Origin: Mayamaea pseudoterrestris
Lineage: Eukaryota > Bacillariophyta > Bacillariophyceae > Sellaphorales > Sellaphoraceae
Length of the DNA stretch: 64,000 bases
Assembly (NCBI GenBank): GCA_027923505.1
Contig: BROI01000033.1
Span: 81,001-145,000 of the forward strand
Direction: 5' to 3'
The notes under the pieces are model-generated. The model saw nothing but the letters and a program-made list of their open reading frames with translations. It did no database searches and had not been told where the DNA came from. Each line of letters begins with the position of its first letter. Position 1 is the stretch's first letter. This document shows, piece by piece, positions 1 to 64,000 of this stretch. The translations under genes were made by a program, and so were the position numbers.

Positions 1-1971
1 CCTGCCGAAGAAACAACGGGTGAGACTGTCGATGACGCAGCGAGCGAAACGGAAGAATCACCACCAGCAGCCATGCCATCATCTCTTCCCGGCCCTGCTG
101 AAGATTGGGCTTGGATAATAGAACACGAAATTATTCCGCCGCTACGTGTCACCGACTTTTCGCTTCCAAAGTTACTGGAGCAATTCCAGCAGGCTCGCCA
201 GAACATGTACGAGCAAATGGAGCGCGACTATGGCGCCGAAACGTTCAAGGCAATGTTTCTTCGCGAGGGAGACGTTTCCGTCGGTCGCACCGCTTTAGAG
301 TCTCCGCACCATCTGTCGCGCGCTCGCATCACGCGAAAAATGGTCATGAAGATATTGCAGGTGCAGACGCAAATGCAGGCGGTGGAGCAAAACAATCAAC
401 GAATGTTGCGAGTTGGAGGGCGAGACTTGCAAACGGAAGACGATGCTCAACCCCTCATGATACCCTTTGTTTGGGCCACGAGTGGGCACAGCTCGGCGGC
501 TGGACATGGCAATTACTACAATGAATCTTACACGGCGCAGCTTGAACGCATGGGTGTGCAAGTCTTTGAAGCGGTGGGCTTGCACTTGGTCGGACGCAAC
601 TTTGCAATGGGTGGTACACTGAGTGGAATGGAGGTGGGGTCCTGTGTGGATCAAATCTATGGTTTTGATATCGACGTATTGAGTTGGGACTTTGGGATGG
701 TAAGTAATCCTTGTAGGTTGCCTGTGTTTTTTTGTCACACACTTGAGCAAACGATTCGCGGAAGCTAACCTACTTTCTTTATGCAATAGACTGATGGTCG
801 AGCTCTCGGAATCTTTGAAAACTTCTTCAGTCACGCTGCCATGCATTTAAATCGCCCCGCCATGGTCGCTCTGAATGCCAATGGACGATTTGATCTTGTT
901 GGCCAGCTCGAGGAGAATGGCTTGCCAATTATGTACATGTCCGAACCAGAGGTTAAAAAAGTCTTTGAAGCAGTTCCTGATACTCTCGGGCGGACGCAGG
1001 AACAGATTGATGAAATGCCACTTATTGTTCGAAACTTTAAGTGCGACAACAAGATTGAGGTGGGCGACCCGGGCTGCGCTGACTTGAAGTTCACGCCGGA
1101 CCATTGTCCAGATCGCAAGTTTAGAACAAGCTGGCATCCTGGGTGGAGATGGCATCTTACCTTTGGTAACATCATCGCTTTAACCTTGACGGAGATGCTC
1201 GAAGACGCCTTGAAGTATCTCATGGAACGAGAAGCATATACAGTTCCGGAGCTTCTTAGCCAATTGCGGGCAGAAGAAGTGGAGGAATTCCAAAATTTTA
1301 CAAACAGCGATATCTTAACCCCCGGCAAGACTGACATTGTGTCGGAAGACCAGCTGAATGGTCTTGATATGCGAACACTTCTGCGGTCGAAACCTATTTG
1401 TCGAACATGTCGTCTGCCAGCCATGGCGCGGTATCTGGGATTGATGACCGAGACAACCCCTGGTGATATGTTTCATTACCCAATGGGATCTAGTTATGAA
1501 GAAGCGACATCGCAAGCCAACGAACAGAGCATGATGCGGCTTGTCTGGGAGGCAAAAGATCGGCAGCAATGCGAAGTGCCCTTGAACCAAGATTTCAAGG
1601 ACTACTACATGGTCACGGCTCAAGATGGTTGGCAATCGCTCATTATTCCAAATGACAGGGAAGCCGATTACTATAAAGCGAGCGATCCATATAAGGGCAT
1701 AGTGATGGTGACGATGCCAATATGTGATTGGGGCAATTGCCCCGCAGGTGCTATAAGAGAAGATGGCTATGCGTCGGGTAGTCTGGAGATGACAGTTAAC
1801 GGTGTGAAGGTGACTAATGCGACTGTTGCATGGGGGAGTCACTTTCTGCGGCACGGGGACGGGGAGGTGATTTTTCCGCCTAACGACCAAGGTCGCTTCG
1901 AGATAAAAGTCAGGGTGAATGGAGACACTACGGCGAACCATGCAAGGTTTAGCACCTTTACCATCTGGTGA
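1..1971 (+). CDS. SGNH-hydrolase-like protein, 5' end cut by window
   Basis: The reading frame is open from base 1, so the true start lies outside the window; the first Met in view is at 73. Exon 1 runs to 699 and exon 2 from 790 to the TGA at 1969-1971. The 90-bp intron (gtaagt...atgcaatag) is phase 0 and joins ...WDFGM to TDGRALG. Visible blocks recall SGNH/GDSL-like hydrolases: a Ser-containing GHSSAAGHGN block, a GRNFAMGG block, a DIDVLSWDFGMTDG block, and a late HPGWRWH block that could supply the catalytic His. The C-terminal ~90 residues look like a small beta-rich domain. The substrate is unknown, and the family call rests on block order only. A secreted or surface carbohydrate-active role is possible but not shown. 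The next gene lies on the opposite strand, tail to tail, 127 bp away. Confidence 0.65.
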
Positions 1972-2098
1972 ACTAAGTTCTTTAATTACATCTATATTGC
2001 AACGCTGCTCAACCTTAGTCAGAGTACTGTACTGTGTCTCTCTTAACCGCGCATATAATTGTGACTACGTAGCTCATGTCATCTTCTTCAATTTTGAA

Positions 2099-4068
2099 TT
2101 ATCGTAACATGGGAGCGTACGAGTGTGCATGCTTTTCACCGGGGAGCAAAGGTCGCACTGTATTCGGTTGTCGTGTCAGGCAGAGAACTCGCTCCCAAGT
2201 GCGTCCGTGCGGATCCATGTGACGAGGGCTCGTCTTCACCATTTCGGGTATGGGCAGCCACACCATGCGATTGTTGCAGAGGCCAACGGAGAAGCCGGTA
2301 AAGCCGGCCATGGCGCCATGAACAGCATTTTGAGCAAGCTGCATGCAGTATAGGCTGTCAGCGGCATTTGCAGGGACGGATCGAACAGTGTACGACGGGT
2401 CAATGTATTTGACTGCGATTGAGAATTCAAGCACGTCAAAAAGTAAGTGATTGATGCATCCCGCCTGCTTTCAATCCAAAAATATGATTTAATAACAACC
2501 ACTTACCTGTAGCGGTTTCTCCATGCTTTGTAAAGTAATCTTCGACGGCTTTCTTCAAAAATTCGCCAATCTTGGGTAATTTCTTGTTGCCGCTCGCGTC
2601 AGTCTCTGCAGACTTTCCCAGCAGTTCTTCGCCGGCTGTACTTGCAGACAAATAGACAGTTAGCTGTATGATTGATACCGACAACAGAATGCGAGCATTA
2701 TTGGTTATTCCCTTTACTTACCTCCCTCAGCACATACGATAACGGCATAGCCTTGTTGTTTCACGCGTCTCATCAGATGCGGCAAACAACCATTTTCTCC
2801 TTCCAGCTCAATTGGCACTTCGGGAACCAGACACAAGTCTACATCTGAACTCGCCATGGTTGCATGCGATGCAATGAACCCACTGGATCGCCCCATGAGC
2901 TTAACGATTCCAATGCCATTGGGAATGTTGCAGACCGCTTCCGTCTTGGCGGATCGAATGGCCACTTGCGCTGCTTCCACGGCACTACTAAACCCAAACG
3001 AGTGGTCAATGTAGTCGACATCGTTGTCAATCGTCTTTGGAATTCCGGCCACCGAGACGTTCAGACCTTGCTCCATGCAACCTTCATGAATAGCAAAGGC
3101 ACCCCGATGAGTTCCATCGCCGCCAATCACGTAGAGCTGACATACGTTCTTCTCCTTCAAGAACTTGATAATCTTTGGTAAATCAAATCCGCCCCGACTG
3201 GATCCCAAGCAGGTGCCACCGATATGATGAATATCTTCAACGACGGCTGGCGTCAAAATGATGGGTTGAAGGTGAGGGCTCGTGTCGTAGAATCCGCGAT
3301 AACCGCCTTGAATGCCGTAGACATGACCCCCGATCCCATAAAGTTGATGCAGTGTTTTGGTGATCTCGCGAATGACATTGTTTAGACCGGGCTATGTGTG
3401 TATGGTTACGAGTTGAAATTATTTTGTGAGGTTCGCAATGAAGAACGAAGTCTTCCACCAGTTTCTCCACTTACACAAAGTCCTCCGCAAGTCACAATCG
3501 CTGCATTCACTTTCTTTGGATCAAAATGCAGTAGTTTTCGTGGACCGGCTCGCATATAACCGACAGTACTCGGCACCATCCCAGGCTTCCTCACAATTTC
3601 ACTCAAAATGAGTTGATTGTCGGTAATTAACTTGTTATACTCGGCACCCCGAACTGTTACAATTTCATCGTGAAAGGCATCAATGGTCGACGACGAAACG
3701 ACGCGTCGCAGCATGGGCGATCGAATCACGCCAGTATACTCGACAGCCTTGTTTTCCATGCGATTCTCCACTTGGGCGGAAACGAAGCGCTTGCGCAAAT
3801 CTTCAATCACCCAAGCATAGACGCGGTCAATGGAAAATCCTTCGACAAGTACGCCACTGGGAGGTTCATCTTGCTCCGCGCGTGTTGTCGATTCCGAGGC
3901 TTTGAGAGATTGTTCCTGAAGATACTGCTGATAGCGAATCTGCTGGTGCTTGCGCTCCTCCAAGGTTCTGGTAATGGCGTAAGTTACAAAGGACGCCACT
4001 GCGGCGACTGCTATTGTGGCGATCGTCTGATCTATCTGGCTATTGTTGCTATTGTTATTAGAGCGCAT
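2099..4068 (-). CDS. PFK: 6-phosphofructokinase, ATP-dependent plant-like type
   Basis: Four exons on the minus strand: 4068-3475, 3391-2722, 2635-2507 and 2412-2099 (stop TAA), giving 568 aa. The introns (83, 86 and 94 bp) are GT-AG and preserve frame: ...CGGLC|PGLNNVIREI, ...CAEG|AGEELLG and ...GETAT|VKYIDPSY. The enzyme phosphorylates fructose 6-phosphate in glycolysis. Family motifs are clear: GGDGT near residues 286-290, PKTIDND near 316-322 and MGRSSGF. Gly rather than Asp after GGD is the hallmark of ATP rather than pyrophosphate use; Lys in PKTIDND is common in plant-type ATP-PFKs. The first ~40 residues contain an uninterrupted hydrophobic stretch (IATIAVAAVASFVTYAI) after a polar Asn-rich start. 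It looks like a membrane anchor or a targeting signal and is unusual for a soluble glycolytic enzyme. Confidence 0.93.
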
Positions 4069-4226
4069 AATGATCTTGTATTGAATATGATCCTCACTGT
4101 GCTTGCCTCTGGAGCAAACTCGGAAGATTTAGCGGAAGAATCTGTTTGGACGTCGCTGTTGCGCGCCGCGGCGTCACGCTAGTACGATTCATCCAATCAG
4201 ATCGATGAAACCTGTTGGGCCTTTTT

Positions 4227-4365
4227 TCAAAGTTATTGGCACTACTGTTCGATGCACAGTGCCAAAAACTTTGATATCTTTCAAAGTTTTTGGCACTACT
4301 TATTCAGCCACAGTAAACAACCGTTGAAAATCAAAGTTATTGGACTACTCTTTGATCCACAGTTG
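4227..4365. repeat. Three degenerate ~50-bp repeats with a perfect 17-bp inverted repeat
   Basis: Three related blocks begin at 4227, 4281 and 4331. Each starts TCAAAGTT(A/T)TTGG, continues with CTACT and ends near CACAGT. Between the first and second lies a perfect inverted repeat: arm 4258-4274 (AGTGCCAAAAACTTTGA), loop 4275-4280, arm 4281-4297. The rest of the 4069-4547 interval between the divergent PFK and FkbM genes holds no gene. A TATA-like run (atatatataac) lies at about 4527, just before the FkbM start. The hairpin could be a regulatory element for either gene, a DNA cruciform, or the remnant of a small foldback element. Confidence 0.75.
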
Positions 4366-4547
4366 TTACTTTTGCACGACCGCCATTGATAACCTCTACG
4401 ACATTAAGTGTATCGGTATCGGCAGCAATCGATCATCATTCACAACCAGCCATGGCATTGGCCTACGGTAATTTGATCCCGCATCAGCTAGCATTCAAAA
4501 GCTGCAGCCTCCATGTACAGTTACAATATATATAACTCATCTGCATC

Positions 4548-5522
4548 ATGGTCTCTCGAATATCCAATCCACGAGGAGCGCATCAGCGCACCCGGCGGTC
4601 CAGTTCCATGGTGGTGCTTATAGTTGGATTCATTGGCGGCTTTTCGCTCTCCAAACTGTTGGATCGAATTGTTATGAATGGAGATGAATCAAGAATATCG
4701 TATATACTTGCAAAGCAATTACCAAACACCAAGGACTATAGGAGTAGCGACAGAATCGTGTCGGATGCTCATGGATGGGGCACGATTCATGTCTTTTACG
4801 GCGAGGCGTCTGCAATCTTTGGCGACGACACATCGCAACAATTCTTTGCACAAGTCAAGCAGGACGAGATTGTGTTGGATCTAATGCGAGACATTACAGA
4901 CAGAAGCAAGGTCAAATCCCAGGATGAACACCCATTCTTTTTCATTGATTTGGCTGCCAACGATGCCAAAACACTCAGCAACACGCTCGCACTGGAGCAG
5001 CGTGGTTGGCAAGGCCTTTGCATTGAACCGAACCCTGCTTACTAGTATGGACTCGCGCATCGTCGCAACTGCACCGTGATTGGAGCGCTGATCTCCGACA
5101 AGGTGGCGCCAACGCAGGTCAAGTTCCGAGGCGTCTTTGGTGGAATCGTTGGACAAATGGATGAAAAGCTGGCAAACCGTTTGCACGAGCCGGATCGAAT
5201 CGAGGAAACACGATATACTGTGCCGTTCGTAACGCTCCTTGCTCAGTTTCGAGTGCCGAAAGTGATTGATTATATGAGTCTCGACGTGGAAGGTGCCGAG
5301 TTTCTTGTCATGCACGATTTCCCGTTCGACGAGTACACCATTCAAATATTGACGGTAGAGCGTCCATCCAAACGACTGAAATCGCTTTTGGAGAGCCATG
5401 GTTACGTCTTTTTGAAAGATCTTGCCTGGTGGGGCGAAACCTTGTGGGCGCATCAATCTACTGGGCTGTCGCCACTGCATCCAAAGATTGTCAAAATCAA
5501 GACTGAGGGCAGGGATCGATGA
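4548..5522 (+). CDS. FkbM-type SAM methyltransferase, interrupted by one in-frame TAG
   Basis: A single reading frame of 325 codons runs from ATG 4548 to TGA 5520-5522 and is broken once, by TAG at 5043-5045. Upstream it encodes an N-terminal signal anchor (MVVLIVGFIGGFSLSKLL, near residues 21-38), then the SAM-binding FFIDLAANDAKTLSNT and GLCIEPNPAY. After the stop it continues without a shift as YGLAHRRNCTVIGALISD, then SLDVEGAEF, the second FkbM signature. The normal family order is therefore spread across the stop. The topology suggests a type II membrane methyltransferase of the secretory pathway; the substrate is unknown. I see no GT-AG pair that removes only the stop and keeps the family motif. 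The TAG sits where this family often has Trp or another aromatic/polar residue, so a TGG-to-TAG mutation, readthrough or a base-call error are all possible. Confidence 0.72.
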
Positions 5523-5740
5523 CGATTTTTATTAGTGACGTTACATGAAACACCTATAGAGAATATGGAAGTATAGAATTCATTTATAAAGTTAGAATTA
5601 CATAATGGTGAATGATTGTTTCCTCGTGTTACCCCTCGCACTTGCACTCCTTGCACTTGACTCGAGACGCGAATCAACGACAGGTTAAGGGATGTAAGAA
5701 TGTAAAGAGGTAGTCTTGCGCACGTTTCGCGTCTCGGAGT

Positions 5741-6258
5741 CTATTCGAGACCTTCCAAAGCATCTTCAACCTCGTCAACATGGGTGTGATGCGAGGAATG
5801 GAACCAACCACGTGCCTTGTTCTGAAGGTCTTTGCCGACTTCAAACCATCCAGGAAGAGGGTAGTGCTCCTGCTGAGACACCATCAAGTTTGGAGTTGCG
5901 TGGGCGACTAAATGAAGAAGTGACAAGATGGATCAGAAACAAGAGAACGATATCATGGCAGCGAGGGAATACAACTGCGAGTACATCAAGTCGCACGTCG
6001 CACGCCGCACGCACCTTCTTGTTTCACTTCCTTCATCGCTTCTGATAGTTCGTTTCCGTCTTCATGGATTTGAAACTCTTCCGGCACACCAAAATATGAA
6101 TCATCCAGCCCCCATCCAAAGGGATAGTACGGCTGGCCCAAATCTAAACCAGGAAGCACCTTGGAAGGCCCCATGATCGCCGTTGTCTCGATGCTGCGAC
6201 GAGCCGAAGCAACGCCAAGGAAAATGAGAGTTAAGAAGACAGTTGAGCGCATTATCAT
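5741..6258 (-). CDS. Small secreted protein, unknown function
   Basis: Two exons on the minus strand: 6258-6015 and 5907-5741 (stop TAG), 136 aa. The 107-bp intron has donor GTGCGT and acceptor TTTAG and keeps frame (...EVKQE|VAHATPN). The start was placed at Met 6258 (MIMRSTVFLTLIFLGVASA), which gives a clean signal peptide; an upstream Met at 6291 and another at 6252 are in frame. The mature part is acidic and aromatic-rich (LGQPYYPFGWGLDDSYFGV, PLPGWFEVGKDL). I recognise no domain. The gene is convergent with the FkbM gene, with 218 bp between their ends. Splice-site fit and signal peptide support it; no homologue is claimed. Confidence 0.6.
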
Positions 6259-6300
6259 TTTAGCTGATGACACTAGAGTATTGGCTAGCAAGTGGCGTTA

Positions 6301-6764
6301 ACGTGAGTGTATGACAAGTTGGATTCGAAAGAACAATGCAAGATCCATTATCCGCCAACTTGCGCGCGCTTCGGATCCGCAACTTCATCCACGACTAAAA
6401 CAATCCATCACGAGTCACGAGCAGTCACGCGTTGTCATGTCGTCCTTCCGCTACTCGGAGCTATCGTGACATTGCCAATCATCATTCTGTCTAGGGGGCT
6501 CGGTATATGGATGTGGTTGTGTTTAAATAGACTAGTACTCTTTTATGGTAAACTGTTAAATGTCTATTGTCTAACAAGAAACGCAAAGAAGTGTGATTGG
6601 ATACACAATTGGCTACAAACCAAGCCAACCAATTTGGCTATGAAATGTCACACTGGCAAGTGCCACAGCAAGTAGCTGGGCAGATGCATAAACAGTTAGC
6701 AGAATGGATCAAGGGATGTGGAGGAAAAGCTTGCAACTGATATATAGAATTGTTGTAGGAGGCA
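6301..6764. other. Gene-free interval before the satellite region
   Basis: No supported gene. The first ~300 bp have no long open frame with protein-like composition. From about 6605 the sequence becomes rich in short inverted GG/CC patches (for example ttggctacaaaccaagcc), and by about 6765 it turns into a degenerate form of the 167-bp satellite unit A. Confidence 0.6.
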
Positions 6765-7480
6765 ACAAAATAGGTGTGCACAAGGTTTGCTGGGAGGTGT
6801 AGTGGCTGGCAAGATACTACATAGGATTGGTGGTAACTTGTCACCAGTCTCAGCCAGCAGCTGCCATGCCCTTTAAATGCCCATACCTTGAGCCATGTGT
6901 ATGCCCCAATCAAGCCAGAATGGTGCTAACATCCTTATTTCAGGTGTGCTACAAGATGGGTTGCCTGGCTGGTGTCTCAGTGGACTGCAATGTGATTGGT
7001 GATAACTTGACACCAGTCTCAGCCAGCAGCTGCCATGCCTTTCAAATGCCCATACCTTGAGCCATGTGTATGCCCATATCAAGCCAGAATGATACTAACA
7101 TCCTTATTTCAGGTGAACTTCAAGGGAAGATGACTGGCTGCTGTATCAGTGGACTGCAATGTGATTGGTGATAACTTGTCACTTGCCATGCCTTTCAAAT
7201 GCTCATACCTTGAGCCATGTATATACCCAAATCAAGCCAGAATGGTGCTAACATCCTTATTTCAGGTGCGCTACAAAATATAATGACTGGCTGGTGTCTC
7301 AGTGGACTGCAATGTGATTGGTGATAACTTGTCACCAGTCTCAGCCAGCAGCTGCCATGCCTTTCAAATGCCCATACCTTGAGCCATGTGTATGCCCAAA
7401 TCAAGCCAGAATGGTTCAAACATCCTTATTTCAGGTGTGCTACAAGATAAGATGACTGGCTGGTGTTTCAGTGGACTGCT
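6765..7480 (+). repeat. Satellite unit A, left array (~167-bp period, about 4 copies)
   Basis: The marker GGTGRTAACTTG recurs near 6829, 7001, 7167 and 7320, a spacing of 153-172 bp. Each unit then reads roughly CAGCCAGCAGCTGCCATG, TTCAAATGCCCATACC, CCAAATCAAGCCAGAATGG, TGCTAACATCCTTATTTCAG and GTGTCTCAGTGGACTGC. The first copy is diverged. The palindrome-like box GGTGATAA-C-TTGTCACC is embedded in each unit. The array merges directly into the longer unit B at about 7480. The short open frames here repeat with the unit and are not treated as genes. Confidence 0.88.
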
Positions 7481-10400
7481 TGTTGGATCTGCAAGCTGAG
7501 TCTCACCATGGCACACATGGTGGTAGAGACTGAAATGGATGCTACTGAACAAAGCATTGGCCCATCAAGACAACAAACATGATTGAAAAGGATTTCAGGG
7601 CTCAGAAGGCAGCGCTGATGATCTTTATAGCCACAAAGTGTGCACTGCTGGCACATTCCACCATTGGTTGGATGTGCGGAGTCTCATGGCAAAGGGATGG
7701 GTTACACCCAAGGTGACAAGCCTATGAGTCCTAATCAAATTGAAACATAATGTTCGTTGTATTCCAGAATTGGCAGGCCATTCTGGCAGACAGAAGTGCC
7801 ATTGGAGGTGCACTGATAGCAGATCCAACAAGTTGTTGTCTCTGCTGAGTCCCACCATGGCATACGTGGTGTTGGAGACTGGAATGGGTGCAACTGACAA
7901 AAGCATTGGCTCATCATAATCAAACATGAGAAAGGATTCCAGGCTCGCTAGAAGGCAGCGCGATGATCTCCTGTAGCCAAAAAGGGTGCTGGCACATTCA
8001 ACCAGTATGGTGTGAGCGATGGGTGCACTGACAAAGCATTGAGTCCCGTGATGAATTGAGAACCAGCATAATGTTCTTTGTATTCCAGAATTGGCAGGCT
8101 TCTGGCAGTCAGAAGTGCCACTTGAGGTGCACTGCTACTGCAGATTCAACAAGTTGTTGAATCTGCAAGCCGAGTCTCACCATGGCACACATGGTGGTGG
8201 AGACTGAAATGGATGCAACTGACCAAAGCATTGGCCCATCATGACAACAAACATGAATCAGAAAAGTTTCAGGGCTCAGAAGGCAGCGCTGATGATTCCT
8301 GTAGCCAAAGGCCGCTGGCACATTCAACCATTGGAATGTGCGGAGTCTCATGGCAAAGGGATGGTTTCCACACCCAAGGTGACAAGCCTTTAAGTCCTCA
8401 TCAAATGAAAACACAATGTTCATTGTATTCCAATCTTGGCAGGCCATTCTGGCAGTCAGAAGTGTCACTTGGGTGCACTGCTAGCAGATTCAACAAGTTG
8501 TTGGATCAGCAAGCTGCGTCCCACCATGGCACACATGGTGGTGGAGACTGAAATGGATGCTACTGAACAAAGCATTAACCAATCAAGAAAACAAACATAA
8601 AATGAAAAGGATTTCAGGGCTCAGAAGGCAGCGCTGATGATCCCTGTAGCCAAAAAGGGTGCACCGCTGGCACATTCAACCATTGGTTGAATGTGTGGAG
8701 TCTCATGGCAAAAGGATGGGTTTCACACCCAAGGTGACAAGCCTTTGAGTCCTTATCAAATTGAAACATAATGGTTTTTGTATTCCAGAATTGGCAGGCA
8801 GTTCTCGCAGTCATAAGTGCCACTTGAGGTGCACTGCTAGCAGATCCAACAAGTTGTTGGATCTGCAAGCTGAGTCTCACCATGGCATACGTGGTGTTAG
8901 AGACTAGAATGGGTGCAACTGACCATAGCATTGGCCCGTCATGACACCAAACATGAATTGGAAAGGATTTCAGGGCTCAGAAGGCAGCGCTGATGATCCC
9001 TGTAGCCAAGAAGGGTGCACCGCTGGCACATTCAAAATTGAGTGAATGTGTGGAGTCTCTTGGCAAAATGATAGTTTCCACACCCAAGGTGACACGCCTT
9101 TGAGTCCTAATCAAATTGTAACACAATGTTCTTTATATTCCAGAATTGGCAGGCCATTCTGGCAGTCCGATGTGCCAATTAAGGTGCACTGCTAGCAGAT
9201 CCAACAAGTTGTTGGATTTGCAAGTATCACCATGGCATACGTGTCGGTGGAGACTGGAATGGGTGCAACTGAACACAAAGCATTGGCCAATCATGACACC
9301 AAACATGAATTGGAAAGGATTTCAGGGCTCAGAAGGCAGCGCTGATGATCCCTGTAGCCAAAATGGGTGCACCGCTGGCACATTCAACCATTGGTTGAAT
9401 GTGCGGAGTCTCATGGCAAAATGATGGTTTCCACACCCAAGGTGACAAGCCTTTGAGTCCCAATCAAATTGAAACATAATGTTCTTTGTATTCCAGAATT
9501 GGCAGGCCGTTCTGGCAGTCCAATGTGCCACTTGAGGTGCACTGCTAGCAGATCCAACAAGTTGTTGGATCTGCAAGCTGAGTCTCACCATGGCATACGT
9601 GGTGTTGGAGACTGGAATGGGTGCAACTGACCAAAGCATTGGCCCATCATGACACCAAACATGAATTGGAAAGGATTTCAGGGCTCAGAAGGCAGCGCTG
9701 ATGATCCCTGTAGCCAAAAAGGGAGCACCGCTGGCACATTCAATCATTGGTTGAATGTGCGGAGTCTCTTGGCAAAAGGATGGGTTCCACACCCAAGGTG
9801 ACAAGCCTTTGAGTCCTAATCAAATCGAAACACAATGTGCATTATATTCCAGAATTGGCAGACCGTTCTGGCAGTCAGAAGTGCCACTTGAGGTGCACTG
9901 CTAGCAGATCTAACAAGTTGTTGGATCTGCAAGCTGAGTCTCACCATGGCACACATGGTGGTAGAGACTGAAATGGATGCTACTGAACAAAGCATTGGCC
10001 CATCATGACACCAAACATGAATTGGAAAGGTTTTCAAGGCTCAGAAGGCAGGGCTGATGATCCCTGTAGCCAAAATGGGTGCACCGCTGGCACATTCAAC
10101 CATTGGTTGAATGTGCGGAGTCTCATGGCAAAAGGATGGTTTCCACACCCAAGGTGACAAGCCTTTAAGCCCTAATCAAATTGAAACATAATGTTCTTTG
10201 TATTCCAGAATTGGCAGACCGTTCTGGCAGTCAGAAGTGCCACTTGAGGTGCACTGCTAGCAGATTCAACAAGTTGTTGGATCTGCAAGCTGAGTCCCAA
10301 CATGACACACATGGTGGTGGAGACTGAAATGGATGCTACTGAACAAAGCATTGGCCCATCATGACACCAAACATAAAATGAAAAGGATTTCAGGGCTCAG

Positions 10401-13400
10401 AAGGCAGCGCTGATGATCCCTGTAGCTAAAAGGGTGCACTGCTGGCACATTCAACCAATGGTTGAATGTGCAAAGTCTCATGGCAAAGGGATGGTTTCCA
10501 CACCCAAGGTGACAAGCCTTTGAGTCCTAATCAATTTGAAACACAATGTTCGTTGTATTCCAGATTTGGCAGGCCATTCTGGCAGTCAGAAGTGCCACTT
10601 GAGGTGCACTGCTAGCAGATTCAACAACTTGGATGTGCAAGCTGAGTCCCACCATGGCATACATGGTGGCGGAGACTGAAATGGATGCTACTGAACACAG
10701 CATTGGCCCATCATGACACCAAACATGAATTGGAAAGGATTTCAGGGCTCAGAAGGCAGCGCTGATGATCCCTGTAGCCAAAATGGGTGCACCGCTGGCA
10801 CATTCAACCATTGGTTGAATGTGCGGAGTCTCATGGCAAAGGGATGGGTTCCACACCCAAGGTGACAAGCCTTTGAGTCCTAATCAATTTGAAACACAAT
10901 GTTCGTTGTATTCCAGATTTGGCAAGCCATTCTGGCAGTCAGAAGTGCCACTTGAGGTGCACTGCTAGCAGATTCAACAAGTTGTTGGATCTGCAAGCTG
11001 CGTCCCACCATGGCACACATGGTGGTGGAGACTGAAATGGATGCTACTGAACAAAGCATTGGCCTATCAAGACAACAAACATAAAATGAAAAGGATTTCA
11101 GGGCTCAGAAGGCACCACTGATGGTCCCTGTAGCCAAAAAGGGTGCACTGCTGGCACATTCCACCAATGGTTGAATGTGTGGAAGCTCATGGCAAAGTGA
11201 TGGTTTCCACACCCAAGATGACAAGCCTTTGAGTTCTAATCAATTTGAAACACAATGTTCGTTGTATTCCAGATTTGGCAGGCCATTCTGGCAGTCTGAA
11301 GTGCCACTTGAGGTGTACTGCTAGCAAATTCAACAAGTTGTTGGATCAGCAAGCTGCGTCCCATCATGGCACACATGGTGGTGGAGACTGAAATGGATGC
11401 TACTGAACAAAGCATTGGCCCATCAAGACAACAATCATGAAATGAAAAGGATTTCAGGGCTTGGAAAGCAGCGCTGATGATCCCTGTAGCCAAAAAGGGT
11501 GCCCCACTGGCACATTCAACCATTGGTTGAATGTGTGGAGTCTCATGGCAAAGGTATGGTTTCCACACCCAAGGTGACCAGCCTTTGAGTCCTAATCAAA
11601 TGGAAACACAATGTTCTTTGTATTCCAGTGTTGACAAGTGGTTCTGGCAGTCAGAAGTGCCACTTGAGGTGCACTGCTAGCAGATTCAACAAGTTGTTGG
11701 ATCTGCAAGCTGCGTCCCACCATGGCACACATGGTGGTGGAGACTGAAATGGATGCTACTGAACAAAGCATTGGCCTATCAAGACAACAAACATAAAATG
11801 AAAAGGATTTCAGGGCTCAGAAGGCAGCGCTGATGATCCCTGTAGCCAAAAAGGGTGCACTGCTGGCACATTCAACCAATGGTTGAATGTGCGGAGTCTC
11901 ATGGCAAAGGGATGGTTTCCACACCCAAGGTGACAAGCCTTTGAGTCCTAATCAATTTGAAACACAATGTTCGTTGTATTCCAGTGTTGACAAGTGGTTC
12001 TGGCAGTCTGAAGTGCCACTTGAGGTGCACTGCTAGCAGATTCAACAAGTTGTTGGATCTGCAAGCTGAGTCCCAACATGACACACATGGTGGTGGAGAC
12101 TGAAATGGATGCTACTGAACAAAGCATTGGCCCATCATGACACCAAACATAAAATGAAAAGGTTTTCAGGGCTCAGAAGGCAGCGCTGATGATCCCTGTA
12201 GCCAAAAAGGGTGCACTGCTGGCACATTCAACCAATGGTTGAATGTGCGGAGTCTCATGGCAAAGGGATAGGTTCCACACCCAAGGTGACGAGCCTTTGA
12301 GTTCTAATCAATTTGATACACAATCTTCGTTGTATTCTAGTGTTGACAAGTGGTTCTGGTAGTCTGAAGTGCCACTTGAGGTGCACTGCTAGCAAATTCA
12401 ACAAGTTGTTGGATCAGCGAGCTGCGTCCCACCATGACACACATGGTGGTGGAGACTGAAATGGATGCTACTGAACAAAGCATTGGCCCATCAAGACAAC
12501 AATTATGAAATAAATAGGATTTCAGGGCTCAGAAGGCAGCGCTGGTGATCCCTGTAGCCAAAAAGGGTGCACTGCTGGCACATTCAACCAATGGTTGAAT
12601 GTGCGGAAGCTCATGGCAAAGGGATGGGTACCACACCCAAGGTGACAAGCCTTTGAGTCCTAATCAAATTGAAACACAATGCACTTTCTATATCATTGTT
12701 GGCAAGCAGTTCTGGCAGTCAAAAGTGCCACTTGAGGTGCACTGCTAGCAGATCCAACAAGTTGTTGGATCTGCAAGCTGCGTCCCACCATGGCACACAT
12801 GGTGGTGGAGACTGAAATGGATGCTACTGAACAAAGCATTGGCCCATCAAGACAACAATCATGAAATGAAAAGGATTTCAGGGCTCAGAAGGCAGCGCTG
12901 ATGATCCCTGTAGCCAAAAAGGGTGCACTGCTGGCACATTCAACCAATGGTTGAATGTGCGGAGTCTCATGGCAAAGGGATGGTTTCCACACCCAAGGTG
13001 ACAAGCCTTTAAGTCCTCATCAAATGAAAACACAATGTTCATTTTATTCCAATCTTGGCAGGCCATTCTGGCAGTCAGAAGTGTCACTTGAGGTGCACTG
13101 CTAGCAGATTCAACAAGTTGTTGGATCTGCAAGCTGAGTCTCACCATGACACACATGGTGGTGGAGACTGAAATGGATGCTACTGAACAAAGCATTGGCC
13201 CATCAAGACACCAATCACGAAATGAAAAGGATTTCAGGGCTCAGAAGGCAGCGCTGATGATCCCTGTAGCCAAAAAGGGTGCACTGCTGGCACATTCAAC
13301 CAATGGTTGAATGTGCGGAGTCTCATGGCAAAGGGATGGTTTCCACACCCAAGGTGACAAGCCTTTGAGTCCTAATCAATTTGAAACTCAATGTTCGTTG

Positions 13401-15750
13401 TATTCCAGTGTTGACATGTGGTTCTAGCAATCTGAAGTGCCACTTGAGGTGCACTTCTAGCAGATCCAACAAGTTGTTGGATCTGCTAGCTGAGTCCCAC
13501 CATGGCACACATGCTGGTGGAGACTGAAATGGATGCTACTGAACAAAGCATTGGCCCATCAAGACACCAATTATGAAATGAAAAGGATTTCAGGGCTCAG
13601 AAGGCAGCGCTGATGATCCCTGTAGCCAAAAAGGGTGCACTGCTGGCACATTCAACCATTGGTTGAATGTGCGGAGTCTCATGGCAAAGGGGGAGGTTTC
13701 CACACCCAAGGTGATGAGCCTTTAAGTCCTCATCAAATGAAAACACAATGTTCATTGTATTCTATTATTGGCAGGCCATTCTGGCAGTCAAAAGTGACAC
13801 TTGAGGTGTACTGCTAGCAGATTCAACAAGTTGTTGGATCTGCAAGTTAAGTCCCACCATGGCACACATGGTGGTGGAGACTGAAATGGATGCTACTGAA
13901 CAAAGCATTGACACAGCAAGAGACCAATCATGAAATGAAAAGGATTGCAGGGCTCAGAAGGCAGCGCTGATGATCCCTGTAGCCAAAAAGGGTGCACTGC
14001 TGGCACATTCAACCAATGGTTGAATGTGCGGAGTCTCATGGCAAAGGGATGGGTTCCACACCCAAGGTGACAAGCCTTTGAGTCCTAATCGGATTGAAAC
14101 ACAATGTTCTTTTTATTCCAGAATTGGCAGACCATTCTGGCAGTCAGAAGTGTCACGTGAGGTGCACTGCTAGCAGATTCAATGAGTTGATGGATCTGCA
14201 AGGTGAGTCCCACCATGGCACACATGGTGGTGGAGACTGAAATGGATGCTACTGAACAAAGCATTGGCCCAGCCAGACACCAATCATGAAATGAAAAGGA
14301 TTTCACGGCTCAGAAGGCAACGCTGATGATCCCTGTAGCCAAGAAGGGTGCACTGCTGGCACATTGAAGCAATGGTTGAATGTGCGGAGTCTCATGGCAA
14401 AGGGATGGTTTCCACACCCAAGGTGACAAGCTTTTGAGTCCTAATCAAATGGAAACACAATGATCATTGTATTCCAGATTTGGCAGGCCATTCTGGCAGT
14501 CAGAAGTGCCACTTGAGGTGCACTGCTAGCAGATTCAACAAGTTGTTGGATCTGCAAGCTGCGTCCCACCATGGCACACATGGTGGTGGAGACTGAAATG
14601 GATGCTACTGAACAAAGCATTGGCCCATCAGGACACCAATTACGAAATGAAAAGGATTTCAGGGCTCAGAAGGCAGCGCTGATGATCCCTGTAGCCAAAA
14701 AGGGTGCACTGCTGGCACATTCAAGCAATGGTTGAATGTGCGGAGTCTCATGGCAAAGGGATGGTTTCCACACCCAAGGTGACAAGCCTTTAAGTCCTCA
14801 TCAAATGAAAACACAATGTTCATTGTATTCCAATCTTGGCAGGCCATTCTGGCAGTCAGAAGTGCCACTTGAGGTGCACTGCTAGCAGATTCAACAACTT
14901 GGATGTGCAAGCTGAGTTCCACCATGGCACACATGGTGGTGGAGACTGAAATGGATGCTACTGAACAAAGCATTGGCCCATCAAGACAACAATCATGAAA
15001 TGAAAAGGATTTCAGGGCTCAGAAGGCAGTGCTGATGATCCCTGTAGCCAAAAAGGGTGCGCTGCTGGCACATTCAACCAATGGTTGAATGTGCGGAAGC
15101 TCATGGCAAAGGGATGGGTTTCACACCCAAGGTGACAAGCCTTTGAGTCCTAATCAATTTGCAACACAATGCACTTTCCATATCATAATTGGCAAGCAGT
15201 TCTGGCAGTCAAAAATGCCACTTGAGGTGCACTGCTAGCAGATTCAACAAGTTGTTGGATCTGCAAGCTGAGTCCCACCATGGCACACATGGTGGTGGAG
15301 ACTTAAATGGATGCTACTGAACAAAGCATTGGCCCATCATGACACCAATCATGAAAGGAAAATAAATTTAGGGCTCAGAAGGCAGCGCTGATGATCCCTG
15401 TAGCCAAAAAGGGTGCACTGCTGGCACATTCAACCATTGGTTGAATGTGCGGAGACTCATGTCAAAGGGATGGTTTCCACACCCAAGGTGACAAGCCTTT
15501 GAGTCCTCATCAAAAGAAACACAATGTTCATTGTATTCCAGATTTGGCAGGCCAGTCAGAAGTGCCACTTGAGGTGCACTGCTAGCAAATCCAACAAGTT
15601 GTTGGATCTGCTAGCAGAGTCTTACCATGGCATATGCGGTGGTGGAGACTGGAATGGGTGCAACTGGCCAAATCATTGGCCCATCATTTAGACACCAAGA
15701 TGAATTGGAAAGGATTTCAGGGCTCAGAAGGTAGCACTGATGATCCCTGT
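7481..15750. repeat. Satellite unit B, about 24 copies of a ~353-bp unit
   Basis: The box GGCTCAGAAGG (or a variant) occurs near 7599, 7950, 8271, 8618, 8971, 9326, 9681, 10038, 10393, 10745, 11101, 11457, 11813, 12168, 12526, 12881, 13237, 13593, 13949, 14307, 14662, 15016, 15371 and 15721, a mean spacing of 353 bp. Each unit carries three strong palindromes: a 25-bp one with arms CACATTCAACCA and TGGTTGAATGTG (for example 9379-9403), a 27-bp one with arms GCAGATCCAACAA and TTGTTGGATCTGC (for example 8840-8866), and CCACCATG-5 nt-CATGGTGG. CTGCTAGCAG and CAGCGCTG are further short palindromes. The second copy (7940-8110) is the most decayed. Later copies (from about 11450) belong mostly to a sub-variant with ATGAAATGAAAAGG in place of ATGAATTGGAAAGG. 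Several minus-strand frames of ~105 codons recur once per unit; 353 is not a multiple of 3, so no continuous protein results. Confidence 0.93.
8140..8166. repeat. 27-bp palindrome, variant with both arms changed
   Basis: The arms GCAGATTCAACAA and TTGTTGAATCTGC are exact reverse complements around one G. At 8840-8866 the same position reads GCAGATCCAACAA / TTGTTGGATCTGC, also exact. Many other copies have the intermediate TTCAAC with TTGGA, which would be a T-G mismatch in DNA or a G-U pair in RNA. This is a representative of the repeated element. Confidence 0.85.
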
Positions 15751-16100
15751 AGGGGTGTTTGATTTGGGTGTATACATGGCTTGCTGTAGGGGCATTTGAA
15801 TGTCACGGCGTCTGCGGGTTGAGACTGGTGACAAGTTGTCACCAATCACATTGCTGTCTACTGAGACACCAGCCAAGCATACCATCTTGTAGCGCAGCCG
15901 GTAAAATGATGTTGGCACCATTCTGGTATAATTTGGGTGTATACATGGCTTGCTGTAGGGGCATTTGAATGTCAAGGCATCTGTGGGCTAGACTGGTGAC
16001 AAGTTGTCCCCAATCAAATTTCTGTCTACTGTGACACCATCCAAGCATACCATCTTGTAGCACAACCTCAAAAATGATGTTAGCACCATTCTGGTATAAT
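15751..16100 (-). repeat. Satellite unit C, the A unit in inverse orientation (about 2 copies)
   Basis: Two ~165-bp units read as the reverse complement of unit A, diverged: TTTGGGTGTATACATGGC, GGGGCATTTGAATGTC, GAGACTGGTGACAAGTTGTC, GTCTACTGAGACACCA and CATACCATCTTGTAGC. A perfect 19-bp palindrome lies at 15826-15844 (TGGTGACAA, G, TTGTCACCA). The array starts exactly where the last unit B is cut, about 30 bp into its conserved box. Confidence 0.82.
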
Positions 16101-17195
16101 TGGGTGCATACATGGGTGGTGGCTGGCAGGCAGCATGGGTTTCAGCTACTCAAATACACTCAATTGCCATAGCCATGGGCCAGGTAGTTTCAATATGAGT
16201 CTCTGCGGTTGCTGGGCATGCATTAAGAATGTAGGATGTGCAATCCATTCAATGGTATACCAACAAACCCTCTAGTAAAATGACCGGGGTTGGGTTCAGC
16301 ATGGGTGTTAGCTACTCAAACACACTCAATAGCCATAGCCATGGGCCAGCCAGCTTCAATAGAAATCTCTGCGGTTGCTAGACATGGATTGCGATCAATT
16401 CAATGGTATACCTTCAAACCCTTCAGTAAAATGACTGGGGTTGAGTGGGATTTGGTGGTGGATGGCAGGCAGCATGGGTTTCAGCTTTTCAAACACACTC
16501 AATAGCATAGCCATGGGCCAGCCAGCTTCAATATGAGTCTCTGCGGTTACTAGGCATGAGGTAAGAATGTAGGATTAGCAATCCATGCAATGGTATACCT
16601 TCAATCCCTCCTGTAAAATGATTGGGGTTAGGTTCAGCATGGGATCCAGCTACTCAAACACACTCAATAGCCATAGCCATGGGCCAGCCAGCTTCAATAT
16701 GAGTCTCTGCGGTTGCTAGGCATGCATAAAATATGTAGGATGTGCAATCCATTCAATGGTATACCATCAAACCCTCCAGTAAAATGACCGTTCTTCGGTG
16801 GGGTTTATTGGTGGCTGGCAGGAGCATGGGTTTCAACTACTCAAACACACCCAATAGCCATAGCCATGGGCTAGCCAGCTTCAATATGAGTCTCTGTGGT
16901 TGCTAGGCATGGATTAAGGAGTTAGATGTGCAATCCATTCAATGATATACTTTCAAACCTTCCAGTTAAATGACCGGGGTTGGGTGGGGTTTGGTGGTGG
17001 CTGGCCGGCCGGCAGCTCTCAAACACACTCAATAGCCATAGCCATGGGCCAGCCAGCTTCAATATGAGTCTCTGCGGTTGCTAGGCATGGATTAAGGATC
17101 TAGGATGTGAAATCCATTCAATGGAATACCTACAAACCCTCCAGGAAAATGTCGGGTTAGGTTCAGCATGGGTTTCAGCTACTCAAACACTCTCA
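16101..17195. repeat. Satellite unit D, about 7 copies of a ~172-bp unit
   Basis: The box AATAGCCATAGCCATGGGCC (or a close variant) recurs near 16160, 16330, 16502, 16667, 16852, 17031 and, truncated, near 17185, with spacings of about 165-185 bp. Each unit contains CTCTGCGGTTGCTAGGCATG, GTAGGATGTGCAATCCATTCA and CCCTCCAGTAAAATGACC. A short palindrome TGGTATACCA occurs in several units and extends to ATGGTATACCAT at 16756-16767. I see no similarity to units A-C beyond length. Confidence 0.85.
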
Positions 17196-17640
17196 ATCGG
17201 TGACAACTTGTCACCAGTTTCAGCCAGCAGCTGCCATGCCTTTCAAATGCCCATACCTTGAGCCAGGTGTATGCCCAAATCATGCCAGTACGGTGCTAAC
17301 ATCCTTATTTCAGGTAAACAACAAGATAAGGTGACTGGCTGGTGTCTCAGTGGACTGCGATGTGATTGGTGATAACTTGTCACCAGCCAGCAGCTGCCAT
17401 GCCTTTCAAATGCCCATACCTTGAGCCATATGTATGCAGCAATCAAGCCAAAACGGTGCTAACATCCTTATTTCAGGTGTGCTACGAGATAAGATGAGTG
17501 GCTGCTGTCTCAGTGGACTGCAATGTGATTGGTGATAACTTGTCACCAGTCTCAGCCAGCAGCTGCCATGCCTTTCAAATGCTTATACCTTGAGCCATGT
17601 GTATGCCCAAATCAAGCCAGAATGGCGACTAGCAAGGCAA
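17196..17640 (+). repeat. Satellite unit A, right array (about 3 copies, the last truncated)
   Basis: It has the same orientation and the same boxes as the left array at 6765-7480. Copies begin near 17198, 17370 and 17533, and the last stops at about 17625 inside the AATCAAGCCAGAATGG box. The first copy has the perfect palindrome GGTGACAA-C-TTGTCACC at 17199-17215. Unit A therefore brackets the B-C-D block. The 3' end of the oxygenase-TPR gene lies 90 bp further on. Confidence 0.86.
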
Positions 17641-17729
17641 ACCTCGGACAATTGAAGTGCTGTCAACCAGTATTATGGCAGGAAATATTAAATTACACTG
17701 CACGCAAGTAGCTAGTTTTAGAAAGATAA

Positions 17730-19352
17730 TTATCGCCCGGCAGCCAGCTTGTTGTAATTCTTCAAACCCATGATCTGTTGAAATCGTTCCACCATTAACT
17801 CTCGTGACAAGGAAGCAGCGCCTTGCTGATCTGATCTTATCCAATTACTAGCGGCTTGGTACAATGCACGCAGAGCCTTGCTTGTGCTCTCGGGTGAATC
17901 TGCATCGTCGACTGCTGTTCGAAATGCTTCGCATGCCTTGTCCCATTGCTTGCGACCCGCATAGCAGCATGCCAAGCTATATCTTGGTGCAAACGCACTA
18001 GGCATTGCGTCAAGTGCTTTTTGATAATATTGTATTTCCTCATCCTTGCCTTCGTACAGCACGCCAAGGTTGCAGTACGCAGTCGACAGTGCCGTGGATT
18101 TGGCGCGCGGAATGTCAATCAGCTTTCTATAGTACTTCTCCTCCGATTGTCGATCCCCATGTGCACAGCAGACTTGCGCCATGGTGGAAAGCGCGTCAAC
18201 ATCATACGGGTCACCCTTTAAACAAATCTCCATGCACGACTTGGCCTTGTCGTAGAGTTGCTGCTCAATACATAGGCACCCCAGCGTGTAGGCGCATTCG
18301 CCACTGCTCGAATGAATGTGCTCCAGGCAATATTCCAATGTTTCGCGTGCCTTTGCCATCTCGCCGCGACGATCATATTCGTTTGCCAATAAATTGTAGG
18401 CAGCGTCGCAGGCTGGATTTATCACGACAGCTGCTTCCAGTGCTCGTAGTTGCTCATCCGCTGATGTTTTCGCGTCTGGCGTCAATAATTGTCGAACTAG
18501 TTCTGGTCGGTTTTGATGCATACAGAATCCTCCAATGATATACCGCGTCCCAGATTCGACGGCGTGTCCGCAGTGCTTGACACCACCAGGTCGAATCGTC
18601 ACTTGACCTGCCGCATTCATTTCCAACACACCGTCATTTTCCTCAAGTCCTTCAAACCAAGTACCTCCTCCGGTATATTCATCCCTGCTGTTCAGTGCAA
18701 TGGTGAAGGATATTGCTCCACTATCCGTGTGAACGTCGGTGCGTTGGCCAGTCTCGCGCGTATATTTAAAAAGGTAGGCATTATCAACACAAATATCATC
18801 GGGAGAAGCAAAAAAGTTGTCAAACTGTTGACTCAACAAAGGGAATAGCCGTTCTCTGCAAGTCTTGGTGAACCATTCATGCACGCTAGGAACACTCTTG
18901 ATGAAAAAGCCGGCGACTTGATATTGGCCCGAGCTTTGCAAAGGCCATTCGCCTCGAAAATGGTCCTCCGCCATGCGAATGACTTGATCGCATTCCTCCT
19001 TGCTCAACAATGAAATAGGATCCGTCACATGAATGTTTCGTTCCAGTTCGTCTGCGAAATCGGGCAAGCATCCTGGCCCTTGAATGGAATAAGTCTTGAG
19101 TGATGGTTGCTGTAAAAGTGAGGAGGAACTCGACCCACTGTTAGCCGAGTTGGTGGGGTAGTTTTGTAATGCTCGCTCAACGGCTCGTTTCTGTCGCTTC
19201 ATTGCCAGCGCCTTGGCGTCTTGTATTTGTTGGTCGTTGACATGAGCTAGAAATGGTGGTCGTAGATTGGTGGATTGATGTGCATTAGTCGCCGAATCAA
19301 CAACGGATAAGGCGACTATAAAAAGTCCATGTAAATAATTATGTGGTCTCAT
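17730..19352 (-). CDS. 2OG-Fe(II) oxygenase (prolyl 4-hydroxylase-like) fused to TPR domain
   Basis: A single exon of 540 aa ending TAA. The start was chosen at ATG 19352 because the upstream in-frame codon at 19382 is GTG and because MRPHNYLHGLFIVALSVVDS makes a signal peptide. The N-terminal half shows the Fe(II) and 2-oxoglutarate ligand pattern of the P4H family: His-Thr-Asp near residues 208-210 (DVHTDSGAISFTIALN), the distal His near 260 (KHCGHAVESGTRYIIGGF) and Arg near 270. The C-terminal ~250 residues are TPR-like helical hairpins (AAYNLLANEYDRRGEMAKA, AYTLGCLCIEQQLYDKAKS, AYCNLGVLYEG, RYSLACCYAGRKQWDKACE). Expected to act in the secretory pathway on a protein substrate that is perhaps bound by the TPRs. 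Animal collagen P4H alpha puts its TPR-like substrate domain before the catalytic domain; here the order is reversed. Confidence 0.85.
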   Translation of the reverse strand: MRPHNYLHGLFIVALSVVDSATNAHQSTNLRPPFLAHVNDQQIQDAKALAMKRQKRAVERALQNYPTNSANSGSSSSSLLQQPSLKTYSIQGPGCLPDFADELERNIHVTDPISLLSKEECDQVIRMAEDHFRGEWPLQSSGQYQVAGFFIKSVPSVHEWFTKTCRERLFPLLSQQFDNFFASPDDICVDNAYLFKYTRETGQRTDVHTDSGAISFTIALNSRDEYTGGGTWFEGLEENDGVLEMNAAGQVTIRPGGVKHCGHAVESGTRYIIGGFCMHQNRPELVRQLLTPDAKTSADEQLRALEAAVVINPACDAAYNLLANEYDRRGEMAKARETLEYCLEHIHSSSGECAYTLGCLCIEQQLYDKAKSCMEICLKGDPYDVDALSTMAQVCCAHGDRQSEEKYYRKLIDIPRAKSTALSTAYCNLGVLYEGKDEEIQYYQKALDAMPSAFAPRYSLACCYAGRKQWDKACEAFRTAVDDADSPESTSKALRALYQAASNWIRSDQQGAASLSRELMVERFQQIMGLKNYNKLAAGR

Positions 19353-19645
19353 GGTTCCGGATAGCAGGCTAAATTCTGTCACCGGCTTTGTTCACAAGCA
19401 ACGACAGCTCTGAATGAGACGGATGGATTGTTGTGATGTTGAAGTGCGCAATGGAACGAGTGACGCTGCGATGAGAAAAAGAACGCCAGAAACGTCAGTT
19501 TCCAGTTGCTCCAGCTACGAGTGTTTCAATTAGCGCCAATTACAGTTACAGTGCTGTTACTGATAACAACTGTACTGCATCTTCTGGAAATCTACTTAAA
19601 TAACTGATTATGAATAAACTAAAGTTTGGTTTGGCGGAAGAATAG

Positions 19646-21220
19646 TTACTGAAACGCCCCGCATCCAATATCGAATGAATGATATGCTGCACTCGAAAGC
19701 GAAGGTCCGGAAAGGCTGCTTGCAAAGCTTTGCGATTCGCCCAGCGTTTGCCACTTTCTCAGTGTTTCGTTGAAATTGACGTACACTTGATTTTCTCCCA
19801 GCTGACATGCCGGCTGCTGCTGGGTGAGCCCTGTACCGACTGATCCGTCAAAAAAGTCTCCAATTTCCGAATTGTCACTTTCGGTATCTTCAGAGTGGAC
19901 AATCCTTGGAGCGAGGTAAAACGAAGACTCATCCATAGAGGAAGAACAGTCGGTGGAGTCCCCTTCATCTGAAAGACTTGGCAGCTCAAGCGTCAATGTG
20001 TCGCTCGTCTGCGACGAGCTTAACGAGATGGTGGCTCTTTTTGGTGACGGTGTCTTTGGTACCACAGGAACAAGCACTGGAGAACAAGTTGAGACTGTCG
20101 TCTTTGGCACCTTAAAGTCACTATGATTTTTAGTTGCTTCAGGCGAAGGGCGCTTCGACGGGCGAGTCGACGCAGGCGCAGCAGCATTCACACCCTTGAG
20201 CTTTAAGCCAGCAAGTCCCCAGCATTGAATCGCATTCAACTTGGCATGCCACAGCGCCATTTCTCGGTTCGGCCGCGAAAGGTTGCGACTAATCTCTCTC
20301 AACTGCTCGGCCGGTAGTCCATTGTTGTCAACCACCGACTCGACCATCATTTTCTGTCCCATGAATCGGTTCTCGGCACTATAGTATCGTTCGCAGCCCG
20401 TGGCGCATTGATAAGGCTGAAGAGTCATGTCATTGATAAAGAGATCCGTGCCACTGCCGTGCTTTCGGACCGTTAGTATAGCCTGCTTCATGTCTTGGCG
20501 CTGCGAAACAATGTCGCGGCGACTGTACCAGCGAATTTCCTTGTCCAAACGTGACAGTTGTTCAATACTTTCGGTCAAGTGGTGAATGATAGGAGGTTCG
20601 GTATCGAAGCGTACGTTGCGTGGTGTAGGCGTGACTGGATGTATCAACACTTCGTCTTCGTCAACGACGGACTCGTCCAGAATAGTGATGCGGCTCGAGA
20701 CGGGGCTTTCCAAGACGTTACTTGCTGCCCGCAAAAGTTCCGTTTCCATGGAAACCTCAGACGGCTCCAACATTGACGTTGCATTTGAAAATGTTTCTTC
20801 CGATAGAGTGCTGTTGGAAGTCGCAGTCGACGTGGATGCATCATCATAGTCGTCAAAGGAGGGGCATCCTCGAAAGACTGCAAACTTGAGCTTTGCCAGG
20901 AGACCCGATTGCTCGGCAGCTGAGAGGTCCGCAATAATGTCTTCACTGGAAAGCGAATCGTACGTGGAGCCGGTGCAGACACTCTTGTCCAATGCAGATG
21001 ACGAAAGGGAATGATCAGCATCAATTAGCTTGTCTTTTTTGTTGGATCCTTTCTTAAATTGACGTCTGTTGCGAGCAATGTAGAGTGCCTTGTCCGCGCG
21101 TGTCGGAACCGATGGAGGCCGAGGTATGGGTGAAATGCTTCTCGAAGGATGACTACTCTGTAAACTCGGCAGAGCAGGATAGGAAGGAAATAGTTGAATG
21201 GTGCTGCTCATGGTAGACAT
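19646..21220 (-). CDS. Ser/Thr-rich protein, unknown function
   Basis: A single exon of 524 aa, stop TAA. The frame is open further upstream, but the codon there is TTG; the first ATG (MSTMSSTIQLFPSYPALPSL) is at 21220 in a favourable context (GCCATGT). The protein is low complexity in its first third and last third (runs of Ser, Pro, Asp/Glu). A better ordered middle contains IEQLSRLDKEIRWYSRRDIV, SQRQDMKQAILTVRKHG and NREMALWHAKLNAIQCWGLA. I recognise no domain. A basic patch (RPSKRPSPEATKNHSDFKVPK) could be a nuclear signal. It is coded head-to-tail with the oxygenase-TPR gene, about 290 bp upstream of it, with no shared reading. Confidence 0.7.
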   Translation of the reverse strand: MSTMSSTIQLFPSYPALPSLQSSHPSRSISPIPRPPSVPTRADKALYIARNRRQFKKGSNKKDKLIDADHSLSSSALDKSVCTGSTYDSLSSEDIIADLSAAEQSGLLAKLKFAVFRGCPSFDDYDDASTSTATSNSTLSEETFSNATSMLEPSEVSMETELLRAASNVLESPVSSRITILDESVVDEDEVLIHPVTPTPRNVRFDTEPPIIHHLTESIEQLSRLDKEIRWYSRRDIVSQRQDMKQAILTVRKHGSGTDLFINDMTLQPYQCATGCERYYSAENRFMGQKMMVESVVDNNGLPAEQLREISRNLSRPNREMALWHAKLNAIQCWGLAGLKLKGVNAAAPASTRPSKRPSPEATKNHSDFKVPKTTVSTCSPVLVPVVPKTPSPKRATISLSSSQTSDTLTLELPSLSDEGDSTDCSSSMDESSFYLAPRIVHSEDTESDNSEIGDFFDGSVGTGLTQQQPACQLGENQVYVNFNETLRKWQTLGESQSFASSLSGPSLSSAAYHSFDIGCGAFQ

Positions 21221-22049
21221 GGCGATGGTACTTGTAGTTGTATAAGTCAAAGTGTCAGTTCTCAAATGCTTGCAGTTGCGTCGTTGCGTCGAGATCTAGT
21301 ACTGCACGGCTGCACGACCTGAAAATACGAGCTGCCCGTTTCGCGAATCTTTTCCGTCTTTGTAGATACATGCTAGATGCTGGTGTTTCCGTAGATTGGC
21401 CAAACCTAGTGAACAAAGTTGTTCGTTGGCAACTGCGACCAATTTTGTCGAGCGAAAATTCGGGCATCGGAATTTCGAAATCTAGTTTAATCGAACCGGT
21501 AAGGAATCCGACGAAGCGCTCACTCGTTTCAGTTTCATACTAACAGTAAACCCTTTAGGCTTCGTTTTCACTGGCACCCGTTTCACACATATGCCTTTAG
21601 GCTTCGTTTTCACTCATAAGCCTTTAGGCTTCGTTGTCACTGGCACTCGTTTCACACATAAGCCTTTAGGCTTCGTTTTCACTGGCACTCGTTTCATACT
21701 ATTGCCTGCTCAGATGGGTCTCGTGCACGTTTTGCGCATGGCAGATCTTGCGCTGCTGGTGGTTGCATACTGCTACTGCATCTCATCCGTCGTTACTTTG
21801 CCATCAGCCCCTCTACGTTGCCTCATTGCAGTCTGATTTTGCAACTGAAGACTCTTTAGAATGCCGCCGCCTCCGCCGCCGTCCAAGTCGTACCTGTGGA
21901 AGTTTGATGCTACGACTCCGAAAACATCACACTGGTTATGACTCGCATCCAGACGTTCGACAAAATCAGAGGCGCTGTGGAGGTTTACCCAGACGCAATC
22001 CATCGTTTGAAGTAGAATCAAGACAATACAGAATTAATCAGTAAACACG
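21221..22049. other. Gene-free interval with a short tandem repeat
   Basis: This is the divergent promoter region between the Ser/Thr-rich gene and the mitochondrial TPR gene. It holds the 42-bp repeat described separately. Around 21840-22020 there are short protein-like frames on both strands (a start MPPPPPPSKSYLWKFDATTP at about 21859 on plus, stopped after 26 codons), but none could be joined by credible splice sites, so no gene is called. Confidence 0.55.
21552..21705 (+). repeat. Four tandem copies of a 42-bp repeat, one shortened to 27 bp
   Basis: The copies begin at about 21552, 21594, 21621 and 21663. The unit is CCTTTAGGCTTCGTTTTCAC followed by TGGCACTCGTTTCACACATA and AG. The second copy lacks the TGGCAC..TTTCA part. 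The copies are nearly identical, which points to a recent expansion. It lies about 350 bp upstream of the TPR gene start. Confidence 0.9.
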
Positions 22050-23357
22050 ATGAGACGATTTGCGAGAAAATTATTGGACGCTTGTGCTTTGAATCCATCG
22101 AGAGTGCCAGCTTCCAATCACGGCCTTCGATGCTTTGCCTCGTCGTCAAGAAAAGCACCTGCAATGCGTCCCTCGCAGAAGCAACCTCTATCACAAGACC
22201 CTCGCATTCAAGCACGTCCTGCTGGCGAATCATCTGAAAAATTTGAATCAAAGTTTCCTTTTCCAGACAAGGAGAAGGAAATGGAACTCTCCAAGCTTCA
22301 GGTCCATGTCAACGACCTTTACAAGCATGGCAATTACGTCAAGGCGCTCTCCGAAGCCCAGCACTTGCTGACAGAGACTCGCAATCACTTTGGAGACTCT
22401 CATCCTGTCACTGCAGCAGCTTATAACAATGTCGGACTCTTTCACAAGCAATTGGGTCAATTCGACAAGGCACGCTTCGCCTATCAAGCCGCCATGAAGG
22501 TTTATCAGCAAACGGTGGGATCGGATCACCACTCGTACGCCTCCGCACTACACAACCTTGGAACGTTGAATCGGAGTCAAACGCATTTGGATGCCACATT
22601 GAAGGCAACGGATCGGCTGACATTGATGGACGAGTCGGCCCGCGTCTTGGAGCAAGCCTATCTAATTCGACGCGACGAACTGGGCGAGCAGCATCCGCAT
22701 ACGGTTGCCTCGCGATCCAGCTGGGGCGCCACGCTGGCGGCGCAGTTGCTGCAGTCCTACAAGCAAGTGGGTAGTGGTCAGTATGTAAATACGTCGTCGC
22801 GTAGCGCTCCCGCTCAACTTGCCTGGGAAGTTTGTGAGGAGCATTTGCAGCAAGCACTGGCCACGGCGATTGCTAATCCGCGAGGACCGAGCATTGCGAA
22901 AAGGTCAAAGGCGAAAGGAAAGCAGCAGCAAAAGAACAAGCAATCATTGGCAACTCGAGGCTCTGCCATTGAAACTCTATCCGCAGCATCTGCTGCGCAG
23001 AATCTTGCAGTCTTTATCAAAACAAGAGCCACCACCGAATCGGACGATGCCATGAAACAATCGCGACTGGAGGAGGCACACAAGCTATACACCGACTGCT
23101 TACGCGTGCGGACGCAGCTGCTGCCAAAGGATCATCCAGACGTTTATGCAACCATGTACAGCATGGCCGAGTTGCTTCAAGCCAAGGGTGATGAGGAAGC
23201 GGCGAATGCGATTCGGCAAGAGATTCTGGACACTTATGATCCTCCGGCGGCGGCGGAGGAAGCAGGAGCAAGTACAGAGAACTTGTCAACGGCGTTGAGC
23301 GACGACTTTCAGCAAGTGCATGATGTAGTTGCAAAGGAGAAACAGCAAGCGCCGTAG
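22050..23357 (+). CDS. TPR protein, probably mitochondrial
   Basis: A single exon of 435 aa, ATG 22050 to TAG. The N-terminus is rich in Arg/Ser/Ala without acidic residues (MRRFARKLLDACALNPSRV ... FASSSRK), typical of a mitochondrial presequence. From about residue 80 come TPR units of the kinesin-light-chain type, with the 42-residue spacing and the motif DSHPVTAAAYNNVGLFHKQLGQFDKA, then SYASALHNLGTL, HPHTVASRSSWGATLAAQLL and, near the C-terminus, DHPDVYATMYSMAELLQAKGDEEAA. A Lys/Gln-rich linker (SIAKRSKAKGKQQQKNKQ) separates the N- and C-terminal groups. It is probably an adaptor in a mitochondrial complex; the partner is unknown. The last ~40 residues are acidic/Ala-rich. Confidence 0.8.
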   Translation: MRRFARKLLDACALNPSRVPASNHGLRCFASSSRKAPAMRPSQKQPLSQDPRIQARPAGESSEKFESKFPFPDKEKEMELSKLQVHVNDLYKHGNYVKALSEAQHLLTETRNHFGDSHPVTAAAYNNVGLFHKQLGQFDKARFAYQAAMKVYQQTVGSDHHSYASALHNLGTLNRSQTHLDATLKATDRLTLMDESARVLEQAYLIRRDELGEQHPHTVASRSSWGATLAAQLLQSYKQVGSGQYVNTSSRSAPAQLAWEVCEEHLQQALATAIANPRGPSIAKRSKAKGKQQQKNKQSLATRGSAIETLSAASAAQNLAVFIKTRATTESDDAMKQSRLEEAHKLYTDCLRVRTQLLPKDHPDVYATMYSMAELLQAKGDEEAANAIRQEILDTYDPPAAAEEAGASTENLSTALSDDFQQVHDVVAKEKQQAP

Positions 23358-23467
23358 ATGACAAAAAGCTAATGCTGGAATGAACCAATTGCGTACACGA
23401 TTACAACAAACATAATTAGTCGTTGTGCTTCTTTCTCTACTAAATTCTTCACGCACAATAATTAACA

Positions 23468-26400
23468 CTACTTGGCAGTCACACCAAATACTCCTTCCAT
23501 GATTTTCTTGTACTCCAGTTGATGCACCTTCGTCAATCCCGTCGCCGGAGCCGCACTGACCGGTCGTCCCACATAGCGCGGACGCTTTTCGTCATCGTTC
23601 AAATCGCGCGATGCCGTCATGATGCGAGGGGTCACGTAGCTGTAGCAACCCATGTTCTTTGGTTCCTGTTGGGCCCAAATGACTTCGGCATTCTTGTACT
23701 TGGCGCAGTTGGCAGCAACGTGATCAAATGGAAACGGAGCAATCTGCTCCAAGCGGACGAGGGCAACATCTTTACGTTCCTGTGACTCACGCTCACCCAG
23801 CAGTTCATAGTAAATCTGTCCCGTGCAGAACACAAGCGTTTGAACCTGGTCTGGGTTGTCAACAATCTCGGGATCCGTCTCATCGTAAACGCGACGGAAC
23901 ATGGTTCCGGGCCCCATCTCCTCCAGCGACGAAACGCAGCGCTTGTTACGAAGCAAGTTCTTTGGCGACGCGACTATCAATGGCTTGCGGAAATCACGGT
24001 GAAGCTGACGACGAAGACAGTGGAAAAAGTTTGCCGGCGTCGTTATGTTGACGATTTGCCAATTGCAAAGCTGCACCTGCATGGACTCCTCACGTGCCAT
24101 CTTGGGAATGAAATGCTGGTCTTCTTCCGTGGCTTGCAAAAAGCGCTCAATGCGGCAAGACGAATGCTCTGCTCCCTGGCCATCGTAGCCGTGGGGTAGC
24201 AGCATGACAATGCCGCACTGACGCATCCACTTATCTTCACCCGCTGAAATGAACTGATCAATCATCACCTGCGCGCCGTTCACAAAGTCACCAAACTGCG
24301 CCTCCCAAATAACGAGCGCGTTTGGGTTTTCAAGACTGTAGCCTGTTTCGAAACCTAGTACTCCAAACTCGGACAGAATGGAGTTCCTAAATGTTGCTCC
24401 TGCCTGCGTATCAGTCTTGCCAGGCTCGGCCAAGGGTGCGCTGGGATCCATCTTTTGTCGCAAATAGTTTAACGGTGTGTATTCTGCTTCAGTATCCTGG
24501 TCCTTGACGACAGCGTGGCGATGACTAAATGTACCTCGCTGCACATCTTGTCCAGTGAGCCGCACGTGGTTACCTTCAATCAGAAGCGATCCGTACGCCA
24601 TTGCCTCGGCGGTGCCCCAATCAATTGCTTTGCCTTCCTGGGACATGTCGCGGCGGCTTTTAAAAATCTTCTCCATCTGACGATGGAGCTTGAAACCTTC
24701 CGGAACAGACCCCGCCTTGGTGCCAATTTCGCGCAATAGCTCAATGTCGACGCCTGTTTCGCGGATACGACTTCGCTGGGATGGTCCTTTGAATCCAGCC
24801 CAGTGATTGGCTAGCCAGTCATCCTCTTTCTTCTGGTAGGTCTTGCTGGCTTCAAAATCCTTTTCGTAGTTCGCCAGAACAAACTGCTTGATCTCATCAA
24901 GCTCTTCCTGCGTCATAGTACCATCCTGCAAAAGTCTGTTTTCAAATACTTTCACCGTTGACGGGTGCTTTGAAATCTCGCGATAAAGTATGGGCTGCGT
25001 AAAAGCGGGCTGATCCAGTTCATTATGTCCGTTGCGGCGATAGCAAATGACATGAACAATCACATCAGAACCCCATTCATGGCGCCACTCGACAGCCGTC
25101 TCCATGGCCGTCGACACCGAGAGTGGATCATCACCGTTGCAGTGAAAGATAGGACAGTTAAACGCCTTGCCAATGTCCGAAGAATATGGAGTGCTGCGAG
25201 AATGGATCGGGTTGGTCTGCGAGGGTGTACATGAAAACACAGGTCAGCTACTGCCACGGCTAAGAACAAACAGTTGAACACCACTCTCCAAGTTATTTCA
25301 CATAATGGCAAACCGGGAAACAGAGTCCTTCACGTCGTTTCACGTACCGTGAAGCCAATTTGATTGTCAACAATCACATGAATCGTTCCACCAACATCAA
25401 AGTCTTCCACTCCGGCCATTTGCATCGTCTCATAGACAATTCCCTGTCCTGCAATCGCCGCATCTCCATGCATCAAGAGCGGCACAACGTTGCGACGATC
25501 TTCCGCGCGGTTTCCGCAGTAATATTGCTTGGCGCGGGCCTTGCCAACGACGACAGGATTGACGCACTCCAAGTGACTCGGATTGGCCACGAGCGACAAG
25601 TGGACACGGCGGCCATCCGGATATGTCCGATCCATAGAAGAACCGAGGTGATACTTGACATCCGAGGAAATCGCATATTTATCCTGCTCCTTGACATGGT
25701 CCTCAACCTTGTAGTGCGAGCCTTGAAACTCGCTGAAGATGAGCGGCATTGGTTTTCGAATCACGTTCGCCAATACGTTCAATCGGCCGCGATGCGGCAT
25801 GCCAATCACAAAGGAATGCGCGCCAAGTTCACTGGCGCGATCAATCCCATCCTTGAGCCCCGGTACAATGGCTTCTCCACCATCCAAGCCAAATCGCTTA
25901 GTAGTGTTAAACTTGTTTGCTAAAAAGTTTTCAAACTGTGAAACGAGGGCGAGACACACAAACAATTAATAATGAGATGGGATTCAAGATTAGCATTACC
26001 TCTCCATTACTCATTGTCGTGCAACAAACAAGCAATAAATCTTGCATGCTTCATCTCACAGTCAAACAGCAACACGCACCGTATCGGCGAAGACCAATCG
26101 CTCAAAAATATGCATCTTCTTCTCCTTATCATATCGCGTCCACCGAGGATGTTCCACTCGCTCCCGAATCCAGTTCTTCTTATCAACTTCACCAATATGC
26201 ATGTATTCCACACCAAGCGTGCCGCAGTAAGTCTTGCGCAAGGCGTCGACAATTTTACGCAAGGTGACTTTCTCGGGCGACTGCGACAGCTCTTCGAGAA
26301 AGCCCTTGTTTCCACCCGACGAACGTCCCTTGAAGTGCAATCGCCGATCCAAATCAGCCTGCGTGAATCCATGATACTCAATGGTAAGTTCGGGTGGATA

Positions 26401-26889
26401 GCCATTCGTCCTGCTCAAATCCATGTAGGTGCACGGCCGCTTGGGAAAGGCGTCTCGATTGTAAACGCCCAGTGGATCCAAATTGGCGGCAAAGTGTCCA
26501 TTGACTTGGTAGGCTCGAATGAGATGCGATACAGCGAGCGAGTCGGATGGAGCTGCTAGTTCGTCGGTGGTTTTGAATGGTTTCATCGGCGAGAGTGCGG
26601 CAGATGGCGACGCGTAGTCGTTGGGATTGTATGGAACGTCGGCTGCTAAATTATCAAAGTAATTCTTCCACGATGAATGAACTAGAGAGGGATCTTGCTC
26701 GTATAATTCATACATTTGCTCTGCGTATACAGACGTTGTTCCAGTGAGAAAGGTTTCGGCAGTGGCTGGAGCCGTCGTTGACAAGCTGCGGACGAATGAC
26801 TTTTTGTTACTGCTATTGGAGAATGGCAAACTGCGGATGCGGCGGCCCGCACGTATGCTACGTGCCAAGAGCAGCGAAATAGAGCTCAT
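23468..26889 (-). CDS. OGDH: 2-oxoglutarate dehydrogenase E1 component
   Basis: Three exons on the minus strand: 26889-26080, 25935-25348 and 25216-23468 (stop TAG), 1048 aa, normal for the family. Both introns (144 and 131 bp) are phase 0 and restore conserved motifs: RLVFADT|FENFLANKFNTTKRFG and VDNQIGFT|TNPIHSRSTPYSSD. E1o decarboxylates 2-oxoglutarate with thiamine diphosphate and passes the succinyl group to E2 in the TCA cycle. Motifs include the thiamine-diphosphate stretch HGDAAIAGQGIVYE to DNQIGF (near residues 426-462), MPHRGRLNVLANV, RNGHNELDQPAFTQPI, QAGATFRNS, WEAQFGDFVNGAQV and SPKNLLRN. An Arg/Ser-rich start (MSSISLLLARSIRAGRRIRS) is a mitochondrial presequence. The N-terminal YEQDPSLVHSSWKNYF motif is also typical of the family. 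Confidence 0.97.
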
Positions 26890-27101
26890 GCTGATTGTTG
26901 CTTATAAAGTATACAGTGCTTGTATAAACTATAGCAGCTCCAGAGGCAGCCGAATGAATTCGTGCTGCCACTAGATCTTCGCAGAAGGCGATGGATCCGC
27001 CGGCAGTTCAGCGATCATGAAAAGAACCCTTGTAATCGTAGCGGTACTAACGTGATGTTGCTCACTTTTTCTTCCGTCGCAACCATTCGACTCTTTTCAC
27101 C

Positions 27102-28121
27102 ATGGAGTTTTTCCATACGAAACGACCGTCAAAGCATGATGCAGCCTCTTCCAAACATGATAGTGAAAGTGACGATCACGATGATGACAATGACGACGAT
27201 GATGACCCATATTCACATTTAGTTAAATCAGTCCGCAGCGACACTGGTTTGGAAATTGGCGTGCATGTCAACTGGCCGCAGCTGGAGCAACCACTCTTAC
27301 TCTCCACCTGTCTACCGGAAGAAAACATTGCTCCCATTTTTCATGGATCGCAGTGGGCGGGAACGAGAGTCTGGCAGGCTTCCATGGTGGCGCTAGAGTA
27401 CTTGCTTTCTTTGAGTGTCACTCAAGATGGAATGATAATGGAGCAAGTGCAAGATGCAACAGAGCCACAAGGCAAAGATGGCGACTCGGTCGAGACGCCA
27501 TTCATTACCGCGGATACTTGCTTGCTGGAACTGGGAGCTGGTCTCGCGGCTCCCTCGCTCATACTTCGAGCATTGAGGCAGTGCACGATTGTCATGACGG
27601 ACGTGGAGTCGCTCGTTTCGCAGCTTCAAGAAAACATTGAAGCCAATAAAGCGTTGCTGCACTTGAATAAAGTTGATGACGATAATAAGTCGGAAGATGC
27701 ATATACGTGTAGTGACATGGCGATTCAAGCTTGCGAGCTGGATTGGTCTCGAGTTGGCGTACACGACATGTTGGCTCGACTGTCCGGCAGCCACAATAAA
27801 AACATTACAACAATCAATCCACCTGATCCACCACGCTTTGACGTCATTTTCAACTGCGACTGCCTCTTTGAACCTCTCTATGGCCCATCCAACAACTTGG
27901 TGGAATGCCAGGAAGCGCTACTGGAAGCGTTCCCGCAGTCACTCATGCTTACCGTCTGCGAGCGGCGGAACCATGACGGAATAGACAAGTACTTGACGGC
28001 GCTACGAGAGTCGCCGTTCGTAGAGCGAGTGGAGCAGATTCGACCAAAGACGTTTGAGTGTCCCATGGAGGTTGAGCTATACCGGATATATGGAATTGCA
28101 TCGTCTGGGTGTAAACAATAA
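27102..28121 (+). CDS. Family-16 (METTL21-like) protein methyltransferase
   Basis: A single exon of 339 aa ending TAA. After a His/Asp-rich disordered start (acidic run near residues 22-36) it has the W-A-G-T-R-V-W motif region, SAM-binding motif I LLELGAGLAAPSLIL near residue 140, an acidic IVMTDVESL (motif II), and the family signature FNCDCLFEPLYG near residue 250, a variant of the usual D-x-x-Y/F-E/D. Members of this family methylate lysines (or other residues) of chaperones, elongation factors or ribosomal proteins. The exact target cannot be read from the sequence. The gene is head-to-head with OGDH, with 212 bp between the two starts, so they may share a promoter region. Confidence 0.85.
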   Translation: MEFFHTKRPSKHDAASSKHDSESDDHDDDNDDDDDPYSHLVKSVRSDTGLEIGVHVNWPQLEQPLLLSTCLPEENIAPIFHGSQWAGTRVWQASMVALEYLLSLSVTQDGMIMEQVQDATEPQGKDGDSVETPFITADTCLLELGAGLAAPSLILRALRQCTIVMTDVESLVSQLQENIEANKALLHLNKVDDDNKSEDAYTCSDMAIQACELDWSRVGVHDMLARLSGSHNKNITTINPPDPPRFDVIFNCDCLFEPLYGPSNNLVECQEALLEAFPQSLMLTVCERRNHDGIDKYLTALRESPFVERVEQIRPKTFECPMEVELYRIYGIASSGCKQ

Positions 28122-28382
28122 TCAGTGACGTCGCGTCGCTATCGGCAGCATTTACTCGTCGCTGTCAGAGTGCTTCACATGTACGACTTGTGGAAAAAGG
28201 AGGGTTCATTGGCGACGCTCAAATCTAGATATACTCACTCTGTCGTTGGTACCATCGATTCATGCCATAAAAATGTAAACACCATCCTTCACACAAGACA
28301 GAAAGTAGCTACATATAATTACTGCTCAGTAGAACCGTGTGATGCATTTCTTTGCCAAGCGAAGATAAAGTACACATAAACG

Positions 28383-29741
28383 TTACGCCCACACTTTCAA
28401 AATCGAATCCCAGCTTCCCGAACATACTGCGTTTCCGTCCGGACTGACACCGACGCATGAAACGTGTCGTTCATGCGCTCCATTCATAGTAAATACTGGT
28501 GCATTCTTCTCTGACAAAATATCAAACGCATAAATGGAGCCATCCGAATGTCCACAGAAAATCAATCGTCCCGAAGCCGAAACACCCAGACTTGTAAACC
28601 CATCATTCTCAACACTGGCTGGATTAGGCTCCATGGCATTTCCAATGCGAGCCACTTCATTCTCAACACGAATGTCCCACACCCGCACACTTCCATCCTG
28701 ACTGCAGCTCGCCAAGCAGTGCGAGTCGGACGGAAGAAACTCCACGCCATTGACATCACCCAAGTGTCCAACCAACGTATGCGTCGCCACCTTTTGACGA
28801 ACGTCCCAAAGCTTGATGGTTTTGTCGACCGAGCATGACGCAAAGGTTTGCTGATCGTTGCACAGAGAAACAAACATGGCGTCGGCCGTGTGTCCACTGA
28901 ATCGACTAATTGGTTGCTTCGTGGTCAAGTCCCAGTGAATGCAACTAGCGTCACCCGACGATGTAATGACTTGCGTCTCGTTGAGAAACCGGCAGCACGA
29001 CACGAAACCATCGTGCGAGCTCATTTCCACTGGCTGACTGCTCGACGATCCGCGATTGTAAACGGTGCAGAGATTGTCCAAACCGCCGCAGGCAATCAAG
29101 TTGCCGTTGGTTTGCTCCATGCCGACCGACATGACGTAGGACGACTTGAGCGCAATCGCCTGCACCTTGCTGCCAGTGACAGCGTTCCACACCAATAGAT
29201 TACCATCCTGCGACGCGGAAACAACATGCGTGGAGTCTCCGCCCCAGTGTAGAGCCGTGACTTTACCAAAGTGTCCCTTGAGCGTGCGACGAAGCTTGGT
29301 GGATGGTGGGGTTCGCACCGTTGCCAGTGGCTGGGCTTTACTACTAGCCGAACCAGCGAGTGACTTGTCGCGTTTGGCTTGCTGCGCCTTTTCAATTTGT
29401 GACTTGAGATTTTCAATCTGTGAAAAAGAAAGAGGACATGATATAAGTTAGTACTTAGTACATTCCCATATATCGTTACTGCCAACAATGATGTGAGCAT
29501 GCGACGAGAACGGCGCCGGTGACACGACCATCTAAGTAAGGCTCGCAGCGAAAGATGTGATGCCCGCGGACGTAGAAGCTACCAATCGGATTAAAAAATC
29601 TTTCGTTCGTTTAATATCATCTCTTCATCTTTGCGAGTGACAAGCAGACTCTTCTGCTGACTGCTTCAAATTCTGTAATAGCCGCCGCGCGCTTATACCG
29701 ACCTGTCCCATCGCCGCAGCGACTCTTGCATCATCTGACAT
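28383..29741 (-). CDS. Heterotrimeric G-protein beta subunit (WD40)
   Basis: Two exons on the minus strand: 29741-29703 (MSDDARVAAAMGQ) and 29417-28383, stop TAA, 357 aa. The 285-bp intron (donor GTCGGT, acceptor TTTCACAG) is phase 0. The short first exon is inferred from frame, start codon and splice fit, so the extreme N-terminus is less certain. IENLKSQIEKAQQAKRD resembles the coiled-coil N-terminus of G-beta that pairs with G-gamma. Seven WD40 repeats follow, with GH..V and WD-type endings (LKGHFGKVTALHWGG, SGHTADAMFVSL, VDKTIKLWDVRQ, LVGHLGDVNGVEFLP, DGSVRVWDIR, GSWDSILKVWA). The length and the C-terminal KVWA fit G-beta rather than a generic WD40 protein. Expected at the inner plasma membrane in receptor signalling. 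Confidence 0.88.
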
Positions 29742-30050
29742 TTTGTTAAAGAATGTATGTAGCTTGTTCAAGAGCTACAGCTAGGTACAGTAGTTGAACC
29801 GATGCTTTCTTCTCGTCGACCTTTGATCCAGCTGACGGCGTTCAATCTTGGTGCGTTGGAGGAAGCGCGCGACGGCGCGGGCGGTCATTGATGAGTGTCG
29901 TAGCGGTTGGAACGCGTGAGTGAAAAGCAAGTCACGAGTCAAGAATTCGACAAGGACCGTTCCGCTTGCCGATCCACAATTCGCGACGGCTCGCATCCTT
30001 ATCAACATCTTGTTGCAAGCGTATATCTACTGAATATAGCTAAACAGACG

Positions 30051-31232
30051 ATGATAATGAAGGATCTTGTTCGATTAACGGCGATGATTCTTCTCCTGGC
30101 CTTGCCGGGAGCATCAAGCTCGTCTCCGTTTCGGACAGCCTCCACGACGCGTTCGACTCCTCGCTGCTGGGCTCCTAGCACGAAAACTCCATACAATCCT
30201 AGATCCATGAATGGTCCAAAACCATTCAGTCAAGAGATTATTAACTCGTGCCTCAATATTCGTGGAGGAGCCAGCAGCAACAAGAATAGTAGAGACAGAA
30301 AGTTTGGCGCTCCACACACTCGCGACCAGGACTTGTTTGACGTTATTGCAGCCATTTCGCGCGACTCGCTCAGTGCAATCTCGAATCCTAATGGCGTGGT
30401 TGTCAAGTCGATCAAGAAAAGTCGGGCTTTTATGAATGATTTGGTTTCCAATGAACCGCGAAACAAGAGCAAGTTACAACAACCAAGCAACAAGATTGGT
30501 CGCTGGTTCTTTTCGAGGCAATCGTCAACAAAGTCCACACCCGCAGCCACTATTGAACCTGAAATTGTAATCCGCCGCTCCAGTCGACTCCTTGGTCTCG
30601 GTTTAATTACTTGGCTCGTGGCGGAGGTCTTGGACTTTTTTGGTGCATTCACCCCAATGGGTGACTCGGACGAGGATGACAACGTTGCGGCGGCTGCCTG
30701 GAAGGACAAGTTGCATCCAATCGTGTTCAATATTCAAGAGATTTGGACGAACGTGCGCGCCAAGGCGCGCGCCTTTTGGTTCTTTCACATTTCCAATGCA
30801 CCGACGCGCTGGAGCGACTTATCCTTGGCCTTGCTGCAAACCTGGCCGCGCAAGTATCAGTGGGCGTGCGGTACCATGTTTGGTATGCTGCTGGCGCCGG
30901 CGGCTTGGCCAGTGCTGCAGGTGCTGCTGGAAGCGGGAGGGTTGGTGTATGTATTGGCAGCTTTGAATGACGCGAGCAAGCAGTCGTTGGAGCAGTAGAA
31001 CAATCTTTTGGTGTCGGAGGATTCGCCCGTGCTGTTGCAGAAATTGGATACAGTTTTGGATGAATGGCGCCTCAAGGTCAATGCGGCAATCTCCCATCCT
31101 GATGAAATTGTCGCCCGGGCATCCCATGGAGAGTTTTGGATGCCGCCTGAAAAGCTTTCGGTCGATGTGCAGCGCGGCGTGTTGTGTGGCGTTGCGCTAG
31201 GAGTCTTGCTGGATGCTACTCGTGAGGAATGA
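30051..31232 (+). CDS. Signal-peptide membrane protein, frame continues past an in-frame TAG
   Basis: The start was taken at ATG 30051 (MIMKDLVRLTAMILLLALPG), which makes a signal peptide; in-frame codons further upstream lack one. The first stop is TAG 30996-30998 (315 codons). The same frame then continues for 77 more codons to TGA at 31230-31232 with protein-like content (SPVLLQKLDTVLDEWRLKV, HGEFWMPPEKLSVDVQRGVL, CGVALGVLLDATREE). The pre-TAG part has a Ser/Asn-rich segment, a hydrophobic segment near LLGLGLITWLVAEVLDFFGAF and another near the end (MFGMLLAPAAWPVLQVLLEA). I do not recognise the family. A possible intron 30947-30998 was considered and rejected because it would shift the frame. 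The product is either 315 aa or about 393 aa. Confidence 0.65.
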
Positions 31233-32053
31233 AAGTAATATGCATGCACTGCTTAATGTAGGGTATAAATAAACATGTAATTTCGCTTGGAGGTCTCTGT
31301 CCTACCTATTCTTCGTGTGTGCACGAGTTGTTTTGTGCACGAGTACAGTCATCTTAATGCTTCAATCTCTTTCCTGCTACTACCGCAGTCGATATCCAAT
31401 GTTTCAAAAGTCGGTCAGTATTATTTGTCGCCTCCATGTTTGTAGCTTGCTTTGGTAACCTCGGCTAGCTATGTATATACTGTAATCCATCCGCAAATTT
31501 CGCATCCAGTCGGGCGTCCGCATAATCGTTCGGACTCCCGTTTTGTACACTCCCTGGCATATTCGAGACAATGACACGATCATTCGAAATGGTTACTTAC
31601 AAGCTTGCTCGTGGATATGCGCGCCAGTCCATCCAACAACTCCGTTGTGGACCATTTAAATATTTTATCATCTAAGTAGAATCCAACAAATCTCGACTGG
31701 CGTGAAAGGTGCTCGTTCCGTCTCACGCACGAAAACCTCCAAGCTTGATAGACTACGGAAGAACATGGCGTGTGCAGCTCTACAAAATTGTCCTTGCTCC
31801 CACCAAAAATCAAGAGCAACAGACAAGGAATCAACCACTTGTTCAAGGATAGAATCGAATTTGTTGACCATCACTCATACTCGAAATCCACGTGCACCAT
31901 TAATCCTAGCGTGACGGAAGCAAAAACTGAACCTCTCTCCCTCTCCGCTGTCGTCTTCGCTGGAAGCAACGCGCACCCCGACGAGCTAGTTGACAGCAGC
32001 ATCAGCAGCGGCGTTACTTGGTCGAGAGGCTCTTTTGGAAGTTACTGTACATA
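31233..32053. other. Gene-free interval
   Basis: This ~820-bp interval lies between two genes in the same orientation. I see no protein-like frame longer than about 90 codons, no RNA gene and no repeat. A minus-strand frame at 31580-31846 and plus-strand frames near 31700-32050 have unremarkable composition and no recognisable motif. The 5' leader and promoter of the kinase gene should lie in the right part. Confidence 0.55.
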
Positions 32054-34678
32054 ATGGTGCATGAGGAGAATCGAGCATCTACTAGAATGAGTCCTTCCCG
32101 AGCGACGAGGAGAAGCAGTAGTTTTCTGCGAGATGGAGCTTCCGAAAACAGTGGTACCTGGGAGATTGCAGTGCCGAGCTGGAGCCACGACGATGACAAC
32201 GAGGAGCAAGAGGAAGGTTTTGATGACTTGTATCGGATGAGCGACCATATACCATCAACTCCCTTTACTCCAGACTGCAAGGATCGGACGATGGGGACGA
32301 CGACAACTGGAAGCCACTCGTCTTCCATGACCAATCCAAACTCGCCTCATTCACCTCTTCATCAGTATGACATCTTTCCATCTTCTGCTGGAGCAGCAGG
32401 AGGCAATGGAAGCAGCAGTTGTTATCTTTATCATGACTATGATTCCGATTCTCCTCCCAGCTTTGATCGGCCAAATTCGATTCCACTGCTACCTTCGCGT
32501 CACGGTCTTTCGGAGCGACGCCGCAGCAGCAAGAACCATTCCAGCACTGGAACGCTCACCAAATCCACCAGTTTCTCGCGGCACTCTCATTCTCCCACGG
32601 AGTATTCAAGCTCTGCCGATGAAGCAGCCGATTCAACCCCCGCCAGCAAGCGCAAGCAGCGGCAAAAGTTTCGCAAACGCGCGTCCGCAACGCCACTGAG
32701 TGCACGACAAAAACGACGCGAGTCGACGCAACATTTGCAGTCGGCCTTGCCAAGATCGTCGTCGCAATCGTCCTTGCTGAATTCGTTTTGGAATGGAACG
32801 TCTACGCCGACGCCGCCGTGCTGCTTTGGAGCTAATAGTGGTAACAGCGGCAACAACAAGTCGATGAGTCGGCGCAACCTAATCATGTGGCTATTGCTGC
32901 TCGTTGTTGGCGGCCTTAGCGTTTCACTAACCATTGCAACTAACTCGAGAATTCGCGAGCAGCAGGAGCAAAGCATTTTGTTGCTGCAGCAAGTTGTTCC
33001 AAAGTCGTTGCAGAAGCAAAAACAACAAAAGGAGTCGTCGTTGAGGGGCAATTTAATTTGGCACGAGCTGGAACGTATTGGGACGGGCGGTGGTGCATTT
33101 GCCAAGACGTCTGCCTCGTCTACTACTAACGCTGCCGATGAATTGACGTGGGCTGAAAAGTACTTGCCAGCGTCTTTGTTTTCTTGGACGTCACACAAGA
33201 AGAAAAAGGCAAAGAAACAGAAAAAGTCTCTCACCAAGGCTGCCATGGCTGCAACCACTGCTCGACAGCAACCACTTGGAAACGTCTATGGCGTATCGAG
33301 GGTCGTTCTTCCAGCGGCGGAAGTTCCGGCTATGCAGCAACACAAGCAGCGACAAGGTTTTGATGTGCATGATCGCAAGCTCTATCGTACAACCCACGTT
33401 GCCACGCCGTCCACCAAGTCATCGCGGGGTGAAGCAACGTCGCCTCACCGTCGACGGACTGTCATTCTACACGAGTCCATGATGGTTCCTACCTTTACCG
33501 CTGCCAATAGTAACTTCAACAAGAAGCACCTGACACTCTACCCACCTGATTTTACCGACAATACGCAACTCTACGGCATTTTGGATTCGAATGACGAGCG
33601 CGTCAAGACGATGGAGCGACGACCGCCACTGATTGACGGCGAGTGCGTGCCCATGCAAGAGTGGCAAACCACCTTTTACCCGTCTTGCAATAGCATGCAT
33701 GAAGTGGATTTGCATGGACAATCGTCCGAAACGAGTCTGTCATTGTTTGGAACGAAAGGATACTGGCGAAATGCCTGGAGAGTGGATGCGTATACGCCCG
33801 AGCAGCATGATACCTTGGTGCTCAAGACGTTAAAGTGAGTACATTTATGCGCTGCCTGTCTCGTGAACTCGTCCTGATCCTCGAATGTTCTTCTCACCGA
33901 CCACTTTTTCTCTTGCAGGATTGAACATCGCTTTGAGGAGGCTCATTTCGAACATGACCGCATTGATGCCGTTGCAATGGAGCGCCTTACGTCGTCGCCG
34001 CATGTCATTAACATCTTTTCCTTTTGCGGGCATTCGGTCATGACTGAATACGCTGACGGAAATCGTCTTGGTGAACTCGCTGATAAGTCGAAACGAACAC
34101 CATTAGCGCGGCTTCGCATCGCTCGGGACATTGCAAGTGGACTCGCCGACGTTCATGGTATTGACGGCGACGGTAATGCGACATTTGTTCATCTTGATAT
34201 CAATCCAGCGAATGTCATCTCGATCGGCGGAACTTTAAAGCTTAACGACTTTAACATTGGCATTATTCGAAAATGGAACACCACCTCAAATGAACCGTGC
34301 GGATTCCCTGCGCAGTACCCTAATCCACAATGGCGGTCGCCCGAGGAAGCTCGGAATGAACAAAATCTTACAGAAAAGGTGGACATCTTTAGCATGGGTC
34401 ACATCTTTTTCCGATTAATATGTGGACACGAACCTTGGCACAAGCTTGAAAAAGGTGGCAAGCCGAGCAAGCAAGAGATGAATGAAAAGGTACAAAAAGG
34501 TATACTTCCGACAATTCCGGATTTCGTCAAGAAGTCGACCTCGCCGGAGGTTGTCGCCATTCGTGATGCGATGTTGAAATGCTATGAATATGATCCACAT
34601 AAACGTCCGGGTGCAAGGGAGATTGCGACTGCCTTACAAAAGGCACTTGATAAGCTGGAATCGCAAGCCACCCCATAA
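32054..34678 (+). CDS. Membrane-anchored divergent protein kinase
   Basis: Exons 32054-33834 and 33919-34678 (stop TAA), 846 aa. The 84-bp intron (GTGAGT...CTTGCAG) joins LVLKTL-K to IEHRFEEAHFE. The first ~270 residues are disordered and Ser/Arg-rich, followed by one transmembrane helix (NLIMWLLLLVVGGLSVSLTIA) near residues 276-297. The C-terminal ~300 residues form a kinase domain with presumed Lys in LVLKTLK, catalytic loop VHLDINPANV near residue 684 (HLD for HRD, Asn kept), LNDFNIG near 703 (DFN for DFG), and WRSPEEARN in place of APE. Asp of the catalytic loop and Asp of DFN are both kept, so activity is plausible, but the changed Gly and Arg make a weakly active enzyme possible. The ligand or substrate is unknown. 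The gene is convergent with UGGT, with 194 bp between the stops. Confidence 0.85.
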
Positions 34679-34872
34679 TGGTACACAAAGGCGATCTGAT
34701 GGCAGCAGAGCGCCGCCGCCAAATGGCTATGCCCACACGACATTACACGGTCTGTAAATAGTGTAATATAACCCCATCCACATGCTACTGCTTTAATTGT
34801 GTATGTGTTTACAAATGATTCATACACCCCTTGGCAAGATGCACTGCCAATGTTAGCTATCTTGGACTGCCT

Positions 34873-37800
34873 TTATATTAACGATGACGCTTGTTTGTAC
34901 GCCTGCTCGTATGAGTCCACCTCAGCGTCCAGCTCTACCCAGCTCTCGTTGAAGAGAGAGCCACTGATGACTCGTTTCGCCATGTCGACTTTTGGTTCTT
35001 TGTGCAGTGGATTGTTGCATAGGTCGATCGTCTTGCTTGCAGCTTTCGTGTCGTCAGAGCACCATGACTCGCACCAAAGCCACTCCTGTGGGAGGCTAAA
35101 GATCGGAACTTGATTTTGAGCATAGTTTGGAAGGTCTTGATCAAGATTCGAAAGACTGTGTGGGTCAGCAGAAAGTTGTTGATAGATGGCGCGTAAAGTA
35201 TCCCCGACATTGGTTTTTCGAAATCGGTCCAAGTCCACAACATACAGCGCAGAAATGTGATATGGCTTCCCTCGAAGATGCTGCTTCCAAAAGCCTTCCC
35301 TCCAAAATTGGTAGCCAAGTGTAGTTTCCCGGGACGTACAAAAGGGCGTGTATCCGTACGGCTTTCCTTCGAGATTCATGTCCCAAAGTTCCTTTAGGTC
35401 GCCTCGCAATACTTGATCAGCGTCTACATATATTATTTTTTTGACGTTCAAAGGAAAGAGGACATCGAGAAAAAGAATTTTGTACCCCCAAATTATGCGC
35501 TGCTTCTCACTTTGACCGCGTAGCCATTCTGGCCATTTGTATGTAACGAACTCCACTTCGCTCCCGATTGCAGCAGCCATGTGACGCGCGCTTTCCTTGA
35601 AGCTAGGAGACAGGAAATTTTCAAACAACCAGAATTTGACTTTGGCTGATGTTCGTTTAGTTACTGATAGCATCATGATCTTCAAAAAACGCTCATACAG
35701 GTGCCCCGTTGCCAAGGAAAATACGTTGATTACGTCGGCATTGTCGTCGCCGCTCAGTTCTTCCTTGTCCTCAAACAAACTTTCGCGTTCGTAGCCAGGT
35801 CTGCGCTTAACAATTAAAAGCTCTCCCTTATTAACGAAATCTTGCAGAGCTATAGTCTTTATCTTTTGATCCTCGCCACTCTCGCTGCTTGTGATTAGCC
35901 TTCCACGACGATACTCGCCAGGAATTATATCAAAGATTGTAGCACCTTTAGTGCCGCTAGCCATTGCAAGGTCCCAAAGCCCTGGACCGGCCTGCATCTG
36001 CCAGTACCCTGCATTTAACATCACAATTGTATCGGAATGAACGTGGTGCGATGGACCATATAGGTTGCGATGGTCAATGATTGTCCCATCAAGTCCGACT
36101 TCCTTGCTTGCGCTTGAGGTAGCGTACCGGTTGGAGAGCTGACGGGATAATGTTAATTGCAGGCCACTGGGAGGGCTGCCCGATGTCTCAAAGCACTGGC
36201 CGAAGATGAGTAGGCTTTTTAAATCATATTCGACTTTTGTTATTAGCTTCTGCTCGTACAAAGGTATTGTCATACTATCTTTTCCGGTATAAGTTTCGTC
36301 GCTACAACCGCTGTAGACATCGCATCGCAGATTATCGGAATCTTGTACGGCAAAAGACTGCTGCACATTCCATGGTTCCGCTACGTCAATTTGCAGGGTC
36401 AACACGTGGTTTGTAGGAAGATTATGAAAGTGAGCCCCTGGCGACATTTTTGGCACCAAGTCAGCGCTGACCACAAAGCGATAATAGCTTGATACAGGAA
36501 TTTTCGAATCCCCGTCAATTACAAGCTCTGGCCTCATAACTACTATCAAATCCATACGCATATGTTCGTGCAATAATCGGAGAATCGTCGAGAGGCGCTG
36601 GGCGGAAATAGTTGCTGGATCAACGACGGCGCACCCATGCAGCTTTAACGTATCTCCATCAGCAATGCTCCATGCCATGCGCAAGGGATTTCCATCTGCG
36701 GCCCATCGATCGCCGAGCTTTGTCAGCGACAAGGCCTTGTCGACGTGGACTCGAGCAATATTGCTCTCGGCATAGGCCAAGAACGATGCCGTGCGCGCTA
36801 TGCCATCCGCCGACGCATCTTCCAAAAGACGCGAAACTGCTCGCGCTCGCGCTGACTCCAAGCGTAAAAGTAACTCTAGATCGTCGCGCGTTGGCTGTGT
36901 TTTGGGATCAAGCGCATAAATACGCCCGTTGACGGAGATGAAGGAGGGTGGAAGTGATGGATCTTGATAGCCATCACTCAAACACGCAGCTGACGTCAAG
37001 TTTTTCTTGATTTTGTCAGAAACGACAGATCCATCAAGTAGATTGTCTATTGCAGCCCCGCTAGATGCGTTGGAAAAAATTGAGCGCAGCTTAGCCGTGC
37101 CCAGTAATGAAGCATGCAATAAGGCGCTGCATAATGCTCCACTCGCTCCGTGCCGCATCTTGGGAATAAAGCGAAACTGAATCGAAATATCATCCGGGGT
37201 AGCGTTGGAGGATTCAAATGCATCGAGTACATCGAGAAGTGCCAGCGCTTGTTTAAAAGCTCCATCCACGCTAAAATCGAAGACTCCTTCGATAATAACA
37301 TTGGGCTGAGGCGTCGATGGTGATTGCGGTGACAAAAGTGAAGCTTGTGCAAACAAATGGTCATGCTTCACGAAAGAACCCCCATTCTCATCTGCGTCTA
37401 CAAGTAATGGATGGAATCGACCAAAGACTTTATCACCGCTCAGCAAATGTCCATAAACACTCTTAGGGCCAGTGTCAGTAATTTCGCCCGTGGCAATCAA
37501 GTTGAACACATAACGCTGTTCGTCGTTTACCACTTTTCTCAGCCCGTCTGATTCCCGATTCAGAGGCAGTGGCCGCCCATTCAAAAAACTCATTCCTGCC
37601 GATAATCTCTTTTCTGCCGCAAAGCGTAATGCATGACCATATGATAGTTCATCATCGGCGCTTGGTGTCTGTGACAAGCCAAACATAGCAGCTTCTTGGG
37701 CATCGGCCGACTCCTTTATGCCTAATCCTTCAATTAGATTGCCGTGTATGACAACTAGATCGTATAAAGACATATGACCTCGTAACTCGGAATGCTCTCG

Positions 37801-39989
37801 TAGCTGAGACGCAAAGTATTCCAGGTACGCCAGCGCTGCGCCGCTTTCTTTACCATTGCCTTTCAGGAACGAATGGAAAATTCGATGAAAGGCATGTGTT
37901 GATGCCTTTATGCTTTTAAGGGCATCCAGCGATGGCTTGCCTGACACAATATCTTGTGTTGGACAAGGAGCGGCATCGTCAACATTCACTTGCAAGCCTA
38001 GCCATTGCGAGCATGCTCTTATATCCTCGTCGCTGACAAATAGCGAGCCGATTCGAATCGGAAATTGACTCTGCATCAGCTGCATGGCCACCTCCAAGCC
38101 AATATTTTCTGGACTTTTTATTGGATCTATTACTGCCAACATAGTGAACAAATTGCGTCGAACCATAGGAGGATAGCTGTGACACAACGAGAAGTGTAAG
38201 TACAAGGTCGTCGATGCACGTTTATATACCACCACTCGGCTGCCTACCCGTATTGCATGTTCATAAGCATCTTCTTGACTGATCGAGGCCACTGCATAAA
38301 CATTCGATCTTTTTCCACATCATTCAGATATAGAATCGCCTGTTTGCCGCCCCGAGCAACATCCACTCGGTAGCCTTTTTCACCTGCGGTGGTATCCTTA
38401 GCTTCGTTCGCCTCTGCAGACGTTGCTGCTTCGTCACTAGTTTTGCTACTTCGCATAAACTCGTCTCCCATAATCCAGGCTTCTTGGACAGCTCGAAGCT
38501 GCTCCATGGTCAGATATGGACCCAACTGCTCTTGCAAATCCGTCAGCGCCGCGTGTTCTTCCTTCATTACATCCATCAACTCAAACACATTGAACGACGG
38601 ACGATCAAATCGAATGGCTCGTCCATTAATGTAAAACTTCCCAGCTTGAATAGCGCTAGCATCATGCAGCTTGGTGGCCATTTCCAGCACCGTTTCGTTG
38701 ATTTTGACGTGCACCAACGTAGACGCGAGCGACGGCAAGTTTTGGCTGACATCCTCCAACGTTCGCAGTGGATCCGACGAGGCGGCAATGACCGTGGTCA
38801 TTTGCAGCGGCAACTGACGTCGCTGCCAGACCGGTGGGATGATTTGCGATTGGAGTTGTCGTTCATCATGTAGTTGCCACAGCTTGGACGCCAGCTCCTG
38901 TCGACGTGTCGTCAACTCATCGCCACCATTTTCGCCACGAAGCATACGATTCAACAATGGGGCAGTCAAGTTAACCCCCGCCAAAAATTCGTTTGGCAAT
39001 TTGATGGTAGGATCAGTCACATTGACCATACTGGATGATGCTTGCTCATCTCCCATAGCATTCGTTCGTCGATCGTCAAACACCTTGTACTCGACGTTGC
39101 GAATGTCGAGACGGACGCCATAGCCTTGCAATACGGTAGGCTTTGCCAAGGAAGCATCCTCCTCGTACGTGACGGCGCCCAAGTGGCGAATGACAAATTT
39201 GATGTTCGCGGATTGCTGCGTTAGTAGATTGTAAACGCGTGCAAAATCAACCGTTCCAAGGTTGGCGTAGAGGACTACGAAGATCGCTGACGTTTCATTG
39301 GAGCCTTGAAGTCGCTCGCCCGGTAGTATCAAATCGGTGTATGTATTGTTAATTGCCATATCGCTGCTTGTCAGTTTCTCCCAATCCAACGACTGCAAGC
39401 CTTCCATTCCAATTACAACTTGCTCCATTGGATACAAGACAGCCATGGCATTCATCACTGTCTCGTTTTGCACGGCAAGCAAATCACTTTGCTGCAAGAA
39501 AGTCTGCCTAGCCAATCCCCGATGCAGCTCGCACTTTGGACTCGACGCGCGCATGGCCAAGTGGAACTCGAGCAAGGACGTGTCAGGGTTGATGCTTGCC
39601 GCTGCGGACAAGGCTCGTTTGTTTGCAGTTTCTTGTTGCACTTCATCTTCATGCAATTTCTCTTCTTGCAGTATTATAGAAGCAAGCGCATCCAAAAATT
39701 CGTTCGACTGTGACGCAAAATATGCCATGGCTTCGCAGTAGACATTGTGCACTGTCGTTGGCCAGGAGCGCGCCACCACTTGAGCAGATATTTGACGATT
39801 CACAAGGGGCGAAACAAGTGTTTGCGAATTGTCATCCATACTACTTGCTTTGGTAACTTTGGACGGCTCGGAAGAGTCTTGCGCCGCGTCATCATTTGAA
39901 AGCCAGGACGACCAGGACGATGATGCCGACGAAAAGTGGCATCCCAGCAAGGTCGAGGCGGCGATTAGCGCAAGGCCCTGCAGACGCAT
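34873..39989 (-). CDS. UGGT: UDP-glucose:glycoprotein glucosyltransferase
   Basis: Two exons on the minus strand: 39989-38248 and 38176-34873 (stop TAA), 1681 aa. The 71-bp intron (GTAGGC...TCACAG) joins MNMQYG to YPPMVRRNLF, the usual (V/I)RRN(L/I)F motif of the family. The start is ATG 39989 (MRLQGLALIAASTLLGCHFSSA, a signal peptide); an upstream in-frame codon is TTG. UGGT is the ER folding sensor that re-glucosylates misfolded N-glycoproteins for calnexin/calreticulin. The long N-terminal region holds the thioredoxin-like folds (hard to see by eye). The last ~280 residues are the GT24 catalytic domain, from VFSLATGHLYERFLKIMML through IIYVDADQVLRGDL (DxD near residue 1496) to LDQDLPNYAQ and FSLPQEWLWCESWC. 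The C-terminus ends ASSLI, without an HDEL/KDEL-like retrieval signal. Confidence 0.95.
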
Positions 39990-40529
39990 GACTTTTTGTG
40001 ACGGGCGAGACAATGCACTTTACAGTCTCTTAAAGCAATGTACAAGCAAAGGATTGTTGATGATAGAAGTTGGTCCAAAGATCTTCGATTGATTCTGCGG
40101 CGAGTAGACTAGCCGAATGGATGGGTCGATCATCTTTGAGTACCGGTCGGACGGCATTGCCTGCAGCACGATATTATGGCTGTCGATCGTGTGGAGGTAC
40201 GAATACACCGGTATGTACTGTACATACTGTTTGTACCACCTGAAAGTCGACCAACATGTTGTAGATATCCGCTTTTAGCAGCCTGCCTCTTATGAATAAA
40301 GTAAGTCTACATATCAGCAGTAAGAGGAGCTGATAATGCATCCATTTCTTCACAAGAGCCAAGCTGCTGTCCGGCACATCTAAGTCAAGCAAAAGCTGAT
40401 CACAAGAATTGGACAAGTTGCAACTCGTATCTCTTGCATGAAAGCGACGCACAAGAAGTAGTGTTTATCTTCGCCCACTCAGTCAGAGATCTTATAACAA
40501 ACAACCTGTTCCAAAGATATGAGAAAACA
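39990..40529. other. Gene-free interval upstream of UGGT and the tRNA pair
   Basis: No supported gene. It should contain the UGGT promoter and 5' leader (minus strand). A GTATGTACTGTACATAC stretch at about 40212-40228 is a perfect short palindrome around one central base (GTATGTAC, T, GTACATAC) that could bind a dimeric factor. Nothing else stands out. Confidence 0.5.
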
Positions 40530-40601
40530 TCTCTGATAGTATAGTGGTTAGTATCCCCGCCTGTCACGCGGGAGACCGGGGTTCGATTCCCCGTCAGAGA
40601 A
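40530..40601 (+). tRNA. tRNA-Asp(GTC), copy 1
   Basis: A 72-nt cloverleaf without intron. The acceptor stem TCTCTGA (40530-40536) pairs exactly with TCAGAGA (40594-40600), with discriminator A at 40601. The anticodon arm CCCGC-CTGTCAC-GCGGG gives anticodon GTC at 40563-40565. The internal A box (TAGTATAGTGGTTAG) and B box (GGTTCGATTCC) are intact. CCA is not encoded, as expected for a eukaryotic gene. A TTTT run at 40605-40608 is the Pol III terminator. Confidence 0.97.
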
Positions 40602-40604
40602 TAC

Positions 40605-40608
40605 TTTT
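40605..40608 (+). terminator. Pol III T-run after tRNA-Asp copy 1
   Basis: Four T residues begin four bases after the tRNA 3' end, the standard Pol III stop. Confidence 0.75.
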
Positions 40609-40696
40609 GTCAAGCTCACTATCATTTTTTTACTGTTAGTAGTAGGTGGAAGCGCTATGTTGTGCCCAAGCGACGCAAGAGTCTGTCCTGAAACAC

Positions 40697-40768
40697 TCTC
40701 TGATAGTATAGTGGTTAGTATCCCCGCCTGTCACGCGGGAGACCGGGGTTCGATTCCCCGTCAGAGAA
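40697..40768 (+). tRNA. tRNA-Asp(GTC), copy 2
   Basis: Identical in all 72 positions to copy 1 as far as I can read, starting 167 bp downstream in the same orientation. Acceptor arms are 40697-40703 and 40761-40767. The 5' flank (GGAAGCGC, then GTTG, AAGCG, CGCAAGA) recurs downstream of copy 2, so the duplication unit includes flanking DNA. Confidence 0.97.
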
Positions 40769-41119
40769 CATCGTTTTGGTAGGCAAACAATCAAAAATCG
40801 TTTTGTTACGTCGCCAAATCTTAGTAGTAGCAGATGGAAGCGCGTCCTGTTGCCGAAGCGCCGCAAGACTCTGGTATGATACACATACCCTCACCAGCCA
40901 AAAGGCAGAGAAAGAGTTTTGACCAATCGATTATCAGTTAATGTTTCTTGTCCGAGCAAGACGAGAAAGTCTCAATCTTGCAATTGGTAGAACGTCCTAC
41001 AATGAAAGCTTTTAATGCTCGGACGTCAACATTGTGCTTGTGCTACGCGAAAATCAACCCAATCGTCGGATAGTAATGTAAAGTGTATCTATGCAATAGC
41101 AGTATACGCAATCATAAGC
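40769..41119. other. Gene-free interval with a leftover tRNA-flank duplicate
   Basis: Sequence at about 40813-40872 (AGTAGCAGATGGAAGCGCG ... GCCGCAAGACTCTGG) is a diverged copy of the 5' flank of tRNA copy 2 (40641-40687), but no third tRNA follows it. The remainder, to the stop of the next gene, shows nothing I can name. Confidence 0.6.
40774..40777 (+). terminator. Pol III T-run after tRNA-Asp copy 2
   Basis: TTTT lies six bases after the mature 3' end of copy 2. Confidence 0.72.
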
Positions 41120-41809
41120 TCAACCAAAAGCAACTGTTTCACGCGCCTTGTCAATCGCATTCTGCGGCTCCGGCAAGATCAACAATCGATTCTCCAAAGC
41201 AACACTTTGATCAAACGCCATGACATGCAGCTCATCTAGAATTCCGTCTAAAATACTGGACTCGTGGATCATATATGCTGTCGATGGCAATGATCCGACA
41301 CGATCAATCGTGATACCTTCGTCAGTTGTCAGCTCCACTGTCAGCATGGCCGACCCGTCGTGAAAAAAGAACTCTATGACAAACTCGTCGCTCGCCGTTG
41401 TTAGCTGATTTGCCCTCCACAGGCGTTGTCCCTCTGGCGACTTTTGCTTCCCGAGCAAGTAAAACATGAGGAACAGTCGCAAGCCGCCAGGCTTGATGCT
41501 TTGAACCGGAATGTGCACAATACGAGTGGTTCCAGCAGGGCTGTCATCATCGCAACTATTGGTTGAGAAACTTTTGCTGCCGTTGTTCGTCAGTTCATTG
41601 TTGTTTGTTCCCAATTTATTATCCTCCTGCGGTTTCCAAAACTCGCCGAAGAAACTATAAAGGTCGTCAAGCCACCCGGCTGACACTCTTGTTATCGAGC
41701 GCCGGAGGGTACTGGACCTGATTTTAGACGACGGTGAGAATGACATGGACTCACGAAGCAAAAAGCATGTTATAAGAAGAGACACAGTATTTGTTTGAAG
41801 CAGTTTCAT
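41120..41809 (-). CDS. Unknown protein with signal peptide, possibly plastid-targeted
   Basis: A single exon of 229 aa, stop TGA. The start was chosen at the ATG of MKLLQTNTVSLLITCFLL, which begins a hydrophobic signal sequence; the frame opens earlier (41956), but with a TTG codon and no signal. The signal is followed by ESMS-FSPSSKIRSSTLRRS: Phe right after a Ser-Met-Ser site and a Ser/Arg-rich, acid-poor stretch, the pattern of diatom bipartite plastid presequences. The mature part contains a conserved-looking block (IVHIPVQSIKPGGLRLFLMFYLLGKQ), then a beta-rich part (FVIEFFFHDGSAMLTVELTT) and SILDGILDELHVMAFDQSV. I recognise no family. Targeting is an inference from the presequence alone. 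Confidence 0.68.
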   Translation of the reverse strand: MKLLQTNTVSLLITCFLLRESMSFSPSSKIRSSTLRRSITRVSAGWLDDLYSFFGEFWKPQEDNKLGTNNNELTNNGSKSFSTNSCDDDSPAGTTRIVHIPVQSIKPGGLRLFLMFYLLGKQKSPEGQRLWRANQLTTASDEFVIEFFFHDGSAMLTVELTTDEGITIDRVGSLPSTAYMIHESSILDGILDELHVMAFDQSVALENRLLILPEPQNAIDKARETVAFG

Positions 41810-42571
41810 GGAGCAACAAAAATGAACCACGATGGAAAGGCTATCGGTATGTGTGTACTTGGTCGGCTCGGTGCGAGATAAGATGATGAATTGATGGACC
41901 AGCTTGCAAATGTCGCTCAGTGTGGCGGGTGATTCAAATTCGATATCGTGAGTCAAGCTCTTGTACTGCGTACTTATCCGATAGAGCGACCGTAGAATAC
42001 TCTCAACGAAGAAATGTCTTCACAGTAAGAACGGCCTTTGCTCCATGGTCGATGGTCGATGCTTTTGAAAGTGAGTCAGTCGCGTCGAGCATGACGAGTC
42101 GTACCCGTTCTTGTTCTGGAATCGACGTCTTACTGGGACTTGCACGACTGACGTGACTTTCCTACGCTATTGCCCAAATCGTGATGACTGAAGGCATATC
42201 TTTGTGATCGTGCAAGCAATATTAACTCATTCCGTTGAGATAGCAATGACCTCATTCATTGTGTTGATCGTATTTCATGAATAATCAATGGGGAAGGGCA
42301 ATGATGAATGACCTTAATCGGTGGTCGCAAAATGGCTGCAGCATTGAAGTGGCTCAGGGGAGTTACCGGCTTTCCTTCATTGCCCTTCAACAAGTGGACA
42401 CCACGAGTAAGATTGATATGCCGGAAAGTGAACACGGGTGGCTGGGAAAGCACAGCCCTCAATCACTTTAGTCGCCCTTGCCATTTCAGAAATCCTGCCA
42501 CGCCCACAGGCCAGAGAGGAGAGAGCAGAGCAGCACTCACAAATCAAAATATTGCGAGTTCAAAGCAAATA
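41810..42571. other. Intergenic interval, divergent promoters
   Basis: This lies between the divergent genes at 41809 (minus) and 42572 (plus). The plus-strand frame of the next gene stays open back to ATG 42308, giving 88 extra residues (MTLIGGRKMAAALKWLRGV...). That segment is basic and unlike the downstream acidic/Ser-rich protein, so I treat it as 5' leader, but a longer product cannot be excluded. Confidence 0.5.
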
Positions 42572-43741
42572 ATGACGGCCACCACGAGACAAGAGGAGAT
42601 TCTGCATCAGGGCCCAGCCCTTCGCAATGCCCAGCGACCCTTTCGCCATCCACTGCTAAAGACAAAGTCGCTTCCAAGCTTGCCGCAGTTGCGAGCTGAC
42701 TTGCTCGATTCGAGCCTCCATTTGCATCACAAAGGTGACGATGATGACGATTCAATGAGCAGTTTAGAAGACACTGACGACTGGAGAAGCTCCGAAAGAC
42801 GCAGGCTTACTGGCTTATCCAAGCAAGATCCGAACGCGTGCAGACTGCTCCTCAGTCACGCTCAAAAGACAAGCCTGGAGAACTCCTGTAGCAACCTCAA
42901 CTTATCGAAGGATGCCCCAGCTATGCCATTTCGAAAGAGGAGTCTGTTAAAGTCAGAGCAAGCCAATATGGATGAAGCCATAGAGCGTCTCCAGCGACTT
43001 TCCATGAGCGCGCCAAATTTGCGCTACAGCATTTCCAATTTAGATCTCGACCTTGAAGATGACAACGACGACGAAGACGCCAATAACACCAACCACACTG
43101 TCGTAACTCCAACCCGGCGCCGCAACCCGGACCATGATGAACGCGACTCGACCAAGAGTCCACGCACTGTCTACAGCGACGACACTAATGCGGGTGAGCC
43201 CCGCGTCTTGTTGAGCAAGCAGCAGACGCGGTCCTTCTCTCGCCGAGAGCGGCTCGAACAAAATCGAAGCACCAGCCCAAATTCCAGGCGCAACCAGCGG
43301 GCCAAGTCAGATGGCGGCTGCTCCACTGGTGGGATGAAACGTCGAGCTCGGGTCCGCGTCGTGCGTGCCATGAGCACGGAACGCATTCCAGACAAGGATG
43401 GCAAGGTTTTGCTATTTGAACCGGACGAAGATTCACCGACATCAAAAGATGACACTGGAGACGACACTAACAGCAAGAAACCTGTTCTTGAGAGACGTTC
43501 ATCCACCAAGCGCCCAGGTAGCAGACGACCAAGCGCCGTTGAGCGCAATCCCCTGGTGCGATCAGACAGCAAGACGCGAACCAGCACCAGTCCCTTTCGC
43601 GCGAGGCTACAAATCTCACGTCAAAAGCTAATTGAAAAGCTGACAGACGCCGGCGTTGCCGCTGACCAGCACGAGGAAATGATGAACAAAATGGGGTTTG
43701 GTTCGGATATGATTGAGTTGAATCAAAGTGCCGAGTTTTAG
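42572..43741 (+). CDS. Disordered basic/Ser-rich protein, unknown function
   Basis: A single exon of 389 aa from ATG 42572 (MTATTRQEEILHQGPALRNA), stop TAG; ATG 42308 is an in-frame alternative. The protein is mostly disordered, with acidic runs (GDDDDDSMSSLEDTDDW, DLDLEDDNDDEDANN) alternating with Arg-rich, Ser/Pro-flanked segments (RRNPDHDERDSTKSPRTVY, RRERLEQNRSTSPNSRRNQR) that look like phosphorylation sites. Short leucine-containing repeats SLPSLPQLRADLLDSSL, LENSCSNLNLSK and LQRLSMSAPNLRYSISNLDLDL may be binding motifs. The last ~45 residues are the only ordered-looking part (ISRQKLIEKLTDAGVAADQ, MNKMGFGSDMIEL). No domain was recognised. Confidence 0.72.
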   Translation: MTATTRQEEILHQGPALRNAQRPFRHPLLKTKSLPSLPQLRADLLDSSLHLHHKGDDDDDSMSSLEDTDDWRSSERRRLTGLSKQDPNACRLLLSHAQKTSLENSCSNLNLSKDAPAMPFRKRSLLKSEQANMDEAIERLQRLSMSAPNLRYSISNLDLDLEDDNDDEDANNTNHTVVTPTRRRNPDHDERDSTKSPRTVYSDDTNAGEPRVLLSKQQTRSFSRRERLEQNRSTSPNSRRNQRAKSDGGCSTGGMKRRARVRVVRAMSTERIPDKDGKVLLFEPDEDSPTSKDDTGDDTNSKKPVLERRSSTKRPGSRRPSAVERNPLVRSDSKTRTSTSPFRARLQISRQKLIEKLTDAGVAADQHEEMMNKMGFGSDMIELNQSAEF

Positions 43742-43934
43742 GCGTTGGCTGCATTGGGTGCTCAACTACGACAACAGACCGCAATAGCTATAATTTTCTT
43801 CGTGATGTGAGCAGCCACTTGCTGAAGCGTAAGTTAAGAACAAAAATTCTACGTTCCATTCATTGAGTGTAGAATATGTTTATAAAATAAAAGAGCCTTA
43901 CATGCTAACGTACTAGAGGCTGTAACATACATAA

Positions 43935-44610
43935 AAGTAAGTTCTCACCAGTCACATTACAGTCTACTGAGACACCAACCAGGCATACCATCTTCAAACG
44001 CAGACTAAAAAATGATGTTGGCATTATTCTGGTGTGATTTGGGTGAATACATGGCATGTTATATGGGCAATTGAATGACAAGGCATCTGTGGGCTGAGAC
44101 AAGTGAGAAGTTCTCACCAATCACATTGCAGTCTACTTATTTAACTACCGGGCATACCATCTTGTAGCTCAGACTGAATAATGATGTTGGCACCATTCTG
44201 GTGTGGTTTAGGTGTATACATGGCATGTTATATGGGCAATTGAATGACAAGGCATCTGTGGGCTGAGACTGGTGAGAAGTTCTCACCAGTCACATTGCAG
44301 TCTCCAAAAACACACCATGCCCTCCATCGTGTAGCGCAGCCTGTAAAATGATCTTGGCATCATTCTGGTGTAATTTGGGCACCTACAGGGCATGCTGAAG
44401 GGGCGTTTGAATGTCATGGCATCTGCGGGCTGAGACTGGTGACAAGTTGTCACCAGAAACATTGCCATCCCCTGAGACACCAACCAAGCCTACCATCCTG
44501 TAGCGCAGCTGGAATAATGATGTTGGTACCATTCTGGTGAATTTTGGGCACCTACAGGGCTTGCTGTAGGATCGTTTGAATGTCATGGCATCTGTGGGCT
44601 GAGACTGGTG
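43935..44610 (-). repeat. Second locus of satellite A/C, about 4 copies of a ~167-bp unit
   Basis: The units share TTCTCACCARTCACATTGCAG, GCATACCATCTTGTAGC, TGATGTTGGCACCATTCTGG and GGCATCTGTGGGCTGAGAC with unit C at 15751-16100 and, on the reverse strand, with unit A. They start near 43946, 44112, 44280 and 44447. Perfect palindromes lie at 44269-44289 (arms CTGGTGAGAA/TTCTCACCAG) and 44436-44456 (arms CTGGTGACAA/TTGTCACCAG). The last unit is broken inside the same palindrome at 44610, where the decayed copia element begins. Confidence 0.88.
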
Positions 44611-45072
44611 TTGCAGGATGCGAACGAAAACAGCGAAAATCGGGCAAGTCACACCGAATGTCCGATAGGGTGACACAGCGGCACTCGCGGCTCACCACAG
44701 CCTCACGATCGCGTGATGCGTGGCAGCGACGGCTTCGAAGCGATTCAACAAGTATATTGCTGAAACTAGTGCGATATAGAGTAGAAACAAGCAGACTTAC
44801 TAAGCTTGAAGAGTTAAGAAAGCGATTTATTCGTCTCTCGTATTGTAGCAACTGCAAGCTTGGATTGGCCATCCAAGGACAGCTACAAGCGAAAGGTGCA
44901 ACGATTTGATTTACAAGTTACAAGATTAACACTGTCTTGAGACTCATTGCCTCGGCATAGAGACTTTATCGACGAAGAGTACTATTGATTTACGAAGTAA
45001 CGTGGACGCACGTTGGTTCTTGGCCCGGAAAGTTCCGCAGGTGATAGCAAGAACATTGTCACGACGACAACG

Positions 45073-46498
45073 ATGGCGGAAACTCGCGCGCAGAAAGACG
45101 CGGCGTTTGCGCATGTTTACGAAGAGAACGTAGGCGTTTTCCAAGATCCTCAGTTCAAGGAGTTATTCGACGAACTCGGAGTAGAATCGCTTACGCAACT
45201 GATCGAGATGGAGTACGACGATTTCGCGACGAAGTGGAACGTCACGACGACGACAACGACGACGACTGACGATGGCGACAATGTCACGCAGGAAACGAGC
45301 GAACACTCGCTAACGAAGATGAAACAACGCACGATCACGAACGCGATCGAATGGTATTTGGCGCAAGAGTCGCCGGACATCAAGACATGGTCGCAACTGA
45401 CCACCGAAACGCTGGCGACGTTCGTCACAGCACGAGCGAAGGAACGAGTCCAAGCGCGCAACATTGCGAGCGTGGGCAGCGGAAGCGGAGCGAAACCTCC
45501 AGCGAAGGAAAGCGAAACGGAATCCAAGAAGGACGAATCCAAGGACTCCACGCTAACGAACGAAGGCAACGAGTCGAAGCCTGACTCGGCCGACAAGGTG
45601 CCACCGACGAGTGTGGACGTGGATGAAGCAGTCACCGACATCCGTACTGGACCTCGGCGACGACGAAGACGACGAGAAGTATTCAGACCAATTTACGAAG
45701 TCTATCAAGTTCTCGGCGAAGGATTGTAAAGAAATGAAGCTGGATTCCTCGTGGAAACAGTGGATTTCCGAGTTGAAAGTCATCGCTACATTGCATGACT
45801 TCCACGAAGTCTTTGACGACGATTATGACCCGAAGGAAAAGGGACCGAAAGAACAGAAGGCGTATGCAAAGAAGAATGTGTTTGTATACAGGATCTTTCT
45901 CACGCACTGTCGAACTCCGTCTGCATCACTCGCAGTACAGCAGTTCAAGAAGACGATGGACGGACGCGAAGTCTACCAACGATTGCGAACGCGATACGAA
46001 GAAGGCGCTACTGCTCACATCGAGAAGGAACGCGCGCGAACGGAACTGCAGGGAATGCGGCTGACCGAGAAGTGGTCACGGCCGACGATCGAATTTCTCG
46101 CACTGTTCTACAAGAAAGTCATCTGGCTGCTCGAAATGGACGCAGAAGCTCTGACAGGTTTACAACGATACGACATGCTACGCGACGCTTTCTCCGAGCA
46201 CACAGGATTCAGCGCATCACTAGCAGGTTTTGACGGAATGATTGCCATCAAGAAACACATGGGGCAACACGACTCGGAAGACAATTTCGCGCAGTTGTAC
46301 GCGCACTTAGAAGAGTGCTGCATCAAGTATGACAAGAAACACCCATCGACGACGAAGACTAAGCGCACAATCAATCAAGCGCAGTCTAGTGGAACGAAAG
46401 GAGGCGGCCGGCGGCAATGGCGGCGCGACTCCAAGCGGCTTATCGGCGGAACGATTTGCAGCGATCATGAAGAAACCTCACGCGAGCGTGAAGGATGA
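45073..46498 (+). pseudogene. Gag of the decayed copia element, frameshifted
   Basis: The start at ATG 45073 (MAETRAQKDAAFAHVYEENV) reads to 45729, where the frame ends; the sense continues in another frame from about 45660 (YSDQFTKSIKFSAKDCKEMK...) to about 46498. The second part aligns by eye with the Gag of the younger element (SWKQWISELKVIATLHDFHEVFDDDYDP, QKAYAKKNVFVYRIFLTHC, YQRLRTRYEEGA, SDRPTIEFLALFYKKV-like). A Gly/Arg-rich patch appears near 46395-46430 in place of a zinc knuckle. Confidence 0.75.
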
Positions 46499-48215
46499 AG
46501 TCTGGTTGGAGATGAAGTTTGATCAGCGAAAGCAGTTGAAGGACAAGCGTGCGACGGCGCCCAAGACACCCGAAAACGGATGGCGACCGCGCAACCAACG
46601 AGGCACGGCTACGACGCAGACGCAAGTCAACGCGGCGCATCAAGAGCGTCACGCGACGGAATCTGTAGCGAACGATCACGCAAGCGTTCCTGGCACGATT
46701 AATATTCAGCCCGGCAATAGTGGAATGTCAGTCCAAACGGCTGCACGATCGGTTCTGCAAGCGAACAATGCGAGTACTACAACTCAGCAAGTGACAGGAT
46801 CGTTGACGACTGATAACACCGGACGAGGTACATTCAGCTTCAACATGCATCGTCGTATGCGCGTCAATCGCGCACACTACGAGCGGATCAACGAAGGCGC
46901 GCTCATCGACAACGGGGCGAACGGAGGCTTATGCGGAGGAGACATGCTCGTCGTTTCGGAAACGAACGCCGAGGTGGATGTGACTGGTATTGACGATCAT
47001 ATTGTCCCAGCTCTCAAGATTGGCACTGCAGCTGGACTGGCAAAGACCCTTAGTGGCGAAACCATTCTGCTTCTGTGTCACCAGTATGCTTTAAAGCGAG
47101 ACGGACCGACGATTCATTGCCCGAATCAATTGCGCGCAATGGGACATCGCGTCGACGATATTCCGACCATGTTTGGCGGAACGCAACGAATTACGACGAA
47201 CATTGAGGCTACGTTTTGCCATTGGCAATTCGCGATGGCCTGGTGTACTTGGACGTGACGAAACCCACGTTCGATGATTTGGATAAGTATCCGACTGTCA
47301 TCATGACGTCGGACGTGCCGTGGGACCCGACTGTTTACGATGTCGAGCACGCGCACGACGATTTCGACGAACGAGATCATGATTATGGATCTTTCGACGA
47401 ACGATTCGATGATGACGGTATCACGCACCGCAATCGTCACACGCCGACACGCACTGGCGACGAACTTGACGTACTGATCAATCGGTGCGTGCGACACGCT
47501 CAGTTTTTACGCGTTAATTTGCTGAAGCTAAGAAGCAAGGAACCGGACTATAATGCTCTTCGGCCGTACCTCGAATGGGTCCCGACTGAGCGCGTTCAAC
47601 AGACTTTACGGCCACACGGAAGCATGGTATCATCTCAGTGAACATCCGCGATTACCATTTCGACACCTCACGAAATCGAGATTTCCGGCCGCGAACGTTC
47701 AGCGGTTGCGCGAACTATTCGCCACGGACACAATACACTCAGACACGCCAGCTTTGGATGATGGAATTCTAGGGCATGGGGGAGCTACTAAGATGCAGCT
47801 CTTTGTTGGACGAGAAAGTTTTTAACGCGCGGCTGCCCGATGAAGTCGGAAGCGAAAATGTCAAACGCGTTAGAGAGATTTTATCCGCGAAGTGGGCGCT
47901 CTAACGGACTGCTCAGCGACAATGCCAAGTCGGAGACTGGCAAGGCTGTGAGGGATCTCTGTCGGATGTACAATATTCCTCAAGTGACCACAGAACCGGG
48001 TCATCAGAACAAAATCCATGCGAACGTCACACGTCGCACATTAAGCCAATGATGGAGAACCTCCAACGAGATTCGGGTTCGCCAGGCCATTGCTGGTTTT
48101 TGCTGATTAAATTCGTAATCATGATACTGGAACGTCCTCGCGCGACGAAATCGCTGGGATGGCGCACGCCAACGGAAGTTGCGTTCGGAAATCTGCCGGA
48201 TATTTAGCCTTTGTT
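46499..48215 (+). pseudogene. Protease and integrase of the decayed copia element
   Basis: The protease region is recognisable as GALIDNGANGGLCGGDMLVV (near 46895-46955), with the surrounding ITGIDDHIVPALKIGTAAGLA-like block. The integrase is recognisable as GHGGATKMQLFVGRESF (near 47770-47823), LLSDNAKSETGKAVRDLCRMYNI (near 47905-47975), TEPGHQNK and, further on, the MILERPRATKSLGWRTPTE block. At least three frameshifts and several stops separate these pieces. The third acidic residue of the D-D-E triad falls in a disrupted stretch. Confidence 0.72.
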
Positions 48216-48839
48216 ACATTTCAAGTGGTGGGAACCGGTCACGTTTGAGCGCGAGGGAGCTTTCTCGGCGGTAGATCTGGCAACGGCCGATTCGTGGGCA
48301 TCGCAGAGAATAGCGGTCGCACGTGACTTTTCTCGTTCTGACGGACGACACGCTCAGGCGATTCCGCGCTCCAACGTGGTCTCGCGCAGCTGCTTGTTAC
48401 CACGAGAGTTGCCTTCCTTCCCTGAGTCTGAGGGGAGATTTCTGAAGAAGCTATACCGGGCAAGCGAGCGAAATTTTGAAACTCCAGATCTCGCGACAGG
48501 ACGCTACCATAGCACGCATGCGACAGAAAGTAGTCACGACAACTACGGGAAACGACGACGAAACAATTCCGATGGCAACCACGCCAACGTACCAGCGAAG
48601 TTCTTCAGAAGGGCTGAGCAAGAATCAGGAATAAATGCCCTCTGTTCTCTCAAGCGAACTCATCGGACGCACGTTCGTAAGGGAACACGAAAACGGTCAG
48701 AAAATGCGAGCGACTGTATGCGAATATATCGAAGTACGCGATAACGAGCTACTCGAAACGACGAAAGGTTTCCTAATCCAAATGGGAGAGAAGCCAGCGA
48801 AAGTCTAATAGTTACAACGAACTGTCAGATTTAATCGAA

Positions 48840-50632
48840 CGACAGATGGACGAAGATATACGAAACGATCCGGCGACTCAGTGGGTATTCACGAAAGTAA
48901 TCGGACACGAGCTTAATTTGAAACCGAACGATCCGACATACAAAGGAAGTTGCCGTAACGTTCTCGTCGAATGGACTGACGGAACGACGACGTGGGAGCC
49001 TCGCGATCATGAAGAAGGACGATCCGATAACGATCGCAGAGTATGGACTCAAGCACGGCTTACCTCGACAAGCCAGGATGGAAGCAGCTGGAGCATTACA
49101 CTCGGAAGCGAAAGAAGTTTCGACAGATGGTAACAGCGGCGAAACGAAAATCGAAAGCAAACGGCGTACGCTACAAATTCGGCGTAAGGTTGCCGCGCAA
49201 TTATAAAGATGCGAAAGCTCTCGACGAGATCAACGGCAACACGCTGTGGACGGATGCGATTCGAACGGAATTAAATCAGATAAATGATTACGACACGTTC
49301 GCAGATTAAGGAGTCGGTAAGGTTATGTCGGCGCCGTGAAACGAATAAACGTGCACTTTCGATGTCAAGCACGATTTGCGACGGAAAGCACGACTCGTTG
49401 CAGGAGGACATATGACAGAGCCGCCGAAGGATTCAGTTTACTCGGGCGTTGTGTCATTGCACGAAGTCTACGAATGGTAGCGATGTTAGCGGAACTCAAC
49501 GGTCTGGAACTGTGGGCAGCTGACGTCGGCAACGCACTGTTGGAAGCGAAAACGAAAGAGAAGGGTTTATATCGTGGCAGGTCCGGAGTTCGGGGAGCTT
49601 TCGAGGGTCACACGCTCACGATCGTGAAAGGCATTATCGGTCTTCGCGTCAGGCGCCACGCTGGCACGAGCACTTTGCAGACACGCTCCGCGACATTGGC
49701 TTCATGCCGGGTATCGTGAACCGGACGTGTGGATTGCGCGATAAAGGCACGCACTACGAATACGTTTGTGTGTATGTCGACGATTTAGCGATAGCGATGA
49801 AGAATCCGAAGGAACTAACGGATCTTTTATTGAGAACTACAACCTACAAGTTGAAGGCGTCGGTCCATTGGCATATCATTTGGGCGCAGACGTTTGGCGA
49901 GACGACGACGGCGTACTCTGCTTCGGAGCGAAGAAGTACGTCCCAAGACTACTAGCGAACTACAAAGAAATGTTCGGCGAGGAACCGCGACCGCAGACAA
50001 GTCCACTACGCGACGGCGATCATCCGGAACTCGACGAAACGAAAGAACGACGACGACGGAATTGCGAAGTATCAATCGATAATTGGTCGTTGCAATGGCC
50101 GTAATAGTTTATGTCGATTCGACATTCACTGTGCTGTCATGACTATGGGAGATTCCGAGCCGTGCCACCACGCGCGGGCACTTGGAACGGTTGAAGCATA
50201 TTTGCGGATACTACGAAGATACCCGGATGGAGCGATTCGATTCAACGTTTCGATTCAACGGACGACGAGCGATACGCGACAGTTGACAAGATGGATTGGT
50301 TACAGTGTGTACGGCAAGATCTGCGAAGAAACTTCGTGGAACATGCCCCGGCGCGGCAGGCGCGGTGCGAATGTCAACGTTCGAAGATGCGAACCTGTAC
50401 CACGATTACACGACGGGACGGGCGCAGCGATGGGCATTACTCACATGTTGAATGGAACAGTCGTTGATTGGTTTTCGAACCGCCAAGCGACGGTGGTCGG
50501 GACGCCGGCGTCGGCTCGGTTTACAGCGAGTGAGCACGGAGCAGATCATGGATCTTCGCTTCACGCTACGCATGTTGAGAATTTCACTCGACGGACCTTC
50601 ATGGATGTTTGGAGACAACAGGTTCAATGATG
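48840..50632 (+). pseudogene. RT and RNase H of the decayed copia element
   Basis: Fragments in order: VLVEWTDGTTTWEPRDHEE (near 48960-49015), NTLWTDAIRTELNQINDYDTF, SLRMVAMLAELNGLELWAADVGNA, HYEYVCVYVDDLAIAMKNPKEL (near 49755-49820, the intact YVDD box), then RNase H-like pieces to about 50615. Every fragment lies in a different frame from its neighbour. The YVDD box here is normal, unlike that of the younger element. Confidence 0.78.
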
Positions 50633-50733
50633 AAAGACAATCTCAGTGCTTTGGTACAACCCACTGCTTGTCTATTGCTCAGTCCAGCAGCTTGCCCACT
50701 ATGTGAGCATGCAACCTCCTTTTTCTCTATTGC

Positions 50734-50738
50734 TGCCT
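50734..50738. repeat. Target-site duplication, left copy
   Basis: TGCCT directly precedes the first LTR. The same five bases directly follow the last LTR at 63726-63730. Confidence 0.88.
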
Positions 50739-51068
50739 TGACACGATAATATCAGACGAACCTTTATTCCAGCGACTACAATGGACTCGGAGCGATCAAC
50801 CTCTTCGTCCAGCGTAAAGCAAACAAACAAACTCAATTGCTAGAATAGTGCATGTTACTCGCTACTCTACTCGTGCGCTTCTTTCTCGTTCTCACTGGGT
50901 TCACGGTCGAGGTTCACGCCTCGATCGTCAGCGATTTCACTCATGTATGTGAGGATTCGGTCGGTCAAGTGGACTCAACCCTGCACAGGATTAAATGAAG
51001 ACAAAACCCAGGTACCTAACCGTCTCGTCATAAGACGCAGGTCACCTCAACCCAATAATATTGTGTCA
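50739..51068 (-). repeat. LTR A (3' LTR of internal region 1)
   Basis: 330 bp, bounded by TGACACGATAATAT and AATATTGTGTCA (short inverted ends TGACAC/GTGTCA). Its first ~230 bp match LTRs B and C exactly by eye; its last ~100 bp carry about ten differences (for example GGTCAAGTGG for ACAAGTGTG). Confidence 0.93.
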
Positions 51069-53076
51069 TCCACCTTGATCTAGGCTTGTGACAACGATCG
51101 GTTTGCCGCATCACCCTTCCAGAAAAGAATCGAAATGATCAGGGGTCGGAACGTGGCATGCGGCAAGAACTTGAAGCACGGACGTTCGCCGAAGATGTGC
51201 TCAAAGTGCAAAAGTAAATGGCCTGCGAGCCGCAGTTTGTGTCGCCAGCAAAGTGTGGAGGTGGAATCGTTGACGACTTCTTGACACTTTCGTTGTCGCC
51301 GAACATCCGGCTGGTCCATCAAAGGAACTCCCAACATGCGTAGGGAGTATCGGAAATCCATAATCTGTTCCGTCGCGGTCTTGGCGACGACGGAACTCGG
51401 GATCCGCACGTTGCAGTCTCGACAGTATTCTGACGCTTGCAGAACCATTCGACGGTGTCTGGTTCAGGGAAATGCAGGACTCCCATTGCGGAACGTCCAG
51501 TAGTGTAATCATGGTACAGGTTCGCGTCCATAAAGGTAGTTAGTTGCACAGGCTTGCCCCTTCGGGATCGGCATGTTCCACGGAAGCTCTTCGCTTGAGT
51601 GGCCGTAGACCGATTGCAACCAATCATACTTAGTAGGTTCCCCGTGATCGACGATCTTCGTCCGGAAACGAATCGCTGCATCAGGGTACTCAGCTAGGTA
51701 GCCACGAGACTCGCTTGGCTCGGTCAGGAACGCGCGGGGCGCAGCGGAATCGCCAAGTGTCATTACGGCACAATGAATGTCAAGTCGACATAGGGTCACT
51801 GCCCACTGGAGGGCACCGATAAGAGACTGGTACTGTTGAATGCCACGGGCATCCAGCTCTTCGGTAAGGTCAAGTTCCGGGGTGGTCCCCGGCGTCAAGC
51901 GGTGACTTGCGCTGCGTGGCTTCTGCCAAACATGGTCTCGGAGTTCTGAGCACGACCGACGTAGGTCTTCGCGCTCATGCAGAGGGTTCCATCTGGATCA
52001 CGATAGAAGTCGGCTCCAAGGTGATACTTGATGTCGCCAACGCCCTCAACTTGTACTTGGGGTACTTCTCCTTGAGGAGGTCCGTGAAGGCTTGTGGATC
52101 TTTCATGGCCATAGCCAGATCGTCGAAGACGAACACGCCGACGTACTCGTAGTGAGTGCCACAGTCTTTCATCCAGACGTCAGGGTCCGCGTAGCTGGTA
52201 GAAAATGTCGCGGAGTGTGCCGGCAAAGTGCTCATGCCAACGCGACGCCAGAAGTGCGCAATCCGAAGTGCCTTGTAGATGACCAAGGTATGGCCTTCCA
52301 ATGTGTCCAAACTCGGGACCGGCAACAATGTAGACCTTTTCCTTGGTCTTGGCCTCGAGGTAAGGCGTTACCGACACCGGCAGCGCCCAAAACTTGAGGT
52401 CGTTCAGTTCAGCTATTAGTGCTATAGTTCGGATGCTTCGCATAGAGACCACGCCAGAGTAGGCGGAGTCCATGGGCGGAGCGGTCAATGTCCCCGGCGA
52501 CGAGCCGGCCTTACGTCAGATCGCTCTGCAGTCGAAACAAGATGCGCGTTGATGCGCTTCCAATCACTTTCCATGAAGGCACCGATGCCCTTGTCGATGA
52601 AAGTGTCGTACTCGTGTAGCTGCTCCATCTCAGTCTTGACGGCGTCAGCCCATAGTGTGTTTCCATTGGCAGCGTCGAGGCGGTTCGCTTCCTTCCAGGT
52701 ATTAGGAACTTGAACGCCAAACTTGAAACGCGCTTCTTGGACACGGTTCTTCTTTGCAGCCTTGCACATGCGGTTAAACATTTTAGTGCGTCCTGCCATG
52801 CGCTTCAAGCGCTTCCATCCATCCTTGTCCAGCATACCCTTGCGCTTGGCCGCATTTCGGCAACGGTCACAGGGTCGGACTTGATAATCGAAAAGCAGTG
52901 GCTCCCAGGTCTTCTCCGCCATTTGCCCATTGGATGAGCAAGTTGTAGGATGAGCCGCGATAGCGCGCTTGTGTCAGTGGACCTTCATGTCCGTCAATGA
53001 AATCAAACTTGTAGATACTGATCGTCGTTGTCATCATCCCCCAGTCGTAAAGAATCTTGCCGTTCGCACAGGTCGG
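51069..53076 (-). pseudogene. RT-RNase H region, internal copy 1, broken
   Basis: The sense continues beyond the Gag-integrase frame after TAG 53077-53079 (YKFDFIDGHEGPL ... SSYNLLIQWANG), then jumps by one base near 52930 into EKTWEPLLFDYQVRPCDRC and on to MEQLHEYDTFIDKG. Further frames carry SAYSGVVSMRSIRTIALIAE, the active-site segment HYEYVGVFVFDDLAMAMKD, and RNase H blocks (LIGALQWAVTLCRLDIHCAV, FMDANLYHDYTTGRSAMG). The active site reads V-F-D-D with one extra residue relative to YVDD. At least four frame changes are needed. The frame ends SLSQA-stop at 51080, just before the PPT and LTR A. Confidence 0.82.
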
Positions 53077-56000
53077 CTAGTTCGTTGTGGTAATAAGTTC
53101 GGCGTCGCCGTCGCCGAGACTCAATCGAAACTTGATAATCTTGTGGTTGGCTTCATCGCGATCGTTTAGTTGCTCAATAACCTTGTAACGTCGCGTGGAG
53201 CCGTCTTCCTCGTCAAGAAGGACAGTGCGTCCCATCAGTTCAGCCGGAGTAAAGGACGGCATGGGTCCGTCGGGATCCAGACCGGCTAACTCGGCAGCGC
53301 TTTCCAACGTGAATGCGTCTTCATCCACGGTTCCCCCAGAATCAGGCGCTGGGGTCGGTGTAAGGTCGTGTTCAAACACCGGACCGACTAGGTCATATTC
53401 GTCGTCAAACTCGTCGACAGTTTCAACTTGGACTCGTTCACGCGCAGGGCGCGCGTCGAAGACAGGTTCCGCGAACAGTGGTCGTTCGGACTCGGGTTCA
53501 GGAGCGCTTTCAGCTTCAGCGCGTAGGTTACGTCCTTCGGAGAAGGGACGAACGTTGGATCGGACGACAACCATTCCAGTCCGATCGGATCGGACCTGGT
53601 ACGTGAGGATGTCACCCTTGTTCTCTGCAATGCCGACCCAGCGTCCTGCTGCTTCCTTGGTGTGAGGAAATGTCGGCGGCTCGTCAGCTCCAGCTTCGTA
53701 CAGGACTCGTTCCCAAAACTTGAACTGCAGGAACGGCGAAATGTCGGGTACTCGATTGAAGGCAGCTTCAGTAGGGGTCTTCCAGTTGAGGGACTCGGTC
53801 GCCAGATTGTTGAATAAGGCGATTACGTACAGCGCGCATAGGAGCCAGGCTCCAGCGGGTGCGCCCGTACGGTTCATGATGTTCTGGACTGATGACTTGA
53901 CTTCCTGGATGCGACGCTCGGCAGGGTTCTGGTTCTGGTATCCGGGCTCGCTCTGTTGGTCACGAATCGCGTAGAATCGCAACAAGGTTTCAACTTGCTT
54001 CCCGAGCTGCACTCGCGAGTTATCGCTAATGAGCAAGTCGGGAGCGCCAATGTCTCGAATGAAGTCTTCGAGCGCCATGGGCATGTCACTCTCGGTTCTC
54101 AGTGGGTATCCCCTCGTCAGCAAGCTCTTCTTGCCGACGAACAGTTGCATCATCTTGCATCCGCCATGGCCGCGGATTCCGTCGTTAAAGGCGGGTTCCT
54201 TGGAAAACCAGGTATCTGTCGCCGTATCGTCATGGAAACGAACCACATTGGCGGCAGGGAATCGCGACTTAAAGTGTTGGCGAAATGGGGTGTGTGCCGA
54301 TGCACGGAAAAGCTGTGTCGTATTCTTAATGGTGCGCTTGACTCGTTCAAGTGGCGTGTAGCCAAGGTAGGGTCGAAGCGCTTGGTAGTCAGGTTCTTGT
54401 GGCATTATGCGTCGTGCATTGGCTTGGCGCGTCGTATCAGCCTGATTGCGATCGACATACTGCACCACACGTTCCACTGAATTCATGTTGTTCCGGTAGG
54501 TGGCGTCGCCGAAGTCATCCATGCGGGCGTCGACGAAACCGTGGGTTTCTTCCAATTCGTCGAGGTGACGATTAAACTCAAGTTCTTCTTCGTTCCATTC
54601 ATTGTCCAATTCCGCCGGATCCCAAAGGGTGTCCGCAGAGAAAATGACCGTCGGATACATTTCCAACTCTGCGTCCGTCGGCGGACGCATATCCATACGA
54701 GGCAAACCGTCGCGGATCGCCAAGGGGATGGTCTTGCCACAACTGGTGACAATGGCTTGTGTTCCATTCTGGGAGCGAGGGACGTCGTCGATCAGATGAC
54801 CGAACGACCGAAGTTGCGACGGAGCATGAATGGATTCAGCACCGTCGTACAAAGCATACTGGTTGAACTGCCCGATAATGGGTCCAGTCCGAGTCTCAAT
54901 CAATGCGACGCCAGTTCCGACTTGAAGGTCGCGAACCGTGTGGTCGCTCAAACCTGTCACGTTACACGTGTGGTTGGTAGTACTCAAGATTCTCATATCG
55001 CTTCCAGCGAGTCCACCGTTCGCACCGCCGTCAATCAGCGATCCTTGGCGGGTCTCGTTGCTGCGAGCTCGATTCACAGTGTAGCGCACCGATACCATTG
55101 CGCGGTACCGACGGCCGTCGCTTCCCATAAACTCTTGCTGGGTGTTGTTCGCAGCTTGAGTGCGAGACGACGCGGCGTTCGCAAGGAAAGATCTAATCAT
55201 GTCATCCGGTGCACCTTGAGTGGCTGTCGTCGGGGCGATCGAGACAGCGTCATTCTGATACAAGATTGTACCAGGCACCGAGGCAGCCGCTTGTGACTGC
55301 TGGTTATTCGCGCGGTTGCCATTGTTCGCGCGTCTTGTCGTGGCTGGTCTTGGGACGGCTTCGCGTCGAGCCATGAGCTGAGCGTATTCGTCCTCGTTAA
55401 GTCGGCCGAGTCGTTCGTACGACATGTACGACCAGGGGTTCTGCAACAACTGTTCAAAGTTCAGATAATCACCAGGGAATCGTTCCCGATGCGCTTGCGT
55501 ACCGGCTGCTGGTAGTGGCGCGGAAGAGCCTCGTCCTCCGGAACCACGGCTCACTTGGGAACCGCGTCCACCGTCTCGTCCACCGCCGCGTCCGCCTTGT
55601 CCGCCACGACCGGAACCGCGTCCATTACCACGTCCTTGTCCGGAAGTGTTAGCGTTGTTCGCTTGGCGGTCGGCGTTCTTCTTGCCCTTATTCAACTTGG
55701 CGTTCTTGTTGTCGACGCGCAGAGCCTGCTGCGACAACATGTCGAAAAGACAGTCATAATCTTCCGTCACGACGGCGTCTGGGTCACCATTTGCACTGAT
55801 GATGCGTCGTCGTTCAAATTGCAAGTGCTGGTCGAACGTCGTGCATGTGGGGCCGAATTCTTCGTCGCCTTCCACTGCAGCTCGGAGCCAGTAGTACTTT
55901 TTCTTGTCATCCGTCACTCCAGGACGGAACTCTTCGAGGTTCTTCATGAGCTGTTCGATGTAGTTTAGGAACTTGTAGTGTCCTTTCGTCCAGGTCGAAT

Positions 56001-56928
56001 CTAGGCGAATCGTCGCAAGCTTGGCTTGCAGTTCGTTCGCTTGGATGGTAGCTAACTCGCCGGAACCAAACTTGGTCGCGAGTTCGCGATAGACGCCTTG
56101 AGCGTCAGACTTGTCGCCGTACTTCATCAGGAGCGACTGGTGTCCAGGGACTTCGAGACAATTGCGAAACGCAGTGTACATGAAGACTTGCTGATTCTCG
56201 AATTCTAATTTCTCTTCTTCCGTGACTGGTACGTACTTGCTGTCGAGCACGTTAGAACAGCCATGGAGCTTGGCGATTGCCTTGGTAGACGCGCTCCAAC
56301 TCAACCACGCGTGGGGATGTTGGAACGTTTTGTAGTCCTTATAGTCTCGTTTCGTCTTGAGGTTCGAGAAACGACCCTTGGCATCTTCTTCCTTTTCGGC
56401 CTTCTCAGCCTTGATGGTCTCATTTTCGAGTTGCTTGGCAAGTAGCTCGGCTTGCTTCTTCTTGGACTCGAGTACGTAGTATCCTTCTTCACGCTTCCGC
56501 GCGATTTCTTGTTCCGCGAGAATCGCTTGGTATCGCTCGAGCTTGCCTAAATCAAGCAACGCCCATTTCTTGGTGTTCGGGGGTCCGTCGTGCATGGTAA
56601 ACCATTCGCATGCATCGAGGACAAGGTTCACGTAGACTGGTGCTAGTGTCGTTTCGTATCGTTCTGGGGCGGCGGCTGCTTGTTCCTCGGCCGGTTCCTC
56701 GGCCGGCTCGTCGCCGGGCGCATCGTCAGGTTGCGCGCCTTCAGGTTGTTCAACGCCAGCTTGGATGGCGGCTCTGTCGACCCAGTAGGGGGCTTCAAGT
56801 TGCTCCTTGGTCAATCTCAACATCTGGGTAGTGGTGGTTACATTCCAAAACAAGAACGCTTCTTGGATGTCTCGTCCGAAAACGTTCGTGCAGAGAAGCT
56901 GCAAAGCTTCCGCAGTAATCGACACCAT
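53077..56928 (-). CDS. Copia Gag-protease-integrase polyprotein, internal copy 1
   Basis: An intact frame of 1283 codons, ATG 56928, stop TAG. Gag occupies about residues 1-480 and has acidic/Ala repeats (DEPAEEPAEEQAAAAPE) and a Gly/Arg-rich box (GRGNGRGSGRGGQGGRGGGR) where many copia Gags have a CCHC zinc knuckle; I see no CCHC. The protease has GSLIDGGANGGLAGSDMRIL near residue 632. The integrase has TDTWFSKEPAFNDG near 904, LLISDNSRVQLGKQ near 966 and NQNPAERRIQEVKS near 1004, fitting a D-D-(~35)-E triad, and ends with YVRSDRTGMVVVRSNVRPFSEGRN. A 218-bp leader separates it from LTR B. Confidence 0.92.
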   Translation of the reverse strand: MVSITAEALQLLCTNVFGRDIQEAFLFWNVTTTTQMLRLTKEQLEAPYWVDRAAIQAGVEQPEGAQPDDAPGDEPAEEPAEEQAAAAPERYETTLAPVYVNLVLDACEWFTMHDGPPNTKKWALLDLGKLERYQAILAEQEIARKREEGYYVLESKKKQAELLAKQLENETIKAEKAEKEEDAKGRFSNLKTKRDYKDYKTFQHPHAWLSWSASTKAIAKLHGCSNVLDSKYVPVTEEEKLEFENQQVFMYTAFRNCLEVPGHQSLLMKYGDKSDAQGVYRELATKFGSGELATIQANELQAKLATIRLDSTWTKGHYKFLNYIEQLMKNLEEFRPGVTDDKKKYYWLRAAVEGDEEFGPTCTTFDQHLQFERRRIISANGDPDAVVTEDYDCLFDMLSQQALRVDNKNAKLNKGKKNADRQANNANTSGQGRGNGRGSGRGGQGGRGGGRDGGRGSQVSRGSGGRGSSAPLPAAGTQAHRERFPGDYLNFEQLLQNPWSYMSYERLGRLNEDEYAQLMARREAVPRPATTRRANNGNRANNQQSQAAASVPGTILYQNDAVSIAPTTATQGAPDDMIRSFLANAASSRTQAANNTQQEFMGSDGRRYRAMVSVRYTVNRARSNETRQGSLIDGGANGGLAGSDMRILSTTNHTCNVTGLSDHTVRDLQVGTGVALIETRTGPIIGQFNQYALYDGAESIHAPSQLRSFGHLIDDVPRSQNGTQAIVTSCGKTIPLAIRDGLPRMDMRPPTDAELEMYPTVIFSADTLWDPAELDNEWNEEELEFNRHLDELEETHGFVDARMDDFGDATYRNNMNSVERVVQYVDRNQADTTRQANARRIMPQEPDYQALRPYLGYTPLERVKRTIKNTTQLFRASAHTPFRQHFKSRFPAANVVRFHDDTATDTWFSKEPAFNDGIRGHGGCKMMQLFVGKKSLLTRGYPLRTESDMPMALEDFIRDIGAPDLLISDNSRVQLGKQVETLLRFYAIRDQQSEPGYQNQNPAERRIQEVKSSVQNIMNRTGAPAGAWLLCALYVIALFNNLATESLNWKTPTEAAFNRVPDISPFLQFKFWERVLYEAGADEPPTFPHTKEAAGRWVGIAENKGDILTYQVRSDRTGMVVVRSNVRPFSEGRNLRAEAESAPEPESERPLFAEPVFDARPARERVQVETVDEFDDEYDLVGPVFEHDLTPTPAPDSGGTVDEDAFTLESAAELAGLDPDGPMPSFTPAELMGRTVLLDEEDGSTRRYKVIEQLNDRDEANHKIIKFRLSLGDGDAELITTTN

Positions 56929-57146
56929 GATAGTGAATACCTCGCTTCCGCAAGTCCTTTCTCACACAACAACCGCTCTCAATGCGGTCGAGCCTTATAC
57001 GATCCTGTTCTACGCGCTCGTGCCAAGTATTCGGATTGACGACGCCGCAAGGAATCTGCTCTTTCTCTCTCAATTTCTCGATTCTTTCACTCTCTCTCTT
57101 TCGCACAGCTCTTTCAGGTCAAGACAAGCTAGCAAGACTGTTAATC

Positions 57147-57475
57147 TGACACGATAATATCAGACGAACCTTTATTCCAGCGACTACAATGGACTCGGAG
57201 CGATCAACCTCTTCGTCCAGCGTAAAGCAAACAAACAAACTCAATTGCTAGAATAGTGCATGTTACTCGCTACTCTACTCGTGCGCTTCTTTCTCGTTCT
57301 CACTGGGTTCACGGTCGAGGTTCACGCCTCGATCGTCAGCGATTTCACTCATGTATGTGAGGATTCGGTCACAAGTGTGACTCAACCCTGCACAGGATTA
57401 AATGCATACAAAACACAGGTAGCTAACCGTCTTGTCATAAGACGCAGGTCAACTCAACTCAATAATATTGTGTCA
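57147..57475 (-). repeat. LTR B (middle LTR)
   Basis: 329 bp, identical to LTR C by eye. On its right it joins internal 2 directly at GCGAGCCGCAG, a point that lies 156 bp inside internal copy 1 (51225). The join occurs exactly at the LTR terminus TGTGTCA. Confidence 0.95.
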
Positions 57476-59326
57476 GCGAGCCGCAGTTTGTGTCGCCAGC
57501 AAAGTGTGGAGGTGGAATCGTTGACGACTTCTTGACACTTTCGTTGTCGCCGAACATCCGGCTGGTCCATCAAAGGAACTCCCAACATGCGTAGGGAGTA
57601 TCGGAAATCCATAATCTGTTCCGTCGCGGTCTTGGCGACGACGGAACTCGGGATCCGCACGTTGCAGTCTCGACAGTATTCTGACGCTTGCAGAACCATT
57701 CGACGGTGTCTGGTTCAGGGAAATGCAGGACTCCCATTGCGGAACGTCCAGTAGTGTAATCATGGTACAGGTTCGCGTCCATAAAGGTAGTTAGTTGCAC
57801 AGGCTTGCCCCTTCGGGATCGGCATGTTCCACGGAAGCTCTTCGCTTGAGTTGCCGTAGACCGATTGCAACCAATCATACTTAGTAGGTTCCCCGTGATC
57901 GACGATCTTCGTCCGGAAACGAATCGCTGCATCAGGGTACTCAGCTAGGTAGCCACGAGACTCGCTTGGCTCGGTCAGGAACGCGCGGGGCGCAGCGGAA
58001 TCGCCAAGTGTCATTACGGCACAATGAATGTCAAGTCGACATAGGGTCACTGCCCACTGGAGGGCACCGATAAGAGACTGGTACTGTTGAATGCCACGGG
58101 CATCCAGCTCTTCGGTAAGGTCAAGTTCCGGGGTGGTCCCCGGCGTCAAGCGGTGACTTGCGCTGCGTGGCTTCTGCCAAACATGGTCTCGGAGTTCTGA
58201 GCACGACCGACGTAGGTCTTCGCGCTCATGCAGAGGGTTCCATCTGGATCACGATAGAAGTCGGCTCCAAGGTGATACTTGATGTCGCCAACGCCCTCAA
58301 CTTGTACTTGGGGTACTTCTCCTTGAGGAGGTCCGTGAAGGCTTGTGGATCTTTCATGGCCATAGCCAGATCGTCGAAGACGAACACGCCGACGTACTCG
58401 TAGTGAGTGCCACAGTCTTTCATCCAGACGTCAGGGTCCGCGTAGCTGGTAGAAAATGTCGCGGAGTGTGCCGGCAAAGTGCTCATGCCAACGCGACGCC
58501 AGAAGTGCGCAATCCGAAGTGCCTTGTAGATGACCAAGGTATGGCCTTCCAATGTGTCCAAACTCGGGACCGGCAACAATGTAGACCTTTTCCTTGGTCT
58601 TGGCCTCGAGGTAAGGCGTTACCGACACCGGCAGCGCCCAAAACTTGAGGTCGTTCAGTTCAGCTATTAGTGCTATGGTTCGGATGCTTCGCATAGAGAC
58701 CACACCGAGTAGGCGGAGTCCATGGGCGGAGCGGTCAATGTCCCCGGCGACGAGCCGGCCTTACGTCAGATCGCTCTGCAGTCGAAACAAGATGCGCGTT
58801 GATGCGCTTCCAATCACTTTCCATGAAGGCACCGATGCCCTTGTCGATGAAAGTGTCGTACTCGTGTAGCTGCTCCATCTCAGTCTTGACGGCGTCAGCC
58901 CATAGTGTGTTTCCATTGGCAGCGTCGAGGCGGTTCGCTTCCTTCCAGGTATTAGGAACTTGAACGCCAAACTTGAAACGCGCTTCTTGGACACGGTTCT
59001 TCTTTGCAGCCTTGCACATGCGGTTAAACATTTTAGTGCGTCCTGCCATGCGCTTCAAGCGCTTCCATCCATCCTTGTCCAGCATACCCTTGCGCTTGGC
59101 CGCATTTCGGCAACGGTCACAGGGTCGGACTTGATAATCGAAAAGCAGTGGCTCCCAGGTCTTCTCCGCCATTTGCCCATTGGATGAGCAAGTTGTAGGA
59201 TGAGCCGCGATAGCGCGCTTGTGTCAGTGGACCTTCATGTCCGTCAATGAAATCAAACTTGTAGATACTGATCGTCGTTGTCATCATCCCCCAGTCGTAA
59301 AGAATCTTGCCGTTCGCACAGGTCGG
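57476..59326 (-). pseudogene. RT-RNase H region, internal copy 2, broken and 3'-truncated
   Basis: It shares the TAG after the integrase frame, the single-base shift and the VFDD active-site lesion with copy 1. In addition it has one base fewer near 58705 (ACACCGAGT for ACGCCAGAGT), which breaks the SAYSGVVSMRSIR frame that is open in copy 1. Its 3' end stops at LTR B and lacks the last ~50 codons and the PPT. Confidence 0.82.
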
Positions 59327-62300
59327 CTAGTTCGTTGTGGTAATAAGTTCGGCGTCGCCGTCGCCGAGACTCAATCGAAACTTGATAATCTTGTGGTTGG
59401 CTTCATCGCGATCGTTTAGTTGCTCAATAACCTTGTAACGTCGCGTGGAGCCGTCTTCCTCGTCAAGAAGGACAGTGCGTCCCATCAGTTCAGCCGGAGT
59501 AAAGGACGGCATGGGTCCGTCGGGATCCAGACCGGCTAACTCGGCAGCGCTTTCCAACGTGAATGCGTCTTCATCCACGGTTCCCCCAGAATCAGGCGCT
59601 GGGGTCGGTGTAAGGTCGTGTTCAAACACCGGACCGACTAGGTCATATTCGTCGTCAAACTCGTCGACAGTTTCAACTTGGACTCGTTCACGCGCAGGGC
59701 GCGCGTCGAAGACAGGTTCCGCGAACAGTGGTCGTTCGGACTCGGGTTCAGGAGCGCTTTCAGCTTCAGCGCGTAGGTTACGTCCTTCGGAGAAGGGACG
59801 AACGTTGGATCGGACGACAACCATTCCAGTCCGATCGGATCGGACCTGGTACGTGAGGATGTCACCCTTGTTCTCTGCAATGCCGACCCAGCGTCCTGCT
59901 GCTTCCTTGGTGTGAGGAAATGTCGGCGGCTCGTCAGCTCCAGCTTCGTACAGGACTCGTTCCCAAAACTTGAACTGCAGGAACGGCGAAATGTCGGGTA
60001 CTCGATTGAAGGCAGCTTCAGTAGGGGTCTTCCAGTTGAGGGACTCGGTCGCCAGATTGTTGAATAAGGCGATTACGTACAGCGCGCATAGGAGCCAGGC
60101 TCCAGCGGGTGCGCCCGTACGGTTCATGATGTTCTGGACTGATGACTTGACTTCCTGGATGCGACGCTCGGCAGGGTTCTGGTTCTGGTATCCGGGCTCG
60201 CTCTGTTGGTCACGAATCGCGTAGAATCGCAACAAGGTTTCAACTTGCTTCCCGAGCTGCACTCGCGAGTTATCGCTAATGAGCAAGTCGGGAGCGCCAA
60301 TGTCTCGAATGAAGTCTTCGAGCGCCATGGGCATGTCACTCTCGGTTCTCAGTGGGTATCCCCTCGTCAGCAAGCTCTTCTTGCCGACGAACAGTTGCAT
60401 CATCTTGCATCCGCCATGGCCGCGGATTCCGTCGTTAAAGGCGGGTTCCTTGGAAAACCAGGTATCTGTCGCCGTATCGTCATGGAAACGAACCACATTG
60501 GCGGCAGGGAATCGCGACTTAAAGTGTTGGCGAAATGGGGTGTGTGCCGATGCACGGAAAAGCTGTGTCGTATTCTTAATGGTGCGCTTGACTCGTTCAA
60601 GTGGCGTGTAGCCAAGGTAGGGTCGAAGCGCTTGGTAGTCAGGTTCTTGTGGCATTATGCGTCGTGCATTGGCTTGGCGCGTCGTATCAGCCTGATTGCG
60701 ATCGACATACTGCACCACACGTTCCACTGAATTCATGTTGTTCCGGTAGGTGGCGTCGCCGAAGTCATCCATGCGGGCGTCGACGAAACCGTGGGTTTCT
60801 TCCAATTCGTCGAGGTGACGATTAAACTCAAGTTCTTCTTCGTTCCATTCATTGTCCAATTCCGCCGGATCCCAAAGGGTGTCCGCAGAGAAAATGACCG
60901 TCGGATACATTTCCAACTCTGCGTCCGTCGGCGGACGCATATCCATACGAGGCAAACCGTCGCGGATCGCCAAGGGGATGGTCTTGCCACAACTGGTGAC
61001 AATGGCTTGTGTTCCATTCTGGGAGCGAGGGACGTCGTCGATCAGATGACCGAACGACCGAAGTTGCGACGGAGCATGAATGGATTCAGCACCGTCGTAC
61101 AAAGCATACTGGTTGAACTGCCCGATAATGGGTCCAGTCCGAGTCTCAATCAATGCGACGCCAGTTCCGACTTGAAGGTCGCGAACCGTGTGGTCGCTCA
61201 AACCTGTCACGTTACACGTGTGGTTGGTAGTACTCAAGATTCTCATATCGCTTCCAGCGAGTCCACCGTTCGCACCGCCGTCAATCAGCGATCCTTGGCG
61301 GGTCTCGTTGCTGCGAGCTCGATTCACAGTGTAGCGCACCGATACCATTGCGCGGTACCGACGGCCGTCGCTTCCCATAAACTCTTGCTGGGTGTTGTTC
61401 GCAGCTTGAGTGCGAGACGACGCGGCGTTCGCAAGGAAAGATCTAATCATGTCATCCGGTGCACCTTGAGTGGCTGTCGTCGGGGCGATCGAGACAGCGT
61501 CATTCTGATACAAGATTGTACCAGGCACCGAGGCAGCCGCTTGTGACTGCTGGTTATTCGCGCGGTTGCCATTGTTCGCGCGTCTTGTCGTGGCTGGTCT
61601 TGGGACGGCTTCGCGTCGAGCCATGAGCTGAGCGTATTCGTCCTCGTTAAGTCGGCCGAGTCGTTCGTACGACATGTACGACCAGGGGTTCTGCAACAAC
61701 TGTTCAAAGTTCAGATAATCACCAGGGAATCGTTCCCGATGCGCTTGCGTACCGGCTGCTGGTAGTGGCGCGGAAGAGCCTCGTCCTCCGGAACCACGGC
61801 TCACTTGGGAACCGCGTCCACCGTCTCGTCCACCGCCGCGTCCGCCTTGTCCGCCACGACCGGAACCGCGTCCATTACCACGTCCTTGTCCGGAAGTGTT
61901 AGCGTTGTTCGCTTGGCGGTCGGCGTTCTTCTTGCCCTTATTCAACTTGGCGTTCTTGTTGTCGACGCGCAGAGCCTGCTGCGACAACATGTCGAAAAGA
62001 CAGTCATAATCTTCCGTCACGACGGCGTCTGGGTCACCATTTGCACTGATGATGCGTCGTCGTTCAAATTGCAAGTGCTGGTCGAACGTCGTGCATGTGG
62101 GGCCGAATTCTTCGTCGCCTTCCACTGCAGCTCGGAGCCAGTAGTACTTTTTCTTGTCATCCGTCACTCCAGGACGGAACTCTTCGAGGTTCTTCATGAG
62201 CTGTTCGATGTAGTTTAGGAACTTGTAGTGTCCTTTCGTCCAGGTCGAATCTAGGCGAATCGTCGCAAGCTTGGCTTGCAGTTCGTTCGCTTGGATGGTA

Positions 62301-63178
62301 GCTAACTCGCCGGAACCAAACTTGGTCGCGAGTTCGCGATAGACGCCTTGAGCGTCAGACTTGTCGCCGTACTTCATCAGGAGCGACTGGTGTCCAGGGA
62401 CTTCGAGACAATTGCGAAACGCAGTGTACATGAAGACTTGCTGATTCTCGAATTCTAATTTCTCTTCTTCCGTGACTGGTACGTACTTGCTGTCGAGCAC
62501 GTTAGAACAGCCATGGAGCTTGGCGATTGCCTTGGTAGACGCGCTCCAACTCAACCACGCGTGGGGATGTTGGAACGTTTTGTAGTCCTTATAGTCTCGT
62601 TTCGTCTTGAGGTTCGAGAAACGACCCTTGGCATCTTCTTCCTTTTCGGCCTTCTCAGCCTTGATGGTCTCATTTTCGAGTTGCTTGGCAAGTAGCTCGG
62701 CTTGCTTCTTCTTGGACTCGAGTACGTAGTATCCTTCTTCACGCTTCCGCGCGATTTCTTGTTCCGCGAGAATCGCTTGGTATCGCTCGAGCTTGCCTAA
62801 ATCAAGCAACGCCCATTTCTTGGTGTTCGGGGGTCCGTCGTGCATGGTAAACCATTCGCATGCATCGAGGACAAGGTTCACGTAGACTGGTGCTAGTGTC
62901 GTTTCGTATCGTTCTGGGGCGGCGGCTGCTTGTTCCTCGGCCGGTTCCTCGGCCGGCTCGTCGCCGGGCGCATCGTCAGGTTGCGCGCCTTCAGGTTGTT
63001 CAACGCCAGCTTGGATGGCGGCTCTGTCGACCCAGTAGGGGGCTTCAAGTTGCTCCTTGGTCAATCTCAACATCTGGGTAGTGGTGGTTACATTCCAAAA
63101 CAAGAACGCTTCTTGGATGTCTCGTCCGAAAACGTTCGTGCAGAGAAGCTGCAAAGCTTCCGCAGTAATCGACACCAT
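59327..63178 (-). CDS. Copia Gag-protease-integrase polyprotein, internal copy 2
   Basis: 1283 codons, with a translation identical to that at 53077-56928, offset by exactly 6250 bp. All the motifs listed there are present. The leader from LTR C to the ATG is also 218 bp, so this copy keeps a complete 5' LTR, leader and Gag-integrase unit and may be the one transcribed. Confidence 0.92.
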   Translation of the reverse strand: MVSITAEALQLLCTNVFGRDIQEAFLFWNVTTTTQMLRLTKEQLEAPYWVDRAAIQAGVEQPEGAQPDDAPGDEPAEEPAEEQAAAAPERYETTLAPVYVNLVLDACEWFTMHDGPPNTKKWALLDLGKLERYQAILAEQEIARKREEGYYVLESKKKQAELLAKQLENETIKAEKAEKEEDAKGRFSNLKTKRDYKDYKTFQHPHAWLSWSASTKAIAKLHGCSNVLDSKYVPVTEEEKLEFENQQVFMYTAFRNCLEVPGHQSLLMKYGDKSDAQGVYRELATKFGSGELATIQANELQAKLATIRLDSTWTKGHYKFLNYIEQLMKNLEEFRPGVTDDKKKYYWLRAAVEGDEEFGPTCTTFDQHLQFERRRIISANGDPDAVVTEDYDCLFDMLSQQALRVDNKNAKLNKGKKNADRQANNANTSGQGRGNGRGSGRGGQGGRGGGRDGGRGSQVSRGSGGRGSSAPLPAAGTQAHRERFPGDYLNFEQLLQNPWSYMSYERLGRLNEDEYAQLMARREAVPRPATTRRANNGNRANNQQSQAAASVPGTILYQNDAVSIAPTTATQGAPDDMIRSFLANAASSRTQAANNTQQEFMGSDGRRYRAMVSVRYTVNRARSNETRQGSLIDGGANGGLAGSDMRILSTTNHTCNVTGLSDHTVRDLQVGTGVALIETRTGPIIGQFNQYALYDGAESIHAPSQLRSFGHLIDDVPRSQNGTQAIVTSCGKTIPLAIRDGLPRMDMRPPTDAELEMYPTVIFSADTLWDPAELDNEWNEEELEFNRHLDELEETHGFVDARMDDFGDATYRNNMNSVERVVQYVDRNQADTTRQANARRIMPQEPDYQALRPYLGYTPLERVKRTIKNTTQLFRASAHTPFRQHFKSRFPAANVVRFHDDTATDTWFSKEPAFNDGIRGHGGCKMMQLFVGKKSLLTRGYPLRTESDMPMALEDFIRDIGAPDLLISDNSRVQLGKQVETLLRFYAIRDQQSEPGYQNQNPAERRIQEVKSSVQNIMNRTGAPAGAWLLCALYVIALFNNLATESLNWKTPTEAAFNRVPDISPFLQFKFWERVLYEAGADEPPTFPHTKEAAGRWVGIAENKGDILTYQVRSDRTGMVVVRSNVRPFSEGRNLRAEAESAPEPESERPLFAEPVFDARPARERVQVETVDEFDDEYDLVGPVFEHDLTPTPAPDSGGTVDEDAFTLESAAELAGLDPDGPMPSFTPAELMGRTVLLDEEDGSTRRYKVIEQLNDRDEANHKIIKFRLSLGDGDAELITTTN

Positions 63179-63396
63179 GATAGTGAATACCTCGCTTCCG
63201 CAAGTCCTTTCTCACACAACAACCGCTCTCAATGCGGTCGAGCCTTATACGATCCTGTTCTACGCGCTCGTGCCAAGTATTCGGATTGACGACGCCGCAA
63301 GGAATCTGCTCTTTCTCTCTCAATTTCTCGATTCTTTCACTCTCTCTCTTTCGCACAGCTCTTTCAGGTCAAGACAAGCTAGCAAGACTGTTAATC

Positions 63397-63725
63397 TGAC
63401 ACGATAATATCAGACGAACCTTTATTCCAGCGACTACAATGGACTCGGAGCGATCAACCTCTTCGTCCAGCGTAAAGCAAACAAACAAACTCAATTGCTA
63501 GAATAGTGCATGTTACTCGCTACTCTACTCGTGCGCTTCTTTCTCGTTCTCACTGGGTTCACGGTCGAGGTTCACGCCTCGATCGTCAGCGATTTCACTC
63601 ATGTATGTGAGGATTCGGTCACAAGTGTGACTCAACCCTGCACAGGATTAAATGCATACAAAACACAGGTAGCTAACCGTCTTGTCATAAGACGCAGGTC
63701 AACTCAACTCAATAATATTGTGTCA
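63397..63725 (-). repeat. LTR C (5' LTR of the array)
   Basis: 329 bp, TGACAC...GTGTCA, followed at once by the TGCCT target duplication. As the outermost 5' LTR in the minus orientation it should carry the promoter of the array. Confidence 0.95.
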
Positions 63726-63730
63726 TGCCT
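63726..63730. repeat. Target-site duplication, right copy
   Basis: TGCCT follows LTR C; it matches 50734-50738. Confidence 0.88.
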
Positions 63731-64000
63731 CAGTTTATATGCTTGCCCACCATGTGAGCTTGGAGAAGAGCAAGTTGATGAATGAAATGGGGCCAAACCT
63801 GATTGACAGGTGAGAAGATACCTGGATGTAATGGATGCCAATCAGCACAAGTGCAGATTGCCCTCCATTGCATGGCTGTTTCCTTCCGCGTGCCTGGCGC
63901 CATGTGGCAAGAACAGCGGAAGAAGGAAAGAGAAAGGAGAACAAGAAGACTCTGGATCAGGTGGAAAGACCCTGAGATGGCTCCTGATAAGAGGAGCTAG
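63731..64000. other. Right flank, no gene recognised
   Basis: A plus-strand frame at 63803-64000 (65 codons) is Lys/Arg/Glu-rich and runs to the window edge with TAG; it has no recognisable motif. The box GCTTGCCCACCATGTGAGC at about 63741 resembles GCTTGCCCACTATGTGAGC at about 50691 on the other side of the retroelement array, so the flanks may themselves be members of a dispersed repeat. Confidence 0.45.

What the first reader, a model, noticed from the sequence alone, without database searches (positions are those of the whole stretch)
6765..17640. 11-kb satellite mosaic built from palindrome-bearing units
The sequence shows four blocks (A, B, C, D) with unit lengths of ~167, ~353 and ~172 bp. 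The 353-bp unit is close to twice the shorter ones. All are near mono- or di-nucleosome length, as is common in centromeric or heterochromatic satellites. Each unit carries at least one strong palindrome, and B has three. I know of no described diatom satellite with this organisation. A centromere, heterochromatin nucleator or cruciform-prone fragile region are inferences.
Basis: partly seen in the sequence, partly recalled or inferred. Interest (0 to 1): 0.82.

Follow-up and report, generated by a model that had tools for sequence, protein, structure and literature searches.

The report
Scattered satellite DNA mosaic, not centromere
An 11-kb stretch of tandemly repeated, nucleosome-length DNA units belongs to a set of satellite families scattered over this small algal genome; it is real, but it is one cluster among many rather than a special centromere, and its most interesting feature is a short motif that otherwise unlike families share.

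Summary
The mosaic is real (6796-17627). It holds three satellite families, not four: A (169 bp), B (356 bp) and D (about 166-183 bp), in the order A, B, inverted A, D, A; a further A array lies at 43939-44632. B is a dimer of two ~178-bp halves, each with a 27-bp odd-centred palindrome. Palindromes beat shuffles in A and both halves of B, not in D. The families are genome-wide: 8,571 A-like sites (about 4.7% of the assembly if each is a full unit) and 430 B-like sites, several arrays per contig; this 278-kb contig alone has at least five array sites. The array is not AT-rich and lies among genes. A centromere is not supported. Best reading: an interstitial cluster of a satellite library, assembled by illegitimate joining and maintained by unequal exchange. 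Most novel: AGTCTC occurs in 6 of 8 family groups (expected 0.57; 1 of 1,500 shuffles as extreme), directly beside the palindrome in A and B. That would fit a protein-binding module like the n-box/CENP-B-box dimers of alpha satellite, but shared ancestry explains it equally well.

The parts
6796..7479 (+). A satellite, 4 units of ~169 bp
   Evidence: TRF; nhmmer hits 6796-7448
7479..15752 (+). B satellite array, dimeric 356-bp units (degenerate first ~590 bp, then ~21.7 units); B begins at the centre of a B1 palindrome at the A|B join
   Evidence: TRF; sequence
8836..8870 (.). example of B1 palindrome (17-bp arms, 15 of 17 pairs, centre G)
9377..9405 (.). example of B2 palindrome (core GCACATTCAACCATTGGTTGAATGTGC)
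15757..16122 (-). A satellite in inverted orientation, ~2.1 units
   Evidence: TRF; nhmmer
15823..15847 (.). A palindrome (core GGTGACAAGTTGTCACC)
16131..17197 (+). D satellite, ~6 units
   Evidence: TRF; nhmmer hits 16156-17166
17196..17627 (+). A satellite, ~2.5 units
   Evidence: TRF
43939..44632 (-). second, separate A array in the window (~4 units), outside the finding
   Evidence: TRF

Best explanation
The region is an interstitial cluster of satellite DNA drawn from a genome-wide library of at least seven families with units of about 160-190 bp or twice that. Blocks of different families were brought together by illegitimate (microhomology or break-repair) joining and are kept as tandem arrays by unequal exchange or gene conversion. 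It most likely has no function specific to this locus. Shown: families, dispersal, copy number, dimer structure, neighbour-similarity gradient. Inferred: the joining mechanism, lack of locus-specific function, chromatin state.
For: A: 8,571 sites within 2 mismatches of a 24-mer (reversed-pattern control 0), about 1.45 Mb or 4.7% of 30.63 Mb if each is a full unit. B: 430 sites (control 0), about 0.15 Mb. Two rare-variant samples of A (15 and 16 sites) fall on 17 contigs together, at two or three places in each of C2, C3, C12 and C13. C33 has arrays at 0-10, 88-99, 125, 210, 245-261 and 268-278 kb; the last two may be one site split by an inserted repeat. Window B units are 0.917 identical at lag 1 and 0.892 at lag 15, a shallow, not strictly monotonic fall (0.905-0.908 at lags 18 and 20, few pairs). 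At 19 of 34 listed block junctions the two family matches overlap by 2-32 bp. Frames in the window match phosphofructokinase, TPR, 2-oxoglutarate dehydrogenase, G-beta WD40 and UGGT.
Against: Overlaps at junctions may be inflated by profile over-extension and no control was run; none of the window's own 4 junctions overlaps. The two frames just left of the cluster that were tested (3406-4128, 4881-5528) have no Pfam match, so gene density on that side is less sure. The AGTCTC sharing and symmetric palindrome changes between arrays hint at constraint. No chromatin, transcription or read data.
Confidence: 0.74

Rival explanations
1. The cluster is (peri)centromeric chromatin of this chromosome; the dimeric, palindrome-bearing B array is the core.
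For: Nucleosome-length units, dimer structure and dyad symmetry resemble satellite centromeres (PMC8997354, passages). Of the 100 A sites listed, the 96 on C1 (exact matches) all lie in one 17-kb block at 610-627 kb, so some homogeneous A arrays could be centromeric.
Against: At least five satellite sites on C33; B at several places on C2, C3, C6, C12 and C22; GC 0.47, whereas the reported diatom centromeres (Phaeodactylum tricornutum) are described as short, simple, AT-rich and non-repetitive (PMC7082073, passages); genes nearby.
Confidence: 0.1
2. The palindrome plus AGTCTC is a binding module for a dimeric DNA-binding protein (for example a domesticated transposase, CENP-B-like) that phases nucleosomes or promotes array upkeep; selection keeps the module while the rest of the unit drifts.
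For: AGTCTC in 6 of 8 family groups, expected 0.57, 1 of 1,500 shuffles as extreme; it starts 0-6 bp after the palindrome in the A, B1 and B2 consensuses. Conservation percentile within the unit: B2 palindrome 97th, A palindrome 88th, AGTCTC 93rd in A and 99th in D. Palindromy kept by double-sided changes between arrays.
Against: B1 palindrome only 55th percentile, AGTCTC 37th in B2 and 40th in J; D has no significant palindrome and the J palindrome is at the 2nd percentile. Within B1 the arms do not covary (11.69 pairs of 13 against 11.75 after reassignment, n 70). The families tested are those found near B arrays or at contig ends, some consensuses rest on few copies (K 2, M 7, F 9). Common descent would also give a shared motif, and template switching would also give symmetric changes.
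Confidence: 0.15
3. The units are parts of a mobile element (tandem MITE-like or Helitron-like) that moves arrays.
For: Dispersed, both orientations, mosaic blocks.
Against: No shared ends or target-site duplication noticed by eye at the window edges; no ATG frame above 112 aa in the mosaic; block junctions fall at many unit positions. Not tested systematically.
Confidence: 0.06
4. The mosaic is an assembly artefact.
For: Contigs often break near satellites: satellite in the terminal 700-900 bp at 18 of 60 ends, and at both ends of C33.
Against: Mosaic block structure recurs in other loci with different neighbours; B units differ by about 10%, which resists collapse.
Confidence: 0.04

Closest known systems
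Satellite DNA libraries (satellitomes), e.g. of grasshoppers (PMC8822648, search listing with start of abstract) and Tribolium madens (PMC13081366, full abstract)
   Same: Many families in one genome, tandem arrays, intermingled blocks, orientation changes
   Different: Here several families share nucleosome-length units and one hexamer, in a 30.6-Mb algal genome; arrays in the sampled loci are kilobases, not megabases
Primate alpha satellite A/B (n-box/CENP-B-box) dimers (PMC8997354, passages)
   Same: ~171-bp monomers forming a dimer, each half with a variant box at the corresponding place (here the B1 and B2 palindromes)
   Different: No CENP-B box shown here, dispersed arrays, no kinetochore evidence
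Dyad-symmetry-rich centromeric satellites (Kasinathan and Henikoff 2018, as cited in PMC8997354)
   Same: Short palindromes with hairpin or cruciform potential
   Different: Of the three window families only A and B have significant ones; centromere position untested
Centromeres of the diatom Phaeodactylum tricornutum (Diner 2017, not held; as described in PMC7082073 and PMC8754631, passages)
   Same: Photosynthetic stramenopile, if the host is a diatom
   Different: Those are described as short, simple, AT-rich and non-repetitive; this is a GC-0.47 tandem array

Membership tests
Satellite DNA | head-to-tail tandem units | tested here: met
   TRF
Satellite DNA | high copy number over the genome, non-coding | tested here: met
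   8,571 A-like and 430 B-like sites; longest ATG frame in the mosaic 112 aa
Satellite DNA | concerted evolution (neighbours more alike, or arrays homogenised) | tested here: met
   shallow lag gradient 0.917 to 0.892 in the window's B array; A arrays at 96% in L027 and L029
Centromeric satellite | one domain per chromosome | tested here: not met
   at least five array sites on C33, several per contig elsewhere; contigs may be less than chromosomes
Centromeric satellite | CENP-A occupancy | not testable with these tools
   no ChIP data
Diatom (P. tricornutum-type) centromere | AT-rich, non-repetitive DNA | tested here: not met
   lowest 500-bp GC in the array 0.444, mean 0.472; tandem array
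CENP-B-box-like satellite | short box conserved above the rest of the unit | tested here: inconclusive
   AGTCTC percentiles 0.93 A, 0.99 D, 0.79 E, 0.73/0.85/0.37 in B, 0.40 J
CENP-B-box-like satellite | bound by a sequence-specific protein | not testable with these tools
   needs a binding assay
Transposable element / MITE | fixed ends and target-site duplications | not tested
   only the window edges were looked at by eye

The most novel reading that the evidence does not exclude
A palindrome-plus-AGTCTC module of about 23-39 bp is a protein-binding box kept by selection in otherwise unlike nucleosome-length satellites of an alga: an independent counterpart of the alpha-satellite n-box/CENP-B-box dimer, with the B dimer carrying two alternating box variants.
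Probability: 0.13. Interest if true: 0.75.

Novelty: new member of a known kind. Interest (0 to 1): 0.4.

Why it matters
I saw no paper devoted to diatom satellites in the listings (one search showed 20 of 355, one search showed 12 of 13; the held library lacks most subscription journals). If the count of A is right, one 169-bp satellite alone takes about 4.7% of a 30.6-Mb algal genome, more than I would have expected (recalled, not from a call). A motif shared across families gives a concrete handle for finding a satellite-binding protein outside animals.

Tried and rejected
Hairpin flipping or template switching at the palindrome centre (a base to its complement): complement-type changes are not in clear excess (23 against 19 other transversions over 150 B units; 9 against 7 in the window's 23), and only B1, not B2, ranks high for homoplasy (4th of 99 columns against 77th); not supported. 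Large inverted structure in B: minus-strand profile hits recur along the B arrays, but the inverted comparisons of the palindrome flanks are not significant (p 0.87, 0.55), so I read those hits as coming from the palindromes. Palindromes as fixed joining sites: junctions fall at many unit positions (no statistic run). An 'older than other arrays' reading: window A blocks match at 82-90%, but A arrays elsewhere range from 80% (L028, L034) to 96% (L027, L029), so the window is at the diverged end but inside the range; I do not claim a greater age. Rfam at gathering cut-offs: only two tRNA genes in the window. Exact core motifs in IMG/VR (two scans) and in the prokaryote genomes (one scan): 0 hits (the tool may leave out records near the window's own genome). 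First k-mer test by raw count was not convincing (AGTCTC 8 of 11 against shuffle maxima of mean 6.6, up to 9); it became significant when each hexamer was judged against its own expectation and stayed so with related families collapsed. The pair counts include minus-strand hits that read palindromes twice; one search is the cleaned count. Host identity: light-harvesting genes whose best solved-structure matches are LHC/FCP proteins fit a diatom or related alga; likeness to diatom Lhcx is recalled. Mayamaea pseudoterrestris was a guess that I could not check (its genome paper is not held).
Full report
Observation. Tandem Repeats Finder gives A (169 bp) at 6825-7479, B (356 bp, 21.7 copies) at 8070-15752, a 168-bp array at 15762-16115, D (166-178 bp) at 16131-17197 and A again (163 bp) at 17199-17619. 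Profile searches extend this to 6796-17627 and show that the 15.76-16.12 kb block is A on the opposite strand. The mosaic is thus A+, B+, A-, D+, A+, with a further A- array at 43939-44632. B between 7479 and 8070 is degenerate.

Unit structure. B is a dimer. Its halves carry related 27-bp palindromes, GCAGATCCAACAA-G-TTGTTGGATCTGC (B1) and GCACATTCAACCA-T/A-TGGTTGAATGTGC (B2), and share flanking sequence in the same orientation (upstream p 0.011, downstream p 0.078; inverted comparisons p 0.87 and 0.55). Against 200 dinucleotide shuffles each, the best palindrome is as good in 0 for B1 and B2, 2 for A and 3 for one half of another family, K; it is not significant in D, E, F, H, J, M or the other half of K (63 to 200 of 200). 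Between arrays the palindromes differ by changes on both arms: d10 G-C to C-G and d7 C-G to T-A between B1 and B2; d2 A-T in B1, C-G in most B2 arrays, A-T in the B2 of L026, L028 and L067; d3 C-G to G-C in A of L021 and some of L028. Some array consensuses keep one or two unpaired positions. Within B1 the arms do not covary (11.69 against 11.75 pairs of 13, n 70); within B2 they do slightly (12.18 against 11.95, largest of 500 reassignments 12.05, n 131), and arrays of one subfamily contribute to this. This fits symmetry kept at the level of array consensus, by selection or by template switching; the data do not decide.

Genome context. The window is C33:81001-145000 of a 30,627,229-bp, 41-contig assembly. 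Listed hits of the window's B unit lie on 13 contigs (list cut); a pattern count gives 430 B-like sites, with places on C2, C3, C4, C6, C12 and C17 that the first list did not show (first 100 places shown). A-like sites number 8,571. In the listed (cut) rows D lies on 12 contigs, E on 10, J on 8; a query from a homogeneous A array matches on 12 contigs. J (about 177-181 bp) directly follows CCCTAA repeats at the start of C11, the only contig end where TTAGGG x4 was found, so J is subtelomeric there, but it also has interior arrays (C7:237-263 kb, C9:148-154 kb). Of 82 contig ends 62 were examined; 20 carry satellite: 18 of 60 within the last 700-900 bp (J 9, A 6, B 1, D 1, H 1) and both ends of C33. 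Six families beyond A, B and D were seen in the fetched loci (E, F/G, H, I/J, K, M) and nine profiles were built (K from 2 hits, M from 7, F from 9).

C33. Arrays lie at 0-10 kb (L033), 87.8-98.6 kb (the finding), 124.9-125.6 kb, 209.8 kb, 245.5-261.4 kb (L031, L032) and 268-278 kb (L034). The last two are separated by DNA that in part matches the repeated element of window 50.7-63.7 kb and may be one site; hence at least five.

Shared motif. Over 11 monomer consensuses AGTCTC is in 8 (A, B1, B2, D, E, F, J, K2; absent in H, M, K1), expected 0.65, the best of all hexamers and beyond the best of 600 shuffles. With B1/B2, D/E (weak cross-matches) and K1/K2 collapsed it is in 6 of 8 groups, expected 0.57; 1 of 1,500 shuffles is as extreme. 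In the window it occurs 59 times in the mosaic (5.45 per kb) and 33 times elsewhere (0.62 per kb); most of the 59 are copies of the same few unit positions and not independent. In the A, B1 and B2 consensuses it starts 0-6 bp downstream of the palindrome, and A and B1 share the core ACAA-N-TTGT. Its conservation within families is mixed: percentiles 0.93 (A), 0.73, 0.85 and 0.37 (B), 0.99 (D), 0.79 (E), 0.40 (J). Descent from one ancestral unit explains it as well as selection does.

Mechanism. Neighbouring B units of the window are slightly more alike than distant ones (0.917 at lag 1, 0.892 at lag 15), as unequal exchange predicts. Blocks of different families meet abruptly; at 19 of 34 listed junctions the two profile matches overlap by 2-32 bp, which suggests joining at short similarities, though over-extension may add to this and no control was run. 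In the window B starts at a palindrome centre (7479) and the last A starts at its palindrome (17196); the other two window junctions do not.

Centromere question. The cluster ends about 100 bp from a TPR-protein frame (17730-19391, minus strand); a phosphofructokinase-like frame lies at 2714-3391. GC is 0.47 with no AT-rich core. It is one of at least five satellite sites on C33. The described diatom centromeres (P. tricornutum) are short, AT-rich and non-repetitive (PMC7082073, passages). This speaks against a centromere here but does not exclude that some homogeneous A arrays elsewhere (for example C1:610-627 kb) are centromeric.

Known systems. Short dyad symmetries and n/B dimers are known traits of satellite centromeres (PMC8997354, passages), and intermingled satellite arrays with inversions are known from Tribolium (PMC13081366, abstract). 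The present case looks like a dispersed satellite library; it is not filed as a centromeric satellite.

Changes made on re-checking: contigs of the thinned A samples 17 (not 21); C33 sites 'at least five'; the claim that the window is older than arrays elsewhere is dropped; box spacing 0-6 bp; further families six.

Noticed in passing
window 50739-63736: A ~6.26-kb unit occurs twice in tandem at 99.86% identity (51225-57489 and 57476-63736), with a ~332-bp repeat at 50739-51069, 57147-57475 and 63397-63726. It holds a 1283-aa frame without a significant Pfam match. Similar DNA lies at several contig ends (L046, L052, L064, L068, L078, L094), next to satellite in L032, and a 243-bp piece of the short repeat sits inside a B array (L017:7543-7785).
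   Followed up: partly
window 21552-21696; L018:5510-5897: A 27/42-bp minisatellite near the TPR genes shares the piece CACTGGCACTCGTTTC with a 42-bp minisatellite on C6.
   Followed up: no
window 40530-40601 and 40697-40768: Two tRNA genes with the same score, 167 bp apart start to start.
   Followed up: no
L054 (C11:1-700); C30:219806: TTAGGG x4 was found only at the start of C11, where the J satellite follows at once, and once inside C30.
   Followed up: partly
window 44701-45598; L065 (C24:1-900): The start of contig C24 is 99% identical to this stretch just after the second A array, so a dispersed repeat or a duplicated segment begins there.
   Followed up: no
C10/C12 and C1/C34: D arrays on C10 and C12, and A arrays on C1 and C34, have pairwise equal scores and spacing, suggesting recent duplication or separated haplotypes in the assembly.
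   Followed up: no
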